This document shows, piece after piece, positions 1 to 43,435 of a stretch of DNA of 43,435 nucleotides. Within the stretch, counting starts at the first letter, position 1. Every line of letters begins with the position of its first letter. The notes under the pieces are model-generated. The model worked only from the letters and a program-made list of their open reading frames with translations, was not told the origin of the DNA and searched no databases. This DNA comes from Prevotella sp. GTDB lineage: Bacteria; Bacteroidota; Bacteroidia; Bacteroidales; Bacteroidaceae. The stretch spans positions 1 to 43,435 of the forward strand of contig JAFRRN010000029.1 of the NCBI GenBank assembly GCA_017428055.1, read 5' to 3'. The position numbers were made by a program, and so were the translations under genes.

Positions 1-87
1 CAAAAGAATAGCTTCCATACAAGCCAAAATAAACAGAAGACCAAGGGAAAAACTAAATTTCCTCACACCTAACGAGGTCTTTTTCAA
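1..87 (-). CDS. Possible 5' fragment of a secreted protein, cut by the window edge
   Basis: The minus strand is open from a TTG at 87 (or a GTG at 66) to the left edge. From the TTG it would read MKKTSLGVRK followed by a hydrophobic stretch ending in LLFILAC, which has the shape of a signal peptide or lipoprotein leader. There is no ATG at the right place and no clear ribosome binding site, and only about 29 codons are visible. This is a weak call that could equally be non-coding AT-rich DNA. Confidence 0.22.
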   Translation of the reverse strand, partial: MKKTSLGVRKFSFSLGLLFILACMEAILL

Positions 88-97
88 ACATTATACC

Positions 98-214
98 TAA
101 CTTTGCAGACAGATTGCACTTGCTGGTTGACTCTATAGAAAATGGTAAAACCCCTCAATCGCAAACGATTTCTCACGCAAAAAAGATTGTTTATGATTTT
201 TTTTGCTAATTTTG
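98..214 (+). promoter_or_regulatory. AT-rich leader region with two Bacteroidetes-type -7 boxes
   Basis: Two matches to TAnnTTTG lie on the plus strand: TAACTTTG at 98-105 and TAATTTTG at 207-214. Neither has a good TTTG at the usual 19-21 bp upstream. The second lies 59 bp before the ATG of the gene at 274 and is the better candidate for its promoter. The rest of 1-273 is AT-rich and shows no other gene that can be supported. Confidence 0.4.
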
Positions 215-273
215 TAGCCTGATTCAGAAACAGGCACTTTTCCCAAAGACAAACGATCAATACAACGATAGAT

Positions 274-900
274 ATGAAGAAAGCATTTACACTCATCGGT
301 TTATTGCTCTGCTCGATGGCAACCCTTGCCAACGACTACACCGACAAGCTCACGGTGACCGTCAACGGCGAGGCGATGGAGCAACAGGCAACCATCACCA
401 TCACGCAGGGCGAGGACGGCAAATACACCCTCTCGCTCAACAACTTCTGCTTGGAGTCGGTGGAGAATGACGGGAGCATCACCCGCGTCGGCGTGGGAAA
501 CATCATCCTGGCCGACCACGAGGGGACGACCGTTGACGGCATCACGAGCATCACCTATAACGATGGCATTTACATTACCGCCGGCGACGACCCCTCGATA
601 GACTTCTGGATGGGCCCGATGCTGGCGGCATCCGGTCCCGTACCCATCGAGATGGAGGCGCGTTTCAACGACACGCAGCTCTATTGCACAATCCATATCG
701 ACCTGATGGACATGCTCGAACAAATCATTGACGTGGAATTTGGTACGGAGCCCGAGCCGCATAATGGCATCCGGACATTGGGCAGGGAGGCCGTTTCACC
801 GTATAGCGACACCCCATTCGACCTGCAAGGGCGCAGGGTTGTACGCACTCTCCCCCGTTCCCTTTATATTGTCAACGGAAAGAAATTCATCAAACATTAA
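274..900 (+). CDS. Secreted calycin-like domain protein with C-terminal LQGRRV-type tail
   Basis: A 208-residue protein. Residues 1-19 form a signal peptide (MKKAF, hydrophobic core, then TLAND), so it is exported. Residues about 22-150 look like the beta-rich calycin-like domain found in many short Bacteroidales secreted proteins, with alternating strands such as KLTVTVNG and ATITITQGEDGKYTLSL. The last ~30 residues carry FDLQGRRV followed by LYIVNGKKFIKH, the C-terminal tail common on Prevotella secreted proteins, which may act as a sorting or anchoring signal. No catalytic motif is visible, so a ligand-binding or structural role in the envelope is inferred only from the fold type. The next gene follows after 35 bp on the same strand, is also secreted, and is probably co-transcribed. 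Confidence 0.75.
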   Translation: MKKAFTLIGLLLCSMATLANDYTDKLTVTVNGEAMEQQATITITQGEDGKYTLSLNNFCLESVENDGSITRVGVGNIILADHEGTTVDGITSITYNDGIYITAGDDPSIDFWMGPMLAASGPVPIEMEARFNDTQLYCTIHIDLMDMLEQIIDVEFGTEPEPHNGIRTLGREAVSPYSDTPFDLQGRRVVRTLPRSLYIVNGKKFIKH

Positions 901-935
901 AACAATAGTCACATTATTTAATTAACGTACACATC

Positions 936-2378
936 ATGAAAAGGAAATACCAAATAGTCTTCACGGCAGCATTGGCACTGTCGCCAATAGGCATGATGGC
1001 GCAAGGCACCGCCATCGACTTCTCCAACTACGAGGGATCGCAAATCATCAACTCCGACTTTGAGGACTGGAGCGGTTCTGAATATAGCAACGTTCCCGTG
1101 GGATGGCATAGCTTTGAGTCGGTAGGCGGCTCAAGAATCTTTGTGGCATTCGCCAAGTCAACAGCCCATACCAGTCGCAACACTGCGGACTTGCATACCG
1201 GCACGATTGGTAACTCATGTCTGAAACTTGTGCCACGCGACCTGTCCATGGCATTGGCCAATGGCACCATCTCCACGGGAAGGATGAATGCAGGGGCATA
1301 TAGTGCCACCGACCCGAAGAACCATGCGCAGATGGACCTCTCCGTGACGGAGACAAGCAACGGCTCACCATTCTATGCCGTGCTGACAAAAAAGCCCATC
1401 GCCCTCTCGGTATGGGTGAAATTCACGCAGGGAACCTACCAAGAGGAACATCCTTACGCCACCGTTAGTGCCGCTATCACCAACGGAGACTATTACCAGG
1501 AACCCACTTCGACGAATGACAGCACAATGGTCATCGGCTATGCACAAAACAACAAGATCGCCAGCAACGATGGGCAGTGGCAACACTTATACGTCCCCTT
1601 CCGTTACGACTCGCCCAACTTCAACCAGGATGGCGACGAGCCACAAGCCATCATGGTGACATTCTCCACCAACGCCGACCCAGGGCAAGGCTCCGCTGGC
1701 GATGTGCTGCTCGTTGACGACCTCGAACTCATTTACGGCCAAGAGGTGACCATCCCCGCCTCGGGCTATGCCACATTGACCAACGTGGCAATGGCAAACC
1801 ACAAGATAACCATTCCCGAGGGCATCACGGCATATACCATCGAGGCGAATGCCAAGGGCGAGCCCATCGTCAAGGACACGTACAAGGCAGGGCAGGTGTT
1901 GCCTTATCATGCCGCAGTGCTGTTGAAAGGTGCGCCGGGTACCTACACCTTCCCCACCACCCTATACGACGACGCGGTGGCAATCACCCTGGAAAGTGAC
2001 ATTTGCATGGTTGAGGCCAACGAACTCAACACGCCCACTGACGAATATAAATATTTCCGCTTGGGCACCAAGGACGATGTCTTGGGATTCTACCAGGCTG
2101 CCTACGGCTTGAAGATACAGGAAAAAGAGGCTCTCCTGCGCGTGAAGGCCAACGCTGCCGCCAACCAATACCAGTATGTTCTCGTCAAGCCAGAGACAGA
2201 AGGCGACATCAACGGCGACGGCATCGTGACGATTGCCGATGTCACGACCCTCGTCAACCGCCTGTTAGACAAATATGAAAGGAAAGACTTGCTGGTCACT
2301 GACGCCGATGTCAATGGCGACAACAACGTCACCATCGGCGACGTGATGACCTTGGTGAATATCCTTCTCAAGCAATAG
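936..2378 (+). CDS. Secreted PCMD-like protein with C-terminal dockerin-type repeats
   Basis: A 480-residue exported protein with a signal peptide at residues 1-22 (cleavage near MMAQG). Residues about 30-266 resemble the PCMD (putative carbohydrate metabolism domain) family of Bacteroidetes: NSDFEDW...VPVGWHS near the start, and a closing block with a strand IMVTFSTNADPG followed by LLVDDLELIYG. Residues 270-415 form a second beta-rich region with the 'ASGYATLTNV' motif often seen on Prevotella secreted proteins. The C-terminus has two calcium-binding dockerin-like EF-hand repeats, GDINGDGIVTIADVTTLVNR and DVNGDNNVTIGDVMTLVN. The gene ends tail to tail with the LytTR gene, overlapping by 11 bp, so no terminator fits between them. 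The substrate is unknown. PCMD assignment is from remembered family features. Confidence 0.72.
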   Translation: MKRKYQIVFTAALALSPIGMMAQGTAIDFSNYEGSQIINSDFEDWSGSEYSNVPVGWHSFESVGGSRIFVAFAKSTAHTSRNTADLHTGTIGNSCLKLVPRDLSMALANGTISTGRMNAGAYSATDPKNHAQMDLSVTETSNGSPFYAVLTKKPIALSVWVKFTQGTYQEEHPYATVSAAITNGDYYQEPTSTNDSTMVIGYAQNNKIASNDGQWQHLYVPFRYDSPNFNQDGDEPQAIMVTFSTNADPGQGSAGDVLLVDDLELIYGQEVTIPASGYATLTNVAMANHKITIPEGITAYTIEANAKGEPIVKDTYKAGQVLPYHAAVLLKGAPGTYTFPTTLYDDAVAITLESDICMVEANELNTPTDEYKYFRLGTKDDVLGFYQAAYGLKIQEKEALLRVKANAAANQYQYVLVKPETEGDINGDGIVTIADVTTLVNRLLDKYERKDLLVTDADVNGDNNVTIGDVMTLVNILLKQ

Positions 2379-3240
2379 CATCCTTCACATGCGACATGTT
2401 GCTGCGTGAGACGGGTATCGATTCGTGGCAATGCTTGATGAGCAGTCGCATGTTCCCCGCGTTGGTGACAATCCGTTCCACTTGTTGCAGATTGACGAGG
2501 AAGGCACGGTGGCTACGAATGACCATCGGGAAGTCGCGCAATTCCTCTTCAATCTGCTTGGAGGTGGCACGGAGCATGTCATTGCGAACCATCCCCTCGC
2601 GTAAGTGATAGACCTTGACATAGTTGCCTATCGCCTCGATATACAAGAGGTTGGGGATGTCGAGCGTTATCGTCTCGGAGGTGGTACCTGTCAGCGTGAC
2701 GGTTGGCGATGCCTGGTTGGTATCGTCTTCTTTGTCAAGAAGCCTTTCATCTTGCACCTTCCTCAATTGCTCGTTCAACAACTGAGCCTCCTCCAATTCA
2801 GTCGATAAATACTTGTTACGAAACTTGAAACGCCAATAAAGACCTATGGCAAACGAGCAGAAGGCAAGGATGACAAGCGTCTCAAGAAAGTTGCTCCACG
2901 AGAGGACGTTTCCTTCCACACGGTCGCTCAACACAAAATGGCGGTATAGACAAATCGACAAGGACACGAGCGGCGTATTGATTAGTTGAAACCATAGGTT
3001 GCGTCGGATGACATAACCGACCCCCTTCTCCATGGACATAGGCATCCTGATGATATACTTCAGGATGAGGTCTGTCAACATACAAACGATAAACCCAAAA
3101 ACAAAGATCATCAGCAGATGGAAGTATGCCTGCCATTGCCATGCATCAAGACCGAAGGGCTTGAAGACGCAAAGGGCAAGCAGCGTGAAGGCACTGCTGA
3201 CAAGCCGCACATGGACTGTATCTTTCTGTGATTTCTCCAT
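2368..3240 (-). CDS. Membrane-anchored LytTR-family transcriptional regulator
   Basis: A 290-residue protein with four predicted membrane helices (about residues 12-30, 40-60, 84-103 and 116-136), a charged coiled-coil linker (about 144-172) and a C-terminal LytTR DNA-binding domain (about 188-284). Hallmarks of LytTR are LLYIEAIGNYVKVY, the VIRSHRAFLVNL block and IPVSRS near the end. The start was set at the ATG at 3240 because upstream in-frame codons run into a -7 box and would add a non-conserved stretch of 45 residues. There is no response-regulator receiver domain, so the membrane part may itself sense a signal, as in other direct membrane-bound LytTR proteins. It is divergent from the TonB-dependent receptor gene, 143 bp between start codons, which makes that gene its most likely target (inference). 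Confidence 0.82.
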   Translation of the reverse strand: MEKSQKDTVHVRLVSSAFTLLALCVFKPFGLDAWQWQAYFHLLMIFVFGFIVCMLTDLILKYIIRMPMSMEKGVGYVIRRNLWFQLINTPLVSLSICLYRHFVLSDRVEGNVLSWSNFLETLVILAFCSFAIGLYWRFKFRNKYLSTELEEAQLLNEQLRKVQDERLLDKEDDTNQASPTVTLTGTTSETITLDIPNLLYIEAIGNYVKVYHLREGMVRNDMLRATSKQIEEELRDFPMVIRSHRAFLVNLQQVERIVTNAGNMRLLIKHCHESIPVSRSNMSHVKDAIA

Positions 3241-3248
3241 ACCGTTGA

Positions 3249-3256
3249 CAAAAGTA
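3249..3256 (-). promoter_or_regulatory. -7 box TACTTTTG ahead of the LytTR gene
   Basis: The minus strand reads TACTTTTG, a full match to TAnnTTTG, only 8 bp before the chosen ATG. No -33 box is seen at normal spacing. The predicted transcript would be nearly leaderless, so this may instead be a regulator site mirroring the identical box on the other strand at 3340-3347. Confidence 0.35.
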
Positions 3257-3315
3257 CAAAAAATAAACCGACCACGGCACCATTTATCACAAATACCTAC
3301 AGAATATCCCAAATA

Positions 3316-3347
3316 TTTGACGGGAAGGGATATACATCGTACTTTTG
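3316..3347 (+). promoter_or_regulatory. Promoter of the TonB-dependent receptor gene
   Basis: TTTG at 3316-3319, 20 bp of spacer, then TACTTTTG at 3340-3347 exactly fit the Bacteroidetes vegetative consensus. Transcription would start near 3354. This rules out the more upstream in-frame ATG at 3345 and supports translation from 3384. Confidence 0.7.
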
Positions 3348-3383
3348 CACCGTGAACGTTATCGTAAGACAACAAGAGAAGAA

Positions 3384-5777
3384 ATGACAGAAATGAAAAA
3401 GAATGGAATGAGAAGACTGGCGGCTTGGGTGGTCGCCGTAATGATGTCAGTAGTCACAGTGCAAGGCAAGACACAAGACGTGACAGGGAGAGTGGTTGAC
3501 ATGAATGGCGAGCCGTTGCCGTTTGTGAATGTCGTGCTGTTATCGCTGCCCGACTCGACTTTTGCACAGGGTGCCATGACAGACGGGCAGGGGCTATTCA
3601 GGATTGTGACAAACCAAGACACGGGACTTTTGAAGCTGTCGAGCATCGGCTATGAGACACATTATATTATAATAGGCGGCGGGAATTATCCCAATAACCT
3701 CACCATCGAGATGAGGGAAGACGCAGAGATGCTGAAGGAGGTAGTCGTGAAAGGCCAATTGCCCAAGACCCTTGTCAAGGGCGATGCCATGCGCACGACC
3801 GTCGCGGGAACCATCCTGGAGAAGGCGGGCACGGTGTCTGACATGCTTAACCAGGTACCGTCGTTAGAGGCCGAGCGCGATGGCGGCGTTAAGGTATTGG
3901 GGCGCGGCGATGCCGAGGTGTACATCAACGGGCGACGGGTGCAGGACATGAAGGAACTCTCTCGCCTTCGTGCCGACCAAATCCAGCATGTGGAAGTGGT
4001 GAACAACCCTGGCGCCCGTTATGCCGCCTCGACAAGAGCCGTAGTCCGCTTGACGTTGAAGAAGGCACAAGGGGAGGGATTCAGCTTTCAGGACTATGCC
4101 TCCTTTATGTACCAGTATGACCATACCGAGACCAATAACCTTGACATCAATTATCGCACGGGAGGGTTAGACATCACCGGCTCGTTCTGGTGCGGTCGCT
4201 ATGGCCACTCCAAGTCGCTTCAAGAAAACGACCTCACCTATTTCGTGGGCAACGATAGTTATTTAGGGCATACCTCGCAAGACTCGAAGAACATCTGGAA
4301 GGGATGGTCGCCACAGCTGCAAGTGAACTACATGGTCGATGAGAACCACAGTTTCGGCGCATTCTACAAGTACGACCGCCATCCTAACGGCAGTTTCGAC
4401 AGCATGTTCTACACAGACAACTATGAGAATGGCGTGTTCACAGAACACTCCGAGAGCCGTATCTGGCAGAGCGACAGTTTCCACAAGCACATCTTTAACG
4501 CCTATTACAACGGTAAGATGGGGCAAATAGGCATCGACCTGAACATAGACGGCCTATTCGACGATACCAAGAGTCCGGGCAGCACGACAGAGACAACCAA
4601 TGACACCGACGGCACCACCGTCTTGCGTTCCATCGAGAGCAACACCAACAGCAGCAACAACTTCTGGGCATCGAAACTCATCTTTTCCTATCCCGTATGG
4701 AAAGGGAACCTTTCCGTTGGCGGTGAGTTCTCCTATAACCATCGCACAGATGCCTACTCCTTCACCGCGTCGGACTATGTGCCCGTGAAGGCTACAAATT
4801 CAGAAATCAACGAGAAGTCGTCGTCTGCATTTGTCGAGTATGGCCGTTCCTTCGGCAAGGTCTATACACAGGTGGGGTTGCGTTACGAACACTTGAAGAA
4901 TGACTACTATAATTTCGGCATGAGGGAAGGCGAGGTCTGCCGCAACTATGGCGACTGGTTTCCCACAGCGGTCGTCAGTGTACCCGTCGGCAAGGCGCAA
5001 CTATCGCTATCCTATCGCCAGGACATAGAGCGGCCAAACTACAGTAACCTCACCAGCTCAACCATCTATATCAACCGCTCCACATACCAGAGCGGCAATC
5101 CCTACCTGAAGCCTGTCTATACCCATAGCGTCGTACTGAACGCCGGTTACAAATGGGCGACCATGATGCTGAACTACAGTCGAATGAAGGATGCAATGAC
5201 CATGTCAACAGAATCATTCCCCGATTCTGAAGACCCACTCGTAAGCCTCGTCAGACCCATCAACAGCCAAGAGGACTATGACCAGTTCAACATCCAACTC
5301 TCCGCACGTCCCACAATAGGCTGCTGGCATCCGATGTGGACCGTCGTAACGCAGTTCCAAAACTACAAAGCGCCGACAGCCCTTGGCACTGTCATTACCC
5401 TTAACCGCCCGTGGCTTGTCTTAGGATGGCAGAACAACATCGAGTTGCCAAAGGACTACCGCCTCAAGGTAGCCGCCCAATGGTCATCGAAGGGCGATTA
5501 CAACAACTTCCGCATAACAAGTACCCAATTCTTCACCAGCCTCGGACTCCAGCGAGACATCAACCTGCACCGCCTCGGTCTATTGACACTTGACCTACGT
5601 TGTAACGACCTCTTCAATACGAACAAGACGAAAGGCATCATCTTTGGCTTCCGCGAGTTGACCTTAACGAATCCCTCCCGCCGCACATTCATGTTGGACC
5701 TCACTTGGAAATACAATGAAGCCCGCAGCAAATACCGTGGCTCTGGTGCCGGTGACAAGCAAAAGGCAAGAATGTAA
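3384..5777 (+). CDS. TonB-dependent receptor, outer-membrane beta-barrel family
   Basis: A 797-residue outer-membrane protein. After a signal peptide (about 1-32, MTEMKKNGMRR plus hydrophobic core) comes a CarboxypepD_reg-like domain (about 33-115, DVTGRVVDMNGEPLPFVNVV), then a plug-like region (about 130-225, with VSDMLNQVPSLEAERDGGV and VYINGRRVQD). A long beta-barrel of the OMP_b-brl_3 type follows, with many aromatic alternating strands. It has no SusD-like partner, so it is not a classic SusC; the family is often linked to regulators and metal or peptide uptake, but the ligand is unknown. The start at 3384 was chosen because the promoter overlaps the upstream ATG; 3393 is also possible. 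The divergent LytTR membrane protein is the likely regulator. The next gene follows after 29 bp. Confidence 0.85.
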   Translation: MTEMKKNGMRRLAAWVVAVMMSVVTVQGKTQDVTGRVVDMNGEPLPFVNVVLLSLPDSTFAQGAMTDGQGLFRIVTNQDTGLLKLSSIGYETHYIIIGGGNYPNNLTIEMREDAEMLKEVVVKGQLPKTLVKGDAMRTTVAGTILEKAGTVSDMLNQVPSLEAERDGGVKVLGRGDAEVYINGRRVQDMKELSRLRADQIQHVEVVNNPGARYAASTRAVVRLTLKKAQGEGFSFQDYASFMYQYDHTETNNLDINYRTGGLDITGSFWCGRYGHSKSLQENDLTYFVGNDSYLGHTSQDSKNIWKGWSPQLQVNYMVDENHSFGAFYKYDRHPNGSFDSMFYTDNYENGVFTEHSESRIWQSDSFHKHIFNAYYNGKMGQIGIDLNIDGLFDDTKSPGSTTETTNDTDGTTVLRSIESNTNSSNNFWASKLIFSYPVWKGNLSVGGEFSYNHRTDAYSFTASDYVPVKATNSEINEKSSSAFVEYGRSFGKVYTQVGLRYEHLKNDYYNFGMREGEVCRNYGDWFPTAVVSVPVGKAQLSLSYRQDIERPNYSNLTSSTIYINRSTYQSGNPYLKPVYTHSVVLNAGYKWATMMLNYSRMKDAMTMSTESFPDSEDPLVSLVRPINSQEDYDQFNIQLSARPTIGCWHPMWTVVTQFQNYKAPTALGTVITLNRPWLVLGWQNNIELPKDYRLKVAAQWSSKGDYNNFRITSTQFFTSLGLQRDINLHRLGLLTLDLRCNDLFNTNKTKGIIFGFRELTLTNPSRRTFMLDLTWKYNEARSKYRGSGAGDKQKARM

Positions 5778-5806
5778 AGAATAAAACGAATATATCATTG
5801 ATTAGT

Positions 5807-6541
5807 ATGACTATCAGATTAGAACAGCCAAAAGACTACCGCGAGGTGGAACACCTCACACGTGAGGCATTCTGGAACGTGTATCGCCCAGGATGTGCAG
5901 AACATTATGTACTCAAGGAATATCGAAACAATCCTGACTTTATCCCGGCACTGGACTTCGTTATGGAAGAAAATGACAGGATTATAGGCCACGTGATGTT
6001 TTCAAGGGCAGAGATCATCCTTGATGAGGGGACATCGTTCCCCTCATGGACATTCGGTCCCATCAGCATCCACCCAGACTACAAACGCAAGGGATATGGA
6101 TTGAAACTATTGAACCATGCGATGGAGAAAGCCCGTGATAGAGGTATCGGCATACTTTGCATGGAGGGAAACATTGACTTCTATAAACATGCCGGCTTTG
6201 ACCTCGCCAGTAAGTTGAGGATTCATTATCACGCAGAACCGCGAGAAGCCGAGGTGCCATACTTCCTCGCCAAGGAATTAATACCCAACTATTGGGGAGA
6301 CCGCGAAGGAACTTACCGCCCACCCAAAGGCTACTTCGTGGCAGAGGAGTCGCCAGAGGCTTTCGACTGCTACGATGCCACCTTCCCAAAGAAAGAGAAA
6401 CATCTCTTGTCGGGGCAGTTGCCTCAATTCTGCAAGAGTTGCGGTATGCCCTTAACCGACGACAAAGATTGTGGCCATAACGCCGATGGCAGCATCAACT
6501 TTGACTATTGCCTCTATTGTTGTAAGGATGGGAGCCTTTAG
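5807..6541 (+). CDS. GNAT N-acetyltransferase fused to a C-terminal zinc ribbon
   Basis: A 244-residue cytoplasmic protein. Residues 1-150 are a GNAT acetyltransferase: FGPISIHPDYKRKGYGLKLL carries the acetyl-CoA pyrophosphate loop (RKGYG, about 94-98), followed by LCMEGNIDFYKHAGF. Residues about 208-244 form a putative zinc ribbon with cysteines at 209, 212, 235, 238 and 239 (FCKSCGMPL and YCLYCCKDG), matching the 'putative zinc ribbon' family usually found alone or at the end of small enzymes. The ATG at 5807 is preferred over a TTG nine bases upstream. The substrate is unknown. It follows the receptor gene closely and may be read from the same transcript. It ends 9 bp from the convergent helicase gene. 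Confidence 0.82.
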   Translation: MTIRLEQPKDYREVEHLTREAFWNVYRPGCAEHYVLKEYRNNPDFIPALDFVMEENDRIIGHVMFSRAEIILDEGTSFPSWTFGPISIHPDYKRKGYGLKLLNHAMEKARDRGIGILCMEGNIDFYKHAGFDLASKLRIHYHAEPREAEVPYFLAKELIPNYWGDREGTYRPPKGYFVAEESPEAFDCYDATFPKKEKHLLSGQLPQFCKSCGMPLTDDKDCGHNADGSINFDYCLYCCKDGSL

Positions 6542-6550
6542 GAGTCACTT

Positions 6551-7876
6551 CTACCCTATCTCCTCAATGATGGTCTTAATGCCCTTGACCTTCTCTCCTT
6601 GCACTTTGCTGAGGACGGAGGCGAGCTGCTGGCGGTCGATGGCGACGTAGGTGAAACGCTCCTCGATGCTGATACGGCCTATCTCGGCGGCTGTCAGCCC
6701 GCCTTTCTTGCATAGGAATCCCACGATGTCGCCTTTGGAGAGCTTGTCTTTCTTGCCTTTCCCGATATAAAGCGTTGCCATCCGCGGCACGGGGATGTCG
6801 TGGGTGGTTGGTTGGGGTGTGTAGGTCTCAATGTCGCCTTCCACGTAGTCGGGTATGCGCTCCTCGGGATTGAGGATGAAAAATGCCCTACCCTGTGCAT
6901 CCCAACGTGCCGTGCGCCCCACCCGATGCACATAGCCATGCTCACTCTCGGGTAAATGGTAGTGGATGATATTATCAATCATGGGGATGTCAAGTCCGCG
7001 ACTGGCGAGGTCCGTAGCAACAAGGATGTTGGCGGAGCCATTGGAGAATTTATACAGGGCATCTTCACGTTGCCGCTGTTCCATTCCCCCGTGGAACGAA
7101 CTGATGGTGAACCCCTCCCCTTGTAGGAACGATGCCACACGTTCCACGCTGTCGCGATAGTTCAAGAAGACGATGCTGCCCTGATTTCCTATGTCAAGCA
7201 AGAGTTCTTTCAGAGTGTCAAGCTTGTCTTTCACGGGACTCTTCACCTCAAAAATCCTTACACGCTCCGACACCTGTTCCTCCTTGATTAGATAGTCCAG
7301 TCGCTGCGTCCTACCCATATTGACAAATCGTGGAATGCTCTCGGCATCGGTGGCAGAGAGCAATACCCTACGCCTGACATTGGGCAAAGCCTCCACCGCG
7401 CGCCGCATCTCTTCCAAGAAGCCCATCTCAAGGCATTTGTCAAACTCATCGATAACGAGGTACTTGACCAACGAGGGTGAGATGTTACCCTTGTCGAGGT
7501 GGTCGTTCAACCGCCCCGGCGTGGCAAACACGATGTGTGGACGCACCTGACGCAACACCCGATGCTCATCCATCGTGGCACGTCCGCCATAGCAGGCACA
7601 CGCCCGCAACCCACACCCCATGTCCTTGAGTACATTTGCAGATTGTAACGCCAGTTCCCTGCCTGGCACCACAACCACCGCTTGCACCTCGTCGAAGTCG
7701 GGATTAACCATCTGCGTCAAAGGCAATAGGTATGCCAGGGTCTTTCCCGACCCCGTCGGCGAGAGCAGCACGACGTCGCCATTGTTGTGCAAGATAGCAT
7801 CTACTGCCTCTTCCTGCATCTCGTTGAGCTGCTTGATGCCCAACTTATCGAGAATATAATAGATACTCTTTGTCAT
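6551..7876 (-). CDS. dbpA: DEAD-box RNA helicase, DbpA-like
   Basis: A 441-residue ATP-dependent RNA helicase. Visible motifs are a Q-motif glutamine at 21, Walker A SPTGSGKT (39-46), PGREL, ATPGRL, the DExD box as DEFD (143-146), SAT (174-176), ATDLASRGLD and HRVGRTAR. The last ~75 residues (ATLYIGKGKKDKLSKGDIVG onward) form the small RRM-like DbpA/CsdA RNA-binding domain. In Escherichia coli, DbpA binds hairpin 92 of 23S rRNA and helps late large-subunit assembly; the same job is likely but not proven here. The ATG overlaps the stop of the upstream TPR gene by four bases, so translation is probably coupled. DEFD in place of DEAD is a conservative change. Confidence 0.87.
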   Translation of the reverse strand: MTKSIYYILDKLGIKQLNEMQEEAVDAILHNNGDVVLLSPTGSGKTLAYLLPLTQMVNPDFDEVQAVVVVPGRELALQSANVLKDMGCGLRACACYGGRATMDEHRVLRQVRPHIVFATPGRLNDHLDKGNISPSLVKYLVIDEFDKCLEMGFLEEMRRAVEALPNVRRRVLLSATDAESIPRFVNMGRTQRLDYLIKEEQVSERVRIFEVKSPVKDKLDTLKELLLDIGNQGSIVFLNYRDSVERVASFLQGEGFTISSFHGGMEQRQREDALYKFSNGSANILVATDLASRGLDIPMIDNIIHYHLPESEHGYVHRVGRTARWDAQGRAFFILNPEERIPDYVEGDIETYTPQPTTHDIPVPRMATLYIGKGKKDKLSKGDIVGFLCKKGGLTAAEIGRISIEERFTYVAIDRQQLASVLSKVQGEKVKGIKTIIEEIG

Positions 7877-9111
7877 TTTCCATTCCTCCTTAATATATTA
7901 TCAATCTCATCAAATTCATCCCCCATGTTCAAATGGAGGTATATGGTATACAATGGCATTCCCCATCGGACAGCCTGACCGGGCTCCAATGCACGGAAGC
8001 AAGTAAGATAGGGCAACGCCTTTTGGTAATAATCCTTGATTTTCTTCTTTTGCTTGGCACTAAGCTGGATTTTCTTATCGAGGTCTACCGCCATATAGAA
8101 GTATGCCATGCCGGCGTTATAGTAGGCATCGGAGAGACTGTCGTTCTCCGCAATCAGCTGGTCGCAGACGGCGATGCAGTCCTCATACTTGCCCAAGTTC
8201 AACAGGGCATTGCCCTTCGCCAACCGAAAGATGGCACTCTCGGCATTCACGCTGATGGCACTGTCTGCCAGTTGCAGGACCCTCTCCCACTCGCCCCGCT
8301 CGCCATAATACTGCACAAGACGGGGGAAGAAGAAGTCGAACAACGGGTATTTGCGGAATCCCTCGGCAAGGGTGCTGACATACCTTGCCGTATCGTTCTC
8401 CAACCGATATGTCTCCGCGAGGTATTGCAGCATCATGCAATAATGGGCGGTGTCCTTTAGGGCGAGGTAGGTATGGTGCAACGTCGCCTTGGGGTCTTTC
8501 ATCTTATAGCCGCAATACACCGCCCAATAGGCGGCTTCTGGCATCTTGCCGTCGGTCTCATTATATCTTTGTCGCTCAAAGAGGGGCTGGTTCGCGCTAT
8601 CGATGTATGTGTCGAAAAAAGAATAGGCTTCAGAAAACTTCTGTTTCCTGATATAATAAAGGCCACCATTATAGAGGTTTGGGCGGTAGCGATGAAGTAT
8701 CTCCGCATGTTTCTTGCGATAGTCTAATGAGACATTTCCCTTCTTATCGGGAAGAACGTCTATCGAATCGGCACTCACAGCCACCGTGAACAAACGTTTT
8801 GTTAGGTTAAAAAACTGCGCCGTGTCGTATTTCTGCTTGAGATATAGCTTCTCGTTGCCCTGTTCATATTGCTTGACAATGGCATCGAACATCGTGACCC
8901 ATATCTTCTCATTGCGACGGTTGGCGGAGTCTTTCAATAGGTTCAGCATACTCTTCTCCGCCTGTTCGAGGTTTTTGTTCTTCTTGATGTTGTCTCTTGC
9001 CGTGGAAATCTCTTTCTTTTGGGCTGACAAGGGGTAAATCCAAACCATGAAAAGGAGCATCAAAAACACCGCTCCCTTCCTACAGCACGTGATTCGTTTA
9101 CCTATTCTCAT
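7873..9111 (-). CDS. Secreted TPR-repeat protein
   Basis: A 412-residue exported protein with a signal sequence at residues about 1-30 (basic start, LMLLFMVWIYPLSAQ). The rest is alpha-helical with tetratricopeptide-like pairs: GLYYIRKQKFSEAYSFFDTY, YLAETYRLENDTARYVSTL, KGNALLNLGKYEDCIAVCDQ and YYNAGMAYFYMAVDLDKK. TPR arrays hold other proteins together, here probably in the periplasm. Its end overlaps the helicase start by 4 bp, and the terminator at 9156-9197 separates it from the TPR gene upstream, so it and the helicase form a two-gene operon with an unrecognised promoter in 9112-9155. No enzymatic motif is seen. Confidence 0.75.
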   Translation of the reverse strand: MRIGKRITCCRKGAVFLMLLFMVWIYPLSAQKKEISTARDNIKKNKNLEQAEKSMLNLLKDSANRRNEKIWVTMFDAIVKQYEQGNEKLYLKQKYDTAQFFNLTKRLFTVAVSADSIDVLPDKKGNVSLDYRKKHAEILHRYRPNLYNGGLYYIRKQKFSEAYSFFDTYIDSANQPLFERQRYNETDGKMPEAAYWAVYCGYKMKDPKATLHHTYLALKDTAHYCMMLQYLAETYRLENDTARYVSTLAEGFRKYPLFDFFFPRLVQYYGERGEWERVLQLADSAISVNAESAIFRLAKGNALLNLGKYEDCIAVCDQLIAENDSLSDAYYNAGMAYFYMAVDLDKKIQLSAKQKKKIKDYYQKALPYLTCFRALEPGQAVRWGMPLYTIYLHLNMGDEFDEIDNILRRNGK

Positions 9112-9155
9112 GTAATTCTCTTGTTATCCTGATTTACCTTCCCATATATAAGAAA

Positions 9156-9197
9156 TGACACGGAAGATACGCTAAACAATCGTATCATTCCGTGTCA
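9156..9197 (-). terminator. Hairpin terminator behind the 405-residue TPR gene
   Basis: Long inverted repeat with left arm TGACACGGAAGATACG and a right arm complementary to it apart from one bulged base, with a 9-nt loop. On the minus strand it lies 17 bp beyond the stop codon at 9214 and is followed by a moderately U-rich stretch (TTTCTTATATA). Confidence 0.7.
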
Positions 9198-9213
9198 ACA
9201 TTATCAATCTGTA

Positions 9214-10431
9214 TTATTTCAACATGTCTTCCAACTCCTTCGTGCGAGGATCGTTGGCACTATAGTTGATATAGTAGCACTGATAGAGCGGGTAAGCCCA
9301 GTTTGCCTTCTGGCGGTCAGGGTCAATTTCCTTGGCTCTTTCAAGGTATGTCATTGACTCCTTGTAAAGAGCTTTCTGCGCAGGGATGTTCCCTTCGATG
9401 GCAGCAGCCTTGGCATTCATGCTGAAACCAAGATAGGTAAGCACCACGGGGTTCGTGCCATCAATCTCAATGGCATGTTTAAACGACTCGATAGCGTTGT
9501 CGTAGTCTTGGTCGTTCATCTCGCTCTGTCCCTTCAAAGCCCAGGCGGTGTAGTTGTTGGGGTCCTTGGAGATCTTGTCATTTACCAACTTCATCATCTC
9601 GTCCTTCATGTTCATGGACGAATACATGTTGCAGAGGGTGCCAAAGGCGGCCTCGCTGTCAGAGTTCGCATTGTAGAAAGCCTTGAGGTCATCGACGAAC
9701 TTCAGCGTGTCGGCCTGTGTCTTGAGGTTCTGTTGGGCGATGCCAAACTTCAAGCTCTGTGCCTCCTTGGCATACTCTGGGTCTTGGATGGCGATGTCAA
9801 GATACTTCAAGGCCTGGTCGCTTAACTTGGCTTGATTGGCATAAAGGGCGGTAAAATAAGCCACTTGTCCGAGCCAGGACTCCTCCACAAGCTTGGGCGA
9901 CTTGACAATCAGCTCACTGTCCTTCGTGTCCAGATAGATGCCCCAGTATTTCAGGACTTTTTCCTCGTCGCTCTTCTGTGCGGCATACTGGCCTGCATTC
10001 ACCAAGTCGATACGTGTCGCGGGGATCACTTGGCTTAATGCCTCGAAGAATTTTGGCTTCACCTTGCCCTTGGCATCGGGCATGTTGTCGTACTTATAGC
10101 ATTCCAAGGCATTGGTCAAAGCATTGTATGCGGCATTGTAGAAGCCCACCGTGTCGTATGGCTGTACCTCTTTCTTGGTCAATTCCACGGTTTGGTTTTC
10201 TGTCTGGATAGCCTTTTCAGCATTGTATTTCTCCAATGCGAGTTGCGTCAAGTGGTTGTAGGCCTTGGCTTTCTCCGCATCCGACGCAAGTTGTGAGAGC
10301 GAGGATTTGAGGAGAGATGCTGCCTCTGCATAGTTCTTTGCCTTGACAATAGCCTTCAAGGCATCGCTGTCGCCAGCGAAGGCTGTTGACGTACCGAGTA
10401 CCATCAAAGCCGCAATCATGATTTTTTTCAT
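9214..10431 (-). CDS. Secreted TPR-repeat protein
   Basis: A 405-residue exported protein with a classic signal peptide (MKKIMIAALMVLGTSTAFAGD, cleavage near residue 19). The mature part is helical, with TPR-like units such as AKNYAEAASLLKSSLSQL, QALKYLDIAIQDPEYAKEA, ALKGQSEMNDQDYDNAIESF and YLGFSMNAKAAAIEGN. Proteins of this layout are common in Bacteroidales and are probably periplasmic scaffolds; no specific partner is known. It starts 37 bp after gyrA ends, so the two may share a transcript, ended by the hairpin at 9156-9197. It resembles the next secreted TPR protein downstream in plan (signal peptide plus TPRs) but no strong sequence identity is apparent by eye. Confidence 0.78.
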   Translation of the reverse strand: MKKIMIAALMVLGTSTAFAGDSDALKAIVKAKNYAEAASLLKSSLSQLASDAEKAKAYNHLTQLALEKYNAEKAIQTENQTVELTKKEVQPYDTVGFYNAAYNALTNALECYKYDNMPDAKGKVKPKFFEALSQVIPATRIDLVNAGQYAAQKSDEEKVLKYWGIYLDTKDSELIVKSPKLVEESWLGQVAYFTALYANQAKLSDQALKYLDIAIQDPEYAKEAQSLKFGIAQQNLKTQADTLKFVDDLKAFYNANSDSEAAFGTLCNMYSSMNMKDEMMKLVNDKISKDPNNYTAWALKGQSEMNDQDYDNAIESFKHAIEIDGTNPVVLTYLGFSMNAKAAAIEGNIPAQKALYKESMTYLERAKEIDPDRQKANWAYPLYQCYYINYSANDPRTKELEDMLK

Positions 10432-10468
10432 AAGCTTTTAATTAAAAAGGTTTGTTAATGTTTATTCT

Positions 10469-13111
10469 TTATTCATTCATGGGCTCATCCTCCGAGTCAA
10501 TAAATGGCTCTTCCGTTTCGCCTTCTTCTATCTCGTTAGACGTTTCTTGTGTAAGCAACGTTGAATTTCCTTTAGAATCTTTAAGGATTTCGGCATTCTT
10601 CTGCGCCCATTGGGCACGGCTCTCCTCCTCCACCGTTGCCTCCAATTCCGAGCTCATCACCTTGCAGACACTGGCGATGACATCATTCTTCTTGGTCAAG
10701 TTAATGAGGCGGACACCCTGTGTAGCGCGCCCCATGACACGGACATCAGCCACGGCAAGGCGGATGACAATGCCACTCTTGTTGATAATCATCAGGTCGT
10801 TGTCGTCAGTAACATTCTTGATGGCGACAAGCCTACCCGTCTTCTCCGTGATGCTGAGGGTCTTGACACCCTTTCCGCCACGGTTGGTCTTGCGATAGTC
10901 TTCCACCTGCGAGCGTTTGCCATAGCCCTCTTCGCTGACAACCATCACCGTTTCGTTGGTGGCATCGTTCACCACGATCATACCCACGACGGCATCATCG
11001 TCGTCATCGAGCCGCATACCGCGTACACCTGTAGAGACACGTCCCATCGTACGGACGGCTCTCTCGTCAAAGCGCACGGCACGACCATTGCGGTTGGCAA
11101 TGATGAGTTCGTTCTTGCCGTTGGTCAGACGCACGTCTACCACCTCGTCTCCCTCCTCGATATTGATGGCAATCACGCCATTGGTACGCGGACGGGAATA
11201 AGCTTCAAGGCACGTCTTCTTGACCGTGCCGTTCTTGGTGCAGAACACGACATAATGGGAATTGATGAACTCCTGGTTTTGCAAGCCCTGCCCACGTAAG
11301 CGGAGGAAGGCATTGACAGAATCGTCTGGCTCAATATTGAGCAAGTTTTGTATGGCACGTCCCTTCGACGTCTTGTCACCTTCGGGAATATCATAACACT
11401 TCAGCCAATAGCAACGCCCCTTCTTCGTGAAGAAAAGCATTGTCTGGTGCATGGTGGCGGGATAGATAAACTCGGTGAAGTCCTTGTCACGCGAGCTGGC
11501 GCCCTTGGCACCGACACCACCGCGAGCCTGCTCACGGAACTCCGAGAGCGGCGTACGCTTGATATATCCAAGATGGCTGACGGTAATCACCACGGGGTCG
11601 TTGGGATAGAAGTCCTCGGCATTGAACTCATGCTCATCGGGAATAATCTCCGTGCGACGGGCATCGCCATACTTCTCCTTTACCTCTTGCAACTCGTCCT
11701 TCATCACCTTCTTGCACAGTTCGGGGTCATCGAGGATGCGCTGCAAATACTCAATGGTCTTCATCAGCTCCTCATACTCAGCATGCAATTGATCCATGCG
11801 GAGTCCAGTCAACTGGCTCAGGCGCATGTCAACGATAGCCTTCGACTGCACTTCATCCAAGTCAAAACGCTTCTCCAAGTTGCGTTGTGCCTCGGAAGGT
11901 GTCTGCGACGCACGAATGATATGCACCACCTCGTCGATATTGTCACAGGCGATGATCAATCCCTCCAAGATGTGTGCGCGGTCTTTGGCCTTCTTCAAGT
12001 CGAACTTGGTACGTCGGATGGTCACGTCATGGCGATGTTCCACAAAGTATTTCACACATTCCTTAAGGGTCAAGGTGCGTGGGCGACCTTTCACCAAAGC
12101 AATATTGTTGACGGAGAATGAGCTTTGCAGGGCAGTCATCTTGAAAAGCTTGTTCAAGATGACATTGGCATTGGCATCGCGCTTCACGTCCACCACGATG
12201 CGCATACCCTGTCTGCCCGTCTCGTCGTTGGCATTGGAGATGCCGTCAATCTTGCCTTCCTTCACCAATTCGGCGATATACTCGATGAGCTGCTGCTTGT
12301 TGACACCGTAAGGGATTTCCGTCACCACGATACGGTCGCCATGCTCATCGCTCTCGATTTCCGCCTTGGCACGCATCACGATACGCCCCCTACCTGTCTC
12401 GTAGGCATCCTTCACACCCTGGAGTCCATAAATATAGGCACCCGTGGGGAAGTCTGGAGCAGGGATATATTTCATCAATCCCTCTGTGTCAATATCAGGA
12501 TTATCAATATAGGCACAACAACCGTCGATGACCTCGCCCAAATTATGCGTCGGCATGTTGGTTGCCATACCCACTGCGATGCCGTTACCGCCATTCACCA
12601 ACAGGTTGGGAATCTTCGTTGGCATAACGCTGGGCTCGGTAAGCGAGTCGTCAAAGTTGTTCACCATGTCAACGGTGTCCTTCTCCAAGTCGTCCATGAT
12701 ATGCTCACCCATCTTGGAGAGGCGGCATTCCGTGTATCGCATGGCTGCTGGGGAATCGCCATCGACCGAACCGAAGTTGCCTTGACCATCGACGAGGCAA
12801 TAGCGCATGTTCCACGCTTGCCCCATACGCACCAACGCCCCATATACGGAAGAGTCACCATGAGGGTGATATTTACCCAACACCTCTCCCACGACGCGAG
12901 CACATTTCTTATAGGGATTGCTACTGGTGTTGCCAATCCCAAGCATTCCATATAGTATCCTACGGTGTACAGGCTTGAAGCCGTCGCGCACATCAGGAAG
13001 GGCGCGAGCCACTATAACCGACATGGAATAGTCGATATACGATGACTTCATCTCTTCCTCGATGTTGATTTTAATGATTCTGTCTTGATCAATTGTTTGA
13101 TTTTCGTCCAT
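10469..13111 (-). CDS. gyrA: DNA gyrase subunit A
   Basis: An 880-residue type IIA topoisomerase subunit that breaks and rejoins DNA; with GyrB it adds negative supercoils using ATP. The catalytic tyrosine is Y126 in [15 protein letters not shown]. The quinolone-resistance region reads [19 protein letters not shown] (80-98): the position of E. coli Ser83 is Ser87, and the position of E. coli Asp87 is Gly91. The C-terminal beta-pinwheel carries a GyrA box variant, [10 protein letters not shown], which marks it as gyrase and not topoisomerase IV. The tail is acidic ([16 protein letters not shown]). Length fits GyrA. A -7 box lies at 13200-13207, giving a leader of about 80 nt, and the TPR gene follows after 37 bp. 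Confidence 0.96.
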
Positions 13112-13199
13112 TGCGTTTTATCGTCCGAGTTTACAAAATATCATCGAGAAGGGCATTTATTTTCGTTGTAAGCGATTTTGCCCCTTTTCTTTCAAGCTA

Positions 13200-13207
13200 C
13201 AAAGTTA
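13200..13207 (-). promoter_or_regulatory. -7 box upstream of gyrA
   Basis: The minus strand reads TAACTTTG, a full TAnnTTTG match, 88 bp before the gyrA start codon. No TTTG-like -33 box is clear. Transcription would start near 13193. Confidence 0.45.
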
Positions 13208-13288
13208 CTATTTTTTTCACATTTACCGTATATAACAGGACGAAATTGTATGGTTTTTTAGGTTAATTCACACAAAAAAGCGATTCTC

Positions 13289-13331
13289 CCACCTTTCCTA
13301 TACCTATTATTATATATAGGAGGAAAGATGG
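13289..13331 (-). terminator. Hairpin terminator behind the 977-residue secreted protein gene
   Basis: Imperfect inverted repeat: CCACCTTTCC at 13289-13298 pairs with GGAAAGATGG at 13322-13331, with an inner TATA/TATA extension across a small bulge. On the minus strand it lies 35 bp past the stop at 13367 and is followed by a T6 run. It separates this gene from gyrA. The rest of 13112-13366 is AT-rich leader. Confidence 0.5.
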
Positions 13332-13366
13332 AAGAACCTTGATAGATAGATCTTCAATTGTCAAAA

Positions 13367-16300
13367 TTATTTGACAACGATCTTCACGGTCTTCACACTA
13401 CCGTCGCCCGAAAGCATCTTCACGATGTTGACACCTCGCTGGAGCGCATTCACACGGCGACCATCGAGCGTGAAATATTCGTTGGCTTTCACTTGGGTGG
13501 CAGGTTGCTCAATGCCTTTCACGTTAGCGGGGATGTCCTCGCTCTCGTAGAAGAGCTGGAAGTTGTCTACCTTGAACCAGCCGATACCGCTCGTCCTTGA
13601 CTCACCGTTGGTGTCCACATTGTTTGTGCGGAAGCCGACCTTGGCGATACCGCTCTCATCCACGCCAAAGCGCACGGTCATCAACCTTGGGAAATGGGTG
13701 TATGGGTCGCCACTCTCGCAGGTATAGCCCGCATAGTTCAAGAACTTGATGTCTGTATCGTTGTTCTCGTCAAACACCTTGGCGGCAAGAGCATCGGAAG
13801 GCAGGTTGACGGCATGTGTCTCCTCGCTACCGAACATCGTGACATAGTTGTTGGCGAAGATACGCTGCGTTGTCATGCAATTGCCAGCCCATTGATGCTC
13901 CACCATCACGTAAGCAGAAAGCACGTAGGTACCTGCGGGCAGACCCGTCAATGTCTGTGAAAGTTCCACGTCGGGGATGCGGTCGTTCCATATACCCCAC
14001 AAACGTTGGCCATCCACCACCTGACTTGTCAGCAGATTGCCGTCCTCATCGTATGCGCCATATTGGTCCATGCCACCATCACCACTATTGATGGCACACC
14101 ATCCAAGGGAGGGGGTACCCGTCACCACCTCGCCATCAAGGCTCAAAGTCCATCCTGCGGGTGCGGGTGCCGCGCCACTTGACTCTGCATTGCCCTGTGC
14201 GGACATATCCTCAAAGCTGGGGTTCTTCATCAAGTCGGTGACATAGACATTCACTGCCACGCCCGAGAGTTTCAAGGCGGTAAGTCCCTCATCGAGGGTC
14301 TTGAGCATTTCCTCAATCCCTGCCTCGTCGGCTATATGATCCCAATACATGTCTTGTGCGTCCATGATCAAGTCGCCGTACTCATCCGCACCGGCATAGT
14401 TACTATATTCGCGGAGGTTTTCCTCTGCGGCGATAATGGCTTGGTTTAATTTCTCGTAGGCATCAACCGAAGATTTCACCCTGGCATAAGCACCCTTTAG
14501 GGCAAGGAATGCGGCGACAATCTCTTGCTCGGTGTTGTCCGCACTGACGACATTTCCTTCTATCAGCTCATTGAGATACACTTCCACGACATCCTGCATC
14601 GGCTCTCCTTGGAGGTTGGCGAGCATGTCCCTATAGAATTCATAGATGCCAAGTGCTGTCTCAACGCTTGCTTCCTCCTTGTAGATACGGAAATTGTCAA
14701 TCTTGAACCATCCATCTCCTCCCGCTCCATTGGATGATGTGCGGCGAGCGGCGGCGATGTTGTTGTCAGTACGGAAGCCAAATGTCAACGTACCATCATA
14801 CACGTAAGTCTGTACGCTCATCTCTTGCAACTCAGTATCGGTGACGGGTTCTGACAACCCTTCAAACGAATAGACCTCTTGCTTGTCGAGCTTATCAAGG
14901 TCATAATCACCCTCGGCGGAAAAATACTTGGAGTTCAAGTTGCCGAAAATGCGTTGCGTGGTACGGCGCGACCCGCTGCCATTGGCTCCCACCATGACGG
15001 AGGCAAACACGGTATAGGTACCATTCTCCAATCCCTCAAGGGTCTGTGAGATCTCGATGGAGGGCATCCCGGAGTTCCAAATACCATAGATCATATTGCC
15101 GTCCTTGGCACCCGTGCCGTCACCATTGATGCCTGCCCAGCCGTTAAGGCCGTTGGCTCTCAGTTCGTCGGCGGTGGTCACTTGCACACCGTTTACGTAT
15201 AGATTCCATCCCGTCGGCGTTGCGGCTACACCCGTGGTGGTATTCCCACCTTGCGAGGAGAGGTCTTCAAAACTCATGTTCTGCCCCAACTTGGTCAAGT
15301 CGCCTTGGCCTAAGTTATAGTTCTTCTCTGCTTCGAAAAGCGCATCCTTGGCAGCTTTCAACGCCTCCACGTCATTTTGCCCGTTGAATTGGGAAATGGC
15401 GGCATTGATAGCAGCCCGCAGGGTAGCATCCTCACCTTGCTCTATCAAGGCGATGGCATCCTGTATCTCCGAATAGAGGGCGTTCTTGGCATCAATGATG
15501 GCAAGTGCTGCCGCCACGTCTTCATCCGTCAGCTCTTCCTTATTATAATATGCCGTCACTGCATCGATTGCCCCTTGGAATCCCTGACGATAGGTTTCGT
15601 CTGCGAGGTTGTTGTCCTCGATGGCCTTGATGGCAGTATAGAGCTGAACCTTATTGTTGTAAGAGGGAACGTCAGTGGTATCGACAAAGGCCCAGTTTTC
15701 GGAGGAATGGTCCAATGGGATGAACTCCCCGTTCTCGTCCTGCACGTTATAAGGCAGGCCATCATCACCCATCTCGGTCTGTACACCGCCGTAGAAGTCG
15801 GGATACCATGAGTTGGTAGGCTCGGAGATGACCAAGTATTGTCCACCCGTATTGAGGTGAAGGTAGCGGTCAATCACGTTTCCGTTCAAGTTGCCCTCTC
15901 CTGCTTTGAGACGATAGAAGCCCTCCACGTCGCCGTTGGTGACTGTGAAATAGGCTGGTTCCTCCAAGTTGCCGTTCAGGTTGTCCGTGGCGAAAGGCAC
16001 GCCGACATAGTTAGTAGTGCTGTCATTCACCGCTACGGAGAAATACCACGTGCCGTCTGCCGCCTGGTGGGCGGTAAAGACATTTTTCGCATACTGGGAA
16101 TCTGCCAACGGCAAGAGGTAATAAGCACCGTCCCAGGAAGTCCGTGCCAAGAAGATGTTAGGCTTGGCATAATTGACCAAAGTGTAGGTTGTCCCATCCG
16201 TCAGCGTCCTGCCAACCTTGGGAAACTCTACCGCCATTGAAATGGCAGATACTGACATAGCCGCCACAATCATGATTAGTCTCAAGTAATTTTTTCTCAT
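13367..16300 (-). CDS. Large secreted protein with duplicated jelly-roll modules and C-terminal tail
   Basis: A 977-residue exported protein. Signal peptide about 1-23 (MRKNYLRLIMIVAAMSVSAI, then SMA). Residues 24-200 are a beta-rich N-terminal domain. Helical FIVAR-like linker segments (NKVQLYTAIKAIEDNNLADE and similar) lie at about 210-330 and 545-680. Two copies of a jelly-roll-like module (about 337-540 and 690-918) share SFEDxSxQG, a PxGWxL motif, a MIYGIWNSGMPxxExSQTLxGL-type block, the TTQRIFxN motif and GWFKxDNFxxxYE. The C-terminus has YFTLDGRRV then a KIVVK end, the sorting-type tail seen on other exported proteins here. Such modules often bind glycans, and the divergent neighbour is a fucosidase, so carbohydrate binding is a reasonable guess. 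No catalytic residues are recognised. Confidence 0.75.
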   Translation of the reverse strand: MRKNYLRLIMIVAAMSVSAISMAVEFPKVGRTLTDGTTYTLVNYAKPNIFLARTSWDGAYYLLPLADSQYAKNVFTAHQAADGTWYFSVAVNDSTTNYVGVPFATDNLNGNLEEPAYFTVTNGDVEGFYRLKAGEGNLNGNVIDRYLHLNTGGQYLVISEPTNSWYPDFYGGVQTEMGDDGLPYNVQDENGEFIPLDHSSENWAFVDTTDVPSYNNKVQLYTAIKAIEDNNLADETYRQGFQGAIDAVTAYYNKEELTDEDVAAALAIIDAKNALYSEIQDAIALIEQGEDATLRAAINAAISQFNGQNDVEALKAAKDALFEAEKNYNLGQGDLTKLGQNMSFEDLSSQGGNTTTGVAATPTGWNLYVNGVQVTTADELRANGLNGWAGINGDGTGAKDGNMIYGIWNSGMPSIEISQTLEGLENGTYTVFASVMVGANGSGSRRTTQRIFGNLNSKYFSAEGDYDLDKLDKQEVYSFEGLSEPVTDTELQEMSVQTYVYDGTLTFGFRTDNNIAAARRTSSNGAGGDGWFKIDNFRIYKEEASVETALGIYEFYRDMLANLQGEPMQDVVEVYLNELIEGNVVSADNTEQEIVAAFLALKGAYARVKSSVDAYEKLNQAIIAAEENLREYSNYAGADEYGDLIMDAQDMYWDHIADEAGIEEMLKTLDEGLTALKLSGVAVNVYVTDLMKNPSFEDMSAQGNAESSGAAPAPAGWTLSLDGEVVTGTPSLGWCAINSGDGGMDQYGAYDEDGNLLTSQVVDGQRLWGIWNDRIPDVELSQTLTGLPAGTYVLSAYVMVEHQWAGNCMTTQRIFANNYVTMFGSEETHAVNLPSDALAAKVFDENNDTDIKFLNYAGYTCESGDPYTHFPRLMTVRFGVDESGIAKVGFRTNNVDTNGESRTSGIGWFKVDNFQLFYESEDIPANVKGIEQPATQVKANEYFTLDGRRVNALQRGVNIVKMLSGDGSVKTVKIVVK

Positions 16301-16395
16301 AAGGTTTAATAATTACGAGGAGATACTTGTTAATGGAAATAAAACACAAGGAGACCCCTCATACCCGCATGTTTTACTATTGTGTTAAGATGTTG

Positions 16396-16426
16396 CAAAA
16401 ATAATCATTTTTCTTAACAAATGAAA
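16396..16426 (-). promoter_or_regulatory. Promoter of the 977-residue secreted protein gene
   Basis: On the minus strand TATTTTTG (16396-16403) fits TAnnTTTG, and TTTC (16423-16426, one mismatch to TTTG) lies 19 bp upstream. The leader to the ATG at 16300 is about 90 nt. The same TGTTGCAAAAATA string recurs upstream of the dockerin/FISUMP gene at 32361-32373. Confidence 0.5.
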
Positions 16427-16511
16427 GTATTTTTGGGCTTTTTATCTCCATTTATTACGAAACCCAATTAATAAAAGTTGATAGACCATTCTCTTTTCAA
16501 GAAAAAAGTGC

Positions 16512-16519
16512 TATCTTTG
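16512..16519 (+). promoter_or_regulatory. -7 box upstream of the fucosidase gene
   Basis: TATCTTTG fits TAnnTTTG. No clear -33 box. It lies 119 bp before the ATG at 16639. Apart from this and the divergent promoter, the 338-bp gap 16301-16638 shows no other feature. Confidence 0.45.
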
Positions 16520-16638
16520 CCAAATCCTTGACATAATCACCCATTGCCTGTAAGCAACATGTGTGTTTACTCTCTACCATAGTTTTATTACTACGATATG
16601 TCATTCACTAACTTATCATCATTTATAAAACAGGAAAA

Positions 16639-18012
16639 ATGTTGAACTGGAAAAGACCCTTATCATTTGTATTTGCAATGTTCCTTTATTGTGTAGCTAT
16701 CGCACAAGGCAATATCCACGAACAATCCAATGAATACCAATGGCCAAAAGACCCTCAAGTAATAAAAAAGTTAAAAGAATGGCAAGACTTAAAATTTGGC
16801 GTTCTCATCCATTGGGGGATTTATTCAGTACCAGGCATCGTGGAGTCATGGTCTATATGCGATGAAGAATGGATTACAAGGGACACGACCCTCTCCTACC
16901 AGCAATATATGGATTGGTATTTCTCGCTGGCAGACGAGTTTTGTCCCAAGCAGTTCGACCCTTCCCAATGGGCGAAGGTCTGTCAAGATGCAGGGATGCG
17001 ATATATGATTTTCACCACCAAGCACCATGATGGGTTCTGTATGTACGACTCCCAGGAGACCGACTTTTCCATTGCCCGTCATGCCTTACGAAACGACCCA
17101 CGGCGGGATGTGTTGCAACACGTGCTGAAAGCGTTTCGCGACAAGGGCTTTTCCATCGGTACGTATTTCTCGAAGCCCGACTGGCATTCACAACTTTATT
17201 GGTGGGATGTCTATGGAAAGAAAGGGCGCAACGTGAACTATCCCATCAGCCAATACCCCAAGAGATGGGAACAATTCCAACAATTCACCTACAACCAGAT
17301 AGAGGAAATCCTCTCACGTTACGGACAAGTGGACATACTATGGCTCGATGGCGGATGGGTATGTCCCGAAAACAAAATGCAAGACATCAACATGCCACGC
17401 ATCGCCGAAATGGCCCGACACCACCAACCAGGGATTCTGGTGGTTGACCGTACCATCCACGGGCCTTACGAAAATTACCAAACACCGGAGCGAACCATCC
17501 CCGATACACAATTGAATTATCCTTGGGAAAGCTGCATCCCATTAAGTAACGACTGGGGTTACGTGAATAAGCCACAATGGAAAAGTGCGCAAAAGGTCAT
17601 TAACACCCTCATTGAAATCGTTGCCAAGGGCGGGAACATGGTACTCGGTATCGGTCCAACGCCTGACGGAATCATTGAAAGCGAAGTGGGTTCGCGTCTG
17701 AAAGAAATCGGTAATTGGCTCAATCTCAATGGTAAAGCTATCTTTTCCACCGTGCCAACCACTCCTTTCCACGAAGGAAATATATGGTTTACACAATCAA
17801 AAGACAACAGCCGCCTATATGCCCTCTACCAACTAACGGAGGACGAACCATTTCCCACAAAGATTTCTTGGCAAAGCAACCGCCTCATTAAGTCCGCTAT
17901 TCTTCTCTCCACAGGGAAAAAGCTAAAAATGAAAAAGGATGGAAACCGTATCACGATAACCCTTCCGAAGGGCTTATCTCACCAACCTTTTGCCATAGAA
18001 CTCAAACTATAG
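16639..18012 (+). CDS. Alpha-L-fucosidase, glycoside hydrolase family 29
   Basis: A 457-residue secreted retaining fucosidase. Signal peptide about 1-22 (MLNWKRPLSF, then CVAIAQG). GH29 motifs: KFGVLIHWGIYSVP (52-65), TKHHDGFCMYDSQETDFS (127-144), YFSKPDWHS, and the nucleophile aspartate D237 in ILWLDGGW. E284 in the QTPERTIP block is in the place of the acid/base glutamate in related Bacteroides enzymes (alignment by eye). It would release terminal L-fucose from host or plant glycans in the periplasm or outside the cell. The C-terminal ~100 residues form the usual small beta-sandwich. The gene converges on the MATE gene with a 6-bp overlap. No SusC/SusD pair is next to it. Confidence 0.92.
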   Translation: MLNWKRPLSFVFAMFLYCVAIAQGNIHEQSNEYQWPKDPQVIKKLKEWQDLKFGVLIHWGIYSVPGIVESWSICDEEWITRDTTLSYQQYMDWYFSLADEFCPKQFDPSQWAKVCQDAGMRYMIFTTKHHDGFCMYDSQETDFSIARHALRNDPRRDVLQHVLKAFRDKGFSIGTYFSKPDWHSQLYWWDVYGKKGRNVNYPISQYPKRWEQFQQFTYNQIEEILSRYGQVDILWLDGGWVCPENKMQDINMPRIAEMARHHQPGILVVDRTIHGPYENYQTPERTIPDTQLNYPWESCIPLSNDWGYVNKPQWKSAQKVINTLIEIVAKGGNMVLGIGPTPDGIIESEVGSRLKEIGNWLNLNGKAIFSTVPTTPFHEGNIWFTQSKDNSRLYALYQLTEDEPFPTKISWQSNRLIKSAILLSTGKKLKMKKDGNRITITLPKGLSHQPFAIELKL

Positions 18013-19311
18013 GCTAACCATCTTTCTAATATAAAGATGCTGAAAAATACCCCTTAATGCCAAATAAGTAACCAAGGCGAGCCATAAAGCATGGTTGCCC
18101 ATCGTGGGAAATAAGAGAATATAAAGCAGGAAGAAAACCACGGAGGCAAGAGCGCAAGTTATTAACATGCCACGTGTAGCAGTAATGCCAATGAAAATGC
18201 CATCATAGACAAATGCTGCCATACCCATAGTAGGTATGACAAGGACCCAAGGGAAGTATACTTGTGCAGCCGTAATCACCTTTTGCTGATCTGTAAGCAG
18301 ATGCAGGAAAGAAAGACCTCCCACTGCGTATGCTAATGTAAAGACAATGACCATTACACATCCCCACCCAAATAAACGGCGGCAAATGGCATGGAACGCC
18401 CCCCTGTCGTTTGCCCCGAATGTCTTTCCACATAATGCCTCCCCCGCAAAGGCGAATCCATCCATGAAATAAGAGAACAAGGTGAAGAATGTCATCAGCA
18501 ATGTATTGACAGAGAGAACCATGTCGCCCTGCCTCGCCCCTGCCGAAGTGAAGAAAAGGAACACGGCAACCAAGAACAAGGTACGGAGGAAAATGTCACG
18601 GTTCACCTTAAGGAATGACATGAACGACATAAGGGAATAATCAAAAGAATGGACAGACTCGCTTTGCAAGAAGCCTCTTTTTCCCTTTAAGAGACACAAA
18701 GCCAACACCAAGCCACACCATTGCGCAATCAACGTGCCGTATGCCACTCCCTCTATCTTCATGCCAAACCCGAATACCAAGACGAAACTCGCCAAGATAT
18801 TGATAACATTCTGCGAGATAGATACCACCATGGGCGACCGCGTGTCTTGCATCCCGATAAACCATCCCGATATGCCATACAGACAGAGCATGGCAGGCGC
18901 GCCGTAGATACAGATGTTGAAATAGGAACACACATGGGGGATGATGTCAGCAGATGGGTGCATCACCGTGATGGCAATCCATCGAATAGGTATCTGAAAG
19001 ACAATAAAAACGAGTGCTATCGAGAAACCTATCATCAACGATTGCGCTAACAAGGAGCGAATGGCAAGAGCATCTCCCCTACCTAATGCCTGGGCGGTCA
19101 GCCCACTTGTCCCCATGCGCAAGAAGCCAAATACCCAATAGATGACATTGAAGATCATCGAGCCTATGGCTATAGCACCAATCAATGTCTCGTTACCGAT
19201 ATGTCCCACGATAGCCAAATCCACTAATCCCAAGAGTGGAACGGTAATATTGGAGACGATAGCGGGAATGGCAAGGTTTATTATCTGCCTATCATGGAGG
19301 CTAAATCTCAT
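18007..19311 (-). CDS. MATE-family efflux transporter (DinF-like)
   Basis: A 434-residue inner-membrane protein with about 12 membrane helices, the usual MATE length. The start reads INLAIPAIVSNITVPLLGLV and then DLAIVGHIGNETLIGAIAIG, the typical first-helix block of MATE exporters, followed by FGFLRMGTSGLTAQALGRGD. The family exports drugs and metabolites using a Na+ or H+ gradient. Its start overlaps the end of the ABC exporter gene by 11 bp, so it is the last gene of the long minus-strand operon that begins with the vWA lipoprotein at 31432. The substrate is unknown. Confidence 0.9.
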   Translation of the reverse strand: MRFSLHDRQIINLAIPAIVSNITVPLLGLVDLAIVGHIGNETLIGAIAIGSMIFNVIYWVFGFLRMGTSGLTAQALGRGDALAIRSLLAQSLMIGFSIALVFIVFQIPIRWIAITVMHPSADIIPHVCSYFNICIYGAPAMLCLYGISGWFIGMQDTRSPMVVSISQNVINILASFVLVFGFGMKIEGVAYGTLIAQWCGLVLALCLLKGKRGFLQSESVHSFDYSLMSFMSFLKVNRDIFLRTLFLVAVFLFFTSAGARQGDMVLSVNTLLMTFFTLFSYFMDGFAFAGEALCGKTFGANDRGAFHAICRRLFGWGCVMVIVFTLAYAVGGLSFLHLLTDQQKVITAAQVYFPWVLVIPTMGMAAFVYDGIFIGITATRGMLITCALASVVFFLLYILLFPTMGNHALWLALVTYLALRGIFQHLYIRKMVSL

Positions 19312-21136
19312 TGCCTGTATACAGTTTGTAATACTTGCCTTTTAAGGCGAGCAAGTCCTCATGTGTACCCTGTTCGATGATACGTCCCTTCTCCAACACA
19401 ATGATTTGGTCGGCATTGCGGACGGTGGAGAGGCGATGGGCGATGACAAAGGTGGTGCGACCTTGCATCAACGAGTCCATTCCCCGTTGCACAAGTTGCT
19501 CCGTGCGCGTGTCTATCGACGATGTAGCCTCGTCAAGAACCAGCACGGGAGGGTTGGCGACAGCGGCGCGGGCAATGGCCAGCAACTGCCGTTCACCTTG
19601 GCTGAGGTTGCCACCATCACCATTTAACACCGTATGGTAGCCACTCGCCAAGCGGCGGATGAAGTCATCGGCACCGACAAGTCGTGCGGCATTCTGGCAT
19701 TCCTCATCCGTGGCATCGAGACGACCATAGCGGATGTTGTCTAAAACCGTCCCCGTAAAGAGGTGTGTCTCTTGCAACACGATGCCCATAGACTTACGAA
19801 GCGACTCCTTGCGGATGTCAGTAATGGGGATGCCATCATAGAGAATGGTGCCTTTCTGTATGTCGTAGAATCGATTAATAAGGTTGATGATGGTGGTCTT
19901 CCCCGCTCCCGTGCCTCCGACGAAGGCAATCTTTTGTCCTGGATTGGTGTTGATGTCAATGTCAAACAGGATTTGTTTCCCCGGCACATAACTGAAGTCA
20001 ACATCCTTGAAGTCCACATCGCCCTTGGGATCAGTCAATGTCTGTGTACCTTCGTCAACCTCCGGCTCAGCATCTTGGAGGCGGAATACGCGCTCCGCTC
20101 CCACGGAGGCGTTCAATACACTATTGATTTGCTGGCTGACATGGGATATGGGTTGTGTGAAGTTCTTGTTCAATTGCAGGAAACTCACGATGGTTCCCAA
20201 TGAGAGAGAGAGGAAGGAAGAGGCATCGGCAGACAGGGCGAGCGTCGCTCCCACGACGGCAATCAACACATAGCCGAGGTTACCGAGGTTGCCGTTGACG
20301 GGCATTACGATGTTCGCTATCTTGTTCGCGTTGTACGAACTGGAGCGCAACTGCTCGCTGATGATCTCAAACTCGTCAATCGCCTGTTGTTCGTGACAGA
20401 ACACCTTGACCACCTTTTGTCCTGTCATCATCTCCTCGATAAAGCCGTTGACCTTGGCAAGGCTCTCCTGTTGGGTACGGAAATAGCCTCGCGACCATTT
20501 GCCCAAGCGTGTCGTCACAATCATCATGACGATGGCGATGAAGATGCTGACGAGCGTCAGGGGCACGCTCAAAACTATCATCGAGGTGAAGGTCACGACA
20601 ATGGTTATCAGCGAATTGAACACCTGCGCCATACTGGTTGAAATCACTTGCCGCAAGGAGTCCACATCGTTGGTATAGGTAGACATCAGTTCCCCATGTG
20701 AATGGGAGTCGAAATAGCTGATGGGCAACCGTTGCATGTTCTCAAAGATACTCTTACGGAGGCGGAGCATCGTGCCTTGGCTCACGTAAATCATCAGCCG
20801 GTTATAGGTATAGGAACAGACGACACCTGCCAACAGCACCAGTCCGAGTTTAAACAACGTCTGCAAGAGCGAGGTATATTCGGGATTATCCGCTTGGGTA
20901 AGGGGAACGATATAGTCGTCTATCAGTGTCTTGGTAAACAAAGACGATGCCAATGACGTGACTGACGACACGACGATACACGCCAAAACCGTGAGAACCG
21001 ACCATTTGTAGTATTTCAACACATACTGGAAGAGCCGTAGGAGCGTGGCTTTCTTGTTGGCATCTACACGCTGGAAACCCGGTTGTGAATGCTGTGGACC
21101 ACCTGGCTGCCGTCCGAAGGGGTTTTGCCTACTCAT
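19301..21136 (-). CDS. ABC exporter half-transporter with canonical ATPase site residues
   Basis: A 611-residue fused permease-ATPase. Six membrane helices lie within about residues 45-330; the ATP-binding domain follows: Walker A GGTGAGKT (407-414), Q-loop QETHLF, signature LSQGE (511-515), Walker B VLVLDE (531-536) with the catalytic glutamate E536, and the switch histidine in FVIAHRLST. It overlaps the next ABC gene upstream by 4 bp, so the two halves are made together and very likely form a heterodimeric exporter of the BmrCD/TM287-288 kind. The N-terminal 25 residues are polar and rich in Gly/Pro/Gln, an extension of unknown role. The substrate (lipid, drug or peptide) cannot be told. 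Confidence 0.92.
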   Translation of the reverse strand: MSRQNPFGRQPGGPQHSQPGFQRVDANKKATLLRLFQYVLKYYKWSVLTVLACIVVSSVTSLASSLFTKTLIDDYIVPLTQADNPEYTSLLQTLFKLGLVLLAGVVCSYTYNRLMIYVSQGTMLRLRKSIFENMQRLPISYFDSHSHGELMSTYTNDVDSLRQVISTSMAQVFNSLITIVVTFTSMIVLSVPLTLVSIFIAIVMMIVTTRLGKWSRGYFRTQQESLAKVNGFIEEMMTGQKVVKVFCHEQQAIDEFEIISEQLRSSSYNANKIANIVMPVNGNLGNLGYVLIAVVGATLALSADASSFLSLSLGTIVSFLQLNKNFTQPISHVSQQINSVLNASVGAERVFRLQDAEPEVDEGTQTLTDPKGDVDFKDVDFSYVPGKQILFDIDINTNPGQKIAFVGGTGAGKTTIINLINRFYDIQKGTILYDGIPITDIRKESLRKSMGIVLQETHLFTGTVLDNIRYGRLDATDEECQNAARLVGADDFIRRLASGYHTVLNGDGGNLSQGERQLLAIARAAVANPPVLVLDEATSSIDTRTEQLVQRGMDSLMQGRTTFVIAHRLSTVRNADQIIVLEKGRIIEQGTHEDLLALKGKYYKLYTGNEI

Positions 21137-22941
21137 GCCTTGCCTCCTTTCTTGTCAAAATCGCCCCTGTCTTCATTTTGAATCTTGGAGATTTCCTGAT
21201 ACAAGTCATTAGTCCGCAGGAGTTCATCATGAGTGCCAAAGCCCGTCACCATTCCATTATCCATCACAAGGATGCGGTCGCAATCCTTGACCGAGGAGAT
21301 GCGTTGGGCGATGATTATCTTGGTCATGCCAGACAATTGGTCGCGGAATGCGGCGCGTATCTTGGCATCGGTCTCCGTGTCACAAGCACTGGTGGAGTCG
21401 TCAAGCACCAAGATCTTGGGCTTTTTCAGCATGGCACGGGCAATACAAATACGTTGTTTCTGACCGCCGGAGACATTCGTTCCACCTTGTTCAATCTTCG
21501 TCTGATATTGTTCGGGCATCTCCATGATAAAATCATCTGCCTGGGCGATACGGCAAGCATCGCGACATTCCTCCAATGTCGCCTGTTCATTGCCCCACCT
21601 GAGATTGTCAAGGATGGTCCCCGAGAAGAGCGTGTTTTGCTGAAGCACGACAGAAACTGCATTCCTTAATGTCTCCAAGTCATACTCACGCACGTCATGA
21701 CCTCCCACAAGGACGGCCCCCTGTGACACGTCATACAAGCGGCTCACCAAGTTGACGAGGGTGGACTTACCCGAGCCGGTACCTCCAATCACGCCGATGG
21801 TCTCCCCGCTGGCAATCGTGAAACTGACATCATAGAGGGCAGACTTGCGTGATACTTTATTCTCGCCATTCTCCGAAGAGGGAGTTTTCTCTCCTGAAAT
21901 TTGCGTTCCCTTGTCCTGATAGTCGAAACGAACCCCTTGGAACACCACGCTGCCATCGGCGACATCCATCAAGGGATGCTCGGGATTGGCGATGTCGGGC
22001 TTTTCATTGATGATTTCCGTTACACGTTTGCCACTTGCGGCACTTTGCGTGAGCATCACGAAAACCATCGAGAGCATCATCAACGACATGAGGATAGACA
22101 TCACGTAGGTGAAGAGAGATGTCAATTCGCCCGTCGTCAACGTTCCACCCACAATGTAATGGGCGCCAAACCACGAGAGGGCGATGATACAACCATATAC
22201 CACCATGTTCATCACAGGATGGTTGAGAGCCATCAAACTCTCCGCGCGAACATATAACTTATATAGTGCCTCTGCGGCGGTGGCAAACTTCTCGTTCTCG
22301 TATTTCTCGCGGACAAAGGCTTTCACCACACGGATAGCTGACACATTCTCCTGTACGCTGAGGTTCAATTCATCGTATTTTTCAAATACCTGCTGGAACA
22401 ACTTGGCTACTCGCGAGATGATATGGTAAAGGGAGAAAGAAAGAACCACCATGGCAATGATAAAAATCAGAGACAGCCTTGCGTCGATAACCAAGCACAT
22501 CACAATGGATAGGACAAGGCGGAATGGCGCACGTACAGTCACTCGCAATATTTGCTGATAAGCGTTTTGGAGGTTGTTGACATCAGTAGTCATACGGGTT
22601 ACCAGTCCCGATGTCGAATACTTATCAATGTCTGAAAAGGCAAATGTCTGGATATTCCGATACATCGCAGAACGCAAGTTGGCAGCAAAGCCTGTGGAGG
22701 CGTAGGCAGACATTCGCCCGGCAAGGATGCCAAACAATAGGCTCAAGAAAGCCATTCCTATCATCACCAAGCCATAAAGATAGACATTGTGGATGTTTCC
22801 GGCGTTGATGCCCTCGTCTATCAGCTTGGCGGTGACGTATGGAATGAGTACGTCCATCACCACTTCCAATGCCGTAAACACTGGCGTGAGGATGGACGCA
22901 GTCTTGTATTGTCCAATTTGACTATAGAGAGTCTTAACCAT
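21133..22941 (-). CDS. ABC exporter half-transporter with degenerate catalytic site
   Basis: A 602-residue fused permease-ATPase, partner of the gene directly downstream (4-bp overlap). Membrane domain about residues 15-300; ATP-binding domain with Walker A GGTGSGKS (386-393), signature VSGGQ (490-494) and Walker B ILVLDD, where the catalytic glutamate is replaced by D515; the switch histidine is replaced by Gln in IIIAQRISS. Both changes are hallmarks of the degenerate half of heterodimeric ABC exporters. An extra polar loop (about 342-366, DKGTQISGEKTPSSENGENK) sits at the start of the ATPase domain. Only 6 bp separate its start from the stop of the zinc-ribbon membrane protein gene, which ties the exporter to that cluster. 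Confidence 0.92.
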   Translation of the reverse strand: MVKTLYSQIGQYKTASILTPVFTALEVVMDVLIPYVTAKLIDEGINAGNIHNVYLYGLVMIGMAFLSLLFGILAGRMSAYASTGFAANLRSAMYRNIQTFAFSDIDKYSTSGLVTRMTTDVNNLQNAYQQILRVTVRAPFRLVLSIVMCLVIDARLSLIFIIAMVVLSFSLYHIISRVAKLFQQVFEKYDELNLSVQENVSAIRVVKAFVREKYENEKFATAAEALYKLYVRAESLMALNHPVMNMVVYGCIIALSWFGAHYIVGGTLTTGELTSLFTYVMSILMSLMMLSMVFVMLTQSAASGKRVTEIINEKPDIANPEHPLMDVADGSVVFQGVRFDYQDKGTQISGEKTPSSENGENKVSRKSALYDVSFTIASGETIGVIGGTGSGKSTLVNLVSRLYDVSQGAVLVGGHDVREYDLETLRNAVSVVLQQNTLFSGTILDNLRWGNEQATLEECRDACRIAQADDFIMEMPEQYQTKIEQGGTNVSGGQKQRICIARAMLKKPKILVLDDSTSACDTETDAKIRAAFRDQLSGMTKIIIAQRISSVKDCDRILVMDNGMVTGFGTHDELLRTNDLYQEISKIQNEDRGDFDKKGGKA

Positions 22942-22947
22942 GCATCT

Positions 22948-23727
22948 TTAGAAATCACTCTTTTCCATCCACAAGCCTCCACCAGCTTCCAACCTTTGGT
23001 GTCCCAAGTCAAGCCGACGGGTGGCCTCTTCACCTTTTCCGAAATCACAATAAATAATGCCTTTGGAATAGTAAAACGTACCGCGTTCCGTCTTTCCATC
23101 GAATGTTTCTGAAATGCGGTTTCCCTTAATGAAAACATTGATAGACCCCTCAGAGGTTTCTACGCTCCAGTTTCCTTGCAACCAACTTGGAGGATTTTCA
23201 GGTCGTACCACCTCAAACTCATCCACGTCGTGCATCTCATGATGTATAGCTTCAGACAAATTATCTTCCACCACTTCCTTAGGCATCTCTTTGCCACCAA
23301 CACTATCGTTGTTATACGAACGATCAATATAACAACGCCTGATGACAAAAACGAAAATAATCAACGAGAGGATGAAGAGGACATAAAAACGTTGGAGACA
23401 CCCATTGCGACGGCTCGATGAATACTGGCGACTATATGGAGCATTAGGCATTGGTTCTTGAGAGTCATCAAATAGTTCCTCATCCTCATAACTTATCGGG
23501 GGACGATCCTTTGTGACACGTCTTTGCTGCTGACGGTTGTGATAGGCAGGAGGGGATGTAGAAGGGGTACTTGGTTGATTGGTTCTTTGCGAATCCTCTT
23601 GATACCCTTCTGGCACTTCGTAAGCAAAGGGTGTACCGCAACGCTCGCAAACACACGACAACTCCTTTGCGCCAGGGGTGACTGGCATCTCAAACTGCAG
23701 TCTACACTTAGGACATTTTACTAACAC
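22948..23727 (-). CDS. Zinc-ribbon, single-pass membrane protein of unknown function
   Basis: A 259-residue protein. The N-terminus is a small zinc ribbon with C5-x2-C8 and C27-x2-C30 (VKCPKCRLQF and CERCGTPFAYEVP), like the MJ0042-type zinc-finger domain. A low-complexity Pro/Ser/Gln-rich stretch (about 45-110) is followed by one membrane helix (about 113-130, FYVLFILSLIIFVFVIR). The C-terminal part (about 175-259) is a beta-rich domain, WLQGNWSVETSEGSINVFIK onward, similar in feel to the small 'how much signal is left' beta domains of lipoproteins; it would lie outside the cytoplasm. It is 28 bp after the coiled-coil gene and 6 bp before the ABC gene. Its role in the tubulin/actin-like cluster is unknown; a zinc ribbon inside and a beta domain outside suggest a membrane-spanning adaptor. 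Confidence 0.75.
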   Translation of the reverse strand: MLVKCPKCRLQFEMPVTPGAKELSCVCERCGTPFAYEVPEGYQEDSQRTNQPSTPSTSPPAYHNRQQQRRVTKDRPPISYEDEELFDDSQEPMPNAPYSRQYSSSRRNGCLQRFYVLFILSLIIFVFVIRRCYIDRSYNNDSVGGKEMPKEVVEDNLSEAIHHEMHDVDEFEVVRPENPPSWLQGNWSVETSEGSINVFIKGNRISETFDGKTERGTFYYSKGIIYCDFGKGEEATRRLDLGHQRLEAGGGLWMEKSDF

Positions 23728-23755
23728 GTATCTTAGTTTTTAAGTTTATCGATTA

Positions 23756-24361
23756 TTATTCGAAATGGACGATGGCTTTGCGGACGACCTTCCACACGCC
23801 ACCTTCTTTAGAGGCAGTACCCTCCTCGTCCGTAACAATATGGTGAGGATATTGGGCTGTGCTACCATTCACCTTGCACACGGGTTTCAAGAATTGCGAG
23901 ATGCTAATCATCGCTGTGGCGATAGCATCATTGCTGTCAATGATGGAAAACGTACCATTCAAACCGTCCTGAGTCGTCAAGACATAGATACTCTTCCCAA
24001 TCTGTTCCCTTTGAGAGACACTGGGGAAGGAGCCATCTGCCGATGGGGCGGCGAGATAAAACTGTGACAGTTTGGGCATCGTAGGCTCTTGGATGGGAGT
24101 AGTAGGTTGACTCACAGGATTGATGTTGATGGCGGTCGGCGTGACAACAGGTTCTTCTTTCACCTCCTTGTCTTTCTCCGCAAGCATTTTCTCTAACGTC
24201 TCGATGCGTTTCTCCATCTCATCCACACGTCTCTGTAATGTCCTTACGCGATCCTTCAGGACGCTGAATGCGTGGCTGTCGTCGTGTCCGTTCACCTCTT
24301 GTGCTTCAGCATCCTCAACACTTTTGGAGAACATATTGGAAAATGAAAACTTATTTGCCAT
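23756..24361 (-). CDS. Coiled-coil protein of unknown function in the actin/tubulin-like cluster
   Basis: A 201-residue protein with no signal peptide. Residues about 33-72 form a strong heptad coiled coil (VRTLQRRVDEMEKRIETLEK), followed by a Pro/Thr-rich linker (73-97) and a C-terminal domain (about 98-201) with strands such as FYLAAPSADGSF and SIYVLTTQDGLNGTFSIID, ending VWKVVRKAIVHFE. I do not recognise the C-terminal domain. The start is 4 bp from the end of the actin-fold ATPase gene, so translation is likely coupled. A coiled coil next to two filament-fold NTPases suggests an adaptor or anchor, but that is inference. Confidence 0.75.
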   Translation of the reverse strand: MANKFSFSNMFSKSVEDAEAQEVNGHDDSHAFSVLKDRVRTLQRRVDEMEKRIETLEKMLAEKDKEVKEEPVVTPTAININPVSQPTTPIQEPTMPKLSQFYLAAPSADGSFPSVSQREQIGKSIYVLTTQDGLNGTFSIIDSNDAIATAMISISQFLKPVCKVNGSTAQYPHHIVTDEEGTASKEGGVWKVVRKAIVHFE

Positions 24362-24365
24362 AAAG

Positions 24366-27300
24366 CTACATCAGGTTTTCAATGAGATTGTCACGAATGC
24401 TACCGATGATGGGATAGAAGAACACGGTGTCCTCGATGGGATCGCTGCCATTCTTGTCATCGGCATTCTTGTTCACGAAGTTCCATCCATTAATAAGATG
24501 ATGGTCCAAATCCTTATTGACAAGTTCCTTGAAACGAGTCAAAGCCTTGTTATCGACAAGGAACCGTTCCACGACATGTATCTGGTCACAAAGTTGGCAG
24601 AAAAATTCATTGTACTTTTTCACCTCATTCACAATCTGCGCACGAACCTCGGCAGATACCATATCATCGTAGACCAGTTTCTCCTTGGCAATCATCGAGT
24701 AATTGAACTTCAACGGTGTCTCGAAGTCATCCAACATTTTGTTCAATTGCGAAACACTGTCGCAACCACTCGGCTCACGCACTTGCATCAAGGCGCCACG
24801 GCAAGTGATTTGCTTAGGCTCATTCTTTTCCATGACAACAGAGAAGCCGTCCGCACCGTATTTCTCCTCATAAACGCGCTCAAACACAGCTTGTGAGATG
24901 AGGTCAAGGTCGCGATTGGTACCCACTATGTCCAAGACCTTCGACCCCGTACCACTAAACATCACAGACCGTGGCTTGCCCAGCCCTCGTGACTTCATGA
25001 CATGGGCGACATAATAAATCAACGTGACATAGAAATAGATAAAGACGATCTTACGTGTCCCATCCTCGTTAAGACGCATATTATACGAGAATACATCGTT
25101 TCCTGCTACCGCCTTGTTGTTGATGACGGAGAACAAGAACGTGTTAATATCCTCACTCTTTCGCTTGCTGGTGATGTCGTCGAGAATGCCATTCAACTCG
25201 CCATACCGCTCATCATCGGCATCAAAGAGCCGTTTGAAGTAATCCACGTACTTCACCAACATGGGATTGGTATCGCCATGAGGCACTTCAGAGAAGCCAT
25301 CACCGAAGAGTACATTGGCAGCGAATCGGAAAGACGTAAGAACAGTTGGTTGCAGGGCATTGCTCTCGAAGATGACGACATCGCTCGTGCCACCACCAAT
25401 GTCGATGCTTGCCACATTCGATGCCGACCCACGGAACTTACTGGAACTCTTATAGAAATAATATGGTGCTATCGACTCTGGCATCTGGATGACATTATTG
25501 TCGGTGACGGGAACACCAAACACCTCGCGGAAAGTCTTCTCCCACATCTCTCCCAACTTGCGGATGTTGCCAACCTTCATGGAAAGGGGGTAGAACCAAA
25601 CGAGGCGTGTCTTGGTAATGTCTCCATTTTCCAACAAAACCTTCGTCCGCATCAATTGCGCCAACTCCGTTATATATGCCTTGACACGTTTCGATGTCGC
25701 CATCTCTGTAGACCACTTGAGGTTGGCGACAATACGATTTCCATAACCGCTACTCTCCTTCTCATAGATAAAGGGGATATTGGCATCGCCCAACGACACA
25801 ATGGTGTCCACATTCTCCGCATCCAACCGCTCACATTCGGAAAGAACGGTGCGTTGGGGGAAACCATAGCTTTCGCCAATCGTCTTGGGCAGAAACTCCT
25901 GTTTCATGAACACGTCATAAAGGTTCTGCTCCCCATTGTACAATGTGGCGAGCAACCGTTCACGTGCCACGGAGTCGACATGGATAGGTTCTGGCATATT
26001 GCCCGACTTCATACACTCAAGGTGAGAGTTAGTCGTACCGAAGTCTACGGCGAAAGTAAACGCCTCGTGACCAGGGATATAATTATTCCAACGAGGACAT
26101 ACCACTCCGTCTGCCACACGACTTCCACGGTCGTCAGTTAGGGTGATGTTGATGTAGTCAAACTCCGAGTTCAACTTATAGTAGCAAGACCCCACTCGCC
26201 TTTCTGACTTCAAGCTGCGTTCACGTGCCACGATGTCATCGTCTTTCACCTGGTTAAGGTAGCCATTCTTGAAGAAAGAGAGCGACAGGCTATAGTTCTG
26301 CAACAGCCCGAGGGCGCGATCTACCAATTGCACATTGTATTGGTTGCCCGTAATGGTACGAACAAATGGGAATACGCTAATGGCAAATGGCACGGTGATG
26401 AAATATCCACGGTTGTTGGCAGTATCATAGCGAAGGTCCGTATTCCGTGCCGCCACATAATTACGTTCCAACTTGATGAATTTCCCTTGTTTCTGCACAG
26501 GGATGCGCAAGATGACCTGCACGGTCTCTGTCGCCCCTACCTGGTTGTGAATCAACTCAAACTTGGGTCGTCCGCCAATTGTCCCCCAAAGGTCGGAAAC
26601 GTTGAAATACTTGAAGAACAATGGCTTCAGCGGCAACACAAAGTCACATTCGTCCGTGTCGGTAGAGCCAATGGAGAGGTTGCCGTCAAAGAAACAGTCA
26701 CGGTCGATGGTATAATCCAGTTTGATGAGCGTCGGTTGGAAGAAGTCATCATCCGTCAACCACGGATATTGATGTGTTGTGGCAGGCAGGACACGCTTAT
26801 CTGGCGACACGGCATAGTCTTCGGGCGTGATGACGGTAGCGTCGTTCCATGGACTCGATATATAAATGAAGGGGTCTGTCTGTGGAGCATTCAGGTGGTT
26901 CTGCAACACCAACGGCAGCCGTTCCTTCACCTCCTGCGATGGCACAATCATGAAATCACTTGCCGCGATAGCCGTCTCGATGTCCTGTGCCTTGACACAA
27001 TAGAATGGCACACCAAGTGCCTGAATGCCCTCGTCCATCTTGGAGAAGGTGGTGTCAAGGAATGTCTTGGCCTTCTCGATGCTCTCATAGTCAAAGGCAG
27101 TAGGATTTCCCACCTCCTTGATGATTTCGTCTTTAAGTTTGGGATGCAGCAGGGGAAGGTTGGTGATGAGGTAGTCATTCACCTCGCCGCAGCATTTCTT
27201 CAACTCGGGATAAGCGGTGAAGAGGGCATAGATGTATTTCACGAACTTGGGCGTACGCTTATACAACGGCCTCCATTGGTCAAAGAGGTTGACATTCTGC

Positions 27301-27839
27301 TCCACGGGGATGGGAAAGAGACCCTCCTTGGCATTCGGTGTAGCCATGAACAATGTGACGGGGGATGTCGATCCCACCACCCGATTACCATAGACGAGGA
27401 AATACAGGCGGTCCATCTTGTCGAAATTGAACGCTTCCTTATCTTGCTCAAGGAACATCTCTATCGTCTCGCCTAACAACTTATGCTGCGGCGAAGCCTT
27501 CAACATCTCCAATTGGGTGTCGCGGTTCCATTCCACGATACGCAATTGGTTGCGCAATTCTCCATAGTTGAAGAAGAGCTGTGCCACGTCGAAGGCATTG
27601 GCAACCAGTTTCTCGTCCATCGCCTCTCCCTGCAATGCGGTATTGGCAGAGAGACGCTTGAAGGCATTTTTCACCAAGTCCATCTGCGCAAAAGGTGACG
27701 GTATCGCCGTGCGTGGCTGTTGTGACAACCCGCCATTGGGGTCGTCTATCATGTCTATCTCGTCAGCATTATACTGTCCGGTGAGAGGAATCCACCCCTC
27801 GCCTGTCGTCTTATTGTTGTATGAAAGAATTTTGCTCAC
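24366..27839 (-). CDS. Large protein with C-terminal actin/Hsp70-fold (ASKHA) ATPase module
   Basis: A 1157-residue cytoplasmic protein. Residues about 595 to the end carry the three motifs of the actin/Hsp70/sugar-kinase fold in the right order: phosphate-1 FAVDFGTTNS (596-605), phosphate-2 SIDIGGGTSDVVIFES (811-826) and the adenosine motif VMFSGTGSKVLDIVG (959-973). It should therefore bind and probably hydrolyse ATP. The first ~590 residues are a separate region, mixed alpha/beta, that I do not recognise. The size and motif style recall SrfB-like Hsp70-related proteins of bacterial gene clusters, a tentative comparison. It lies 40 bp after the tubulin-like gene and 4 bp before the coiled-coil gene. 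Whether it polymerises like an actin or acts as a chaperone-like switch cannot be told. Confidence 0.85.
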   Translation of the reverse strand: MSKILSYNNKTTGEGWIPLTGQYNADEIDMIDDPNGGLSQQPRTAIPSPFAQMDLVKNAFKRLSANTALQGEAMDEKLVANAFDVAQLFFNYGELRNQLRIVEWNRDTQLEMLKASPQHKLLGETIEMFLEQDKEAFNFDKMDRLYFLVYGNRVVGSTSPVTLFMATPNAKEGLFPIPVEQNVNLFDQWRPLYKRTPKFVKYIYALFTAYPELKKCCGEVNDYLITNLPLLHPKLKDEIIKEVGNPTAFDYESIEKAKTFLDTTFSKMDEGIQALGVPFYCVKAQDIETAIAASDFMIVPSQEVKERLPLVLQNHLNAPQTDPFIYISSPWNDATVITPEDYAVSPDKRVLPATTHQYPWLTDDDFFQPTLIKLDYTIDRDCFFDGNLSIGSTDTDECDFVLPLKPLFFKYFNVSDLWGTIGGRPKFELIHNQVGATETVQVILRIPVQKQGKFIKLERNYVAARNTDLRYDTANNRGYFITVPFAISVFPFVRTITGNQYNVQLVDRALGLLQNYSLSLSFFKNGYLNQVKDDDIVARERSLKSERRVGSCYYKLNSEFDYINITLTDDRGSRVADGVVCPRWNNYIPGHEAFTFAVDFGTTNSHLECMKSGNMPEPIHVDSVARERLLATLYNGEQNLYDVFMKQEFLPKTIGESYGFPQRTVLSECERLDAENVDTIVSLGDANIPFIYEKESSGYGNRIVANLKWSTEMATSKRVKAYITELAQLMRTKVLLENGDITKTRLVWFYPLSMKVGNIRKLGEMWEKTFREVFGVPVTDNNVIQMPESIAPYYFYKSSSKFRGSASNVASIDIGGGTSDVVIFESNALQPTVLTSFRFAANVLFGDGFSEVPHGDTNPMLVKYVDYFKRLFDADDERYGELNGILDDITSKRKSEDINTFLFSVINNKAVAGNDVFSYNMRLNEDGTRKIVFIYFYVTLIYYVAHVMKSRGLGKPRSVMFSGTGSKVLDIVGTNRDLDLISQAVFERVYEEKYGADGFSVVMEKNEPKQITCRGALMQVREPSGCDSVSQLNKMLDDFETPLKFNYSMIAKEKLVYDDMVSAEVRAQIVNEVKKYNEFFCQLCDQIHVVERFLVDNKALTRFKELVNKDLDHHLINGWNFVNKNADDKNGSDPIEDTVFFYPIIGSIRDNLIENLM

Positions 27840-27879
27840 TTTCGTATATATTATATAATAATGTGTGGATGGTGTCTTC

Positions 27880-29424
27880 TCATACGATAGAGTTGAACTT
27901 CTCGTCTATCAGTTTGTCGAGTGTCTCATCGAGGAGGTCAAGAAGTTTCAACGAAACCTTGTCCGTGCCATACTTGGAAATCTTGGTTGCCTGTTGGGAA
28001 GCCTTATTCAAGGCGGACAACACCGACTTGTAATCGATGGGCGACTTGAAAATGCCGCTCCGTGGGGCGATGCCCGTAAGGCAATCGCTCAACTTAACCG
28101 TGTCAAGGTTAAATGGCACGAAGCTACGCTGGTTGCCGCGAAGCTCTTTGAGCCATTGCAGATAACCCACATAGAAATCGGCGGTCAACGTGTTGAAGAA
28201 CGACGTGGAGAGGAAACCATTGTTGATGACGGGCTTGTCCTGTGTGTACCCTCGTCCGATGTCTGCCTTCAGTTGGTTGGTGATATACATATACGCCAAA
28301 TGGAATTTCACCATCTGCCTGTTCACCAAGGCACGTGTCTGTACACCAAAGTCCATGAGGTTCAACGTGCGCTTGTCATAACTCAACCCAAATTCCTTAT
28401 AGATGGGGTTCTGCGCATTGCCGCCAACGGTTTGTAATTGGTCGTTAGGAATACCCATGAAGTCCAAGATTGACAAGGCGCCAACATATTCCACCAAGTG
28501 TGCATCATTGCGCTGTCCATTGCTACCTGGGTCGTTGAAATAGGGATTGCTCGGCACTTGGTCACCCAGATAATAACATGCGTTAATCTTCGACAGGGGC
28601 AAGTCCACGCCATTCTGATGCAATCCCGTGAGGTTGTCATGGTAATAGAACAATGCCGACTTGGTCTTTGAGATGAAATCACCACGGGAAATAGGACTAT
28701 TATCATCCTGCTGCACGTTGAAATATGGCAACACGGTCAACGCACCAATTCGCGCATCACGGAGGTCGCCACGGTTATTGATCTGGGTATTGTTGCCCGC
28801 ATTGCGAATGTTCTTCACGATGATGGGATAACCAGCCGCCCCGGTGCCACCGAAGATGGAACTCACCACGAAGATGCGGTCATTCTTCTGGAACACATTA
28901 GAGAACTGCTTAAACTCTTCCGAATCCTTAAACTGGTTCAAAGCCACGCTACCAATATTGGGGCTTCCCACGAAACCGATGTCCATCTTCGTCTGCAACT
29001 GGTAGTCGGAGAACATCATTGAGCAAAGGGCTTGGTTGCCCGTGTCGAGCGTGGAGAAATTGATAAAGTCCTGAAACTTCTTCGACTCAATGGCTCCCAT
29101 GTTGAAAAGGAACGTGTCGCTGAGGTTGGACCCATTGGGCAGGATGTCCGAAAGAGTCGAAATCTTCACCGAGAAAAAGCCCTTGGCAACATCCACCTGT
29201 TCACCATACAATCCCCTGCGTATCTGTTTATACCAGCGCATGAGGTTGTCGGTGCGTTTCAAGTCCTCGTTGGCTTTATGGGGATCCACCACGATGGGTA
29301 TGATTTCGAGCGGCATGGGTTGTCCCTGCTCATCCATGGGGTGTATACCGGCGGCACATTGCATGAGTAACGGGCGCATTACGCGCGACCCTGTGCCACC
29401 TACTAAGAATAAGAATAATCTCAC
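27880..29424 (-). CDS. Tubulin/FtsZ-superfamily protein (Tubulin_2-like)
   Basis: A 514-residue protein with no signal peptide. It opens with a nucleotide-binding loop, LFLVGGTGSRVMRPLL (GGTG at 9-12), and has a tubulin-signature-like glycine loop FGGTGAAGYP (191-200) after strand RIFVVSSI, as in the Tubulin_2 (Pfam) relatives of FtsZ. Both loops bind GTP phosphates in FtsZ and tubulin, so it should be a GTPase. It is longer than FtsZ and lacks an FtsZ-type C-terminal tail, so it is not the division protein. Comparative genomics has linked a related FtsZ-like family with vWA proteins in a predicted membrane-remodelling system (Makarova and Koonin 2010, from memory). Here a vWA lipoprotein gene is two genes upstream and an actin-fold ATPase gene directly downstream. 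Confidence 0.85.
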   Translation of the reverse strand: MRLFLFLVGGTGSRVMRPLLMQCAAGIHPMDEQGQPMPLEIIPIVVDPHKANEDLKRTDNLMRWYKQIRRGLYGEQVDVAKGFFSVKISTLSDILPNGSNLSDTFLFNMGAIESKKFQDFINFSTLDTGNQALCSMMFSDYQLQTKMDIGFVGSPNIGSVALNQFKDSEEFKQFSNVFQKNDRIFVVSSIFGGTGAAGYPIIVKNIRNAGNNTQINNRGDLRDARIGALTVLPYFNVQQDDNSPISRGDFISKTKSALFYYHDNLTGLHQNGVDLPLSKINACYYLGDQVPSNPYFNDPGSNGQRNDAHLVEYVGALSILDFMGIPNDQLQTVGGNAQNPIYKEFGLSYDKRTLNLMDFGVQTRALVNRQMVKFHLAYMYITNQLKADIGRGYTQDKPVINNGFLSTSFFNTLTADFYVGYLQWLKELRGNQRSFVPFNLDTVKLSDCLTGIAPRSGIFKSPIDYKSVLSALNKASQQATKISKYGTDKVSLKLLDLLDETLDKLIDEKFNSIV

Positions 29425-29465
29425 TTTTATGATACTTAATTGTTAATGCTAAATTGCCATTAGTT

Positions 29466-29912
29466 TCATTCGGGGATAGGTGTATGCCTACAATTCGATG
29501 ACCACCAGCGCATCGAGAACGACGCTACGATAAACAAGACAGCCTCCACGGCAGCATTCACCACACAAAAGCTGAACAATTGGGCCGTGAAGTCCAACCC
29601 GTCAGCAGAAAAAATATTATTGGGATAGATATAATTAACCACCGATGTCAGTACTACTGCCACGCCCAAGACCACCAACCAATGATACCAACGCGAGAAG
29701 CTAACTGAGTTGATGGCATAATAATAGATGCCAGCCAAGCCCCAAGCTATCAAGGCAGTTATCACAGCCACCACGAAATACAGGTTTTGGTTGTACATCT
29801 CATTGGAGAACTGACGCTCGTAATAGAGCATTTCAAATATCTTCGTAGAGAATACCAGGAATAACAAAGTAATCACCGCTCCAATAATAAGGAGGATAAA
29901 ATTCTTCTTCAT
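29466..29912 (-). CDS. Small four-helix membrane protein in the tubulin/actin-like cluster
   Basis: A 148-residue inner-membrane protein with four hydrophobic segments: about 4-23 (FILLIIGAVITLLFLVF), 44-66 (YFVVAVITALIAWGLAGIYY), 77-95 (WYHWLVVLGVAVVLTSVV) and 110-133 (FSFCVVNAAVEAVLFIVASF). There are no known catalytic motifs and I do not recognise the family. It starts 5 bp after the vWA gene stops and ends 41 bp before the tubulin-like gene, so it is part of the same operon. It could anchor the cytoplasmic tubulin-like or actin-like proteins to the inner membrane opposite the vWA lipoprotein (inference). Confidence 0.75.
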   Translation of the reverse strand: MKKNFILLIIGAVITLLFLVFSTKIFEMLYYERQFSNEMYNQNLYFVVAVITALIAWGLAGIYYYAINSVSFSRWYHWLVVLGVAVVLTSVVNYIYPNNIFSADGLDFTAQLFSFCVVNAAVEAVLFIVASFSMRWWSSNCRHTPIPE

Positions 29913-29917
29913 CTTAT

Positions 29918-31432
29918 CTATCTATTTTTAAAGTTCAAATCCAGTTCAAAATAATAAGGCGTACCTTTCGAGTTCTTCCGATAACTATTATAGATGCCTT
30001 GCATCAGGTACTTGAGACCGAAGGTGGTCTGTGCGAAATTCGCACCACCCACTTGCGTATCGTCATCGATAGAAGACTCCTCTATCCATGACGGCAAGCG
30101 GTTGAGCAATTTGATATTCACCGCTTGGTCATTCTTGATCTCGTCCATGCCAAGCACGAAGATATGGGTTGCCGTACCAAGGTATTTCTTCTCGGCGGGC
30201 GAGATGTCGTCCTTACCAATCTCGCGGATCTGAAGAATTTCCACCTTGTCGTCAGACTCAACCCGGTAATTGGCGGGGTCAGTAAGATATGCCTTGTCAA
30301 TCAGCATACCATCCAAGTCTACCGCCAAAGCCAGACGGATGTCACCCGAATTGCGGTCTACCTCTACATTCTCAATGTTCTTGATTTGGGTATCCTTGCC
30401 ATGTTCGGGCGTGAAACGACCGCGGATCTCAGGATTGCCCAACAACAGGGAATAATAGGGCTTATAGACATCATCTGTCTCAAAGAGATACATGTTCTCA
30501 TATCCCTTCAAATCCTTGAAGTTGCTGAACGCCAAATAATTCTTGTCTTTCGTCAAGCGGGCGATGTTTTCATTGCTACCCACCACAACGATATAATAGG
30601 GACGGCGACCCGTATACGACTGGCCACCTTTCGGCGAGTTATAAGTATAATATGGGCCTGAATAGCTCCCGTTCATCTTGACGATGAGCATCGACTTGTC
30701 TTTCACCTGTTCCTTGAAGACGGCATTCGCCATTCCTTGTGCCTCGGCGAACACTTTTTGCGGATTCACACCCACCATGTCCTTCGTCGAATAAATCATA
30801 TCAGTCACAAGGATGCTCAACTCATCCTTTCCCGTATTGTCAAGCAATTGCGAGAAGATGGCGGAAAAATCCGTAAAACTGGGGTCTCCAATACCCTTCG
30901 TTGCGTCGAAGATATTGGTATCGGCGATGAATTTACTGAATCCCTCGGGATATTCGTTGATGGAACTATTGACAACGTAAATCTTGTTATCGTCATTGTT
31001 GCCCGGCAAGTTGTTGAGCATCTGGACGATAGCCGCCTTAAAAGAGCCATCGCCATTGGGCGAGTCGTAGGGTGTCATAGACCCTGAGCGCTCAAGGAAA
31101 AAGTTGACATTGAGGTATTCCTTGCCTCCCACCCCGACAAACTGTATTTCCTTGGAAGGGCGACGGCGGTCGAAGAAGTCGGAGATGTATTCTTTCACCT
31201 CGTCCACATCTACCTGTCCCTTCTTATAGAAATCGCCAAAATGGGCTTTCTGCGAGTCCAAAAACTTCTCAATCTCTGCCCAGTCGTCGCGGTCAATGGT
31301 CTCATCCTTATCAGCCAAGTCCAAAAGCAAGCGATTCAAATCTTTCGTATGACTATCGCCACAACCCACAAAAACACATGTCAAGAATGCCGTAAAGGCG
31401 GTCAAAATAGTTGTTCTAACGACTTTATTCAT
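29918..31432 (-). CDS. von Willebrand A-domain lipoprotein, first gene of the cluster
   Basis: A 504-residue envelope lipoprotein. The N-terminal signal ends in FVGCGDS, with C24 as the likely lipidated cysteine. Residues about 105-300 form a vWA domain: the metal-site motif is ERSGS (114-118; normally DxSxS, so the first Asp is Glu), followed by T187 (PSFTDFSAIF) and D211 (LSILVTDMIYS). The C-terminal ~200 residues are a beta-rich extension with no recognised domain. The ATG at 31432 is preferred to an in-frame TTG two codons upstream. It would face the periplasm or the cell surface. A promoter lies 35 bp upstream and the next gene follows after 5 bp, so it leads the operon. Confidence 0.83.
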   Translation of the reverse strand: MNKVVRTTILTAFTAFLTCVFVGCGDSHTKDLNRLLLDLADKDETIDRDDWAEIEKFLDSQKAHFGDFYKKGQVDVDEVKEYISDFFDRRRPSKEIQFVGVGGKEYLNVNFFLERSGSMTPYDSPNGDGSFKAAIVQMLNNLPGNNDDNKIYVVNSSINEYPEGFSKFIADTNIFDATKGIGDPSFTDFSAIFSQLLDNTGKDELSILVTDMIYSTKDMVGVNPQKVFAEAQGMANAVFKEQVKDKSMLIVKMNGSYSGPYYTYNSPKGGQSYTGRRPYYIVVVGSNENIARLTKDKNYLAFSNFKDLKGYENMYLFETDDVYKPYYSLLLGNPEIRGRFTPEHGKDTQIKNIENVEVDRNSGDIRLALAVDLDGMLIDKAYLTDPANYRVESDDKVEILQIREIGKDDISPAEKKYLGTATHIFVLGMDEIKNDQAVNIKLLNRLPSWIEESSIDDDTQVGGANFAQTTFGLKYLMQGIYNSYRKNSKGTPYYFELDLNFKNR

Positions 31433-31466
31433 ATCCAATTCGACACGTTTTTACACAATATGGATG

Positions 31467-31497
31467 CAAAATTACGAAAAATCATCGAATAAACATA
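31467..31497 (-). promoter_or_regulatory. Promoter of the vWA/tubulin/actin-like operon
   Basis: On the minus strand TAATTTTG (31467-31474) fits TAnnTTTG, and TATG (31494-31497, one mismatch to TTTG) lies 19 bp upstream. The predicted start near 31460 leaves a leader of about 28 nt. It is the only good promoter seen before the operon. Confidence 0.55.
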
Positions 31498-31549
31498 CGA
31501 TTTCGTAAGATTTAATAACAAATAACAAATCACGAAAGGAAAAAATGAT

Positions 31550-31583
31550 TGCCGTTGCCACCAGAAATGCGGCGGCAACGGCA
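31550..31583 (-). terminator. Rho-independent terminator behind the dockerin/FISUMP gene
   Basis: A perfect 10-bp inverted repeat, TGCCGTTGCC at 31550-31559 with GGCAACGGCA at 31574-31583, with a 14-nt loop. On the minus strand it is 41 bp past the stop at 31625 and is followed by ATCATTTTTTCC. It insulates the vWA operon from upstream transcription. Confidence 0.8.
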
Positions 31584-31624
31584 TGAGGGTGCGTTTACAC
31601 GTTGGGAAAGGATGCACTTCAGCT

Positions 31625-32332
31625 CTAACGCACAGGGCGCACCGAGAGACCGTTGTAGCGGTAGTTCCAACTGTCACAGAAGGCATGGGTCGAATGGAAG
31701 AGTAGTAAGCACGCGCTGCTCGGGATGCCGACATTGAGCGTAGACGACCAATAGAAGCCATACGAGCCGGCAGAGTTGAGGTCGCCATGCCAGCGGCATC
31801 CCGCAGCAGGAAGGAAGATGCTGTTGCCGTTAATGTTACTTGCGAATTTCCAGCCGTCCACACCATTAAGCGTCGTCCATTCACTCGTGCAATTGTCAAA
31901 CAATTCCTTAAATTCCTCTTGCGTGGGCATTCGCCAATCGCCGCCCCATTTCACGTGAGCAACATCGTATTCCGTGCCGCTGATGTCCTCTCCAAGGTCA
32001 TAGCAAGTATCGTCAGAGCCGTCGCAATGGATGTAGGTACTCCAATCGTAATAGTCTTTCTCTTCAATCTCTCCCCAAGCGTAATATCCACCGTATTCCT
32101 CGGGGTTGGTTGAGCCCACATTCATGTTTGCCCATTTCGTGCCGCTCGGCAAACCCAAATCTATAGTCTGAGGAGTGCTGGCATGTCCCTTGCCAAGGAC
32201 GTGGTCTATCACATAAGTCACATCGGCAATGTTTACCACTCCATCACCGTTGACATCGCAACGGTCTTCCTGCGCATTCACTCCCATGATTCCCGTCCAC
32301 AGGAACATGGCAAATATAAAAAATCTTTTCAT
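31625..32332 (-). CDS. Secreted protein with N-terminal dockerin repeat and FISUMP-like domain
   Basis: A 235-residue exported protein. Signal peptide about 1-20 (MKRFFIFAMFLWTGIMGVNA). A single dockerin-like calcium loop follows directly (CDVNGDGVVNIADVTYVID, about 25-43). Residues about 58-235 resemble the FISUMP/DUF1566 C-type-lectin-like domain: IDLGLPSGTKWANMNVG, YYAWGE, WRMPTQEEFKELFDNC, IFLPAAGCR, YGFYWSST and the closing YNGLSVRPVR. This domain is common in Bacteroidales surface proteins and probably binds protein or glycan. It is divergent from the transporter gene at 32463 and followed by a strong terminator. Confidence 0.83.
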   Translation of the reverse strand: MKRFFIFAMFLWTGIMGVNAQEDRCDVNGDGVVNIADVTYVIDHVLGKGHASTPQTIDLGLPSGTKWANMNVGSTNPEEYGGYYAWGEIEEKDYYDWSTYIHCDGSDDTCYDLGEDISGTEYDVAHVKWGGDWRMPTQEEFKELFDNCTSEWTTLNGVDGWKFASNINGNSIFLPAAGCRWHGDLNSAGSYGFYWSSTLNVGIPSSACLLLFHSTHAFCDSWNYRYNGLSVRPVR

Positions 32333-32365
32333 AATCCACTTGTTTTAATTGTTCATAATATGTTG

Positions 32366-32373
32366 CAAAAATA
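32366..32373 (-). promoter_or_regulatory. -7 box upstream of the dockerin/FISUMP gene
   Basis: The minus strand reads TATTTTTG, a full TAnnTTTG match, 33 bp before the ATG at 32332. No -33 box is visible. The surrounding TGTTGCAAAAATA is shared with the promoter at 16396. Confidence 0.45.
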
Positions 32374-32416
32374 CAAATAATCTCCCAATATCGGCTCACT
32401 TTTGCATAAAAAAGAC

Positions 32417-32424
32417 TATCTTTG
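32417..32424 (+). promoter_or_regulatory. -7 box upstream of the bile-acid-symporter-family gene
   Basis: TATCTTTG fits TAnnTTTG, 38 bp before the ATG at 32463. No -33 box at normal spacing. It shares the 130-bp divergent region with the promoter at 32366. Confidence 0.45.
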
Positions 32425-32462
32425 CCAACCATTTCATTTCATAGAACACAAACAAGAAAGAC

Positions 32463-33320
32463 ATGAATACCATTTTCATCGTATTACCCATCCTGACATT
32501 ATTGATGTTTGACTTGGGATTGGCATTAAAGCCTCACGATTTTAGACTATTCGTAGAACGCCCCACCTCTATCCTCGCGGGTTTATTGGGACAAATTATC
32601 TTCCTGCCACTCATCGCATGGTGTGTAGGCAACTTGTTTCATTTGCCACCGCTCTTTTTCCTCGGCATCATGCTCATTGCCTGTAGTCCTGGGGGCAGTT
32701 CCAGCAACGTTTTCTCCATGCTGGCAGGGGGTGATGTGGCTCTCTCCGTCTCGCTGACGGCATTCAGTAGCGTTATCACACTCTTCACAAGTCCCGCCAT
32801 CATGGATTTTGTTACCCGTGCTGTGGGCGAGGGCAGCGGTTTCCACCTCCCCGTGGGCAACCTGTTGGTGCAAAACTTGGTACTCATGGCTGTCCCCATC
32901 ATCCTCGGCTTGTGCCTCTCCGTCTACAAGGAGCCATTGGCAAAGCGTCTACATGGCATCTTAAAACGTCTTGCCTTCCCCTGCCTCATCTTCCTTGCTA
33001 CCGTATTCTTCCTCCAACATCGTGCCACCATCATCCGTGAATTTCCCAATCTCGGTATCTGCATGACTCTCCTCATCCTCACGTCGATGGGATGTGGTGT
33101 GCTCTTGTCATGGGTCATGCACCTCACAGGACGGGAAAAACGTACCATTGTCATAGAGATAGGGATGCAGAATGCCGCACAAGCCATCACCGTGGCATGT
33201 AGTCCCTTTGTCTTCAACAACGAGATTATCGCCATTCCCGCCATCATCTATGCCTTGATGATGAACGTCATCCTCCTCATTTATGTGTATGTGGTGAAGC
33301 GGAAAGTGGTAACCACCTGA
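32463..33320 (+). CDS. Bile acid:sodium symporter family (BASS) transporter
   Basis: A 285-residue inner-membrane protein with about nine hydrophobic helices. The family signature is near the first third: GIMLIACSPGGSSSNVFSML then AGGDVALSVSLTAFSSVITL. The second helical cross-over block is EIGMQNAAQAITVACSPFVF. The length fits bacterial BASS proteins, which import organic anions such as bile acids, pantoate or other carboxylates with sodium. The actual substrate is not evident. The gene ends directly against the stop of the convergent oxidoreductase gene, with no gap. Confidence 0.9.
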   Translation: MNTIFIVLPILTLLMFDLGLALKPHDFRLFVERPTSILAGLLGQIIFLPLIAWCVGNLFHLPPLFFLGIMLIACSPGGSSSNVFSMLAGGDVALSVSLTAFSSVITLFTSPAIMDFVTRAVGEGSGFHLPVGNLLVQNLVLMAVPIILGLCLSVYKEPLAKRLHGILKRLAFPCLIFLATVFFLQHRATIIREFPNLGICMTLLILTSMGCGVLLSWVMHLTGREKRTIVIEIGMQNAAQAITVACSPFVFNNEIIAIPAIIYALMMNVILLIYVYVVKRKVVTT

Positions 33321-34907
33321 CTATCCTGCCCCAAGGTAAGCGGCGCATAGGTCAGCGCAACGCTCCCCATCAACCCCTGCCGAGACGATGCCGCCCGCAT
33401 AACCCGCTCCCTCGCCGCAAGGAAACAGCCCCGCAATGCGCACATGTTGCAGCGTATTCATATCACGGAGGATGCGGACAGGACTTGACGTGCGTGTCTC
33501 CACGGCAATCAAAGTCGCCTCATTGGTCAGGAATCCGTGGTTCGACTTGCCAAATTGCCTGAATCCCTGTTGCAACCGTTGGACGATGAATGGCGGCAAC
33601 CAAAAATGCAAGGGGCTGCTAATGAGTCCCGGGGCATAACTACTCTCGGGGAGGTCGTAGCTCAAACGGTTGTTTACGAAGTCTGCCATCCGTTGGGCAG
33701 GTGCCGTCTGTCGCATGTTTCCTTGCTGCCAACTCAACTCTTCCATCTTCTCTTGGAAACGCATCATCATCAGGCAGTCGTCGGCAGCCGCCCCCTCGTG
33801 TTGCACGATGTCGTCGGGGTGCAGCTCCACCACCATCCCCGCGTTGCTCCATTTCGTGCCGCGGTTGCTGGGACTCATGCCATTGACAACAATCTCGCGT
33901 GGTGCGGAGGCGGCAGGAATCACAAATCCGCCGGGACACATACAAAAACTATACACGCCCCTGCCTTCCACTTGCGTGGCAAAGCTATACTCCGCAGCGG
34001 GCAAATAGTCACCCCTACCCCGCTTATTGTGGTATTGGATTTGGTCGATGAGCAAGGCGGGATGCTCCACACGCACCCCCACCGCCAAGCCTTTCGCCTC
34101 CATCTCCACCTTCGCGTCGAACAGGTAGCGGTAAACGTCGCGGGCGGAATGACCCGTGGCGAGAATGACAGGTCCCTTGAAATGCAATTGCCTACCCGTA
34201 GCCAACTCCAAGGCTTCCACTCCCACCACCTTGTCGCCTTGGAAGATAAGCCTCTCCATCCGCGTCTCAAAGTGTACCTCGCCACCACTATTGAGGATGG
34301 TGTTGCGCATGTTCTCAATCACCCGTGGCAACTTGTCCGTCCCAATATGGGGATGGTTGTCGGCAAGAATAGCGGTAGACGCTCCATGCTGGCAGAAGAC
34401 ATGCAAAATCTTGGCGGTATTGCCACGTTTCTTGCTTCTTGTGTACAATTTGCCATCGGAGAAAGCCCCTGCGCCGCCCTCGCCGAAACAATAGTTGCTA
34501 TCGCCATCCACCTTGTGCGTCTTGGTGATGGCGGCGAGGTCGAGTTTGCGGTCATGCACATTCTTGCCCCGTTCCACGACAATGGGGCAAAAGCCAAGCT
34601 CTATCAGCCGCAAGGCAGCGAACAACCCGCCCGGCCCCGCTCCCACGACGACAACCCGTGGCTTGCCCGATACGTCAGGATAATGGGTATGGATATATTC
34701 ATCGTCGGTGGGCATCTCGTTGATGTATGCCCGCACGGCGAGGTTGACATAGATGGTTCGCTGGCGGGCATCAATGCTCTTCCTGAGCACACGGAGAGCT
34801 TTTACCGTCCGTGCATCGATGCCTTTCTCTTTCGCGAGATATTCAATGATGGCTTGCGTGGATGATGCCTGGATGGGCAAGACTCGTATTTGGTATTCCT
34901 GTATCAT
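33321..34907 (-). CDS. FAD-dependent oxidoreductase, uncharacterised dehydrogenase family
   Basis: A 528-residue cytoplasmic flavoprotein of the 'uncharacterized FAD-dependent dehydrogenase' group (COG2509-like). A short N-terminal alpha/beta region (about 1-80) precedes the dinucleotide-binding loop VVVVGAGPGGLFAALRLIEL (85-104, GxGxxG). Other family features are YCFGEGGAGAFSDGKLYTRS, VILATGHSARDVY and the C-terminal GLFPCGEGAGYAGGIVSAGV block. The substrate is unknown for the family. Its start is 9 bp after the GH2 gene stops, so it is probably co-transcribed with it, an odd pairing with no obvious metabolic link. A long open frame lies antisense within it but looks like a codon-bias shadow. 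Confidence 0.88.
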   Translation of the reverse strand: MIQEYQIRVLPIQASSTQAIIEYLAKEKGIDARTVKALRVLRKSIDARQRTIYVNLAVRAYINEMPTDDEYIHTHYPDVSGKPRVVVVGAGPGGLFAALRLIELGFCPIVVERGKNVHDRKLDLAAITKTHKVDGDSNYCFGEGGAGAFSDGKLYTRSKKRGNTAKILHVFCQHGASTAILADNHPHIGTDKLPRVIENMRNTILNSGGEVHFETRMERLIFQGDKVVGVEALELATGRQLHFKGPVILATGHSARDVYRYLFDAKVEMEAKGLAVGVRVEHPALLIDQIQYHNKRGRGDYLPAAEYSFATQVEGRGVYSFCMCPGGFVIPAASAPREIVVNGMSPSNRGTKWSNAGMVVELHPDDIVQHEGAAADDCLMMMRFQEKMEELSWQQGNMRQTAPAQRMADFVNNRLSYDLPESSYAPGLISSPLHFWLPPFIVQRLQQGFRQFGKSNHGFLTNEATLIAVETRTSSPVRILRDMNTLQHVRIAGLFPCGEGAGYAGGIVSAGVDGERCADLCAAYLGAG

Positions 34908-34916
34908 GGCAATGGG

Positions 34917-37358
34917 TTATCTTGTTGTGATGTCTATCGAGGCAACGGGTATGCGATTGCCTTTCTCCATGTCTCTCACGGTTAGCCGCATCGTACCAGC
35001 CTGTTGCGTGGATTGAACGACAACAACGAGCTTACCGCTAAACAATCTCATCTGCGGAAGCGTGAACGGCTCTAAGGAGGTGGCATCGCCATTGCAAACG
35101 GCACGGAACACACCAGCACCTGTCACCTCAAACGACAACTCATCGGCGGCATCCGGCACCTCGTTGCCATCGGCATCGACCATCGACACCGTGACAAAAG
35201 CCAAGTCCTCACCATCGGCAGAAAGTTCATGCCTGTCTACTTCCAATCTGAGAGAGGCGGCAGCCCCTGCCGTCTTCAAGACCTTCTCACCAGCCGGTTT
35301 GCCATCCTTGTCATAGACCACCACACGCAACTCTCCTGGCTCATACCGCACATCATTCCAACGGAGGCGGTAACGGTCGAGCAATTCCTCATTCATCGCC
35401 TTGGCACTCATGGGAGACGAGGGTTGCAGATGGGCCTTCTTGGTGATACGGCCTTGGCTCTTGCCGTTGACGAAGAGCTCTGCCGTAGGATAGTCAGTAT
35501 AGCAATAGACGGGTGTCACCTTCCCTTTGCGTCCCTTCCAAGTCCAATGGGGCAGCAGGTGGATGGTATGTGCGTCGGTGTTCCATTGCGACCGGTAGAG
35601 ATAATACCTGTCTTTGGGCAATCCCGCAAGGTCGCAGATGCCGAAGTAACTGCTGCGCGAGGGCCAGTAACTGTCGTATGGCGTAGGCTCGCCAAGGTAG
35701 TCAAAGCCCGTCCACACGAACTGCCCGATGCTCCACTCCCGCTCATCCTGCATGTAGAAGTCGGCATCGGGGAGGTTGCTCCACGAGCAATATTCCGTGT
35801 CATAGCTTGAACATTGCCCGTCGGGATAGGTGGCACGGTCGGTGATGGTGACAGGAAACTTGTACACCCCACGCGAACTGATGGTGGAAGCGGTCTCCGA
35901 GCCGAGGAGGAAGCCCACGGGCAATTGCTTGATATTATTGTCATATTTATGTACACGGTAATTGAAGCCTGGCACGTCCATCACCTGCGCGAAGCCCGAC
36001 TTCAACGCCTGCTCGGCACGATCCATGCCTTGCGTCACGGGACGAGAGGGGTCCAACCGATGGCAGAGGTCCTGCAAGCGGCGCGAGATGTTGACTCCCT
36101 CCTCGCTCCATTGTTCAGGAATCTCGTTGCCAATGCTCCACATCACCAACGAGGGGTGGTTGCGGTGGCACAGTACCAAGTTCTCGATGTCCCTTTCAGC
36201 CCATTCCTTGAAGAAGCGGGCATAGCCATTCTTGCATTTAGGATATATCCACATGTCGAAACTCTCGCCCATCACCATCATGCCGAGGGAGTCGTACACC
36301 TCCATCTGCATCGTGGAGGGCATGTTGTGAGAGGTGCGAATGGCATCGCATCCCATGTCCTTCAAGATCTTCACCTGACGGATTAGAGCCGCCTTATTCA
36401 CCGCCGCACCAAGCGGGCCGAGGTCATGGTGGAGACAAACGCCCTTGAACTTGCGTGTCTGCCCATTCAGTTGAAAGCCCTTCTCCTTAGAGACTGAGAG
36501 CGTCCTGATACCTACTTTTTGCACTTGCTCGTCAATCAACGTGTTGTCACGGTACAACCGCGTCGCCATCTTATATAAAAAAGGTGTCTCGGGCGACCAC
36601 AACTGCGGTTTCTTCATCACCATGTCGAGATGCACCTTGCCATCCTTGCCCACATCGGTATGCCCCGCTATCTCTACATATCCTTTTGGGTGGAGGATGG
36701 CGACTTCCACGGCATAACGACCACTGTCATCCATTCCGTCCATTTGGGCATCAACCCTGATGGCCGCGCTCGTGACATCTGCTGACAGCACACGCATATA
36801 CGTACCCCATTCGTTAATGGATGTGCTACCCTTTTCAATGAGGGTCACCGGGCGATAGAGACCGCCACCGGGATACCAACGACTACTCTCTTCCACGTTT
36901 TTCAGGTGTACCTCCAACAGGTTGTCACCCCTTACCACGTAGGGGGTAATGTCCACACGGAAGGCATTGTAGCCGTATGCCCACTGCCCCGCTAACTTCC
37001 CATTGACATATACCATAGGCTCGCTCATGGCACCATCGAACACCAGTTCTGCCCTTTGTGGGTTATCGATGGCGATATGCGTCCTATAATAACCCTCGCC
37101 TATCCAGGGCAAAGCACCTGAACGCCCCGACTTCTCGCTCTTCTCTTTCTCTCCGTTTTGCTCGATGGCAACGACTTGCAAGTCCCACTTCTTGTCGAAA
37201 GGCCCGCTGATGGCCCAGTCGTGGGGGATGGTGACATCTTCCCACGTCTTCTTGTCCCGGGAAAACTCCCAGTTCTTGATCAACCGCTCGGTGCGTTCCT
37301 GTCCCCACATGGCTGTTGCCCAACAAGCAAGCATCCAAAAAAGTAAGCATTTTTTCAT
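34917..37358 (-). CDS. Glycoside hydrolase family 2 enzyme, beta-galactosidase-like
   Basis: An 813-residue secreted enzyme. Signal peptide about 1-19 (MKKCLLFWMLACWATAMWGQ). The order is the GH2 sugar-binding domain (about 24-175, IPHDWAISGPFDK, YRTHIAID, WYPGGGLYRPV), an immunoglobulin-like domain (about 180-285), the TIM barrel (about 290-580) and C-terminal beta domains. Catalytic residues: acid/base E412 in MWSIGNEIPEQW and nucleophile E488 in LLGSETAST. NMPSTMQMEVYDSLGMMVM is also typical. Related Bacteroides enzymes act as beta-galactosidases or related exo-hydrolases in the periplasm; the exact sugar is not certain. It likely shares a transcript with the FAD oxidoreductase gene and has its own promoter at 37414-37445. 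Confidence 0.9.
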   Translation of the reverse strand: MKKCLLFWMLACWATAMWGQERTERLIKNWEFSRDKKTWEDVTIPHDWAISGPFDKKWDLQVVAIEQNGEKEKSEKSGRSGALPWIGEGYYRTHIAIDNPQRAELVFDGAMSEPMVYVNGKLAGQWAYGYNAFRVDITPYVVRGDNLLEVHLKNVEESSRWYPGGGLYRPVTLIEKGSTSINEWGTYMRVLSADVTSAAIRVDAQMDGMDDSGRYAVEVAILHPKGYVEIAGHTDVGKDGKVHLDMVMKKPQLWSPETPFLYKMATRLYRDNTLIDEQVQKVGIRTLSVSKEKGFQLNGQTRKFKGVCLHHDLGPLGAAVNKAALIRQVKILKDMGCDAIRTSHNMPSTMQMEVYDSLGMMVMGESFDMWIYPKCKNGYARFFKEWAERDIENLVLCHRNHPSLVMWSIGNEIPEQWSEEGVNISRRLQDLCHRLDPSRPVTQGMDRAEQALKSGFAQVMDVPGFNYRVHKYDNNIKQLPVGFLLGSETASTISSRGVYKFPVTITDRATYPDGQCSSYDTEYCSWSNLPDADFYMQDEREWSIGQFVWTGFDYLGEPTPYDSYWPSRSSYFGICDLAGLPKDRYYLYRSQWNTDAHTIHLLPHWTWKGRKGKVTPVYCYTDYPTAELFVNGKSQGRITKKAHLQPSSPMSAKAMNEELLDRYRLRWNDVRYEPGELRVVVYDKDGKPAGEKVLKTAGAAASLRLEVDRHELSADGEDLAFVTVSMVDADGNEVPDAADELSFEVTGAGVFRAVCNGDATSLEPFTLPQMRLFSGKLVVVVQSTQQAGTMRLTVRDMEKGNRIPVASIDITTR

Positions 37359-37413
37359 GATTGTAATGGCGTTATGGAATAGTAAAACGTTTGTTGTCTC
37401 CGTTAAACACCAC

Positions 37414-37445
37414 CAAAATTAATGACTTTTTTCGAGTTGGGCAAT
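37414..37445 (-). promoter_or_regulatory. Promoter of the GH2 gene
   Basis: On the minus strand TAATTTTG (37414-37421) fits TAnnTTTG, with ATTG (37442-37445, one mismatch to TTTG) 20 bp upstream. The leader to the ATG at 37358 is about 50 nt. Confidence 0.6.
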
Positions 37446-37507
37446 GAAAATCATGTTTTTTTCAATAACAAGCCCATTTTTTCAAGGGTATTTACGGATA
37501 TATTGTG

Positions 37508-37515
37508 TATCTTTG
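37508..37515 (+). promoter_or_regulatory. -7 box of the acyltransferase gene
   Basis: TATCTTTG fits TAnnTTTG, 24 bp before the ATG at 37540. It lies inside the longer open frame that begins at 37444, so it argues for the shorter protein. No -33 box is clear. Confidence 0.45.
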
Positions 37516-37539
37516 CCCCTGCAACAAACGAACAGGGAC

Positions 37540-38667
37540 ATGGAAGACAAGGAAAGAATCGTATTTCTCGACTGGTTGCGAGTCATCGCATGTATCATGG
37601 TTATGCTCATCCATAGCACCGAGCCTTTCTACCTCGGCAACGGCGGAACGCTCATCACGTGCGAAGCCAACGCCTTCTGGTCCACCATCATCGACTCCGC
37701 CATTCGCTCCGCCGTCCCCCTCTACGTCATGACATCAAGCTACCTGCTTTTCCCCTTGGTGACAGATACACGCTCTTTCTTCAAACGCCGTTTCACGCGA
37801 GTGGGCTTTCCCTTGTTGGTTTGGCTGTTGGCTTATTCTTTCTTACCGATGGTCGGCGATGGCTTTGGCAGTGTGGACGTAGCCGCCAACGCCAGGCACC
37901 TTCCCCTCAACTTCCCCTTCACCGCCGGGCATCTCTGGTTTCTCTACATGATTCTCGGTATTTATCTCGCGATGCCCATCTTCTCTCCTTGGGCGGCAAG
38001 GCTCTCCAAAAGGGGCGAGGAGTGCTTTCTTGCCTTGTGGCTTTTCACCACCGCAGTGCCATTTTTCCGCAAATTGGCAGTTGCCATCTTTGGCTTGCCC
38101 GAGGTTTTCGGGGAGGCCAGCTGGAATGAATTTGGCACATTATATTATATAAGTGGGTTCATGGGGTACGTCATCCTCGCCCATTACCTCAAGAGGCACG
38201 TGCCAAAGTATCATTGGCGCAAGACATTGGCCATCGCCATACCCCTATGGGTCGTGGGGTTTGTCATCGTGGCATCATGGTTTTGGCATTACATCCCCAA
38301 GTCGTTCCCCGTGGAGACGGACATCAACCTGGCGATTCACTTAGAGACAAGCTGGACATATTGCTCCATCGGGGTGGCACTCACCACCATCGCCTATTTC
38401 CTCGTCGCCCGCCATTTCACTGCCAACGGGCCTTTTTACCATCGTTGGATCATCCCACTGTCACGGTTGAGCTTTGGCATCTACCTCATCCACATCTTCT
38501 TCCTCGGCATTGTCTATCAGGGCACCACCCTCCTCCTGTCATCCTGGAACACATGGATTGCCACGCCTGTCACGATTCTGCTGACGGGAATCCTTACCTT
38601 TGCCATTTCCGCCATAGCCACCAAACTCATCTCATACCTCCCCTTCAGCAAATATATCATCGGGTAA
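37540..38667 (+). CDS. Acyltransferase-3 family membrane protein
   Basis: A 375-residue inner-membrane protein with about ten hydrophobic helices. The N-terminus has the family's signature start, RIVFLDWLRVIACIMVMLIH then STEPF, with the conserved arginine R14 and the catalytic histidine H25. Further blocks are VPLYVMTSSYLLFPL, HLWFLYMILGIYLAMPI and RLSFGIYLIHIFFLG. Members move acyl groups, often O-acetyl, onto surface polysaccharides or other glycans. The acceptor is unknown. An in-frame ATG exists at 37444, but a -7 box sits between it and 37540, and homologues begin near this RIVFLDWLR motif. It is divergent from the GH2 gene. Confidence 0.87.
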   Translation: MEDKERIVFLDWLRVIACIMVMLIHSTEPFYLGNGGTLITCEANAFWSTIIDSAIRSAVPLYVMTSSYLLFPLVTDTRSFFKRRFTRVGFPLLVWLLAYSFLPMVGDGFGSVDVAANARHLPLNFPFTAGHLWFLYMILGIYLAMPIFSPWAARLSKRGEECFLALWLFTTAVPFFRKLAVAIFGLPEVFGEASWNEFGTLYYISGFMGYVILAHYLKRHVPKYHWRKTLAIAIPLWVVGFVIVASWFWHYIPKSFPVETDINLAIHLETSWTYCSIGVALTTIAYFLVARHFTANGPFYHRWIIPLSRLSFGIYLIHIFFLGIVYQGTTLLLSSWNTWIATPVTILLTGILTFAISAIATKLISYLPFSKYIIG

Positions 38668-38680
38668 CAACTATCAGCCG

Positions 38681-38783
38681 ATTTGTTTATGGGCAAGAAA
38701 CCAACCCTAAACAAATTGTTTACGTATAGAAAACAATTTGTTTACCATACGCAAACAAACTGTTTACCATACGTAAACAACAG
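38681..38783. repeat. Array of 22-bp direct repeats with palindromic core
   Basis: Three 22-bp units at 38709-38730, 38731-38752 and 38753-38774, plus a partial fourth (AAACAACAG, 38775-38783). Each begins with AAACAAWTTGTTT, a 13-bp palindrome (unit 3 has one mismatch), and continues with a variant of ACCATACGY. A further half-site ATTTGTTTA is at 38681-38689, offset by 33 bp, or three helical turns. The 22-bp period puts all cores on one face of the DNA, as expected for cooperative binding. The period is not a multiple of three, so it is not a coding repeat. It lies 42-116 bp after the acyltransferase stop and upstream of the DUF6078-like gene. Confidence 0.8.
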
Positions 38784-38836
38784 ACATGGCGATGCCTTAA
38801 CGCTATTGGCGGATAAACATCCGGTATGCGGAGGCG

Positions 38837-38857
38837 GTGAAAAAGGACTTTTTTCAC
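38837..38857 (+). terminator. Possible weak hairpin terminator
   Basis: GTGAAAAA at 38837-38844 and TTTTTCAC at 38850-38857 pair as an 8-bp stem with a 5-nt loop; a T7 run comes later, near 38871-38877. It is 170 bp after the acyltransferase stop and before the -7 box at 38910. The stem is AT-rich, so this is weak. Confidence 0.3.
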
Positions 38858-38909
38858 GAATTGCCCATGTTTTTTTATCGTGGCAGACCAACATCTGAAA
38901 TATTATTCT

Positions 38910-38917
38910 TACCTTTG
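38910..38917 (+). promoter_or_regulatory. -7 box of the DUF6078-like gene
   Basis: TACCTTTG fits TAnnTTTG, 17-23 bp before the candidate start codons at 38934 and 38940. No -33 box is seen, which would fit a promoter that needs an activator, such as one binding the repeats upstream (inference). Confidence 0.45.
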
Positions 38918-38933
38918 TGACATCAAACCCATC

Positions 38934-39380
38934 ATGACCATGAAAGACAAAGAAACACTCTTCAGGGAAAAGTCAGAGCGATACCTCTGCTGCTTCAACG
39001 ACAGTTGCCCACGCCACAACCAATGCCTCCGATGGGAGGTGGGCAAGTATATCGACCCCGCCACACGAACCGTGACATGTGTCAACCCACGCCACCAAGA
39101 CGAAAAGCGCAGACCATGCAGCCTATTCCGCAACAACAAGCCAGTAACCCTGCCCGTCGGCATGAAGACCCGCTTCTACTACGACATGCCGTCACACACG
39201 GCAAAAGCCATCAAGAACGCACTCATCAGCCACACATGCCGCACCACCTATTATAAATACCACAACGGCGAGCGACCCATCACCCCCGCCCTCCTCGCCA
39301 CCATCCACTCCGTATGCGAGCAAGAGGGATGGACACAGCCACTACAGTTTGACGGGGAAGTCACCGACTACGTGTGGTGA
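38934..39380 (+). CDS. DUF6078-like small cysteine-rich protein
   Basis: A 148-residue protein without signal peptide or membrane helix. The N-terminal half has a cysteine cluster, YLCCFNDSCPRHNQCLRW, and later cysteines in VTCVNPRHQDEKRRPCSLFR, which may bind metal. The C-terminal half is helical, with TYYKYHNGERPITPALLATI, as in DUF6078 proteins of Bacteroidales, whose function is not known. The GTG at 38880 would start before the -7 box, so the ATG at 38934 (or 38940) is preferred. The family name is from memory of typical members. It stands alone between the repeat array and the restriction-modification genes. Confidence 0.7.
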   Translation: MTMKDKETLFREKSERYLCCFNDSCPRHNQCLRWEVGKYIDPATRTVTCVNPRHQDEKRRPCSLFRNNKPVTLPVGMKTRFYYDMPSHTAKAIKNALISHTCRTTYYKYHNGERPITPALLATIHSVCEQEGWTQPLQFDGEVTDYVW

Positions 39381-39405
39381 TATCCCATAGAATCAAAGAG
39401 TTTTC

Positions 39406-39436
39406 ATTGAAATATCGAAGAAAAACCTTACCTTTG
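39406..39436 (+). promoter_or_regulatory. Promoter of the restriction-modification genes
   Basis: ATTG (39406-39409, one mismatch to TTTG), a 19-bp spacer, then TACCTTTG (39429-39436). Transcription would start near 39443, only a few bases before the first ATG at 39447, so the leader is very short. Confidence 0.6.
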
Positions 39437-39446
39437 CAATGATTAA

Positions 39447-42400
39447 ATGCTTATGCAAGACAAAGATAAACTAATAGCCTTGGTACAACGCTATCAAGTA
39501 GCGAAGTCAGCTGGACAACTTGAAAACTCTTCAGAAGCAACTATGCGGACGTGGATTGACGAGCTTCTGTCTGTGTTTGGCTGGGACGTTCAGAATACCC
39601 AGCAAGTACTTACAGAGCATTCTCTTAGCCGCACAGAAAAGGAACGGTTGCGTGAGATAGGCTCCACAAATACGCGCCCAGACTATACGCTTGTGAACGG
39701 TAGCGTAATGCTGACTTTTGTTGATGCCAAAAGTCTTGCTGTAAATATCGAGACGGATAAAGATGCCGCTTTTCAGATACGCTCCTACGGATGGTCTATC
39801 AACGCGCCCTTTTCCATCGTGACCAACTTCGAGCAGCTAGCAATTTACGACTGTTCTGTGATGCCCAATGTTTCCGACGGAACTGACTATGCACGTATCC
39901 AAATTTATAACTACACTCAATTTGAAGAGGTGTACGATACGCTAAACGCATATCTTTCCAGAGAAAACATCATTGAGGGCAATATCAGGTACGTTAGGGG
40001 AAAAGGCAATACACTTGATGAAAACTTCTCAAGGCTGCTTGGTGATGTCAGAAAGGAACTGGCAGAAGCCATATTGGAGAGAAATGACATTAGAAATATA
40101 GCCACTCTGAGTTTCTATGTACAGACCATCATCAACCGTGTACTGTTCATCAGGGTATGCGAATCTCGTGGCTTGGAAAAGGAAAAGTTGTTATTAGACT
40201 TTGCGGCTAACAACTTTTGGGAGGCATTCAAACGAAGTTCATATGCAGAATTCTACGATCACTATGACGGACCGATGTTTAAGAGAATTGCCCCTTTGCA
40301 AAGTTTGTCAATAAATAACGATGTGTTTACACATTTTCTAAACAGCCTATACTACCCCTCGCCCTATCGCTTTGATGTTATACCTCTGAAAACCCTCAGT
40401 GACATTTACGACTTGTTCTTGGGTTATCAGCTTGTGGTCAGAAACGGTAAGGTGACAGACGAACTGAAGGAGGAGTTTAAGAAGAGTAACGGAGCAGTAA
40501 CAACCCCGGAACATCTGGTAAACAAAGTTATTGACTCCACTTTTTCAACATCCTTGAAAAGCATGTCAATCCCTCAGATTCTAAAGCTTAATATCGTAGA
40601 TATTGCATGCGGCAGCGGCGTTTTTATTGTTGGCGCATACGAATATCTTGTAAGGGAGATTGAGAAGCGTATCAGAGCTGGCGAGTCCATTGATGAGAGT
40701 TATTACATCCTACAGGATGGAAATGTTATACTGACCATTGAGGGAAGAAAGGCTATTATCAATAACTGCTTGTATGGTGTTGACATCAATCCAGAAGCAG
40801 TCGAGGTGGCCAAGATGTCACTTTCACTGAAACTAATCGACAACTACTCATCCAAGGACTTTGGAGTTGTGGGATTACTTGGCTCACAAATTCTAAACGG
40901 AATAGGAGAAAATATCAGATGTGATAACTCGTTGGTTGATGCTGACATTGAAGAAAAATGCCCCACCATCCGTAATGACATCAATGAACTACAAGCAACC
41001 AATGCATTCGACTGGCAACAAGCATTTCCCCATGTTTTTGAACAAGGTGGTTTCGACTACGTTATAGGCAATCCACCATACGTGGAGGTGAAGAACTACA
41101 ATTGCAATCTGCCTCTGATGGCAGTTTACATCAAACGAGTATATTCCTCCAGCAAAAATGGTAAGATAGACCTTGCCATCCCGTTCATAGAACGTGGCAT
41201 TTCACTACTGAACGGCAATGGACGATTGGGGTATATCGTGCAGAAAAGGTTTTTTAAGACGGAATACGGTAAAGGCATTAGGAAACTATTGACCTCCCGA
41301 CAACTGCTTAACGGCATCTACGACTATGCCGAGACAGATTTATTTGCAGGAAGGATAACCTATGTGGCTATTCTTGTTTGTGACAACAACAAACAAAACA
41401 ACACCAATGTATGGTATTTGAACTCATCTGATGGCAGACAACAGTTACTGCAAGCCAAATCACTCAGCGAAACCCCTTGGAATTTCGAAAATGCAGCACT
41501 CAATGCCTTGCGGCTTAAATTGTCAGAGGAATTGGGAACGCTTGGTGATGTCTGTCACATTAAAGTGGGTTTGCAAATGCTGTGGAACGATGCTTATCAG
41601 ATAATTGCTGACCGCATATCTGACGGTATCCTGTATGGCCATTCCGTTATTGACAATCATGTAGAAGTTGAGATAGGTGCTTGTCGCCCCTTGCTCTGCA
41701 ATGAGCATTTCGCGCCATTAACAAAGCGGCAGCACACGACATTCGCCCTCTTTCCATACCCTGTGAAAGACAAGGGAAAAGTAAAAGAACTTAGTATCTC
41801 TGAGTTTACATCTTTGTACCCCAAAGCAGGGGCATATCTTGCCAAGCACAAAGACTTGATATGCAACACTGTAGAGACCCTACCCCAAAGGAATGGTGAC
41901 TATAATTCTACTGACCATTGGCATCTGTTTACGCGAGCCAACAATCATGGAGCGATATATGAGAAACTTTGCGTACCGATGACAGCCCAATACCCACAGG
42001 CAGCAGTTGTGATGGAAAAGCATGTCTATTGCGACAATGCCAATATGTTCTTCATTCAAGTTGACAAACCCGATGAGAATCATCTCTATGCACTCGCGGC
42101 CATCATCAACTCGACCATCTTCAACACCTTTGCCCGCTCAATAGCAAATCCCCAACAAGGCGGTTACTATAAGTTCAACAAACAGTTCCTCGACCCTGTT
42201 CCATTTCCAAAAGATGCTTTCATAAAGTGTGGGAAGAACATTGAGAAACTGGCAAGCATTGCGAAGCAGATAGAGCAGACCAATGAGCTGATACGCAACA
42301 GTTTAGGCTCGCAGACATCAGGTCTCTTGCTATCGCTGAACTCCCTCTGGCGACAGATTGACCAGATGTGTGATAAGTTATATGGTATTAAGAAAGCGGA

Positions 42401-42464
42401 GGACAAAGCACTGTTATATTCTACAATTCGTAAAGACAGGAATCCCTATGGACAAGAAAGTTAG
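39447..42464 (+). CDS. Type IIG-like restriction-modification enzyme (Eco57I-type)
   Basis: A 1005-residue fused nuclease and N6-adenine methyltransferase. The N-terminal nuclease has a PD-(D/E)xK-like core: RPDYTLVNGSVMLTFVDAKS, with D79 and D93-x-K95 as likely metal ligands. A helical linker (about 180-345) leads to the methyltransferase: the AdoMet-binding motif I is VDIACGSGVFIVGAYEYL (384-401), the companion block is LYGVDINPEAVEVAKMSL, and the catalytic motif IV is GNPPYVE (NPPY 542-545). Residues about 690-1005 are the likely DNA-recognition part. One polypeptide should methylate and cut DNA. Base composition is visibly richer in A/T than the genes to the left. The second methyltransferase gene overlaps its end by 17 bp. 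A second ATG at 39453 is possible as the start. Confidence 0.85.
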   Translation: MLMQDKDKLIALVQRYQVAKSAGQLENSSEATMRTWIDELLSVFGWDVQNTQQVLTEHSLSRTEKERLREIGSTNTRPDYTLVNGSVMLTFVDAKSLAVNIETDKDAAFQIRSYGWSINAPFSIVTNFEQLAIYDCSVMPNVSDGTDYARIQIYNYTQFEEVYDTLNAYLSRENIIEGNIRYVRGKGNTLDENFSRLLGDVRKELAEAILERNDIRNIATLSFYVQTIINRVLFIRVCESRGLEKEKLLLDFAANNFWEAFKRSSYAEFYDHYDGPMFKRIAPLQSLSINNDVFTHFLNSLYYPSPYRFDVIPLKTLSDIYDLFLGYQLVVRNGKVTDELKEEFKKSNGAVTTPEHLVNKVIDSTFSTSLKSMSIPQILKLNIVDIACGSGVFIVGAYEYLVREIEKRIRAGESIDESYYILQDGNVILTIEGRKAIINNCLYGVDINPEAVEVAKMSLSLKLIDNYSSKDFGVVGLLGSQILNGIGENIRCDNSLVDADIEEKCPTIRNDINELQATNAFDWQQAFPHVFEQGGFDYVIGNPPYVEVKNYNCNLPLMAVYIKRVYSSSKNGKIDLAIPFIERGISLLNGNGRLGYIVQKRFFKTEYGKGIRKLLTSRQLLNGIYDYAETDLFAGRITYVAILVCDNNKQNNTNVWYLNSSDGRQQLLQAKSLSETPWNFENAALNALRLKLSEELGTLGDVCHIKVGLQMLWNDAYQIIADRISDGILYGHSVIDNHVEVEIGACRPLLCNEHFAPLTKRQHTTFALFPYPVKDKGKVKELSISEFTSLYPKAGAYLAKHKDLICNTVETLPQRNGDYNSTDHWHLFTRANNHGAIYEKLCVPMTAQYPQAAVVMEKHVYCDNANMFFIQVDKPDENHLYALAAIINSTIFNTFARSIANPQQGGYYKFNKQFLDPVPFPKDAFIKCGKNIEKLASIAKQIEQTNELIRNSLGSQTSGLLLSLNSLWRQIDQMCDKLYGIKKAEDKALLYSTIRKDRNPYGQES

Positions 42465-43435
42465 CATACTACTAAACAAATACGCAGACAACGAGTTACT
42501 TCTCGACAAGTTGGTTGTCAACTCATTTATAAGGCATCACAACCTTGATGTCCACAAAGGCTATCTGGTTCAGTTCGTGGCAGAAGAAAAAGACGAGCTG
42601 GAACAGGACATCACGTTGCTTTCAAGCGAGTGTACGCTGGAAGATGTTATCAGCATCTTTGAACTTGCCATACCACAAGCCGAAAAGACCACCAATGGAG
42701 CAGTATATACGCCCAGATATATCAGGGACTATATTGTAAGCCATGTGTTCCCATCAGTGGGGAAGCCGTTGACTGAATGTCTGTGCGCAGACATATCCTG
42801 TGGCTGTGGGGCTTTCCTATTCACACTTGCTGACTATATCCATAGAGAAACAGGTCAGCCTTTCGCTACAATCTATCATAACCTTTATGGCATTGACATC
42901 AGTGAGATAAGCATCCTAAGAGCCAAAATTCTATTGGCACTTGTGGCATTGGCTCACGGTGAGACTGTAGAAGAGAATTGTTTCAACCTCTATGAAGGCG
43001 ATTCGCTGACCTTCGACTTTTGGCATGAGATGCCGAGAGTACAGGAGAATCAAGGAATTGATGTGATTGTTGGTAATCCACCATACGTGCGTTCCAAGCA
43101 TATAGACCCCGTTACAAAACAAAATCTTTCACGTTGGAGTACATCGCGCATAGGCAATGCAGACCTCTATATTCCCTTCTTCGAGATAGGCAACTCTTTA
43201 TTGAGCGAGACTGGGGTTTTAGGTTACATCACCGTCAACACCTTCTTCAAGAGCGTCAATGCAAGACAGTTGCGCAACTACCTCTCAACAGGCAAATTCT
43301 CCATAAGCATCATAAATTTCGGCGAGCAATTGGTATTTAAGAAGAAATTGGCCTACACCTGTCTTGCCTTCCTGTCCAAATCCCCAAGTAGTTCACTCCT
43401 CTATGCTAAAGCCGACATCCCAGATGTGCAGAACG
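42448..43435 (+). CDS. N6-adenine DNA methyltransferase, partial (runs off the window)
   Basis: At least 329 codons are open from ATG 42448 to the right edge with no stop. The N-terminus is helical; NGAVYTPRYIRDYIV (83-97) is the block that precedes AdoMet binding in HsdM/Eco57I-type enzymes. Motif I is ADISCGCGAFLFTLADYI (114-131), the next block LYGIDISEISILRAKILL (147-164), and catalytic motif IV is VGNPPYVRSK (NPPY 210-213). It overlaps the preceding restriction-modification gene by 17 bp in another frame, so translation is likely coupled. Its end is not visible, so a fused specificity or nuclease part further on cannot be excluded. It may be a partner methylase or a second enzyme of the same defence locus. 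Confidence 0.85.
   Translation, partial: MDKKVSILLNKYADNELLLDKLVVNSFIRHHNLDVHKGYLVQFVAEEKDELEQDITLLSSECTLEDVISIFELAIPQAEKTTNGAVYTPRYIRDYIVSHVFPSVGKPLTECLCADISCGCGAFLFTLADYIHRETGQPFATIYHNLYGIDISEISILRAKILLALVALAHGETVEENCFNLYEGDSLTFDFWHEMPRVQENQGIDVIVGNPPYVRSKHIDPVTKQNLSRWSTSRIGNADLYIPFFEIGNSLLSETGVLGYITVNTFFKSVNARQLRNYLSTGKFSISIINFGEQLVFKKKLAYTCLAFLSKSPSSSLLYAKADIPDVQN

Follow-up and report, generated by a model that had tools for sequence, protein, structure and literature searches.

Does a gene set that places a tubulin-fold protein next to an actin-fold protein encode one dedicated machine, and if so, of what kind? The division pair FtsA-FtsZ brings actin-fold and tubulin-fold partners together at the membrane; to our knowledge, these two NTPase superfamilies are rarely dedicated partners outside cell division. 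We analyzed a window of 43,435 nt, by which we mean the whole stretch of DNA under study, from Prevotella sp. (GCA_017428055.1, contig JAFRRN010000029.1, positions 1 to 43,435). ORF analysis gave six genes on the minus strand, in the transcription order vWA, TM4, Tub, Act, CC, ZnR, separated by gaps of 5, 41, 40, 4, and 28 bp. An earlier, sequence-only reading had reported six adjacent genes, which the ORFs bear out, but the interval that it gave (23756-31432) omits the sixth gene (22948-23727). Across Bacteroidota we found the two cytoskeletal NTPase folds linked, in one family as a fusion, and in some lineages accompanied by MotAB-type genes. It thereby becomes directly testable whether tubulin-fold and actin-fold proteins work as one unit, and the set may connect three things with one another: FtsZl1/vWA remodeling systems and GTPase/tubulin/Hsp70 conflict systems, both of them predicted, and motors of the Zorya type.

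Tub (514 aa; 27880-29424, minus strand) is assigned from profiles and a modeled structure to the FtsZ/tubulin superfamily, whose GTP-binding signature loop (GGGTG(S/T)G type) and fold were both found. In a 13-row alignment, G9, G10, T11, and G12 are invariant in the N-terminal nucleotide loop GGTG (T1-like; residues 9-12, 29389-29400, minus strand), as are F191, G192, G193, T194, and G195 in the signature loop FGGTGAAG (T4-like; residues 191-198, 28831-28854, minus strand). Pfam gave E 1.5e-3 for Tubulin_2 and 4.7e-3 for Tubulin, both below cut-off, as were the NCBIfam matches; against PF13809 (Tubulin_2), Tub scored 18.3 bits where the cut-off is 27, and thus missed the family threshold. A Tub profile had no match among PDB sequences at E≤0.01, and at E≤10 the sequences matched were FtsZ or tubulin in 34 of 35 cases (best E 0.017). 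When the predicted model (mean pLDDT 66, pTM 0.78) was compared with the PDB, 46 of the best 50 matches listed were tubulin, microtubule, or oocyte-lattice entries and the remaining 4 were Rossmann-type enzymes; among these 50 the best E was 0.01, none was below 0.001, and TM-scores were mostly 0.2-0.3. The best BFVD match was a phage tubulin (E 1.7e-4). The tubulin-like fold proposed from the sequence is thus upheld by structure matches in PDB and BFVD and by profile matches in PDB, each individually weak.

Act (1157 aa; 24366-27839, minus strand) belongs to the actin/Hsp70 (ASKHA) superfamily, as judged from alignment, predicted structure, and a PDB profile match: the fold and all three motifs (phosphate-1, phosphate-2, adenosine) were found. 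In a 13-row alignment, D599, G601, and N604 are invariant in the phosphate-1 motif DFGTTN (residues 599-604; 26028-26045, minus strand), and D813, G815, G816, and D820 in the phosphate-2 motif DIGGGTSD (residues 813-820; 25380-25403, minus strand); in the adenosine-type motif SGTGSK (residues 962-967; 24939-24956, minus strand), G963 is invariant and G965 nearly so. The predicted model (pLDDT 55, pTM 0.43) has a poorly modeled central part, residues 459-719. It nevertheless had 48 PDB matches at E≤0.001, and by title the best 50 listed are Hsp70s, ParM, MreB, GppA, and a sugar kinase, all of which we take to be actin/Hsp70-superfamily folds; the actin fold claimed from the sequence therefore stands on these matches. 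Pfam values were below cut-off for FtsA (0.08), EutA (0.14), and SrfB (0.15). The SrfB assignment (PF07520) was rejected, at 10.5 bits over 19 residues against a cut-off of 27.1; a SrfB search of 148 genomes found no match, but control genomes were equally silent, so the search was uninformative. At E≤0.001 the Act profile had matches in at least 156 of 296 genomes of one set and 79 of 247 of another. Short matches in frames of ~260-640 aa were not counted in the family; a check showed one of them to be FtsA, and another reads as Ppx/GppA.

The vWA-type lipoprotein (506 aa; 29918-31438, minus strand) has a TTG start codon, and its likely start is the in-frame ATG two codons further on, at 31432, as in the sequence-only reading. 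A lipobox, FVGC, can be read directly in the sequence. In an 18-row alignment of its MIDAS-like motif ERSGSM (E116-M121; 31076-31093, minus strand) and later residues, S118, S120, and D213 are invariant and E116 and M121 nearly invariant, a conserved E-x-S-x-S plus later Asp. The Pfam vWA profile did not match the protein, and the assignment is therefore one by motif and conservation. TM4 (148 aa; 29466-29912, minus strand) has four membrane helices predicted by a simple hydropathy count, and its family is retained between vWA and Tub across related loci. CC (201 aa; 23756-24361, minus strand), identified as an ORF, is a coiled-coil protein with a conserved C-terminal part, and its family lies downstream of Act in most, not all, related loci. 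ZnR (259 aa; 22948-23727, minus strand), likewise an ORF, has an N-terminal zinc ribbon, one predicted membrane helix, and a C-terminal domain; its CxxC pairs were read directly, the Zn_ribbon_4 match (0.093) was below cut-off, and it is present in 18 of 19 close loci. The folding alignments each omit 4 of the 19 close loci, and the Act alignment also omits L133. All Pfam matches of the six proteins scored below cut-off.

For the linkage of Tub to Act we counted the loci that Act had identified, since any locus identified through Tub contains Tub by construction. Tub lies directly upstream of Act in 21 of 23 Act-identified Bacteroidota loci (own genome excluded), and in 18 of 20 after removal of three (L020, L022, L023) that were first found by Tub and are rows of the Act profile; in locus L121, Act has no Tub in the 2 kb upstream. 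All 10 genomes identified through Tub (own included) have a linked Act-type domain, which in two of them is fused. A further search yielded seven tubulin-actin fusions in three genera of one family, their matched pieces being 34-76% identical to the query; a fourth genus gave one split pair. The order of the set is also maintained in many genomes. The sequence-only reading, which had depended on these genes being neighbors elsewhere, was right in that respect; the most informative facts about the set, the fusions and the linked motor genes, lie outside the window that it described.

Of 31 more distant loci, 9 have a ZorA-like and ZorB-like (MotA/MotB-type) pair downstream of the core; by these profiles the pair was not found in the other 22, several of which are cut by contig ends. 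The best PADLOC values for the pair were 1.7e-11 (ZorA2) and 2.7e-12 (ZorB1), and the ZorB-like proteins have a helix with an invariant Asp in all 8 rows. ZorA-like genes are downstream of the fusions in both fusion loci read in context. The ZorA-type protein of L113 scored best against LeoBC (6.2e-8), not ZorA. The ZorB-like profile A6 had no match in the window's genome (93.6% complete). OmpA-type proteins lie near the set in some relatives, and the earlier remark that the set has no OmpA does not extend to those in which OmpA-type or MotB/ZorB-type proteins adjoin it. Genes for retropepsin-like, trypsin-like, and NS-nuclease proteins are found near some Tub-Act loci; three of seven trypsin-like neighbors (462-463 aa) read like ordinary HtrA/DegP, and the trypsin profile omits one unrelated row. 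Among ten flank proteins of nine Tub-Act loci, four matched PADLOC models, the best being mad8 at 1.4e-13 (L110) and the others between 1e-4 and 1e-7. The six window proteins matched no PADLOC model save TniQ (0.029), and their neighbors in the window are ordinary (SBF, ABC, and MATE transporters and glycosidases).

A survey of the same genus that counted Tub carriers found Tub in 51 of 200 genomes, about a quarter of those sampled, and therefore the set is not rare. Same-genus rows form four separate groups on both the Tub and Act trees (of the 4 label changes, 3 or more are forced); both trees leave out the 19 close loci, L120, L121, L127, L132, and L133, and the Act tree also leaves out L107 (incomplete sequence). 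The set is patchy and looks horizontally moved. One copy adjoins phage tail genes and one lies behind an integrase.

Because relatives have tubulin-actin fusions or added motor-type genes, a little-known cell-envelope machine is suggested, perhaps an anti-viral one. In the topology that we infer, Tub and Act would form a dedicated NTPase pair acting as one cytoplasmic complex, TM4 would tie this complex to the inner membrane, and the vWA-type lipoprotein would lie on the outside of the inner membrane, above TM4. In some relatives a motor of MotA/MotB type (ZorA/ZorB-like), presumably driven by protons and with an OmpA-type domain on its B subunit, would be coupled to the core, as would hydrolases that are lipoproteins or secreted. 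The window's lineage appears to lack the motor and has the coiled-coil and zinc-ribbon membrane proteins in its place. The vWA or motor part may sense a disturbed envelope, as when a phage attaches or DNA enters, and pass the signal to Tub and Act; these would hydrolyze NTP, and their NTP-dependent assembly (polymerization) or conformational change would switch on the effector part.

Whether such a machine serves remodeling, secretion, or defense can be argued only conditionally. We see an even chance that the locus is an envelope-spanning NTP-driven machine, most likely a mobile immune or conflict system. Counting for the immune reading, at this level of confidence, are the fold support, linkage, fusions, motor genes, hydrolases, defense-gene and phage-tail/integrase contexts, and patchiness; counting against it are the near-empty PADLOC result on window proteins and few matches on flanks, the ordinary window neighbors, the frequent absence of the motor, the LeoBC affinity of L113, the HtrA/DegP-like trypsins, the lack of a match in phage records (below), the poor middle of Act, and L121 without Tub. 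We are doubtful of a bolder version, a new kind of two-cytoskeleton immune machine in which the two NTPases are an obligate pair, a single polypeptide in one family, whose hydrolysis of NTP in the cytoplasm would be coupled across the envelope to extracytoplasmic effectors and to a motor that is ion-driven and anchored in peptidoglycan.

The set shares parts with the FtsZl1/vWA, GAP1-N2, and Zorya systems and was not found to have the full defining features of any. Tubulin-fold, Hsp70-fold, and vWA components, all present in the window's set too, have been proposed in membrane-near GAP1-N2 conflict systems (Kaur et al., 2020; PMC7159879). That paper also has systems in which an NS nuclease is combined with trypsin; it describes its tubulin and Hsp70 themes as non-overlapping and does not mention MotA in its text. 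GAP1-N2 systems are, however, defined by TRAFAC GTPase and GAP1 components, whereas here the two folds are paired, and fused in one family. The ZorA-like/ZorB-like pair of some relatives recalls Zorya, but their motor matches are distant and the window and most relatives examined lack motor genes; Zor models (ZorA/ZorB) did not match the six window proteins, nor did ZorC, ZorD, or ZorE match these or the ten relatives' proteins scanned. As in FtsA-FtsZ, an actin fold is combined with a tubulin fold, and one FtsA protein is a weak match of the Act profile; unlike that pair, the Tub-Act set is accessory and patchy, with lipoprotein and, in some, motor partners, and the 1157 aa Act shares with FtsA a short stretch around the phosphate-2 motif. 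A search by title and start of abstract, thin on subscription papers and without bioRxiv preprints, found no description of a Tub-Act pairing.

The main rival to the immune reading, though we think it unlikely, is a membrane-remodeling or vesicle-forming machine in which membrane-bound Tub and Act filaments would curve or subdivide the envelope while vWA and OmpA-type proteins anchor them on the outside. Both folds are known for filaments, and there is a precedent, cited correctly in the sequence-only reading: the tubulin-like FtsZl1/vWA membrane-remodeling system with OmpA-like proteins predicted by Makarova and Koonin (2010; PMC2875224), in which a P-loop GTPase or protein kinase is a frequent, not obligatory, associate and whose alignment includes Bacteroides caccae. 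Here, too, a divergent tubulin-fold protein lies beside membrane proteins and a vWA gene (vWA by motif and conservation only) in the same operon, some relatives have OmpA-type proteins, and PF13809 weakly finds two Tub-family members (G075, G150). The differences are that Tub lacks an extended coiled coil, that the six window proteins match no P-loop GTPase or protein kinase family in Pfam or NCBIfam, and that the linked partner is an actin/Hsp70-fold protein; Hsp70, ASKHA, MreB, and MotA do not occur in the main text of PMC2875224. The Tub profile did not pick up L105 (1208 aa, with a GYF domain), a classical FtsZl1 protein from the phylum, at E≤1e-3, and eight profiles (Tub, Act, motor, and others) found nothing in the 20 kb around it at that threshold; hhalign of A1 with the single L105 sequence was weak (probability 2%, E 0.024) and aligned the two at the GGTG loop. 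Patchiness, signs of horizontal movement, phage-tail and integrase neighbors, and hydrolases suit a housekeeping remodeler less well.

Less probable still is envelope export, import, or scavenging, with motor and NTPases energizing protein or DNA movement and lipoprotein nucleases or proteases processing the cargo. The A subunit also matches MotA/ExbB/TolQ-type families, NS-nuclease and protease genes are neighbors, and ABC transporter genes begin 6 bp downstream of ZnR in the window; yet these ABC genes recur beside the set in L025, L026, L029, and L041, with a piece in L032, among 23 other close loci compared, and the conserved set has no outer-membrane channel, as far as annotated. We regard it as rather improbable that Act is an Hsp70-like chaperone, with Tub its client or switch, in a polymer-free signaling switch. 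Hsp70 chains are the majority of the Act model matches listed, and Hsp70 or tubulin components occur in the conflict systems of Kaur et al., but that list is headed by ParM, followed by MreB, an MreB chain (E 1.3e-4) is the sole match of the Act profile among PDB sequences, no DnaJ or GrpE family matched the six window proteins in Pfam, and being fused to Tub would be untypical of a general chaperone. A TubZ/ParM-like plasmid or phage segregation cassette left in the chromosome, suggested by the phage-tail and integrase neighbors of two copies and by structural matches to ParM and phage tubulin, is very improbable given the membrane and lipoprotein partners and the outcome of searches with the window's Act, which had a single match among 72,556 plasmid records, on a replicon of 1.77 Mb, and no match among 50,697 phage records.

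The same motor subfamily also occurs elsewhere without Tub and Act, and two of the four such loci scanned lie among restriction, TmtA, DrmD-like, or DarT-like genes.

The window lies on contig C15 of the 4.2 Mb draft genome G000, and its closest named relatives are for the most part Prevotella-type records, plus two Hoylesella records. Six co-directional minus-strand genes encode, in order, a vWA-type lipoprotein, a four-helix membrane protein (TM4), a tubulin-fold protein (Tub, 514 aa), an actin/Hsp70 (ASKHA)-fold protein (Act, 1157 aa), a coiled-coil protein (CC), and a zinc-ribbon membrane protein (ZnR), separated by 5, 41, 40, 4, and 28 bp; an ABC-transporter gene follows 6 bp past ZnR. 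The sequence-only reading had placed a six-gene operon at 23756-31432: all six genes are present, and that interval stops at CC, with ZnR just outside it. The flanking genes are metabolic and transport genes. After ZnR, two ABC transporter genes and a MATE gene (18007-22941) are spaced by 6 bp or overlap; ABC genes are also found downstream of the core set in L025, L026, L029, and L041, and as a piece in L032. Immediately upstream of the cluster, a small protein (31625-32332) has a dockerin-type match and, below the cut-off, a match to Lcl_C.

The fold assigned to Tub is supported by conserved loops and by matches that are individually weak. Its N-terminal GGTG loop and FGGTG signature loop are invariant across 13 rows with identities down to 21%, and Pfam and NCBIfam gave weak matches to Tubulin_2, Tubulin, and FtsZ, all below cut-off. 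When the predicted structure of Tub (mean pLDDT 66, pTM 0.78) was compared with PDB, 46 of the 50 listed matches were tubulin, microtubule, or oocyte-lattice (two) entries and the remaining four were Rossmann-type enzymes; the best of those listed had an E value of 0.01 (none <0.001), and TM-scores were mostly 0.2-0.3. In BFVD the top match, and the sole one below 0.001, was a phage tubulin (1.7e-4). No PDB sequence matched the Tub profile at E ≤ 0.01; at E ≤ 10, 34 of 35 were FtsZ/tubulin GTPases (best 0.017). All three ASKHA motifs are found in Act, and their key residues do not vary across 13 rows (identity down to 17%). The predicted Act model is poor as a whole (pTM 0.43), and at about residues 459-719 it is unreliable; even so, the 50 PDB matches listed (48 at E ≤ 0.001) were by title Hsp70s, ParM, MreB, GppA, and one sugar kinase. 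We take all of these to be members of the ASKHA superfamily. The Act profile found a single PDB sequence, MreB (1.3e-4). Both the tubulin-like and the actin-fold assignments proposed from the sequence are thus supported. The vWA assignment is based on an E-x-S-x-S motif and a conserved Asp in 18 rows, with no Pfam match.

The genes are also neighbors in other genomes, as that reading expected. In the genome_contigs collection (61 stretches, 23 with an encoded relative, giving 19 distinct loci found by Tub), the vWA-TM4-Tub-Act-CC order was kept in 19/19 loci and ZnR was detected in 18, the exception being L033, whose record stops 1.7 kb past CC. Because loci found by Tub would make a linkage count circular, we searched with an Act profile, excluding the window's own genome and taking family-type matches. 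This gave 7 loci among the matches listed in a phylum sample of 296 genomes, one of them truncated where its contig ends, and 16 in an order sample of 247. Tub was the next upstream gene in 21 of these 23 loci, and directly upstream in 18/20 after three that were rows of the Act profile were dropped. Two loci were exceptions: in L120 only about 1 kb of contig remains upstream, and in L121 the 2 kb to the contig start contain no Tub. Conversely, the Tub profile matched 10/296 phylum-sample genomes (own genome counted), with Act beside Tub in eight and within the same polypeptide in two.

In those two genomes, G329 and G274, one polypeptide (1681 and 1615 aa, respectively) combines a tubulin-type N terminus (E 2.4e-13 and 2.7e-11) with an ASKHA-type region within residues 1016-1353 (1.2e-9 and 1.9e-8) that carries DFGTS and DLGGGT motifs. 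A fusion search of 114 genomes of the same order found matches in eight. In seven, from three genera, a single frame of 1622-1696 aa covers both parts; its matched pieces share 34-76% identity with the query, and profiles found both domains in all seven (weakest, the G579 Act region, E 6.5e-5); G580, of a fourth genus, has a split pair (426 and 1181 aa). Two of the fusion loci were read in context: downstream of each fusion lie a protein of 494-626 aa, whose N-terminal part is of lipoprotein or membrane type, and a ZorA-like protein (1.9e-11 and 9e-10), and in L157 also a short MotB-like protein (0.002). Such natural fusions argue strongly, if circumstantially, for joint action of Tub and Act.

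Several loci showed further features. G521 (C112, C116) and G045 (C184, C251) each carry two different copies of the set. The vWA-TM4 distance is about 1 to 2.5 kb in L029, L042, and L040, versus the tight spacing in the window, and the TM4 frame of a Hoylesella record (L031:9396-9853) is split into pieces of 69 and 110 aa. NC_022111.1 (Prevotella sp. oral taxon 299), recorded as a plasmid yet 1.77 Mb long, encodes a protein with 61.5% identity to Act. In L128 (9374-12016), Act is followed by a TPR protein of 880 aa, whose caspase-like match is very weak (0.025).

Motor-type genes are an optional addition. Neighbor clustering singled out two proteins in eight loci, one a membrane protein of 494-581 aa and the other a one-helix protein of 205-264 aa, with members matching MotA-ExbB/ZorA and MotB-OmpA/ZorB in Pfam and PADLOC. 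The best PADLOC values were 1.7e-11 (ZorA2) and 2.7e-12 (ZorB1). Other members scored far lower, and for L113 the A-type protein had its highest score against LeoBC (6.2e-8). In the B-type alignment, a FFWxSYxDLMTxLF-like helix contains an Asp shared by all 8 rows. Outside the window-type group, profiles place both genes in 9 of 31 loci (L017, L109, L110, L113, L116, L118, L122, L126, and L127), of which L126 and L127 are near copies, several of the 31 being interrupted by contig ends. The ZorB-like profile matched 10/30 system-carrying genomes but neither G000 nor G002, G012, G028, and G029, its window-type relatives; the system in the window thus seems to be a variant without the motor.

Hydrolase genes of three recurrent types also occur near the core set: retropepsin-like (L016, L017, L108, L114, and L122; PF13975 3.8e-14 for L122), NS nuclease (L017, L122, L126, and L127; PF01223 for L017 and L126), and trypsin-like (L020, L021, L023, L113, L116, L117, and L119; PF13365 for L116). 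Members beyond the Pfam-matched ones were assigned with profiles built in this analysis, and three of the seven trypsin-like neighbors resemble ordinary HtrA. Judged by eye, all five retropepsin-like proteins and some other hydrolases have lipoprotein-type signals.

Related systems have been described. FtsZl1 occurs with vWA, GTPase, kinase, and OmpA-type genes (Makarova and Koonin, 2010; PMC2875224), and a term search of that article's main text returned no Hsp70, ASKHA, MreB, or MotA. Kaur et al. (2020; PMC7159879) treat conflict systems whose components include a GTPase and GAP1; tubulin and Hsp70 fall there under non-overlapping themes, and separate systems in that paper are founded on NS nuclease and trypsin. 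The Tub-Act set has parts in common with the FtsZl1/vWA, GTPase-GAP1 conflict, and Zorya systems, but did not pass a full test of membership in any of them. A bolder reading would make the paired tubulin/actin machine a class of its own. In the likely mechanism, Tub and Act would form a single NTP-driven cytoplasmic unit beneath TM4, the vWA lipoprotein, plus the motor B subunit where present, would read the state of the envelope, and assembly or a conformational change of the unit would activate the effector part; in the window variant, coupling would fall to CC and ZnR.

The distribution of the set is patchy. Tub is carried by 51/200 genomes of the genus, and by 34/86 of the good-quality ones. 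In the Tub (33 rows) and Act (32 rows) maximum-likelihood trees, rows of the same genus split into four separate groups, and genus labels change four times, at least three of these changes being forced by well-supported branches, although losses may be among them. The Tub tree unites the window clade and two rows that come from other parts of the class, single placements being unsure because of long branches. In virus-collection contigs, which may contain host flanks, the L125 copy adjoins phage tail genes and the L128 copy lies behind an integrase. Ten flank proteins, drawn from nine Tub-Act loci, were searched with PADLOC, and four of the loci had hits (best, mad8, 1.4e-13, L110). As the context is mixed, with some defense-type neighbors and metabolic and transport neighbors in the window, we only lean toward a defense function.

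The ZorAB-like subfamily is present at some loci that lack Tub and Act. Six such loci were retrieved and four of these partly scanned, and two of those four have defense-type neighbors. In L151 these are a DarT-like protein and a type IIG restriction protein. In L153 (G407:C10), the ZorA-like/ZorB-like pair lies between the gene for a type III restriction enzyme and those for TmtA and a DrmD-like helicase, possibly another motor-based defense system. A ZorB-like gene in L152 (G406:C246, 9882-10511), with no ZorA-like partner by profile, adjoins a 1912-aa ORF that has some 14 membrane helices.
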